This document shows, piece after piece, positions 1-24,229 of a stretch of 24,229 nucleotides of DNA. How positions within the stretch are numbered: position 1 is the stretch's first letter; every line of letters starts with the position of its first letter. The notes beneath the pieces were generated by a model. It was not told where the DNA came from. It saw only the letters and a list, made by a program, of their open reading frames with translations, and searched no databases. The translations under genes were made by a program, and so were the position numbers. This DNA is from a virus: positions 1-24,229 of IMG/VR virus record IMGVR_UViG_3300025322_000159; one strand, 5' to 3'.

Positions 1-195
1 AGAAATAAACCGGTTGATTTCTTTTGCCATCTCAGCCCTGATCGTGGGCGCTTGCCAGAACACCGAGTAACTGAGTAACCCCACCGCTATACCGCACAGT
101 ATCAAGACACCGCTCAATTTAGCCGATAACACGGACTCCTTGACCATCCGGTCGGTGAGGCAATTGGGCGTGAGGCAGGATTGGTTGTCAGGCAT
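1..195 (-). CDS. Small single-pass membrane protein, 3' end beyond the left edge
   Basis: The frame opens at the ATG complementary to 193-195 and is still open at base 1, giving 65 visible residues (MPDNQSCLTP at the start). A hydrophobic stretch at about residues 27-46 (SGVLILCGIAVGLL within it) is a probable transmembrane helix. It is followed by a charged segment (TIRAEMAKEI) that could continue as a coiled coil. The start overlaps the end of the upstream 30-aa gene, and AGGGAGA lies a few bases upstream as a ribosome binding site. Its position after the spike-adapter genes and its topology would fit a lysis-associated protein such as a holin accessory or spanin, but no family signature is visible and this role is a guess. 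Confidence 0.6.
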   Translation of the reverse strand, partial: MPDNQSCLTPNCLTDRMVKESVLSAKLSGVLILCGIAVGLLSYSVFWQAPTIRAEMAKEINRFIS

Positions 196-280
196 AGTAG
201 GTTCTCCCTGGACGTGGAGCGGGTGGGGGTTTGGGTTTTGGCTTAGGGCGCTTGACGGGCTTCACTGTGCGCTTGGTCAT
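188..280 (-). CDS. 30-aa Lys/Pro-rich basic microprotein
   Basis: This short frame reads MTKRTVKPVKRPKPKPKPPP and continues APRPGRTYYA before a TGA. It is supported by signals rather than length. The ATG overlaps the TGA of the upstream 64-aa gene as ATGA, GGAGGGGGC sits directly before the start, and its own TGA falls inside the start region of the next gene. The protein is almost entirely Lys, Arg and Pro, with no hydrophobic core, so it is probably disordered and could bind nucleic acid or an acidic partner. It resembles in composition the 39-aa peptide near 20.9 kb and the tail of the 115-aa protein near 19.7 kb. Function is unknown. Confidence 0.55.
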   Translation of the reverse strand: MTKRTVKPVKRPKPKPKPPPAPRPGRTYYA

Positions 281-471
281 GCCCCCTCCGTGAGTAACTT
301 ATCGCAGAAATGCTTTGAAAATTCGTCAGCACTATCGTAGGAACACCCTTTCACCCAACGACCATCCCATGCGAGATAGCACTGGTCAGCCAAATGGTCA
401 GGCGAGTCTACGTGGTCACACACCGCTGTGTTTGTCGTTGACCCGCATTTTCTACACGTCTTGATACCCAT
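277..471 (-). CDS. 64-aa zinc-ribbon-like small protein
   Basis: The start is taken as the ATG at 471 because AAGGAGG lies six to seven bases upstream; a GTG one codon earlier is less well placed. The protein has a CRKCGS knuckle near the N-terminus and further Cys residues in VCDH, DQCY and KGCSY, so a zinc-binding fold is plausible. The pattern CxxCGS followed by an aromatic-rich loop and KGCSY is also seen at the C-terminus of the glycosyltransferase-like protein at 19963-20802, which suggests a shared ribbon module. It sits between the spike adapter and a 30-aa basic peptide, with an ATGA overlap to the latter. Role unknown. Confidence 0.6.
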   Translation of the reverse strand: MGIKTCRKCGSTTNTAVCDHVDSPDHLADQCYLAWDGRWVKGCSYDSADEFSKHFCDKLLTEGA

Positions 472-489
472 CACACCCCTCCTTGCATC

Positions 490-1041
490 CTATGCCCTAT
501 ACCAGTTGTTATCCGTAACGGAGCGAACCAGCCTGGTGCCCACACCCTGCACATCGAGGTCCACGTACTCCTGACCCTGCACGGTGCCGGTTGCCGGTGT
601 GATCCTGACCGGATTGGCCGATGAGTCGGTTTTGAATATTTCGTAGTAGGCGGGTGCCAGGGGATCGTCTGCGGATAGGATGTTGGCGTTGAACGTGGCG
701 GCTGCGGCATCACCGAATATCTGGAGGGTTGCCCCGATGCTGCCGGTGTCGATGCCGGCTACCGTGTCTGCCGTGTAGATCATCAGACCGTCCTCATCGT
801 AGAGCGCCATTGCATAGCTGCCGGATAGCCACACATCGGCTCGGCCACCGGCATCAAGTATGACGGGGTTGCTGTTGGGCGTCTGACCGGTGGCGTCGGT
901 GTATGTTGATTTGGGGAAGCTTTGCCCGGGGCCAGCGACAGTGGTCGGTTGGGCGGTGTAGAGTAGAGCGCCGGCAGCCGGCATACCTGACGACAGGAAC
1001 TCGGCAAAGCGCGGCATGGGACAGAGGACTGTCAGAGACAT
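490..1041 (-). CDS. Tail spike/fibre head-binding adapter (stand-alone N-terminal domain)
   Basis: The 183-aa protein carries the typical podoviral spike head-binding pattern: a short lead-in, GALLYTAQPTTVAGPG, then TYTDATGQTPNSNPVILDAG, GRADVWLSGSY and LYDEDGLMIYT. In P22-like phages this domain anchors the spike to the tail hub and is followed by a large beta-helix receptor-binding domain. Here the protein ends shortly after the head-binding region in a compact C-terminal segment (GTRLVRSVTDNNWYRA), so it looks like a separate adapter or a spike that has lost its receptor-binding part. Its place directly after the gp16-like gene matches the position of spike gene 9 in P22. The start ATG at 1041 has only a weak GGCGGG upstream; an ATG at 1017 is possible. 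Confidence 0.75.
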   Translation of the reverse strand: MSLTVLCPMPRFAEFLSSGMPAAGALLYTAQPTTVAGPGQSFPKSTYTDATGQTPNSNPVILDAGGRADVWLSGSYAMALYDEDGLMIYTADTVAGIDTGSIGATLQIFGDAAAATFNANILSADDPLAPAYYEIFKTDSSANPVRITPATGTVQGQEYVDLDVQGVGTRLVRSVTDNNWYRA

Positions 1042-1066
1042 GGGGTACCCGCCTGTATGGGTTGAG

Positions 1067-1092
1067 AGCCGCTGGCCCGTTGCCGAGCGGCT
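1067..1092 (-). terminator. GC-rich hairpin between ejection and adapter genes
   Basis: The arms AGCCGCT (1067-1073) and AGCGGCT (1086-1092) are perfect complements, and an inner GGC/GCC pair with a one-base bulge extends the stem. No U-tract follows on either strand, so it may be a leader hairpin or mRNA stability element rather than a true intrinsic terminator. It lies in the 87-bp gap after the gp16-like gene and downstream of a promoter-like pair. Confidence 0.4.
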
Positions 1093-1098
1093 GTGTGG

Positions 1099-1127
1099 AT
1101 ATGAGCATATTACGTGGCGTATGTCAA
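1099..1127 (-). promoter_or_regulatory. Candidate sigma70-type promoter upstream of the spike adapter
   Basis: On the minus strand a perfect TTGACA (complement of 1122-1127) is followed after 17 bases by TCATAT (complement of 99-104 past 1000), preceded by TGC as an extended -10. The -10 itself is poor (3 of 6). It sits in the largest gap between the co-directional genes of the left half and would transcribe the adapter and the small genes downstream. Confidence 0.4.
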
Positions 1128-1128
1128 G

Positions 1129-4100
1129 CTATTTACCGCCTGTGACCGCGCTCAACGCTCCAGCGGCACCCTCAACCACTGCACCGCCTGCCGCCGCTGT
1201 GCCCTCGGGATCGGCCAGCATCTGGATGAAATACGGCTTGAGTGTGGTGGCTGCACGCTGGCTGATGTCCGAGTAGCGTTTGGCGCGGTAGATTTCCATC
1301 AGCGAGGCGGCTACGTTGCCGTCCAGCAAACCGTCCTGGATGATCTGGTCAACTCGCCCCTCGGCTGCTTTCATGGGGTTCTTGACCACCGCGCCGACCG
1401 CCCCCTTGACCGAGTTCATCAGCCAGCCGGCCTTGGCTAGTACGGCGCCGAACATGGATACCTTGTCGCCGAGCGCCAACAGGTCCAGCTTCTCAGCGGT
1501 GTTACTACCCCTGAGTGTGGCTACCACGTTACTGCGCTCCGATATTTCCAGAGTATGCGCCCAATCCATCACCGCCCGGGTGCTGCCGAAATACTTACCG
1601 ATGCTCGGACCAAACTGCTTCTTGGCGAATTTGATAGCCATGCGAGCCGACATGGTGGGATTACGCAGGGAGTCCACACCCAAGCCGTCAAGGTGGGCGC
1701 GTATCGCCTTGGGTAGTTGACCCTTGATGATCTGCTCCACGTCGCGTGTCAGACCGAGAGTATTCAGCACCTCGGCATTGTCTCCCAGGAACCGCTCGGC
1801 TGCCGGTACGCTCATCACGCCGGTTGACGGCTCGATAGCGGCCTTGGTGAACCGTGTGACTACGTGCGGGTAGACTAGCTCGCCGGCTGCCTGCCGACCG
1901 GCTGTCATGCGGGCAGCCTGGTCAACGGGTCCGGTGGCCGGCACATACGGCATCTTGGCCCTGACCAGTTCAAACGCGCCACGGGGTGTGAACACCTTGT
2001 CGGGTATCTGCTCCAGCGGGGTATTCAGACCGCCGTACTGATCGCCCTTCTTGAGTATGCCAGCGATGGTGTCCCGGGCGAAGCGGTCTTTTTGTTCCTC
2101 GCGGGTGTACCGGCGTGCGCTGGCATAGCTGGCTGCCACATCCTCGGCTGGTTGGGCGGCTGTCAGGGTGTCGGTGAGTGTCTGGCGACGGGCGGTCAGT
2201 TCGGTGAGTGCGGGTGACTGTGGTGGTTTGTCCGTTGCATTTTTGAACTTACTAGGGTCACTGATATAATATACTGTGCTGTCTGCCTTTCCACCGGGGG
2301 TGTCTTTTACGTTTGTAAAGATTATCCCGTCATGACCCCCCGCTTTCATTTGTTCAATGTACTCTACAAGGGCTTTAGAGCGTATCTTTCCCTTATCATC
2401 AGTGTAATGTTTTGCCCCGTAGTCATAGCCGGTAGTATCTACTTTAAGCGGGTTTTTCAAATTAAGACGCCCGTGTAACAACGTGGTTCTGCCCTCAATT
2501 TTTTTTACGTCAGGTTCACCAAACATTTTTACAAGTTCTTCTCTTGAAAGTCCTGAATATCTATATTTTTCTGCCACGTCCTTGGTGCTGAACACAAAGC
2601 CGTTATTGGTTAAGTCTCCTGCTTGTTCCCCCGCACGGTCCAAAGATAAACCACCCTCATGAAGATGTCGGCTCCCGTGCCATACCTCTATCCCCTCATC
2701 AGCCCCCGCGCCACCGACTGTCGGCACAGGTTTACCAGCCTTCTCATACGCCGCTGTCAACCGAGCCTGGTACATGGCGTCCGACTCGCCGGTCATCTTC
2801 ATCATGCCCGGTTGAGTGCCCATGTCAGCACGCATAGCGACCAAGTCGGGCTTGGCGCCGGCTGCTTGCTCTGCTGCAATGCGCTCATCGAGTGTGGCCA
2901 TCTGGCTGCGCACCTTGCTCGGGTATATGATACGCCCCTCATGGATAGCCACATCCCCCGCCTCGGCAGACTTGCCCATTGCCTCAAACGAATCCCACAC
3001 ACCCTGTTTGACGCGTTGCAATGCCGATGCAGCGGCCCGGTCGCCTGACTGTATCGCCTGACTGATCCTGCCGTCAATGGTCTCCTTGATCGACTTGAGA
3101 CCCCCTGCCGTCTTGTCAGCATTCTTGGCGAACGTAGCCACACCCTCTACGGCCTTGCGTGCGGTCTCGTCCAGGTTGCTATCGAGCGTGGTCTGTAAGG
3201 CGTCGTCAAACTCGGCTCGGGGCATCTCATACTTGAACTCGGGCTGGTTGAATAGCCGCTTGACCTCCGGTGCCACCTGAGCTTCCGACTCCTGCACCGA
3301 CTTGACGATCCGCTCACCGGTCGTGCTGGCGTACTCGCTGGCTGGCATAGCCTCACCGCGACCTACCTGGCGGCCTACGCGGGTCAGAGCGGCATCGGCG
3401 TTGACGGCTGAGTTGAGGTTCACCCGCTCATCGAACGGCATGGCACCGTCGCTGGTACCCCGGGTCTTGTACTTGAGCCGCTGCTTCTGCTCCAGGGCGA
3501 GTAGTTTACCACCCTCACGCTGGCCGGCGCTCGACTGGAGGGGTCGCTGACCCGGGCGGTCGGCGTTCAGACGGTTGAACAGCGCGTCGTCGCGGTTGCG
3601 GGTGGCCTGCTTGACCTGAGCCAGCCGGTTACTGTCGGTGACGGTGGTGCGCTCAGCAAATCCCGGGTCGGTCGTCTTCCAGTTGCCATTGACACCTGTG
3701 GCTGCGTCACCGAACTCTTGGGCCGCGTTGATACGGTTACGGACGGGACTGAGCGGGGCGCCCCGCTGGATGAGGTTCTTGCCGCCCTGTACCAGTGCGC
3801 CGGCACCCTTGGCAAGTAGCGCACCGCCCATCTCCAGACCGGCGCCTGTCGCAAGCTGGTTGACGGTCTTGCCTACCTGTTGTGTGGCTGTACGGTTCGG
3901 TACTCCCTCGATCATGTCGGCAAGCTGGTTGCCTGTCGCATAGCCGAGAGCCGAGCCGGCTACCGTGCCAGCCGTTGCACCCGGTATCGCGCCGACCAGC
4001 GGGATGGTCACACCTCCTGTCAGGCCGCCGACCGCCGCACCGCCGATGCCGCCTGCAACCGCTCCACCACCCTCAAGGATGGGTCGCACGGCGTCAGCTA

Positions 4101-4326
4101 CACCCTTGCGTGTCGGGGTGCCGAGTGACTGACCCTTAGCTTTACCCCAATTGCGTACCCGGGTGCCAGCCGTACCCTCGTCGGCCAGGAAGTCGCTGGC
4201 TGTCTTGCGTGGGCCTGCGGGCGCCGTGCCACCGTGCTGCGCGGCAAGCTGATCGAGTATCCCACCGCTGCTGGCTGCTGGAGGCGCTGCGGCGTGCTTG
4301 GCTGCCAGGTCGTCAAGGATTCCCAT
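1129..4326 (-). CDS. Large ejection (internal virion) protein, gp16-like position, with embedded ADP-ribosyltransferase-like domain
   Basis: The 1065-aa protein begins with two copies of GILDxLAAxH (residues 2-11 and 22-31). A long Gly/Ala-rich glycine-zipper stretch follows at about 85-140 and could insert into membranes, as expected for a podoviral ejection protein. Residues about 545-697 form a distinct domain: EVWHGSRH, NNGFVFSTKDVAEKYRY, LNLKNPLKVD, AGGHDGIIF and STVYYISDPSKFK. This order matches the ART fold seen in polyvalent phage proteins and exotoxins, with His-Gly-Ser at the NAD-binding start. The DNA for this domain is visibly AT-richer than the rest of the gene. The C-terminal third is helical with no family I can name. 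GAGGTGGTGAC precedes the ATG. Gene order places it at the P22 gene 16 position. Confidence 0.8.
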   Translation of the reverse strand: MGILDDLAAKHAAAPPAASSGGILDQLAAQHGGTAPAGPRKTASDFLADEGTAGTRVRNWGKAKGQSLGTPTRKGVADAVRPILEGGGAVAGGIGGAAVGGLTGGVTIPLVGAIPGATAGTVAGSALGYATGNQLADMIEGVPNRTATQQVGKTVNQLATGAGLEMGGALLAKGAGALVQGGKNLIQRGAPLSPVRNRINAAQEFGDAATGVNGNWKTTDPGFAERTTVTDSNRLAQVKQATRNRDDALFNRLNADRPGQRPLQSSAGQREGGKLLALEQKQRLKYKTRGTSDGAMPFDERVNLNSAVNADAALTRVGRQVGRGEAMPASEYASTTGERIVKSVQESEAQVAPEVKRLFNQPEFKYEMPRAEFDDALQTTLDSNLDETARKAVEGVATFAKNADKTAGGLKSIKETIDGRISQAIQSGDRAAASALQRVKQGVWDSFEAMGKSAEAGDVAIHEGRIIYPSKVRSQMATLDERIAAEQAAGAKPDLVAMRADMGTQPGMMKMTGESDAMYQARLTAAYEKAGKPVPTVGGAGADEGIEVWHGSRHLHEGGLSLDRAGEQAGDLTNNGFVFSTKDVAEKYRYSGLSREELVKMFGEPDVKKIEGRTTLLHGRLNLKNPLKVDTTGYDYGAKHYTDDKGKIRSKALVEYIEQMKAGGHDGIIFTNVKDTPGGKADSTVYYISDPSKFKNATDKPPQSPALTELTARRQTLTDTLTAAQPAEDVAASYASARRYTREEQKDRFARDTIAGILKKGDQYGGLNTPLEQIPDKVFTPRGAFELVRAKMPYVPATGPVDQAARMTAGRQAAGELVYPHVVTRFTKAAIEPSTGVMSVPAAERFLGDNAEVLNTLGLTRDVEQIIKGQLPKAIRAHLDGLGVDSLRNPTMSARMAIKFAKKQFGPSIGKYFGSTRAVMDWAHTLEISERSNVVATLRGSNTAEKLDLLALGDKVSMFGAVLAKAGWLMNSVKGAVGAVVKNPMKAAEGRVDQIIQDGLLDGNVAASLMEIYRAKRYSDISQRAATTLKPYFIQMLADPEGTAAAGGAVVEGAAGALSAVTGGK

Positions 4327-4337
4327 GTGTCACCACC

Positions 4338-5054
4338 TCAAATGCTTATTAACTCGCAGAGTATCCCGCAATCGCCCATAATCATTGGTTCGTGTCGCCC
4401 GCGTTCGGGGTCAAGTTCATCAAGCCATATATTTTTTTTGATTATCGGGAAACCGATGTCTCTTTCCATTTTTGCGCGGGATGCAAATACTTCTGGAAAA
4501 TCAACCCTGATTTTATTCCAATAACCCATACCACCCTTCACGCAACCGATACAGTTGTTGTTGTGGTAGCCTAGATCATACATTGCTGGTCGTCTGATTC
4601 CGCTTGCAGCGAGAACAGCGTGAGCGTGTTCCTTTGTCATTTCTCTATCAATGAGGGGGAATAGATGTTCATGATTCGGCATATTCGACACTATGTCGGA
4701 TGCTCTATCTTTCTCATCGAAATCTAGACCCCACACTATACGCAGATTGCCTTCATTCTCGTATTCAAACTGTTTACGTACTGTTCGTTTCAAATGTTTA
4801 GTGCATACTGCACCAGTTTGACGCGACCTAATGAATGAGTTATACCGGCATACTGAATCAACACTCTTAAATGGCGACTGCCATATCTCAACCTCTTTCC
4901 CAAACCATTGTTCACAGTCTTTGACGAATCGCATGGAATCAGGATGTTGGTCGTCAATATGTGTGTACATGACACGCTGTATCTGGTCTATGGCTAGCTT
5001 AATCGCAACTGCAGATGACCCACCCGCGCTAAAATAACCTACTGTTTGATCCAT
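4338..5054 (-). CDS. PP-loop ATP pyrophosphatase, PAPS-reductase-like
   Basis: The 238-aa protein starts with a PP-loop variant, FSAGGSSAVAIKLA (residues 8-21). It keeps the SxGxxS spacing of N-type ATP pyrophosphatases instead of the usual SGGxDS. HIDDQHPDSMRFVKD follows where family members place a nucleotide-binding acidic segment. The C-terminus has NNNCIGCVKGGMGYWNKIR (Cys168, Cys171), a signature I recognise from phage-encoded PAPS-reductase-like proteins. Such enzymes adenylate a substrate and often transfer sulfur or another nucleophile; the actual substrate here is unknown. GGAGGGG precedes the ATG. The gene lies between two ejection-protein genes and is AT-richer than both, suggesting later acquisition. 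Confidence 0.75.
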   Translation of the reverse strand: MDQTVGYFSAGGSSAVAIKLAIDQIQRVMYTHIDDQHPDSMRFVKDCEQWFGKEVEIWQSPFKSVDSVCRYNSFIRSRQTGAVCTKHLKRTVRKQFEYENEGNLRIVWGLDFDEKDRASDIVSNMPNHEHLFPLIDREMTKEHAHAVLAASGIRRPAMYDLGYHNNNCIGCVKGGMGYWNKIRVDFPEVFASRAKMERDIGFPIIKKNIWLDELDPERGRHEPMIMGDCGILCELISI

Positions 5055-5068
5055 TTCACCCCTCCAGG

Positions 5069-5251
5069 TTAGTGTTGTGCTAGACCTCTCATAAACCAGT
5101 AGTATGCCTGACTGTCGATCTCACCTTGGCAGTGGTTACAGCGGTATTTCTTGTTCAGCGGCTTGTCGGGCGTGATGTCATGGAAGCTGTGATATTCACA
5201 CTCAGCCAGCCGGCGATGGTTCTCTTTGACTGCATCGGCAGCGTGCGTCAT
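5069..5251 (-). CDS. 60-aa small protein with a CxxC knuckle
   Basis: The ATG at 5251 overlaps the TGA of the upstream 637-aa ejection-type gene as ATGA, so translation is probably coupled. The only recognisable feature is YRCNHCQGEI in the second half, half of a zinc ribbon or a redox CxxC; CEYH earlier could supply further ligands. The rest is polar with several His residues. It is not a known virion component to me. It lies within the ejection gene block, upstream of the PP-loop gene. Confidence 0.55.
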   Translation of the reverse strand: MTHAADAVKENHRRLAECEYHSFHDITPDKPLNKKYRCNHCQGEIDSQAYYWFMRGLAQH

Positions 5252-7161
5252 AGTCCCTTGGCCCTCTGGAATGCCTGGCCTATCTCGGCATCGTCGTACC
5301 CGCGACGTTTGAGGTTCTTGTAGACAGCCTCCTGGCGACCAGCATCACTCCACCGTCCGTGCATGTCGCTGGTGATCCACTTGGCCGCTTGACCGATATG
5401 CGGGGGTGCGGCTGGCTCCTTGCCGCCTGCCATGCGCTGCTTAATCTCGGCGCCGGTATCCTTGAGTGCCTTGATGCGGTTGCCACCCTCCTGCCTTGTG
5501 GCTGCCATCAGCTTCATCATCTCGCTCAGGGGCAGGTTCTTGTCGTGTATCTTGTCCATATCCACACGGGCACCTTCCGACACCTGTGCGACCGAGCCAG
5601 CGCCACCGGCCTGCAGCTTGGCGTTCTCCGTGCTGATAGCCGATACCAACATGTCGTAGATGTTGATGTTGGCTACGCCGACCAGCTTCTTGTTGAAATC
5701 CCGGGTGCCCATGTTCAGTATGCGGTTGCGGTCCAGATTGAGCGTCTTGGACATCGTGGTGATGTGCTTCTCAAGCTGGTCGATGTTATTGTCAATGGTC
5801 CTAACGAAACTGCTGGATGCGTCGAGCTGCTTGGTGTTGAATTTGAGCGACCCGGCGTCAGCCTTGAACGATTGGGTGTCGGCGCCGGCCTCCGCACCGG
5901 ATATACCTTTACCCTGCGCCCATTGCGAATACTCCTTGGCGAATTGAGTACGGCTCCTGCCGGCTTCCTTGCCCCATCCGAAGTCGGGCTTCTCACCGGT
6001 AGCCTTCTTGTTCTCAAACCACCACTGCTTGTCTTCCTTGCTCCAGGCGGTGAATGAGTCGGGCGGCTGAGTGCCGCTGTTCTTGAGATCGAATGTGAAC
6101 TTCTTGTTGTCCTTGAGTGCAGCGGCGTTCTCGGCGCGTACCTGCTTGGCCGCTTCAAACTCGACCTGCTTAGGTGACCATTTGGGGTTCTTGGCGGCTA
6201 ACTGAGCCTTGAGACCATCGAGGTACGCGCCCTCCGTGCTGATCGGGTCACGCGGCTCCTTGGGTTCCCATCCGACCACCTTACCGCCTTTCATTGTCAT
6301 CTTGAACAGGCCGGGTACCTCGGGGTTGATGCCGAGTGTCGGGTTGGCTGCGGCGACGTTGGCAAGCTCCTGGGTGGTGAACGGGCGTGTGACCTCGGTC
6401 TGACCCTTGCCGGTGATCGTGATGTCACCGATATTCGGTATCATGCCCTTGACATCGGGATCGTCCTGGGCCTGCTTGAACAGCGCCTGGAAACCCTCGT
6501 TGTTCCCCTCGGCTACCAGTTTGCCAGCCAGTTCCTTGTACATCGCCATCTTGGGTTCGGTGCGGGTGGCACGCTGTGCTGTCTCGGCAGCGGTGATCTG
6601 CTGGTCGTAGGTGTGAGCATCCTGAGCGGTGATCTGACCGGAGTTGTACAGGTCGCGCAGCCTGACACGCTGTTCCGTGTAGTCGGTCGCCGCTGCGGTG
6701 GGTCCAACCTTGCCACCCTTGGCTGCTGCGGGACTACCGGGGAATTGGACAGGGTTCATACCCCCCGGTGTGACTGCCTGAGCCGGGGCCGCTGGCGCAA
6801 GCTGGTTGACTGGCGCCGTACCACCCGGCACCTGAGCCATCTCACCCATCAGCGCAGCGGCCTGCGGATCGCCTTGACGCTGGAACGCTACCAGCGGGTC
6901 CATGCCGCTCGGTGCCTGCTGCGGTGTGGCTGCCAACTGGTTGACCGGCTGCTGTGGGGTGGTCACACCGCCTTGCTGCTGTGGACCATACAACGCACCG
7001 GCAACCAGACCGGCAACCGTCTTCTTGCGCTGGTCCTCGGCGGCGGCCATACCGGCCAGTCGGTTCTGCAGCCGGTTGGCCTGCATCGCGTCACCGTAGG
7101 CGGCTGCCTGCATGGCTTGCAGCGGGGCGTTCGATATGGGGGTGAAGTCAAGTGGTTGCAT
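5248..7161 (-). CDS. Ejection/internal virion protein, gp20-like position
   Basis: The 637-aa protein begins MQPLDFTPISNAPLQAM with an Ala/Gln-rich helical segment to about residue 65. A low-complexity Pro/Gln/Ala linker follows to about 150, then a long helical body. This is the usual build of podoviral internal virion proteins that are ejected ahead of the DNA, but no named domain is evident. The C-terminus (AGRQEAVYKNLKRRGYDDAE) forms a small helical module. GGTAGGAGG lies upstream of the ATG. Placement directly after the gp7-like gene and before the gp16-like gene follows the P22 7-20-16 order, which is the main reason for this call. Confidence 0.65.
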   Translation of the reverse strand: MQPLDFTPISNAPLQAMQAAAYGDAMQANRLQNRLAGMAAAEDQRKKTVAGLVAGALYGPQQQGGVTTPQQPVNQLAATPQQAPSGMDPLVAFQRQGDPQAAALMGEMAQVPGGTAPVNQLAPAAPAQAVTPGGMNPVQFPGSPAAAKGGKVGPTAAATDYTEQRVRLRDLYNSGQITAQDAHTYDQQITAAETAQRATRTEPKMAMYKELAGKLVAEGNNEGFQALFKQAQDDPDVKGMIPNIGDITITGKGQTEVTRPFTTQELANVAAANPTLGINPEVPGLFKMTMKGGKVVGWEPKEPRDPISTEGAYLDGLKAQLAAKNPKWSPKQVEFEAAKQVRAENAAALKDNKKFTFDLKNSGTQPPDSFTAWSKEDKQWWFENKKATGEKPDFGWGKEAGRSRTQFAKEYSQWAQGKGISGAEAGADTQSFKADAGSLKFNTKQLDASSSFVRTIDNNIDQLEKHITTMSKTLNLDRNRILNMGTRDFNKKLVGVANINIYDMLVSAISTENAKLQAGGAGSVAQVSEGARVDMDKIHDKNLPLSEMMKLMAATRQEGGNRIKALKDTGAEIKQRMAGGKEPAAPPHIGQAAKWITSDMHGRWSDAGRQEAVYKNLKRRGYDDAEIGQAFQRAKGL

Positions 7162-7174
7162 ACTGTGCGGCCTC

Positions 7175-8233
7175 CTACCAGCTCATCGAGGACGTATCCC
7201 CGAAGCTGCCGAAGTCTACGTTATTGATATTTCCACCAGCCTGACCGTAGGTCTGACCGTTTGCCCCACCGTTCAAGTAGTTCTGGTACAACTGGTTCTG
7301 GTTGTAGGCACCGTAGGCGTTGACGCCGGTCTGGAGCACGTTACCCACCATGTTGCCCTGCTGCTGCGCGTTCTGCATCTCGATCTGTCCGTTCATGCCG
7401 GCTGTCTGAGTGGCAATCTGCCCCACGTTGTTTGCCATCCCCATGCCGGCTGCACCGATCTGACCGGCTGCGGTCTGCCCCGTGCCGGCTACCCCGCTCA
7501 GGCGGTTGAACAGGGTATTCTGAGCGTTCAGACCGGAGTTGTACTGGTCCATCTGGCTCCCGTAGGCCCGCTGGTAAGCTGCGCCGTACTCCTGGCTACC
7601 GAGTTCCTGACCGTAGTTCTGGAGGGCTACGCCAAGGTTGCCCGAGCCGAGGTTGCCGCCCGCCGCTCCTGCTGCGGTGATCGCGTTCACACCCTGCTTC
7701 ATTCGGAATGCGTACCCGGGGTCCGTCTGCACCTTGCTCTGGTCGAATTGGAAGGTGGGTGTGTTGAGCAGGTTGCCCGGGTCCGATACACTCATACCGG
7801 GGGTTGTGACCATGGTTGCCGGTTTATCAACAATGGAGCCATCCGGTCCACGATACCATTCCTTGCTCAGATCGTACTTGAGTAGGGTACCCGGGTCGTA
7901 GTACGACTCCGTGGAATACGACCCACGGTTGTTGAGGGTGTCTATCTCAGCGGTCGTAAGTCTCTGGTACGCTGTATTGAGTGATTGGGTATCTACACCC
8001 ATGCGGTTGGCTAGCTGGTTGACCGCCCCTGTGCCGGCTGTGAGCCAGGGGCGCATGTTGTCCTGCTGAACGTCGAACTGGTATTTCTGGAGGGCGGTGG
8101 CGTCACCGGCTGCCGCTTTATTGCCGGCTGTCGCATTGGCTGCTGCGGCACTGGACTGATTGGACGAATATACCGCAGCACCAGCACCCACGACTGCCGC
8201 ACCCGCTACTGCTGCCGCTACCCAACCTGACAT
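7175..8233 (-). CDS. DNA transfer/ejection protein, gp7-like position
   Basis: The 352-aa protein starts with a hydrophobic Ala/Gly segment (SGWVAAAVAGAAVVGAGAA), probably membrane-active. A linker rich in Ala, Asn and Gln follows. The central block RPWLTAGTGAVNQLA and DPGYAFRMKQGVNAI, then GNLGSGNLGVALQNYGQELG, is typical of DNA transfer proteins of environmental P22-like podoviruses. The tail is Asn/Gln/Gly-rich. In P22 gp7 is ejected into the periplasm and helps DNA cross the envelope. The ATG lies inside the last codons of the upstream cupin-SET gene (16-bp overlap) and is preceded by AGGAGGACACC, a very strong ribosome binding site. Confidence 0.8.
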   Translation of the reverse strand: MSGWVAAAVAGAAVVGAGAAVYSSNQSSAAAANATAGNKAAAGDATALQKYQFDVQQDNMRPWLTAGTGAVNQLANRMGVDTQSLNTAYQRLTTAEIDTLNNRGSYSTESYYDPGTLLKYDLSKEWYRGPDGSIVDKPATMVTTPGMSVSDPGNLLNTPTFQFDQSKVQTDPGYAFRMKQGVNAITAAGAAGGNLGSGNLGVALQNYGQELGSQEYGAAYQRAYGSQMDQYNSGLNAQNTLFNRLSGVAGTGQTAAGQIGAAGMGMANNVGQIATQTAGMNGQIEMQNAQQQGNMVGNVLQTGVNAYGAYNQNQLYQNYLNGGANGQTYGQAGGNINNVDFGSFGDTSSMSW

Positions 8234-9030
8234 GGTGTCCTCCCTAGGAGCCTAAGCGTCTCTCTATAGTTCGTGGTAATTTCTTCACCGTCATTTCCAC
8301 CCATGCACCCCTGTATGTTGCGAGTCGCCATGAGGTAATTATCACCATTGGGTGCCTTGATCACTACAGCGTTAGGGTTACCGGAATGGTTCATGTAACG
8401 ACCAATTGGAGTACGTAAACCGTCCATGAACACAGGGGCGATCAACTCACCGTCCGATATGTTCGCTGTCGCAAAAACACCCTTACCGTGCAATTTGGAA
8501 TCGGACACCTTGCATTTATGGATACCGTATGGCATCGGTGCGACGTTATCAACTTGGGTTTCGGCTTGTACATCATCCTCGGTAAGACCCCATTCGATAA
8601 GCATCTGCTGGTAATCATCACTTGACGTATTGTCGGGCAACTCCTTGATACGATCCGGTGCGTCCGACCAGTCGTAAAGTAGTTGCTCCATTGTCTCAAC
8701 ATCCGTGCATGGTGCAGCGTGGATGTTAACCCATACTACCTCATCGTGAGAATAAGCACATTTCTTGCCGGGGGAACTGATCATGGTAAACGGTGCTACG
8801 AGTTCGGTCAGGCTACCGTCATTGTTCAGTACGGTGATACGACCCTTGGTCAGCATACTGATGTGATTGTAGCGGTGATTATGACCAACACTCACTACGC
8901 CTGCCGGTATGGTGAGTTCCCGCATGTAGATACCAGGCATGAAAATATGTCGCACGGACCCCTCGGCCTGCGGCATCTTAAGTATCTCATCCTGTAACTG
9001 TTTCACTCGCTCATCGGTCATACGGGGCAT
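8218..9030 (-). CDS. Cupin-SET fusion: probable protein-lysine methyltransferase
   Basis: Start chosen at 9030 because AAGGAG lies 2-7 bases upstream; an in-frame ATG 27 bp earlier lacks a site. In the 270-aa product, residues about 30-105 look like a small cupin barrel with VGHNHRYNH (48-56) and a later SHDEVVWVNIHA (94-105), both candidate metal-ligand strands. Residues about 168-260 carry the order of SET-domain motifs: GKGVFA (182-187), GELIAP, GRYMNHSGNPNA (210-221) and GEEITTNYRE (248-257). In SET proteins the NHS and the Glu-Tyr strand build the S-adenosylmethionine and lysine pocket, so lysine methylation is the likely reaction, with an unknown target. A 60-residue acidic linker joins the domains. 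The gene sits between tail and ejection genes, so a virion or host-envelope substrate is plausible. Confidence 0.75.
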   Translation of the reverse strand: MPRMTDERVKQLQDEILKMPQAEGSVRHIFMPGIYMRELTIPAGVVSVGHNHRYNHISMLTKGRITVLNNDGSLTELVAPFTMISSPGKKCAYSHDEVVWVNIHAAPCTDVETMEQLLYDWSDAPDRIKELPDNTSSDDYQQMLIEWGLTEDDVQAETQVDNVAPMPYGIHKCKVSDSKLHGKGVFATANISDGELIAPVFMDGLRTPIGRYMNHSGNPNAVVIKAPNGDNYLMATRNIQGCMGGNDGEEITTNYRETLRLLGRTPCQVG

Positions 9031-9032
9031 GG

Positions 9033-9038
9033 CTCCTT
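9033..9038 (-). promoter_or_regulatory. Ribosome binding site that decides the cupin-SET start
   Basis: AAGGAG on the minus strand is followed by CC and the ATG at 9030. The longer in-frame ATG at 9057 has no comparable site, which supports the shorter protein. Confidence 0.6.
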
Positions 9039-9081
9039 GTCGCACGGCATTGTACACCGTGTGACAGCGTGTGGCAAGCTA

Positions 9082-9540
9082 TTAATACACCACCATCAGC
9101 ACGCCGGTTGCCGTCCGGTATGGCACACTGGCAATCAGCCCACCGGCCAGAGCAGCAGCGTTGTCGGCATGGACCGGCAGCGCGGTAAAATCCGGTGCGG
9201 CGTCCAGTACCGCTCGGTTTGTATGGGCGATGTCATCGTGCTGGTATGCCCCGAGGTGAGCTGCCACCGCGCCGGCAGCCTCACCGCCCACGTCAGCGAG
9301 TGTGACGGTCACATCGGCTGTGAGAGCATGGCCGTTGACCGTGCGTGTATCCGGTACGGCGCCGGTCACCTGGTCGGCAGAGTAGTCGCCGGCCTGCGGC
9401 ATCACGGCGCCAAACCGACCGTTGAACCCCGTGACAGCCCGGTCGAACGTCTGCTGAAACCATTGCAGCCATCGGGGGCTGGTCACCGTGCTGGCGGGGT
9501 CCATGTGTCTCAGGGGTGCCTCTACCGGTGCGCGGCTCAT
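9082..9540 (-). CDS. Small tail protein (needle or fibre-tip position)
   Basis: The start is the ATG that overlaps the stop of the gp10-like gene as ATGA (9537-9540); the longer open frame upstream lies inside that gene. The 152-aa product opens with a short helical segment (RWLQWFQQTFDRAVTGF). The pattern NGHALTADVTVTLADVGGEA is common in phage tail-fibre shafts and small tail proteins. The C-terminus is compact and hydrophobic (TATGVLMVVY). Position directly after the gp10-like hub is where P22 encodes its tail needle gp26, but the expected long trimeric coiled coil is absent, so I call it only a small tail protein. Confidence 0.65.
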   Translation of the reverse strand: MSRAPVEAPLRHMDPASTVTSPRWLQWFQQTFDRAVTGFNGRFGAVMPQAGDYSADQVTGAVPDTRTVNGHALTADVTVTLADVGGEAAGAVAAHLGAYQHDDIAHTNRAVLDAAPDFTALPVHADNAAALAGGLIASVPYRTATGVLMVVY

Positions 9541-11207
9541 ACTGGTTGTACCACGTACCCGAGGACCACCCGCTTGCATGGGCTGGAGCAGCGTAATTGG
9601 AACACCCTGTCTCGCGCTCGACCAAGGGACCGCCATACCAGCCGTTGCCGGTAGTCGCCCGGGCCACCCATGCTGCGCGGATACTCGCTGCTCCAGGTGT
9701 GCCCGCTGTCACGGCTGATGCTCAGTGCCATCACGGGGGCAACCGGTTGACCGAGGATAGTGACCGATGGTGGTAGGGTGTACCCGCTACCCGGGTCGGT
9801 CACCGTGATACCTGTCACGCTGCCGTGGGTCAGTGTAGCCGATGCCGTTGCGCCCGATCCGTTGCCGTCCACCGATTGCATCAGCACTGTGACCGACATA
9901 CCCGCGATATAGTCTGCGCCACCCTGCAGGATGGTCACACCGGCCACGGCGCCTGCCGGGTCCAGCACGGCCTGAGCGGTTGCCGGGGTGGCTGGCCCGT
10001 CCAGACCTACACCCGACTCGATGGCTACCTGCAATTCGCCAATGAATATGTCACCCAAGTCGGCATCAGCGAGATGCTGAGTACGCTGCAGCGAGGTGAT
10101 CGGCTGACCAGCATCCGTATGGTACTGGCTGCCCATATCGTACAGCCGACCGCTCTGGTAGTCACCAATCAGGTGCATCCCGTAGGCTCGGACGTAGCAG
10201 TTACCCCTGTGCCTGCCGACCGTGCCACCGCTGACCCTCTCATGCCACATCTGCGTGGTCAGGTCGTAGACCCATGTCCAATTGTCAACCGGGTTGGTGA
10301 TGACGTAGAACGTATGCCCCTCGTCGCTATAGCAGTAACCGAAGCATTGGCTGAGGTCCGTTGACTGGCTCATGTGCCAGATGACAGCGGGCGGGCTGAC
10401 CACGGTCGGCATGTAGCCGTTCAGCATGACGACGCCGATGAAGCAATCCCGTTCATGCGCTAGAAACAGGACCGACGACCCGCCGAGAGCGACCGACCAG
10501 GGGGCGGGGGTGCCGTAGTTGATCACCGCGCCGGCCATGCGGCTGTAGGGGAATCCGACACTGGTGGCCGTACCGTTATTGTAGTAAATCTCGGTGCTGA
10601 ACTCCTTGATGAAAAATAGCTGCTGGTACAGGCTCAGGACCGTTTGCACCGAGTCGGGTTGTGCCTGGATGGGGGATGTCGCCAAGGGGTTCCATGTCAG
10701 CCCGTCATAGATATTGCTGGCGTAGGCTGACATGGTGCCGTCTACCCCGATGAAATAGCTGTCGATGAACGTCAGGTGGGTGAATGGCATGGCGACGGTA
10801 CTGAACGCCTCTGTGACCGTGTTATAGATGTAGGTAGCCGCGCCGTCTGCGATGGCTATCTGGTTGCCGCCGATCCCGTCAGCCAGCAGACCGTTCTGAG
10901 CCATGCTAACCCTGCCGGTGGAGGTGGTCAGGCTGCCGAGTGCCGCTGATACCTCGCCCGTGGCGCTGACACGTATCAATGCGTTGCTCTGGACAGCGTA
11001 CAGCAAGCCATCCGGCCCGGTGATCACACCTCGCACGGGGCTGGCTATGCCACCGCTGAACAGACGTAGGCCGGGGGTGCCGATGAGCATGGCTATGCTG
11101 GTGGACCCCGGGGCGTTGGTCAGCTCGGGGTACCAGTTGATCAGCCTGGCTGACTCCTGGTTGATCGAGCGGCCCTGATAGGCGCTCGGGATGGATGGTA
11201 GACGCAT
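9537..11207 (-). CDS. P22 gp10-like tail hub / DNA stabilization protein
   Basis: The 556-aa protein shows the features of the P22 gp10 family: an N-terminal segment with RSINQESARLINWYPE and GTPGLRLF, a body of repeated beta segments, and the C-terminal block SLGRARDRVFQLRCSSPCKR. In P22, gp10 binds gp4 below the portal and closes the packaged head, and spikes attach around it. Residues about 420-484 differ: Gly-rich repeats with GGADYIAG, GSGATASATLTHGSVTG and DPGSGYTLPPSVTILG. That motif is widespread in other phage structural proteins and looks like an inserted beta domain. The ATG has AGGAG upstream. The gene follows the exported cassette, whereas in P22 it follows gene 4 directly. Confidence 0.85.
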   Translation of the reverse strand: MRLPSIPSAYQGRSINQESARLINWYPELTNAPGSTSIAMLIGTPGLRLFSGGIASPVRGVITGPDGLLYAVQSNALIRVSATGEVSAALGSLTTSTGRVSMAQNGLLADGIGGNQIAIADGAATYIYNTVTEAFSTVAMPFTHLTFIDSYFIGVDGTMSAYASNIYDGLTWNPLATSPIQAQPDSVQTVLSLYQQLFFIKEFSTEIYYNNGTATSVGFPYSRMAGAVINYGTPAPWSVALGGSSVLFLAHERDCFIGVVMLNGYMPTVVSPPAVIWHMSQSTDLSQCFGYCYSDEGHTFYVITNPVDNWTWVYDLTTQMWHERVSGGTVGRHRGNCYVRAYGMHLIGDYQSGRLYDMGSQYHTDAGQPITSLQRTQHLADADLGDIFIGELQVAIESGVGLDGPATPATAQAVLDPAGAVAGVTILQGGADYIAGMSVTVLMQSVDGNGSGATASATLTHGSVTGITVTDPGSGYTLPPSVTILGQPVAPVMALSISRDSGHTWSSEYPRSMGGPGDYRQRLVWRSLGRARDRVFQLRCSSPCKRVVLGYVVQPV

Positions 11208-11238
11208 GTGGTCGGCTCCTATGCTGGTGTCTGCGCTG

Positions 11239-11679
11239 TTACGGGTCAGGTATCTGGAAATTATCAGCGAGATACCATGCTGCCCCGATGTTCGTCGCTC
11301 GCACTTGGAATTTGTTACTTGAACTGGCGGTGACCGGGAATGTCAGCGCCTCGGTCTTATCCTCGCCAGGGCCGCACGTCACGCTGTCACGAACAGTCAC
11401 ACCCCATATCAGCTCGATTGTGACTGTCCCTGTCCCCCCGCTGCACCTTGCGTCAGCGGTAAAGTTGCCGGTTCCGTTGGGAATGATGATGTTGGTGCCG
11501 GTGTCTGAGATGCCCCTGCACGACACGCTGGTGTAGCCGTTAATCGCGTCACCTTCAGTTATTGCGGGGATGCTGCACTGCCTGCCTGTCACCATCAGCA
11601 GCATCTCCGGACCTCCCGCCCACGATAGCGAGGCGGTTAGCAGGAGGGCAAGGGCGGTTAGGAGTGTTCTGAGTTTCAT
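11239..11679 (-). CDS. Small Sec-exported protein, unknown function
   Basis: The 146-aa protein has a classical signal peptide: MKLR, a hydrophobic core TLLTALALLLTASL, and a likely cleavage after SWA (residue 21). The mature part contains four Cys residues (RQC, VSC, ARC, VTC), an even number that would allow two disulfides outside the cytoplasm. It has short beta-rich segments with GTGTVTIELIWGV and no domain I recognise. The ATG overlaps the stop of the 38-aa membrane peptide as ATGA and is preceded by GGGAGCC. It is the last member of the exported cassette before the gp10-like gene. Confidence 0.65.
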   Translation of the reverse strand: MKLRTLLTALALLLTASLSWAGGPEMLLMVTGRQCSIPAITEGDAINGYTSVSCRGISDTGTNIIIPNGTGNFTADARCSGGTGTVTIELIWGVTVRDSVTCGPGEDKTEALTFPVTASSSNKFQVRATNIGAAWYLADNFQIPDP

Positions 11680-11792
11680 GCTGGCTCCCGAGTTTCAGGG
11701 TTGGATTGTTTCACATCACAGCCTTTTTGGTACCCAAGCATAAATGCCGCCGCTATGGACGCATACCATGCAAAAATAATCAGATAATTCAT
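11676..11792 (-). CDS. 38-aa single-pass membrane peptide
   Basis: The short frame reads MNYLIIFAWYASIAAAFMLG and continues YQKGCDVKQSNPETREPA. It is supported by a strong ribosome binding site, GGGAGGATTT, directly before the ATG at 11792, and by an ATGA overlap of its TGA with the next start. The N-terminal half is one hydrophobic helix; the rest is short and polar. It lies between the spike-like 1099-aa protein and the exported 146-aa protein. Function unknown; a signal-anchor or small membrane chaperone role would be speculation. Confidence 0.6.
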   Translation of the reverse strand: MNYLIIFAWYASIAAAFMLGYQKGCDVKQSNPETREPA

Positions 11793-11821
11793 AAATCCTC
11801 CCTTCGGACATCCCTAAGTTA

Positions 11822-11843
11822 TTTGCGGCAAACTAGCCGCAAA
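11822..11843 (-). terminator. Hairpin after the spike-like gene
   Basis: The arms TTTGCGGC (11822-11829) and GCCGCAAA (11836-11843) form a perfect 8-bp stem with a 6-base loop, just past the stop of the 1099-aa gene. No strong T-run follows on the minus strand, so it may be an attenuating or mRNA-stabilising hairpin rather than a full terminator. Confidence 0.45.
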
Positions 11844-11849
11844 CAGTGA

Positions 11850-14800
11850 TCATGGCGTGTACCCCTCTCCCGCGATGCCGCACTCTGTTTTTGTTGGTCC
11901 TACTTCGCAAACGTACTTGTAGCGCTTCGATGCCGTGAGCGCCCCAGAGAAGCCGGTAGTTCCCATCCAGCCGAATGTGCTGCCTACTGTCGGCCATGCC
12001 AGCGTAGTCACTCCTGAAGCCGCTGTGTCGATCTGGATGGTGACGTAGCGCACCTTGCCGGATGAAGGGTTGCCAGAGAAAACGACTGACTGCGTCGTCG
12101 TGCCTGTCGGGGCAAACTCGTATTTCCCCTTGGCACTGGCGTCTACTGCGAGGTTGCCGGTGGTGGAGGGTGCGGCGGTGCCTGTGGAGTAGTCGGTGTT
12201 GGCTGTGGCTGAAATCGTCGTCCCTGTAATCGCCCCCGCAGTAACTGCCCCCGTATTTGTCACTTTGAACTTTGTCGCACCCTGCTTTATCAGCTCTAGC
12301 AAATCTCCAGCACTCGCCGTAATGTCCTCGCCCTTGATGATCGGGTAATTGGAGTTGTATGCACCGAGGGTCTGAGCGCGTCGGACATACAGTGTGGGGT
12401 GCCATATCGAGGCAACGAGTACCCCCGTCTGAGAAACTTCCATGCCTACCCCTAGCTCTGAGGTAGCCAAACCCCCCTTCCCTGTCGTAGACGCTCCGCT
12501 AAACCCTAAACCTGCCGGGCTATATGCATACACCCCATTAGCGGTCCCGGCGGCCCATACACCTGTTCCCGCAGTCCCGGTGTTATTTACATAAATTCCC
12601 TCGTTACTGTTCAGTGCACCAGTAAAGTCATACTTACCAGATGCGGATATTGCAGGAAACTTACCCGAGGCGTCGCGCTTAACAATCTGATTATTTCCTG
12701 TTCCGCTGTTTAGCGTGAGAGAAGGAGTGGGGGTTGACTGTGAAACCGTAATGTCTCCGTTGGCCGAAGACACTCCTGTCACCGATCCTGTCCCTGGAGT
12801 GAATCCCAGAGCTGTTGTTACGTCGGACGATGTCAGAGTATGCCCGCTGACGGCTGTACCTTCTGATGGGTACGTGGCGAACTGCCCCGCTGCGCCACTA
12901 TTAACAGTGCCAGTGCCACCTTCGGTTGTTCCCGTATCTGCCGTGCAGGTGTACGCCCCTGTTGAAGCTACGAATGCGCTGACATGATTGCCTGATGCGC
13001 AAGAAACATCGGATGGTAGGACCGGCTTATTCGCAATACTGGACCCACCTGATGACGCAGCCCAATCAATGTAAGCCGCTGAAAGCCCCGACGCTGTTCC
13101 ACTCACATTGTCCAGTGGCGGGTTATTCCCTGCATGGGTTATGTTTATCATCCTATTGTGAAGCGTTTTAACTAGGGCAGGGTCGGCGGTAAAACCATTC
13201 CCGTCCACGACTAATGGAGTATCTGCGGCTACGGCTGTGATCGTGTTGTTGGTTATATCCAGATCCACCAAGTCTGCATCTTGAACCTTGAATATGGAAC
13301 TTTTATTCCCTGTATTATTCCAAAAGTGAATTGTATTACCGTAGAACTTCACGCCATCTCCACCACCACGGATACTGACAGCCCCGTAATCGCTGGCCCC
13401 GATGATGGTAGTTCCGTGAACGTAGACTTCAGAAATATTGTTGTGCATGTCAAGAGCCATCATGTAAAGAGGGCCAGCGGTACCTGCTCCTGGCACGCCG
13501 TACAGTGCTGGGTCTTGAGTTATGAAACTGTTTGAAATTTCAATCCCACTGGAAGTAAACTCTCCAAGGGATAAAGACAGTGAGTGTTTGGAGTCAGCAA
13601 ATGTGGAGTGGTCTATGGTGACGGCATGGCCGTACACAGTCATTCCGTAGCCGCATGGCCTGCCGCCGTCGCCGCCATTAGTTATACAGTACGGCGCCTG
13701 TCCGATGTAACCAGTTGACTGCACGTTGCTGATTAGGCCACGCATGGCGGTTACTCTCATCCCCGCATTAGCGTAATAGGAACCTTGAGCTTCAATATTG
13801 TCTATTTCTATGTCTTTACCCTGTACCCACATGCCCGAGGATGCTAGCGTGGTTGCACTGTTGTCGAAGATTAAATCGTGGACCTCTAGCCCATCGACTC
13901 TATAAAGAACTTGGAACGTATCAGCGGTAAAAGTGGTCTTTGCTGGCACACTTATACTTGCCAAGTTTCCTACAATCTTTGTTATTTCGGTAAAAACCCC
14001 ACGTTGGTACGAGCTACCGCTAGTACTGTACGGCGTGCTATTGGCGGATACAACTAAGTCTCCGACCACTGCGCCGTGACCAGCGGGAAGGGTGAAGGTG
14101 TTGACTCCTGCTGTCCACTCGACAGCTTGGCCTGTAAGAGTGGTCTTGCCCCCTCCAAAACTTAAAGACACAGATTCTGCGTTATTTACGATGGTGGCTC
14201 CATTACCCCACAATTTTATGGAGCTGACAGAGTAGCAAGTGTCGGAAACATTATATTTCTTGCTCCCATTAAGATATACATTGGCCCCTGGAGACCCTGC
14301 ATTGATGATTGAGCAGATAGGCGCTGAGTCATTTACTGTACCGTCTCCTACAGCATCAGACCAATCAGCATAGATTTGAGTAACTTTGCTGCCAAGCTTG
14401 AGTCTGTTTGCCGTAAACCCTTTCAGCCATGTTTCCTGTCTCACTTCCAGTGGCCCGTTTATTGTCAAGTCGCCTGATGTCCTCACGATTGCGGCCCCAT
14501 GCATGACCCTAAGAGTAATGTTGGCTGGTATGGTGACGCTTGTAGACATGGCCCAGTCACCAGGGGACAAGACGAGGGTTTTGGTCGCGCTACCGATACC
14601 CGTTATTGCTGCAATGATAGTTGCTGAGTTGAGCGCCCCGCCGTTGTAACTGGCTGCGTAAACCTCGTTGTCCGGCTGCAGCGCCGTAGCCCCCTTAGCC
14701 GCACCATCCAGTACCGTAGCCGCATCCTCGCCGCCGAGTTGGAGACTGTTGGCTGCTGTGCCGGTGGTGGAGAGCTTGCCGGCGAGAGCCACAGCCTGTG

Positions 14801-15149
14801 CCGCCGAGTACGAGTCGAACGCCGCCTGCGTTACTCCGCCAGCAGGTATGCCCGTCGCTGATATCGTACTGCCTGTAAAAGCAATACCATCACCAGCCAC
14901 CAGTGCTTTTGGTCCCTTGGTAAACGGGTCCATGACGGCTATGCTGGCTGCGTATGTCGTGGAGGATATGAGCAGGAACACCAACAGCAACAATTTCCTG
15001 ACTGGCATCCTGGATATCGGGTCATACTGATGCGCGGCGGGTGCCGGTGTGACTGCATCGGGTGCCGGTGTGACTGCATCGGGCACCGTATACCACAGCA
15101 GCCGACCGATAACCAGCCCGATGATCACACCGCATAAAAGATATAACAT
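11850..15149 (-). CDS. Beta-helix tail-spike-like protein with N-terminal export/anchor segments
   Basis: The 1099-aa protein starts with a transmembrane-like segment (LYLLCGVIIGLVIGRLLWY). A doubled PDAVTPA linker follows, then a second hydrophobic signal-like stretch after MPVRK (LLLLVFLLISS, TTYAAS). Residues about 420-640 contain short repeating beta-strand rungs (VHDLIFDNS, IEIDNIEAQGS, VTIDHSTFADS, IEISNSFITQ, VKFYGNTIHF, LDITNNTITAV), the mark of a right-handed beta-helix as in tail spikes and pectate-lyase-like depolymerases. From about 790 the sequence turns to fibre-type repeats (GSVTGVSSANGDITV) and a Thr/Ser/Gly-rich C-terminus. AGGAGGCGAC upstream supports the ATG at 15149. Polysaccharide binding or cleavage is likely, but I see no definite catalytic residues. 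The export segments are unusual for a virion protein. Confidence 0.75.
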   Translation of the reverse strand: MLYLLCGVIIGLVIGRLLWYTVPDAVTPAPDAVTPAPAAHQYDPISRMPVRKLLLLVFLLISSTTYAASIAVMDPFTKGPKALVAGDGIAFTGSTISATGIPAGGVTQAAFDSYSAAQAVALAGKLSTTGTAANSLQLGGEDAATVLDGAAKGATALQPDNEVYAASYNGGALNSATIIAAITGIGSATKTLVLSPGDWAMSTSVTIPANITLRVMHGAAIVRTSGDLTINGPLEVRQETWLKGFTANRLKLGSKVTQIYADWSDAVGDGTVNDSAPICSIINAGSPGANVYLNGSKKYNVSDTCYSVSSIKLWGNGATIVNNAESVSLSFGGGKTTLTGQAVEWTAGVNTFTLPAGHGAVVGDLVVSANSTPYSTSGSSYQRGVFTEITKIVGNLASISVPAKTTFTADTFQVLYRVDGLEVHDLIFDNSATTLASSGMWVQGKDIEIDNIEAQGSYYANAGMRVTAMRGLISNVQSTGYIGQAPYCITNGGDGGRPCGYGMTVYGHAVTIDHSTFADSKHSLSLSLGEFTSSGIEISNSFITQDPALYGVPGAGTAGPLYMMALDMHNNISEVYVHGTTIIGASDYGAVSIRGGGDGVKFYGNTIHFWNNTGNKSSIFKVQDADLVDLDITNNTITAVAADTPLVVDGNGFTADPALVKTLHNRMINITHAGNNPPLDNVSGTASGLSAAYIDWAASSGGSSIANKPVLPSDVSCASGNHVSAFVASTGAYTCTADTGTTEGGTGTVNSGAAGQFATYPSEGTAVSGHTLTSSDVTTALGFTPGTGSVTGVSSANGDITVSQSTPTPSLTLNSGTGNNQIVKRDASGKFPAISASGKYDFTGALNSNEGIYVNNTGTAGTGVWAAGTANGVYAYSPAGLGFSGASTTGKGGLATSELGVGMEVSQTGVLVASIWHPTLYVRRAQTLGAYNSNYPIIKGEDITASAGDLLELIKQGATKFKVTNTGAVTAGAITGTTISATANTDYSTGTAAPSTTGNLAVDASAKGKYEFAPTGTTTQSVVFSGNPSSGKVRYVTIQIDTAASGVTTLAWPTVGSTFGWMGTTGFSGALTASKRYKYVCEVGPTKTECGIAGEGYTP
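15040..15081 (-). repeat. Tandem 21-bp duplication in the spike-like gene
   Basis: Two exact copies of a 21-bp unit lie head to tail (15040-15060 and 15061-15081). They are in frame and encode the repeated heptad PDAVTPA that separates the first membrane segment from the second signal-like segment. Such a unit could expand or contract by slippage. Confidence 0.8.
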
Positions 15150-15153
15150 GTCG

Positions 15154-15160
15154 CCTCCTA
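15154..15160 (-). promoter_or_regulatory. Ribosome binding site that decides the start of the spike-like gene
   Basis: TAGGAGG on the minus strand lies about four bases before the ATG at 15149. The internal ATG at 15008, which would begin a clean signal peptide, has only a weak CCAGG next to it. Confidence 0.65.
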
Positions 15161-15439
15161 CTCTAAGATAACGTCGTCATACTCGACGTAGGTGACCGAC
15201 GCTCTATCCGCCCACTTGGTCGCCAGCGTTTCGCCCGGGGCGCCGAGGTAGAATACAATGTGCTCGTCACCGTCCGTGGTGCTGTGTTTGCGAATGATGA
15301 ACATGCCGTCAGAGTGCAGACCGCCGTAGTACTTCGGCTCGCTCTGCATGTCCATCCTGACCACTTCAAAGGCATCCGGCCACTTGGCTACCGATCTATC
15401 CAATCGGTCGGCATGGAACAGGAATGGTAAAGGACTCAT
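15158..15439 (-). CDS. 93-aa hypothetical protein within the exported cassette
   Basis: The protein has no signal peptide and no membrane segment, unlike its neighbours. It reads MSPLPFLFHADRLDRSVAKW and contains YYGGLHSDGMFIIRKH and HIVFYLGAPGETLA before a strongly acidic end (YVEYDDVILE). Alternating beta-like and polar segments suggest a small globular fold, but I recognise no family. AGGAGAATACCA precedes the ATG, the same leader found before the 117-aa secreted protein. It could be a cytoplasmic chaperone for the large exported neighbours, which is inference from position only. Confidence 0.6.
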   Translation of the reverse strand: MSPLPFLFHADRLDRSVAKWPDAFEVVRMDMQSEPKYYGGLHSDGMFIIRKHSTTDGDEHIVFYLGAPGETLATKWADRASVTYVEYDDVILE

Positions 15440-15466
15440 TGGTATTCTCCTATGGTACGGGCCATG

Positions 15467-17191
15467 TTATCGCCTCCGTTGTTTCGTCAGAATCACACAC
15501 CTGGTCGCCTCAGCGTTCAGCGCGGCATCGGTGCTGGCATAGCAGTAGGTCTGCCGCGCCAGGTTTTGCAATACTTTGAACGGTGCCGAGTATGTGACCG
15601 AGGGGGTGCAGCCTGCGCCGAAGCAGTAGCGCGTGGTTGCCGTCTCGCTGGCTGACAGGGTGACCGTCTGCGTTGCGGCGTAGCGGCCTGCGGGTTTGTT
15701 GGCGGTGGTTGTGGGTACTACAAGGTCTGCGGGGTTAGCCGAACCGTCCAGTGTTATCATATAAGCATTGATTGGACCTTCTGCGGTGTTCCAGTTCGAT
15801 CCCCACAGTACTTTAGTCCAGTCACGGTTGACCGTAGCATGTGGTTCGGCGTTGTAAGTGGTATTCCTGATTGACATGGTTCTACCGATGCGATGCCATG
15901 TGGTGCTGTTTGCTACAGTCGAATCTATTTTTACTGCAAATAATTCATTCGCTCCCCAACCTCTGCCGGTAGAGTCAACTGGTCTGTACGATGACCAAAG
16001 CGCCCACCCTTTTGTTGTGCTATTTACGTCCTGCGATGCTCGCATGGAAATATGGCCTTGGTTGTACTGTCCTGATCCGCCGCCACACGTCGAAGTAAGA
16101 TAGGAGTATGTACATGGGAACGTGACAAGCTTTGGCGCAACGTAAGTTGGAGCGATATCGCTTAGTTTATGGATATAGCCAAGCCGTTCCTTTGTGACCT
16201 CACTTGTGCTCTCCCACATTCCGACAAGAACCTCAACACCGTTAACATCATATCCAATATCCTGATGTTCGTGGTTGTTAGTAATGTACCCGATATAATT
16301 TAACTCTTTGTCAAAAAGTTCTGTGCCTGTCCCTCTGACATGTCCAAGTGAATCGTTACCATTACCAATAACAGTATAGTTAACAATCACGTAATCACCT
16401 GAAGGGCTAAAACCCATCCAGTCCACAAATTTGTTATTTGCCGCCGAAGGGCATGTTCCGCCGCATAGATCGTCAGGCGTTTTGTCTGCCAAAATCGTAT
16501 CTGTTTGTGCATCATACGTGAAATATTTAAGCTGTTTCCCGCTTGCGGGTGCAGCAGCTTTATAACATCTTAATGCCCAATACCTGTCGCTGTAGGACGA
16601 ATTTCCTTCATCACCGTTATCAACTCTATCCCCATTGTCTGTTCCATCTGTGCATGTAAAGTTGTGCAGCGCAGTCAGGGTATCAGTGCTTGGTACGTAT
16701 GAAGATATAGTGAGAAGTTTCGCCACATATAATAAATCAGGATCACTATTTGACCATTTTAAATCTTTTTGCGCGTGTGACTGCAATTTTGGTATAGCTT
16801 GTACGGCTGCATCAGTAGCAGAACTGTACAGTATAGGGTTACTATACTGGTCAGTCAGGACATACTTAGTTCCATCAGCGTTCCATGCCTGCTGTTTTGG
16901 ATAGTTCGGCATAAACTGGCGTTCTTCGCAGGGTAACCACCCCCCTACTCCTGGGTCGCAAACAGTTGGGGCATTGATGCGTTTTATGGTCGTCCCGAAC
17001 AGCGGGTCAACATAGGTCGATCCAAACGCAGGTTGCGCCGGCAATGGCCATGTTGTACAGGGGGTCACCCCTGTACTCACGCAGGTGTAGTCCACCGAGT
17101 CCGTGAGCAGCCCTGTGAACTGAGCAGGATCGGCGTGAGCAAAAGACGCCCACAAGATAGATACCGCCGTCAGCACTATATATCCCATCAT
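15467..17191 (-). CDS. Exported propeller-like protein with C-terminal chitobiase-type domain
   Basis: The 574-aa protein has an N-terminal signal peptide (MGYIVLTAVSILWASFAHA) with probable cleavage after AHA. The body shows repeats with Trp and SPSG/NADG turns (AWNADGTKYVLTDQY, WMGFSPSGDYVIVNYT, HEHQDIGYDVNGVEVLVGM, HATVNRDWTKVLWGSNW), which suggest a beta-propeller such as those of TolB-like or oligogalacturonate-lyase-like proteins. Residues about 497-560 (KPAGRYAATQTVTLSA, TTRYCFG, YSAPF) match the chitobiase/beta-hexosaminidase C-terminal type domain. There are many Cys residues, often in close pairs, as in disulfide-bonded extracellular proteins. The ATG overlaps the TGA of the upstream gene. 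The middle of the gene is AT-richer than the flanks. A role at the cell surface, perhaps glycan binding, is inference. Confidence 0.7.
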   Translation of the reverse strand: MMGYIVLTAVSILWASFAHADPAQFTGLLTDSVDYTCVSTGVTPCTTWPLPAQPAFGSTYVDPLFGTTIKRINAPTVCDPGVGGWLPCEERQFMPNYPKQQAWNADGTKYVLTDQYSNPILYSSATDAAVQAIPKLQSHAQKDLKWSNSDPDLLYVAKLLTISSYVPSTDTLTALHNFTCTDGTDNGDRVDNGDEGNSSYSDRYWALRCYKAAAPASGKQLKYFTYDAQTDTILADKTPDDLCGGTCPSAANNKFVDWMGFSPSGDYVIVNYTVIGNGNDSLGHVRGTGTELFDKELNYIGYITNNHEHQDIGYDVNGVEVLVGMWESTSEVTKERLGYIHKLSDIAPTYVAPKLVTFPCTYSYLTSTCGGGSGQYNQGHISMRASQDVNSTTKGWALWSSYRPVDSTGRGWGANELFAVKIDSTVANSTTWHRIGRTMSIRNTTYNAEPHATVNRDWTKVLWGSNWNTAEGPINAYMITLDGSANPADLVVPTTTANKPAGRYAATQTVTLSASETATTRYCFGAGCTPSVTYSAPFKVLQNLARQTYCYASTDAALNAEATRCVILTKQRRR

Positions 17192-18567
17192 TTATACCCC
17201 ACTGAAAGGTTGTCAAAAGTAATAATGTTGGTCGTCGCCCCTGACTGTAGCTGTACACCGAATGTTGCAGCGTTGAGCGTAACCCCTGCTGTTTTGATCG
17301 CTGTTTCAGGAATAATATCGGCACCATTTATTGTCAGACTGTAGTAACCATCAGTGGTTGCTGTGTCGGTACTCCCTTTTATCATCATTGCGATTGTATA
17401 GGTAATTCCGGCCTGGAACGCATAGGGGTAGTTGGCCGATGTGTGCTGTGTCAGGTCGCCATCTTGATACTTGATCCGTATACCGGCTATCACCCCTCCA
17501 GAGGTGTAAACTTCCGGCATGGCGGTCATGCTGTTGATGGGACCGGACACTCTGCCAAGTTGGCTGAAATTGCCGGTTGCAGTGACGCTTCCGAATTTTA
17601 CATCTGCTTGCCACCGGACATCCTGATGTGCCGTCATCGCGGTTTTGTTGGCTGTCGCAGTTGTGGACGACGCACTCATGGTGACTACTAGAGCGTTACC
17701 GTTGACGCTCATTTGGGCTAGCGAATCAGTCATCGAACTAAAGGCATTGGTTGTGGTGCAGGCACCAACTACGGTAGAACTTACGCCGTCTGCACAGGTC
17801 ACAGAGTTAGCCCAATAGATAGTGTAGGGATCGACTGCCAGCGTCGTACTGCTGAACGTACCGCTTACGCCCCCGATGGTCACAACGGTGTCGGTAGCCG
17901 CGGAGTTGCTGGCCGAACTGGTATGTTGCGCCCTCACAGTGTCGCCGTTGCTGACTGTGCCGCTGCTGGCAGTGAAGCTCCCACTGGCGTTAACGTCATA
18001 CGTGCCGCCCGTCACGCTGATTACCGATGCCGTGTCGATACCGGTAACGGTAATAGTGGCAGAGGTGATGGTGGATGAAAGGGCTACGTCTGTCTGATCC
18101 GTAAAGATGAAGGCATCCGGCGTTGAATCGACCCCTTCAGGGGCTACCCCCGTCCCACTCAACGCAGCTCCCACCCTAGCTATGTTCGGCGCAGAGTAGC
18201 TCAAGAACCCGCTGTATGCCACCCCTGCCACCGGCTCAAATGCCACCTTTGCCGTGCGGCTGCGGCCCGATGAGATGTTGCCGAATGTGGTTGAGCTGTA
18301 GAGCCTGAACCCGGCACCAGTGACGCTGGTTGTCACATCCTCGGCGGTGTCGTTGCCTGAGTTCGACAGGGTGAACGTGGCACTGGTCAGCGTGCCGGTG
18401 GAGTGATTACTGAATGCGAGGGACGATGGTGACCACGATAGCGACGGCACCAAATCGACCCATTGCGACCCCACTGACCGACCGCCTATACCCCCGAGCG
18501 GCCAACTGATCGCTGCAGCCGAGCCGCACAGCGTCAGCAGTATGACCACACACGCTGCCCGTTTCAT
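17188..18567 (-). CDS. Exported ASH/lectin-like multidomain protein
   Basis: Start chosen at 18567, where the ATG overlaps the stop of the upstream gene as ATGA; the longer frame would add 47 residues lacking a start signal. The 459-aa product has a signal peptide (MKRAACVVILLTLCGSAAA). Residues about 45-145 (LSWSPSSLAFSN, TFTLSNSGNDTAEDV, FGNISSGRS) resemble the ASPM-SPD2-Hydin/choice-of-anchor beta domain. Residues about 150-245 (FIFTDQTDVALSSTITS, ITVTGIDTASVISVTGG, GTVSNGDTVRAQHTSS) match a beta domain common in bacterial surface proteins. The C-terminal 200 residues look like a concanavalin/LamG-type jelly roll (YSLTINGADI, ITFDNLSVGYK). Adhesion or glycan binding outside the cell is likely. 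A pair of Cys brackets TCADGVSSTVVGACT. Confidence 0.7.
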   Translation of the reverse strand: MKRAACVVILLTLCGSAAAISWPLGGIGGRSVGSQWVDLVPSLSWSPSSLAFSNHSTGTLTSATFTLSNSGNDTAEDVTTSVTGAGFRLYSSTTFGNISSGRSRTAKVAFEPVAGVAYSGFLSYSAPNIARVGAALSGTGVAPEGVDSTPDAFIFTDQTDVALSSTITSATITVTGIDTASVISVTGGTYDVNASGSFTASSGTVSNGDTVRAQHTSSASNSAATDTVVTIGGVSGTFSSTTLAVDPYTIYWANSVTCADGVSSTVVGACTTTNAFSSMTDSLAQMSVNGNALVVTMSASSTTATANKTAMTAHQDVRWQADVKFGSVTATGNFSQLGRVSGPINSMTAMPEVYTSGGVIAGIRIKYQDGDLTQHTSANYPYAFQAGITYTIAMMIKGSTDTATTDGYYSLTINGADIIPETAIKTAGVTLNAATFGVQLQSGATTNIITFDNLSVGYK

Positions 18568-18917
18568 TGCTGCTGCCACTGGTGGGCGCCAGAGACGTTC
18601 ATGAACGGTGTGGCTATGTTCTTGACCCCCACATACCACGATCCCCCGGGTATGGTGAATTGTGGGTAGGTACCCTTGGCGCTGGTTGACATGAGCCTGG
18701 CCGAGCAATCCGACGCGCAGTAGATGCCATACGCCAGAAAATTGGTCAGATCATAGGTCGCGCTGGCGGTCGCCGTCGCTGAGTACAACCCATTGGGTGA
18801 CCAGCCCTGTACGTAGGTACCTCGGTAGAGTAACGACCCGTCGCCCTGGTTCTCGGCTATGGCAGCGGTGACGGTCAGGGTGAGCAGCACGGTCAGGGTG
18901 AGTAGGATACGTGTCAT
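18564..18917 (-). CDS. Small Sec-exported protein, unknown function
   Basis: The 117-aa protein has a clear signal peptide (RILLTLTVLLTLTVTAAIA) with cleavage expected near AIA-EN. The mature domain is beta-rich with Trp, Tyr and Thr (TYVQGWSPNGLYSATATAS, IPGGSWYVGVKN) and contains one Cys pair (YCASDCSA). The ATG overlaps the stop of the gp4-like gene (ATGA) and has AGGAGAATACCA upstream, so it belongs to the same transcript. It is the first gene of the exported cassette that separates the gp4-like and gp10-like genes. I recognise no family. Confidence 0.65.
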   Translation of the reverse strand: MTRILLTLTVLLTLTVTAAIAENQGDGSLLYRGTYVQGWSPNGLYSATATASATYDLTNFLAYGIYCASDCSARLMSTSAKGTYPQFTIPGGSWYVGVKNIATPFMNVSGAHQWQQQ

Positions 18918-19600
18918 TGGTATTCTCCTGTCAGTATGTTATACCTACCGCCCGTGACGCTCGGCACATCGGTCCTCATGATCATGGGTCGGGCGTTCAT
19001 GTTCTCGATGACCTTCATGGTCCTCTCAGCCATCATCCGTATGTCGGGTGGCGGGGGGCCGGTGCGTCCGAGCGGTCTCCAGCAAGCCATTGCGCCGTTG
19101 TAGGTCAACATGGCAAGATAGGCGTCGGGGAAAGTCACCGTGTCGGTCAGGGCGCTGAACGAGGTCAGGTATTTGAGACTGTCGATGGTCAGGGTGTCGG
19201 CGGCATCGGGCGTGGGGTTGATGTGGATGATACCCGGGGCGGCTGACTGAGTGGCGCCGGCATCGTAATAGAGTTCGCGTGTGGGTGACGGCCATACGCT
19301 GTACTCGCCCTGGGTCGCTAGGTCGAGTGGTAGACCGTTGATATGGGCAGCGAGGATGCTAATCGGCTTGGCGGTGTTCAGGTCGGCTGATGGGCCGATG
19401 GTGTAGGCGGCCACACCGGCTGTCAGGGTGAACGACTCGGTGGTGGGGGTGAGTTGGACCAGGTGCCGAGCTGATAGGCTGCCAAGTAGCAGGTTGACGT
19501 GGCGACGGACTTTCTGCATATCACTGGCTTCCGGTTGCTCGTCAAGGGTCACGACGCCTACGACCTCAAGGATCGCTATGAATAGTTCTCGTACCTGCAT
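18914..19600 (-). CDS. P22 gp4-like tail accessory factor (head closure)
   Basis: Start set at the ATG at 19600: GAGG lies seven bases upstream, whereas the GTG at 19606 is too close to it. The 228-aa product begins MQVRELFIAILEVVGVV and contains RHVNLLLGSLSARHLV, SFTLTAGVAAYTIGPS and the helical end AERTMKVIENMN. This layout, two helices followed by the sentence-like beta strand with AAYTIG, fits the tail accessory factor family typified by P22 gp4. In P22 it binds below the portal dodecamer and provides the platform for gp10. It is followed by the exported cassette rather than by the gp10-like gene. Confidence 0.8.
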   Translation of the reverse strand: MQVRELFIAILEVVGVVTLDEQPEASDMQKVRRHVNLLLGSLSARHLVQLTPTTESFTLTAGVAAYTIGPSADLNTAKPISILAAHINGLPLDLATQGEYSVWPSPTRELYYDAGATQSAAPGIIHINPTPDAADTLTIDSLKYLTSFSALTDTVTFPDAYLAMLTYNGAMACWRPLGRTGPPPPDIRMMAERTMKVIENMNARPMIMRTDVPSVTGGRYNILTGEYQ

Positions 19601-19614
19601 GGTCACACCTCACG

Positions 19615-19962
19615 TCACAGCTTCTTCTTGGGTCGCGGCTTGTACGGTCTCGGCTTGTATGGCCGCTTGGGTTTGGCAGGTGCGGCTACGGGCGGCTCGG
19701 GTGCCAACTGCTCAATCAGACCGATCACAGGCGCCATAGACACGTCACGATGCTCTGTCAGCGGTGTGACCGGCTCGGCGGCTTGCTGCTCGGCGGCCTG
19801 CTGCTCGGCGGCGGCCTGTGCCAGTATCTCAGCCAGATTGGGTCGGAACTCGCGTATCTGGTTGACCTCGGGTGCAGGCTCCACCTCGCTGAATACCGAT
19901 ATGGTCTTGAATATCCCGTTGGGATCGGTGAAAATTCTCTTGCCTACGTTTACCCTCGCCAT
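19615..19962 (-). CDS. 115-aa protein with a basic YKPRP tail
   Basis: The N-terminal 50 residues (MARVNVGKRIFTDPNGIFKT, VFSEVEPAPEVNQIREF) are mixed and may fold. An Ala/Gln/Glu run (AAAEQQAAEQQAAEP) follows, then a Pro-rich linker, and the protein ends in KPKRPYKPRPYKPRPKKKL. The repeated YKPRP unit and the high positive charge suggest binding to nucleic acid or an acidic protein. The stop of the glycosyltransferase-like gene lies right before its ATG (TAG-ATG), and GGAGGGG precedes it. Located between that gene and the gp4-like gene, it could be a minor virion protein; function unknown. Confidence 0.6.
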   Translation of the reverse strand: MARVNVGKRIFTDPNGIFKTISVFSEVEPAPEVNQIREFRPNLAEILAQAAAEQQAAEQQAAEPVTPLTEHRDVSMAPVIGLIEQLAPEPPVAAPAKPKRPYKPRPYKPRPKKKL

Positions 19963-20802
19963 CTACCCCTCCGCATTCAACGGCACTTTCGTACCATCGA
20001 TACCATAACTACAGCCCTTCTGCTCACGATTACCCACAAACGAGCACCATATGTGTTTGCCGTCACTGATCAGTGACGAGCCACAGCGAGGGCATCGTTT
20101 ATCTTGTAACCAGAAACAGGTCTGTTGTACCGGTACACTGTCCATACCGTCACCCCCCCCCATCAGATAGTCATGGAAGTTACCACTCTGTGAGCCGTGT
20201 GTAAATGAAATATTGCACACTACCCACATCTCCCCACCTATTTCCCTCCACAGGCGGCAGAATGCGTAATCCTCACCGACCCATCGGCCACCGCTCACCC
20301 CTTGGGGGAACAGGTCGTACATCTCACCGTTCTCATCGCACACGTACCGCTGACCCGGGTACGCTGCCACCATACGCTCCAGGGCGCTCCGGTGGATGCA
20401 CAGGAAGCCGGTGGGCACCGCTGCGGCAGCCACACAGCCGTCAGCACGCTGCACAGGGCAGTCGTTGGGCGTGGTGTGGATGACGACCGGGAAGCGTAGC
20501 GGCTCGGTCTTGAGCGGGTAGATGCCGGCGACCACTTCGCCCGGGGTCTCGATCACCTTGAGCGCGGCGGTCGCCGGCCAGGATATGTCGTCATCCAAGA
20601 AGAACAGCACGTCGGCGCCTGAGTCGAGGAAATGCTTGACAATCTGGTTACGGGCCGTCTGCACGTAGCAGCAACCCGTCACCATGTAAAACTCGGTTGT
20701 GTGGCCGCGCTCAGTACACAGGGCAATGGTCTGCTCCAGCGAGTCGAGAAACGGCGCGTAGGTGATACCTCGGTATGATGGGGTGGCGAATAGGATGTGC
20801 AT
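19963..20802 (-). CDS. GT-A-like glycosyltransferase with C-terminal zinc ribbon
   Basis: The 279-aa protein begins MHILFATPSYRG and has ARNQIVKHFLDSGADVLFFL followed by an acidic DDD (residues 70-72) with ISWPA. This is the nucleotide-sugar and metal site layout of GT-A glycosyltransferases. EVVAGIYPLK, PTGFLCIHRSAL and VGEDYAFCRLW (175-185) complete a pattern common in phage-encoded members. Residues about 235-268 hold CPRCGS, IWCS and KGCSYG, a probable zinc ribbon fused to the catalytic part (Cys237, 240, 253, 264). It may glycosylate a virion or host component; acceptor and donor are unknown. The start has only a weak ribosome binding site. A hairpin separates it from the upstream small genes. 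Confidence 0.75.
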   Translation of the reverse strand: MHILFATPSYRGITYAPFLDSLEQTIALCTERGHTTEFYMVTGCCYVQTARNQIVKHFLDSGADVLFFLDDDISWPATAALKVIETPGEVVAGIYPLKTEPLRFPVVIHTTPNDCPVQRADGCVAAAAVPTGFLCIHRSALERMVAAYPGQRYVCDENGEMYDLFPQGVSGGRWVGEDYAFCRLWREIGGEMWVVCNISFTHGSQSGNFHDYLMGGGDGMDSVPVQQTCFWLQDKRCPRCGSSLISDGKHIWCSFVGNREQKGCSYGIDGTKVPLNAEG

Positions 20803-20819
20803 GGTGGCTCACATGTAGC

Positions 20820-20852
20820 GAGGGCCGGTGGTAGATAGTCACACCGGCCCTC
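20820..20852 (-). terminator. Strong 11-bp hairpin between the microprotein and glycosyltransferase genes
   Basis: GAGGGCCGGTG (20820-20830) and CACCGGCCCTC (20842-20852) form a perfect 11-bp, GC-rich stem with an 11-base loop. There is no T-run after it on either strand, so factor-independent termination would be inefficient. It may lower expression of the downstream genes relative to the coat protein block. Confidence 0.6.
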
Positions 20853-20858
20853 TGGTTA

Positions 20859-20978
20859 TCAGCAGTTCTTCATCTTCATGCCGGCCATCGGCTTGCCGAC
20901 CGTGATGGTCATGCCGCCTGATGGCTTGGCCTTGACCTTGGGTTTGCGGTTCTGGATCGTCGGAAGTTTAGGCGGCAT
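20859..20978 (-). CDS. 39-aa Lys/Pro-rich microprotein
   Basis: The frame starts one base after the TAG of the 74-aa gene (TAG-T-ATG) and reads MPPKLPTIQNRKPKVKAKPS, then GGMTITVGKPMAGMKMKNC. The close coupling, the open frame and the immediate downstream hairpin argue that it is translated. It is basic with repeated Lys-Pro pairs and a Met/Lys-rich end, resembling in composition the 30-aa peptide near the left edge and the tail of the 115-aa protein. No function can be read from it. Confidence 0.5.
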   Translation of the reverse strand: MPPKLPTIQNRKPKVKAKPSGGMTITVGKPMAGMKMKNC

Positions 20979-20979
20979 A

Positions 20980-21204
20980 CTACGCCTCGCCTTTCATCAG
21001 ACCCGCCGCAACCAGGGTTGCTCTCATCTCATTGCACAGTGCGACGATTGCGTCGGCTTGGGCCGCTGCACCGAACCCGAACGGCGTGGTCGAGGTGGCT
21101 GCGGTCGTGGTGACGGCTGCCTGATCAGCACCAGCACGCATACCGATGGGCAGGGTGCCCGACAGCGGGCCGTATTGTACGAATGTGGTAGAATCGAGAG
21201 ACAT
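20980..21204 (-). CDS. 74-aa small structural-like protein
   Basis: The protein ends in TSTTPFGFGAAAQADAIVALC and NEMRATLVAAGLMKGEA, a helix ending that recurs in short proteins next to phage capsid genes. The N-terminal half is small, with Thr/Ala-rich turns (GPLSGTLPIGMRAG). Position just downstream of the coat gene suggests a minor head or decoration protein, without proof. AAGGAGAAATAACC precedes the ATG, closely matching the coat gene leader. Confidence 0.6.
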   Translation of the reverse strand: MSLDSTTFVQYGPLSGTLPIGMRAGADQAAVTTTAATSTTPFGFGAAAQADAIVALCNEMRATLVAAGLMKGEA

Positions 21205-21215
21205 GGTTATTTCTC

Positions 21216-21299
21216 CTTATTGTGTGGTCAATCGGTTAGAGTGACGAAAAGGTGTTGCAAGTTAACTTACTGTGTGGTACAAAACATTCGCACCACACA
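21216..21299. repeat. Repeated TGTGTGGT elements upstream of the HNH gene
   Basis: A 13-bp direct repeat with one mismatch (CTTATTGTGTGGT at 21216-21228 and CTTACTGTGTGGT at 21266-21278) is followed by the inverted element ACCACACA at 21292-21299. The second copy and the inverted arm can form an 8-bp stem with a 13-base loop. This could be an operator for the HNH gene or a trace of its insertion. Confidence 0.5.
21255..21283 (+). promoter_or_regulatory. Candidate promoter for the HNH gene
   Basis: TTGCAA (21255-21260), a 17-base spacer and TACAAA (21278-21283) give a -35/-10 pair with 4 of 6 matches each. It lies on the strand opposite to the surrounding operon, in the only intergenic space upstream of the HNH gene, and partly overlaps the inverted TGTGTGGT repeat. 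Confidence 0.4.
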
Positions 21300-21303
21300 C
21301 CCC

Positions 21304-21311
21304 AAAGGAGG
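21304..21311 (+). promoter_or_regulatory. Ribosome binding site fixing the HNH gene start
   Basis: AAAGGAGG lies seven bases before the ATG at 21319. The same frame stays open further upstream, but no comparable site exists there, so the 229-aa product is preferred. Confidence 0.75.
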
Positions 21312-21318
21312 ATTGAAA

Positions 21319-22008
21319 ATGAAACTTAAACCAGACCAGAGACTTGTCCAGAAGGATTTTGACTGCATCAAACCCGGTGAAGTGTACGGCGGTCTCACTG
21401 TCCGAGAGACTTACGTTATTGAGGGGACGTACAACTACATCGCCCGGTGCGATTGCAAATGTGGTGTGACTGGTTTTATCACCCGTGTCAATCAGTTGAG
21501 GACCAAAAACCGACCCGCTATCAGTTGTGGCTGCTCCCGTAAAAAACACGGTCGGTGGGGCGAACCCCTGTTTATAGTGTGGCGAAACATGATGAACCGA
21601 TGCTACGATCCTACAAACAAGAGATACACCCGGTACGGCGGTAGGGGCATATCTGTGTGCCCAGACTGGCACGATATGGATAAATTTCTTGAGGATATGC
21701 ATTACGGCCACGCTGTTGGTCTCCAGATCGACCGAATCGACAACGATGGGGATTATGGGCCTTTTAACTGTCGATGGGTGACCCATTCTGAAAACTCCCG
21801 AAATAAATCCACTAACACTCTTCTTACTTACAACGGGGAGACAAAGTGTCTCACGGAATGGGCGGAGATAGTCGGACTTACCGTTGGCACCCTATGGGAC
21901 CGTATTAAGGTCCGAAAATGGGATGTTACTAAAAGTCTGACTACCCCACCCATGACCAATGCTGAAACCATGAAACTGGCGTGTGCTGCTCGGAGAAAAC
22001 CTAAGTAA
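21319..22008 (+). CDS. HNH homing-type endonuclease
   Basis: The 229-aa protein has an N-terminal Cys cluster (CDCKCG at 44-49, CGC at 70-72) that may bind zinc. The HNH-related core at about 103-163 comprises GGRGISVCPDW, then IDRIDNDGDYGPFNCRWV and NSRNK. The last part (LTYNGETKCLTEWAEIVGL, then TLWDRIK) is a helix-turn-helix of the type found in mobile phage endonucleases. It is the only gene on the plus strand and interrupts the minus-strand operon immediately after the coat gene. It is AT-richer than its neighbours. This is the behaviour of a free-standing homing endonuclease, which copies itself into phages lacking it at the same site. Confidence 0.85.
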   Translation: MKLKPDQRLVQKDFDCIKPGEVYGGLTVRETYVIEGTYNYIARCDCKCGVTGFITRVNQLRTKNRPAISCGCSRKKHGRWGEPLFIVWRNMMNRCYDPTNKRYTRYGGRGISVCPDWHDMDKFLEDMHYGHAVGLQIDRIDNDGDYGPFNCRWVTHSENSRNKSTNTLLTYNGETKCLTEWAEIVGLTVGTLWDRIKVRKWDVTKSLTTPPMTNAETMKLACAARRKPK

Positions 22009-22021
22009 ATCAACTACTTAC

Positions 22022-23356
22022 TCATGAGGCAAGTCTAACGGCCCATTCTGGCCGATGTACAGCAAATCCGCCCAAAACATCCAATCTCGTTATCGTAGCC
22101 GAACTCATGATGTCATAACCCGTAACGATTCGCATCGAGATTCCTTCCTCGCTGACGCGGGTTGCGCGGCAGTTCGGCATGTCGATGGGGAGGTCGGCGG
22201 TACCGAGTGTGAATGCCGATTCGTGGAAAGCCATGTTCTGCGGGCTGACCGTGGATGCCGCGCCGGTCGTGAACACCACGGCTGCGGTGGCGCTGGTTGC
22301 CACAACGGCTACGGTGCCGTATGCGGTAGTCGGGCCGACTACCTTGGGCGGGTTGCTGACGACCACGTTGTTGGCGCCGGTTGCCAGGGTGACCGCTTCG
22401 GCCACGACGAACTGGTACAGGATGCCGGTGTTCTGCTGGTTGTCGGGGTTGACCGCGTAGACGTTGGCGACAGTGAACGCGTCGCCCGGGACCAGGGTTT
22501 TGGTGTTGTCGCCGGAAGCCGCCGTGAAGACCATGGTTGCCGAGGGTGTTGCACCGGCTGTCCATGCGACCGTGGTGGTGGTCTCGGCACCGGAGATGGC
22601 GCGGGTACCGCTGGTGAAGGAGTAGACGTTCTGATCCTTGGCGAACTGGAAGCCGAGAGCATCACCCAGGTATCCTTTGCGGTACTGCTCGGCCATCAGA
22701 CCCTGCGGGTTGAACAGGCCCGACAGGCTGGCGACCGAGCTGGCGTGTGCAGCCGAGTTGAGGACCATGTGACGGTTGCCGTCGTTCGGGGCACACTGGT
22801 TGTCCAGCAGCAGGCCGGCGTTCAGGAATGCGGTCGGCGCATTGTACTGCAAGAGACCCGCAGCCGATCCGCCCGCCGTGCCGATGGTGGTACCGGGGGT
22901 GCCGATGACGGTGTTGATCGGGCCGGCGCCCGGGCAGGCGTAGGAGCCGAGGCTGTTGGCGGTCGGGTAGAGACCGGTGCAGGCAGCCACATGGCACTCC
23001 AGGTCCATCTGCGATGCCATCTTGCTGATCGCCGGCACGATGTACTGCTTACGGAACTCTTCGATGTGCAGTGTGCGCTCGACATCGCTGAAAGACATCG
23101 GGATGGTCCAGAAGCGGTTGAGGGTCAGGGGTACCGTCTCGTCGGTCTGACCCTGCGGTACGATGGCCGGTCCCTGCTGGACGGTCCAGCGTTTCGGTTT
23201 CTTGACGTTGATCGTGTTGCCGATCTGAGCGCCGGAACGAGCGAACTCGCTGGAATACTGCTTGCGAACGCCTTTCAGGAAGCCGATGGTGTTCTGAAAC
23301 TCCATCATGGCCTCTTTCGCGATCACCGCGTCCGTTAAAATTACGTTACTACCCAT
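22022..23356 (-). CDS. Major capsid protein, P22 coat type
   Basis: The 444-aa protein opens MGSNVILTDAVIAKEAMMEF and has the expected pattern: an N-arm, RSGAQIGNTINVKKPKRWTV, and a spine helix region PMSFSDVERTLHIEEF followed by YIVPAISKMASQMDLE. A middle region with GALGFQFAK-like strands and a beta-rich I-domain-like stretch follows, and the protein ends EWAVRLAS. In P22 the coat forms the T=7 shell around the scaffold. Length (444 versus about 430 in P22) and position after the scaffold agree. The stop is close to the oppositely oriented HNH gene. AAAAGGAGAAATACC precedes the ATG, one of the strongest sites in the window, as expected for the most abundant protein. Confidence 0.9.
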   Translation of the reverse strand: MGSNVILTDAVIAKEAMMEFQNTIGFLKGVRKQYSSEFARSGAQIGNTINVKKPKRWTVQQGPAIVPQGQTDETVPLTLNRFWTIPMSFSDVERTLHIEEFRKQYIVPAISKMASQMDLECHVAACTGLYPTANSLGSYACPGAGPINTVIGTPGTTIGTAGGSAAGLLQYNAPTAFLNAGLLLDNQCAPNDGNRHMVLNSAAHASSVASLSGLFNPQGLMAEQYRKGYLGDALGFQFAKDQNVYSFTSGTRAISGAETTTTVAWTAGATPSATMVFTAASGDNTKTLVPGDAFTVANVYAVNPDNQQNTGILYQFVVAEAVTLATGANNVVVSNPPKVVGPTTAYGTVAVVATSATAAVVFTTGAASTVSPQNMAFHESAFTLGTADLPIDMPNCRATRVSEEGISMRIVTGYDIMSSATITRLDVLGGFAVHRPEWAVRLAS

Positions 23357-23374
23357 GGTATTTCTCCTTTTATT

Positions 23375-24229
23375 TTACCTGCGTAGAGGTCTCATTGATG
23401 CTTGGCGGTGTGCGACATACTCCTTGTAGCTAGCCGTCTCAGGGTCAAACGGTTGTGGGCTTACACCCAATGGCACCGTGGCAATCGGCTCGGGTGCCTG
23501 GGATACTGCGCGGGGCGGTGCCGGTGCCGGTTTGTTGGCGAGGGTGGCGGCGATCTGCCCGAGTGCCATTGCAGCCTGGATCGGCGGCAGGGCGTTGATG
23601 CGGTTGCATTCAGCCAGGTTGGTCCCGAGGTAGTACGCCACGTCGGCGCCGTTCTCGCTGGACTTGATGACCTCGGCAACGGTGGCTGACTGACCGAATG
23701 CCGGATTGCTGATCACCTCTTGGAAGTCGGGGTAGCGTGTGACCGCTGTGACCCGCTGCTTCTCCCACTTGGTGTCCGTCTCCTGTTGAGTGCGCTGTTG
23801 CACCAGGTGCTGGTCGCGCTGCTCGATGCGCTGTAGGACGTTGTGTTCGGCCAGTTTGACGATGTACTGACGGTCGGCTGCCTGAAAATCATCCCATGAC
23901 TCGTAGTCATCGGACTTGGGTGCGACCGGTGGACCTGACGGTGCGACCGGCTCGGCGGGCGGTGCCGGTGTGGCTGCGGCAAGTTGCCCACGGAGAAATG
24001 CCGCTTCCTCGCGTGCCTGTCGTAGCTGCTCGTCGCGCTCCTGTCGTTTTCGCCGTTCCGCTGCCGCCGCTGCCTTGAGTCCCGTTGTGCTATCAGGCTC
24101 AGCGGGTGGCTCGACCGGTGCCGGGGGGTCGGTGAGCGCAGGGTCGGTCGGTGGCTCGGCTGGTGCCGGGGTTACCGGCTCGACAGGTGCTACAGGCTCC
24201 GTGGTGGTGGTCACACTCCCGTCAGTAAC
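23375..24229 (-). CDS. Scaffolding protein, 5' end possibly beyond the right edge
   Basis: The frame is open to the last base. A GTG at 24214 would give 279 aa, but its GGGAGT is too close to act well, so the true start may lie outside. The N-terminal third is Pro/Glu/Thr-rich and probably disordered. A charged helix (AAAAERRKRQERDEQLRQAR) begins at about residue 50, a helical body follows, and the C-terminus is basic (KEYVAHRQASMRPLRR). In P22-like scaffolds a basic C-terminal helix-turn-helix binds the coat protein. The gene lies immediately before the coat gene, as in P22. Confidence 0.8.
   Translation of the reverse strand, partial: VTDGSVTTTTEPVAPVEPVTPAPAEPPTDPALTDPPAPVEPPAEPDSTTGLKAAAAAERRKRQERDEQLRQAREEAAFLRGQLAAATPAPPAEPVAPSGPPVAPKSDDYESWDDFQAADRQYIVKLAEHNVLQRIEQRDQHLVQQRTQQETDTKWEKQRVTAVTRYPDFQEVISNPAFGQSATVAEVIKSSENGADVAYYLGTNLAECNRINALPPIQAAMALGQIAATLANKPAPAPPRAVSQAPEPIATVPLGVSPQPFDPETASYKEYVAHRQASMRPLRR

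Follow-up and report, generated by a model that had tools for sequence, protein, structure and literature searches.

A variable slot between gp4-like and gp10-like phage genes encodes tail-type proteins with predicted export signals

The window analysed here is a 24,229-nt stretch of viral DNA (IMG/VR record IMGVR_UViG_3300025322_000159), in which seven genes, A to G, all on the minus strand, lie between a gp4-like and a gp10-like gene 7,706 b apart. This gene order and its coordinates had been read correctly from the sequence beforehand. We suggest, with a probability of about one half, that the seven genes form a receptor- or glycan-facing cassette of Sec-exported tail-type proteins, which would act outside the cytoplasm as free, tethered, or virion-docked proteins, the docking taking place after lysis. 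The genes, their flanks and a separate tailspike-type gene are as follows.

18914..19606, minus strand: gp4-like tail accessory or adaptor, cassette flank (Pfam SU10_adaptor, E 3.4e-11; ATGA overlap with A)
18564..18917, minus strand: A, 117 aa, predicted signal peptide MTRILLTLTVLLTLTVTAAIA cleaved before E, two mature Cys (score 11.0)
17188..18567, minus strand: B, 459 aa, predicted signal peptide MKRAACVVILLTLCGSAAA cleaved before I, candidate choice-of-anchor-D / HYDIN Ig-like domain (score 11.2)
15467..17191, minus strand: C, 574 aa, predicted signal peptide MMGYIVLTAVSILWASFAHA cleaved before D, 14 Cys, CHB_HEX_C_1-like C-terminal end (score 8.4)
15158..15439, minus strand: D, 93 aa, signal-free (homologue in L004)
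11850..15149, minus strand: E, 1099 aa, predicted signal from Met48 (score 11.4 from there)
11676..11792, minus strand: F, 38 aa, small membrane peptide by eye; its stop overlaps the G start (ATGA)
11239..11679, minus strand: G, 146 aa, predicted signal peptide MKLRTLLTALALLLTASLSWA cleaved before G, four Cys (score 10.2)
9537..11207, minus strand: gp10-like head closure protein, cassette flank (phrog_578 head closure Hc3, E 5.6e-83)
490..1041, minus strand: p183, orphan domain of the tailspike head-binding type that lacks an enzymatic part (phrog_26190, 9e-10; score 5.2, signal-free)

Signal-like N-termini and mature parts of the cassette proteins

Signals were called with a hand-made scorer, distinct from SignalP, which many membrane anchors also pass. 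It was calibrated on 158 E. coli K-12 proteins labelled from gene names and background knowledge. At a score of at least 8, 28/28 exported, 15/40 membrane and 2/90 cytoplasmic proteins passed, and at 9 or above 12 of the 40 membrane proteins still did. A, B, G and C, the weakest, resemble E. coli signal peptides, and E scores 11.4 when read from the internal Met48 against 5.9 from its first ATG. All five, at 8.4–11.4, show n-, h- and c-regions with an AxA-type site by this scorer; the sequence-only reading had likewise noted five signals or signal-like segments. None of 15 other window proteins has a signal-like score: D has none, and the other 14 reach 7.7 at most (the gp7-like protein). As a check on chance, 1128 mechanical plus-strand ORFs, each at least 60 aa long, from 88 wider-family loci were scored: 15 reach 9.5, among them the signalled enzyme of L022 and several that by eye look spurious or of lipoprotein or lysis type. 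False positives of a hydrophobicity rule were judged unlikely because of the E. coli calibration and a clear score split among head-binding-domain loci (below).

The paired Cys proposed earlier are supported by even counts in mature A, B, C, E and G (2, 2, 14, 8 and 4). Even counts occur in 21/30 signalled proteins versus 6/19 unsignalled controls with Cys, in a hand-picked table whose rows are not independent and which leaves out a 220-aa L004 protein with a signal read by eye, the coordinate used for it not being that of an ATG. Coupling by ATGA overlaps, claimed for the cassette, is found at four of eight junctions (gp4/A, A/B, B/C and F/G), and spacers of 8–57 b separate the other four. 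The position among late genes supports the late expression that had been implied. The mechanical gene caller puts some starts in the wrong place (those of B, C and E in L002/L003; L260, L266, L267, L269).

E begins with an N-terminal membrane segment, a linker and a second hydrophobic segment from Met48 (15008); the predicted cleavage site, TTYA/ASIAVMDPF with the slash marking the cut, is followed by a conserved mature N-terminal domain. Against the L004 homologue, identity is 32% over residues 1–69 and 81% over the 42 residues that follow, as is usual where a signal leads into a conserved domain. The mature part has a spike-like middle and, by eye, a tail-fibre-like C-terminus, and one stretch matches Klebsiella phage tail proteins or spikes in seven records (28% over 319 aa, E 5e-11, by tblastn alone). 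E has no Pfam or PHROG match. From Met48 it was modelled at pLDDT 37, and none of its 34 Foldseek matches reaches E 0.001; phage spikes are among the highest-ranked, but these matches carry no weight.

The adhesion, lectin, propeller and beta-helix domains expected in the mature proteins are supported in part. The mature proteins look glycan- or adhesin-type, most clearly in relatives, but the propeller of C is not confirmed: its AF2 single-sequence model (pLDDT 29.7 overall, 0 residues at 50 or above) was discarded. B matches the choice-of-anchor-D model NF012200 at 1.7e-6 and 28.5 bits, below the curated cut-off of 45; its HYDIN Ig-like match is also below cut-off. Homologues of B occur in L016, where reading from an internal Met gives a score of 10.3, and in L115 (11.3). 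The end of C matches a 605-aa protein of L016 (51% over 84 aa) and, below cut-off, Pfam CHB_HEX_C_1 (0.032). The B and C-end homologues adjoin in L016, and no other window protein matches its 20-kb stretch. The L005 homologue of A is identical at 73.5% of aligned positions (dN 0.17, dS 1.46); that of D in L004 is 66.7% identical and likewise lies directly before the E homologue. No family was found for D at E 0.01 or better in Pfam and PHROG, and none significant for A, D or G in Pfam, PHROG and curated-domain scans. PDB sequence searches with E, C, the 567-aa protein of L109 and the 607-aa protein of L005 gave no match, nor did phage-record searches with B, C, G and the 562-aa protein of L171; the L109 protein has two phage-record matches (33% over a 120-aa stretch close to its end). 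An anti-phage defence role was rejected, PADLOC giving 0 matches at 0.001 for A, B, C, D, E and G.

The gp4–gp10 slot in related phages

The gp4–gp10 slot is a variable hotspot and not a unique cassette. The two genes are usually neighbours, as the sequence-only reading held for P22-like phages, with a gap of at most 100 b in 72 of 128 related loci, a set made non-redundant by the gp10 stretch and leaving out loci without a detected upstream gp4. A unique insertion is ruled out, as the slot varies in many relatives. Among the large-gap loci, 7/16 have no signalled gene in the gap (e.g. L026, L082 and L173, the last with an unsignalled pectate-lyase-type protein). A signal is therefore not required for slot proteins, which rules out that all insertions carry one. 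This count includes L261, L264, L268 and L178, which were added by way of the signalled family or of phiAX1; without them, 5 of 12 large gaps among 124 loci hold signals. The collections were sampled and not exhausted, two scans being represented by their best 80 matches each.

C-terminal parts and gene sets are swapped even between phages whose gp10 is 81–87% identical. Signalled slot genes occur in two sets of phages whose gp10 proteins are distant: one is the window group together with L005 and L008, the other consists of loci from acetic acid bacteria, phiAX1 among them, and includes a GH66 glycanase and a pectate-lyase-type spike in its signalled slot genes. In the latter set, a signal precedes the conserved mature start SIPxMxRRVTLxGPTG in 14/14 loci (12 distinct N-termini), of which seven are flanked by both gp4 and gp10, five by one and two by neither. 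Several signalled proteins of relatives are enzyme-like: a GH66 glycanase in L158 (2.3e-78), also present in phiAX1; a pectate-lyase-type spike in L171 (Pect-lyase_RHGA_epim, 4.7e-8); an arabinofuranosidase-like protein with a GDSL esterase in L124; and a GH32N protein in L022. The search in relatives, as proposed earlier, shows the arrangement to recur, signalled glycan hydrolases in the same slot included.

On our preferred reading, the cassette would be the variable receptor- and glycan-facing module of this P22-like podophage, in a slot that distant relatives use likewise. Most members would be tail-spike, tail-fibre or adhesin-type proteins with a Sec signal, with true glycan hydrolases in relatives. 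Their translation would be late, alongside that of the tail genes; once across the inner membrane, the proteins would shed the signal and acquire disulfides in the periplasm. As free or surface-held depolymerases or adhesins, they may remove the host glycan coat or mask it at about the time of lysis, and some might dock onto tails when virions and periplasm mix at lysis. The idea of secreted or surface-displayed proteins keeps the signals, Cys, mature domain types and recurrence in its favour, but the reasoning from virion assembly behind it was too simple.

The proteins might instead be conversion or exclusion morons that remodel the cell surface and mask or destroy receptors, so that neither debris nor superinfecting phage is bound. 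Their model is lambda lom, which according to PMC12309495 lies between the genes for tail spike and tail fibre and encodes an outer-membrane protein with a signal. L158, L171 and L177 lie inside bacterial genome assemblies and are therefore probably prophages, and the lipobox proteins described below would be surface-tethered. Lom shares with the cassette a signal and a place among tail genes, but it is an outer-membrane beta barrel encoded by a single gene and not spike-like. The mature parts here resemble spikes and glycanases, and no outer-membrane barrel family is among the domain matches of A–E and G. The ATGA overlaps and the gene position indicate late expression, and the sole hint of lysogeny for the window phage is a small serine-recombinase-like gene in L110, noted by eye. 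We consider this explanation improbable.

Signals ahead of tailspike head-binding domains

The sequence-only reading held that virion proteins normally lack signals and that the cassette proteins are thus probably secreted. This does not follow, since signals also directly precede a known tailspike head-binding domain, which makes a virion role possible. The arrangement is seen in 4 of the best 80 of at least 590 viral matches (scores 9.6–11.2, next best 6.4), each head-binding-domain locus being scored from whichever start gave the highest value in the 60 aa upstream. These 80 were ranked against the signalled L146 sequence, so 4/80 is no population rate. Loci with a signalled head-binding domain are L146, L213, L228, L241 and L250, and a 446-kb Candidatus Sulfopaludibacter MAG contig with P22-like gene order shows the same arrangement. 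The alignment profile of the p183-type domain matches PDB 7eeq, 'Tailspike head-binding domain', at 1e-14, and also the 9vyg tail spike. A–E and G do not match phrog_26190, the head-binding family of p183.

The hydrophobic N-termini, those of the cassette included, might be uncleaved anchors, or be bypassed by internal starts to give an ordinary cytoplasmic virion protein. In-frame Met codons (L146, L213, L241) or GTG codons (L228, L250) stand just before the head-binding domain, no ribosome-binding site is evident where the signals of L241 and L250 start, and the caller picked a different start for L250; E has its membrane segment before the signal and the internal Met48. Yet AGGAG and an ATGA overlap mark the upstream start of L146, that of L213 overlaps the gene before it, L004 does not share the internal Met of E, and cleavage-site-like and lipobox-like ends are kept. 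We give this reading a slight chance.

The same data bear on whether the proteins are obligate virion spikes or fibres that mature via the periplasm and attach to the tail at lysis or later, with the conserved mature N-termini (IAVMDPF in E; the acetic acid group start) as attachment domains. Besides the signalled head-binding domains and their structural match, a modular build with a conserved N-terminal domain and an exchanged C-terminal part argues for it. A further match of the signalled L124 enzyme is phrog_10356, 'virion structural protein' (5.8e-12). G002, probably a complete genome to judge by its 107-b terminal repeat, shows p183-like and p184-like pieces and, by eye and with part of its genes family-searched, no large unsignalled spike gene. 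On the other hand, five different signalled proteins are many for one attachment site, and the GH66 proteins show only GH66 and a weak GHL15 in a Pfam scan. Some relatives also hold an unsignalled head-binding-domain protein plus a signalled cassette; in L124 and L022, an unsignalled protein headed by a head-binding-type domain lies beside the signalled enzyme, so exported proteins need not be the sole spike. Obligate virion spikes therefore seem unlikely to us, though worth weighing.

Further spike-like proteins of G001, G002 and G003 (567, 609 and 670 aa) keep a lipobox-like [CT]G/CGSP in an otherwise varied leader when aligned. The scorer types the G003 copy as a lipoprotein (12.7) and those of G001 and G002 as ordinary signals (8.7 and 9.8), the lipobox there being seen by eye. 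The G003 protein matches phrog_2234 tail spike (6.3e-15), and those of G001 and G002 match phrog_3285, 'minor tail protein' (1e-7 and 7.7e-8); like the phrog_10356 match of L124, the latter favour a virion role. In a PDB search, a profile of the three matched solely mannuronan epimerases (0.004).

In the textbook view, all phage tail parts are assembled in the cytoplasm. A second assembly route is conceivable, if doubtful, in which spikes pass through Sec, undergo folding and oxidation in the periplasm or become envelope lipoproteins, and tails are finished outside the cytoplasm at or after lysis. More generally, recurring signal-bearing spikes, fibres and glycanases among P22-like tail genes would mean one of two things: depolymerases and adhesins are secreted before lysis, and plaque haloes, biofilm clearing and superinfection exclusion are to be read differently, or some tails are completed outside the cytoplasm. 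Both options are directly testable, for example with the inducible prophage phiAX1.

Comparison with known systems

P22-type tailspikes (PDB 7eeq and 9vyg; the PBR31 tail spike) resemble the cassette proteins in tail-gene location, in modular build with an exchangeable C-terminal part and, putatively, in a spike-like enzymatic part. In contrast, the cassette proteins are fronted by signals and encoded between gp4 and gp10, and the head-binding family sits in the orphan p183. PBR31's own tail spike scores 1.6 and is signal-free. Xanthomonas phage PBR31 also encodes gp40, described in PMC10975493 as an SGNH esterase with an N-terminal signal peptide, similar to phage tail hydrolases, for which the authors suggest help in lysis. 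This signal-bearing hydrolase from the same wide phage group scores 12.1 here as a lipoprotein, but it is a single gene on the other strand, beside lysis and integrase genes and outside the gp4–gp10 slot.

Exported endolysins (Lys44 of fOg44; SAR endolysins) are phage proteins with a Sec signal and proven export, according to PMC6116005. Unlike the cassette proteins they are peptidoglycan hydrolases for lysis; no such domain was matched in A–E and G by Pfam or PHROG. WceF of Pantoea stewartii, according to PMC7949094, is likewise an exported enzyme; it has a phage tailspike fold and acts on the cell's own exopolysaccharide; it is a bacterial gene outside a phage, with a Tat and not a Sec signal.

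Acetobacter phage phiAX1 (LC644973), a prophage of Acetobacter sp. ATCC 21760, uses the same slot, in the order gp4, a 321-aa signalled protein, the GH66 enzyme and gp10. It is predicted to be incomplete, and its infectivity is doubtful. Unlike the window it has two slot genes only, and searches with B, C, E and G gave no phiAX1 match. The terms 'signal peptide' and 'glucanotransferase' are absent from the main text of its paper (PMC8566455, term search). The GH66 start in the record is annotated too far downstream, and reading from an in-frame ATG upstream of it reveals a clear signal. Starts of such genes are easily trimmed in annotation, and the signal is lost with them.

The cassette and its signal-bearing members

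The virus record of 24,229 bases comes from a P22-like podophage and carries, on its minus strand, the structural half of the gene set, with scaffold, major capsid (phrog_283), gp4-like, seven cassette genes A to G, gp10-like (phrog_578), p184, p279 and a DNA-ejection gp7-like gene that matches phrog_598; gp20-like and gp16-like genes are assigned from gene order alone. The cassette lies between the gp4-like and gp10-like genes, exactly where the sequence-only reading put it. The same reading had the genes coupled by ATGA overlaps, which we find in the sequence at gp4/A, A/B, B/C and F/G, but the remaining four junctions have spacers of 8-57 bases. A and D share an identical start context, perhaps a trace of cassette exchange:

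18914-18929 (-), start context of A, AGGAGAATACCAATGA
15436-15451 (-), start context of D, AGGAGAATACCAATGA

Signal peptides were scored with a hand-written scorer, which was tested on 158 proteins of K-12 labelled by hand for location according to gene name. A score of at least 9 was reached by 27 of the 28 exported proteins in this set, by 12 of the 40 membrane proteins and by 1 of the 90 cytoplasmic ones. In the cassette the range is 10.2-11.4 for A, B, G and, read from Met48, E, with C lower, at 8.4; D has no signal on this scorer, and all 14 further window proteins that were scored give 7.7 or less. The five members said to bear Sec-type signals or signal-like segments score like exported proteins, C least clearly, and the observation of a cassette of signal-bearing proteins between gp4-like and gp10-like is confirmed. 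Cysteine counts are even in all five. In a hand-picked and partly homologous table, they are even in 21 of 30 signalled proteins versus 6 even and 13 odd among controls with cysteine (14 more controls are cysteine-free), so parity is support, not proof.

E is a single open frame in which a membrane segment and a proline-rich linker precede a second hydrophobic segment, signal-like and beginning at Met48. Its homologue in the related locus L004 is laid out likewise but lacks the internal Met, and therefore the two-part N-terminus is probably part of one protein there. Independently of the scorer, the two homologues are 32% identical over residues 1-69 and 81% over the next 42. In its middle part E is similar to tail proteins and spikes of Klebsiella phages. 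The linker holds an in-frame repeat between the two hydrophobic segments:

15039-15080 (-), repeat coding for DAVTPAP DAVTPAP

The gp4-gp10 slot across relatives

Relatives of gp10 were gathered from viral contigs (the second set being the best 80 among the matches listed), named phages and genomes (54 loci). In 128 non-redundant loci gp4 precedes gp10, and the gap separating the two is at most 100 bases in 72 of them, 101-1000 bases in 40 and longer in 16; because gap lengths vary in this way, the slot is a hotspot. Nine of the 16 long gaps hold signalled genes (the window group, L005, L008, L158, L171, L261, L264, L268 and L178, the Acetobacter phage phiAX1); four of these loci were reached by way of phiAX1 or of the signalled proteins' own family, and leaving them out gives 5 of 12 among 124 loci. 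No gene from the gene caller scores at least 9.5 in the 112 shorter gaps. In the window group the caller's start sites for B, C and E are wrong, and the signals counted there rest on gene starts set by hand. The other seven of the 16 long gaps hold no signalled gene.

The cassette already differs among phages 81-87% identical in gp10. L005 keeps A together with two different signalled proteins, and A is under purifying selection when compared with this homologue (dN 0.17, dS 1.46). In L004, relatives of D and E precede gp4, and gp4 adjoins gp10. B and the C-terminal end of C are found side by side again in L016, where no other window protein was matched in the 20-kb stretch.

Assigning the window's own cassette proteins is difficult: a choice-of-anchor-D/HYDIN-like domain falls below the cut-off in B, and C ends in a sub-threshold CHB_HEX_C_1 match. 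Signalled relatives are clearer, with GH66 in L158 (2.3e-78) and phiAX1 (2.5e-82), Pect-lyase_RHGA_epim in L171 (4.7e-8), an arabinofuranosidase-like domain plus GDSL esterase in L124, and GH32N in L022. The L124 enzyme also matches a virion structural protein (phrog_10356, 5.8e-12), and a signalled L007 protein matches a tail fibre (phrog_38058). Signalled proteins of L008 (844 aa) and L005 (607 aa) have no match in Pfam or PHROGs, nor has that of L016 (605 aa) in Pfam or NCBIfam. In the acetic acid bacterial loci, which include phiAX1, a signal stands just ahead of a conserved mature start in 14 of 14 (12 distinct N-termini), with a slight bias because one of two search patterns contained the signal end; both gp4 and gp10 flank it in seven, one in five and neither in two. 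A pectate-lyase-type protein in the same slot of L173 has no signal. The deposited start of the phiAX1 GH66 gene (L178 12083-14008) is too far downstream, and an upstream in-frame ATG gives a clear signal (score 11.6). The published account of phiAX1 states that PHAST predicted it to be incomplete, so infection assays with this phage may fail (PMC8566455).

Signals on spike-type proteins

The window also holds an orphan tailspike head-binding domain, whose family profile matches the tail spikes PDB 7eeq (1e-14) and 9vyg/9vyh:

490-1041 (-), p183, 183 aa, with no enzymatic part

By this profile match the p183 family is a tailspike head-binding domain, and it heads longer proteins in L022 and L124. 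A signal directly precedes the domain in 4 of 80 viral loci (L213, L228, L241 and L250; scores 9.6-11.2, next best 6.4), which is not a population rate because these are the best 80 of at least 590 confirmed matches, ranked against a signalled query. L250 is the weakest, with a score of 9.6 and no clear ribosome-binding site. A fifth case, L146, is on a contig of 446 kb from a Candidatus Sulfopaludibacter (Acidobacteriota) MAG. On it, gp4, gp10, the ejection genes and the spike gene follow one another as in P22; the upstream start has AGGAG and an ATGA overlap, and the protein matches several tail spike PHROGs. An in-frame Met could serve as an alternative start in L146, L213 and L241, and an in-frame GTG in L228 and L250. 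These proteins combine a signal with a domain that anchors spikes to the virion, which would argue that docking takes place outside the cytoplasm or that two start sites are used. In L124 and L022, signalled enzymes stand alongside an unsignalled protein headed by the head-binding domain, an arrangement that would instead favour free exoproteins.

Three phage contigs, beyond the window itself, carry spike-like proteins with a conserved lipobox-like Cys just past p183:

L109 1442-3145 (-), spike-like protein, 567 aa
L113 9267-11096 (-), spike-like protein, 609 aa
L115 11561-13573 (-), spike-like protein, 670 aa

The motif [CT]G|CGSP is kept in all three while the remaining leader varies, which is evidence independent of the scorer. 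Only the copy in phage contig G003 is typed as a lipoprotein by the scorer; it matches tail spike phrog_2234 (6.3e-15), and the copies in G001 and G002 match minor tail protein phrog_3285. The ranked sample, the lipobox typing and the virion-type PHROG matches cut both ways.

Proposed export, published parallels and neighbouring genes

We hold with moderate confidence that the signalled cassette proteins are exported and have a glycan- or receptor-facing role, moderate because export is inferred wholly from sequence. The earlier view of secreted or surface-displayed proteins is partly supported, and the arrangement is not unique to this phage. Among the papers listed by full-text searches of openly accessible literature, we recognised no description of signal-bearing tail spikes or of such a gp4-gp10 cassette. 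The closest published cases among them include PBR31 gp40, which bears a signal peptide (PMC10975493), lambda Lom (PMC12309495), WceF with a Tat signal (PMC7949094) and exported endolysins (PMC6116005); excerpts of three further papers concern lysis genes or methods (PMC3338817, PMC7504290, PMC3765740). Free receptor-binding proteins can mask receptors, since one study reports that external addition of a phage receptor-binding protein, predicted to be signal-free, blocks adsorption (PMC12946066).

Four other genes of the window deserve mention:

8218-9057 (-), p279, a tail-fibre-type domain (phrog_12032, 1.1e-31; phrog_24280) with a C-terminal SET domain (PF00856, 5.3e-7)
21295-22008 (+), HNH endonuclease (phrog_3377, 1.5e-53), on the opposite strand and adjoining the capsid gene
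4338-5054 (-), PAPS-reductase-like gene (phrog_424, 2.2e-38) between ejection-protein genes
19963-20802 (-), glycosyltransferase-like gene (phrog_1574, 1.2e-20; phrog_2456 glycosyltransferase, weak) between capsid and gp4

The p279 fusion is unusual, and the HNH endonuclease is likely a homing gene. The PAPS-reductase-like gene also has a PADLOC match to SspD (3.2e-11). Homologues of the glycosyltransferase-like gene occupy the same place in L004, L005 and, by eye, L141.
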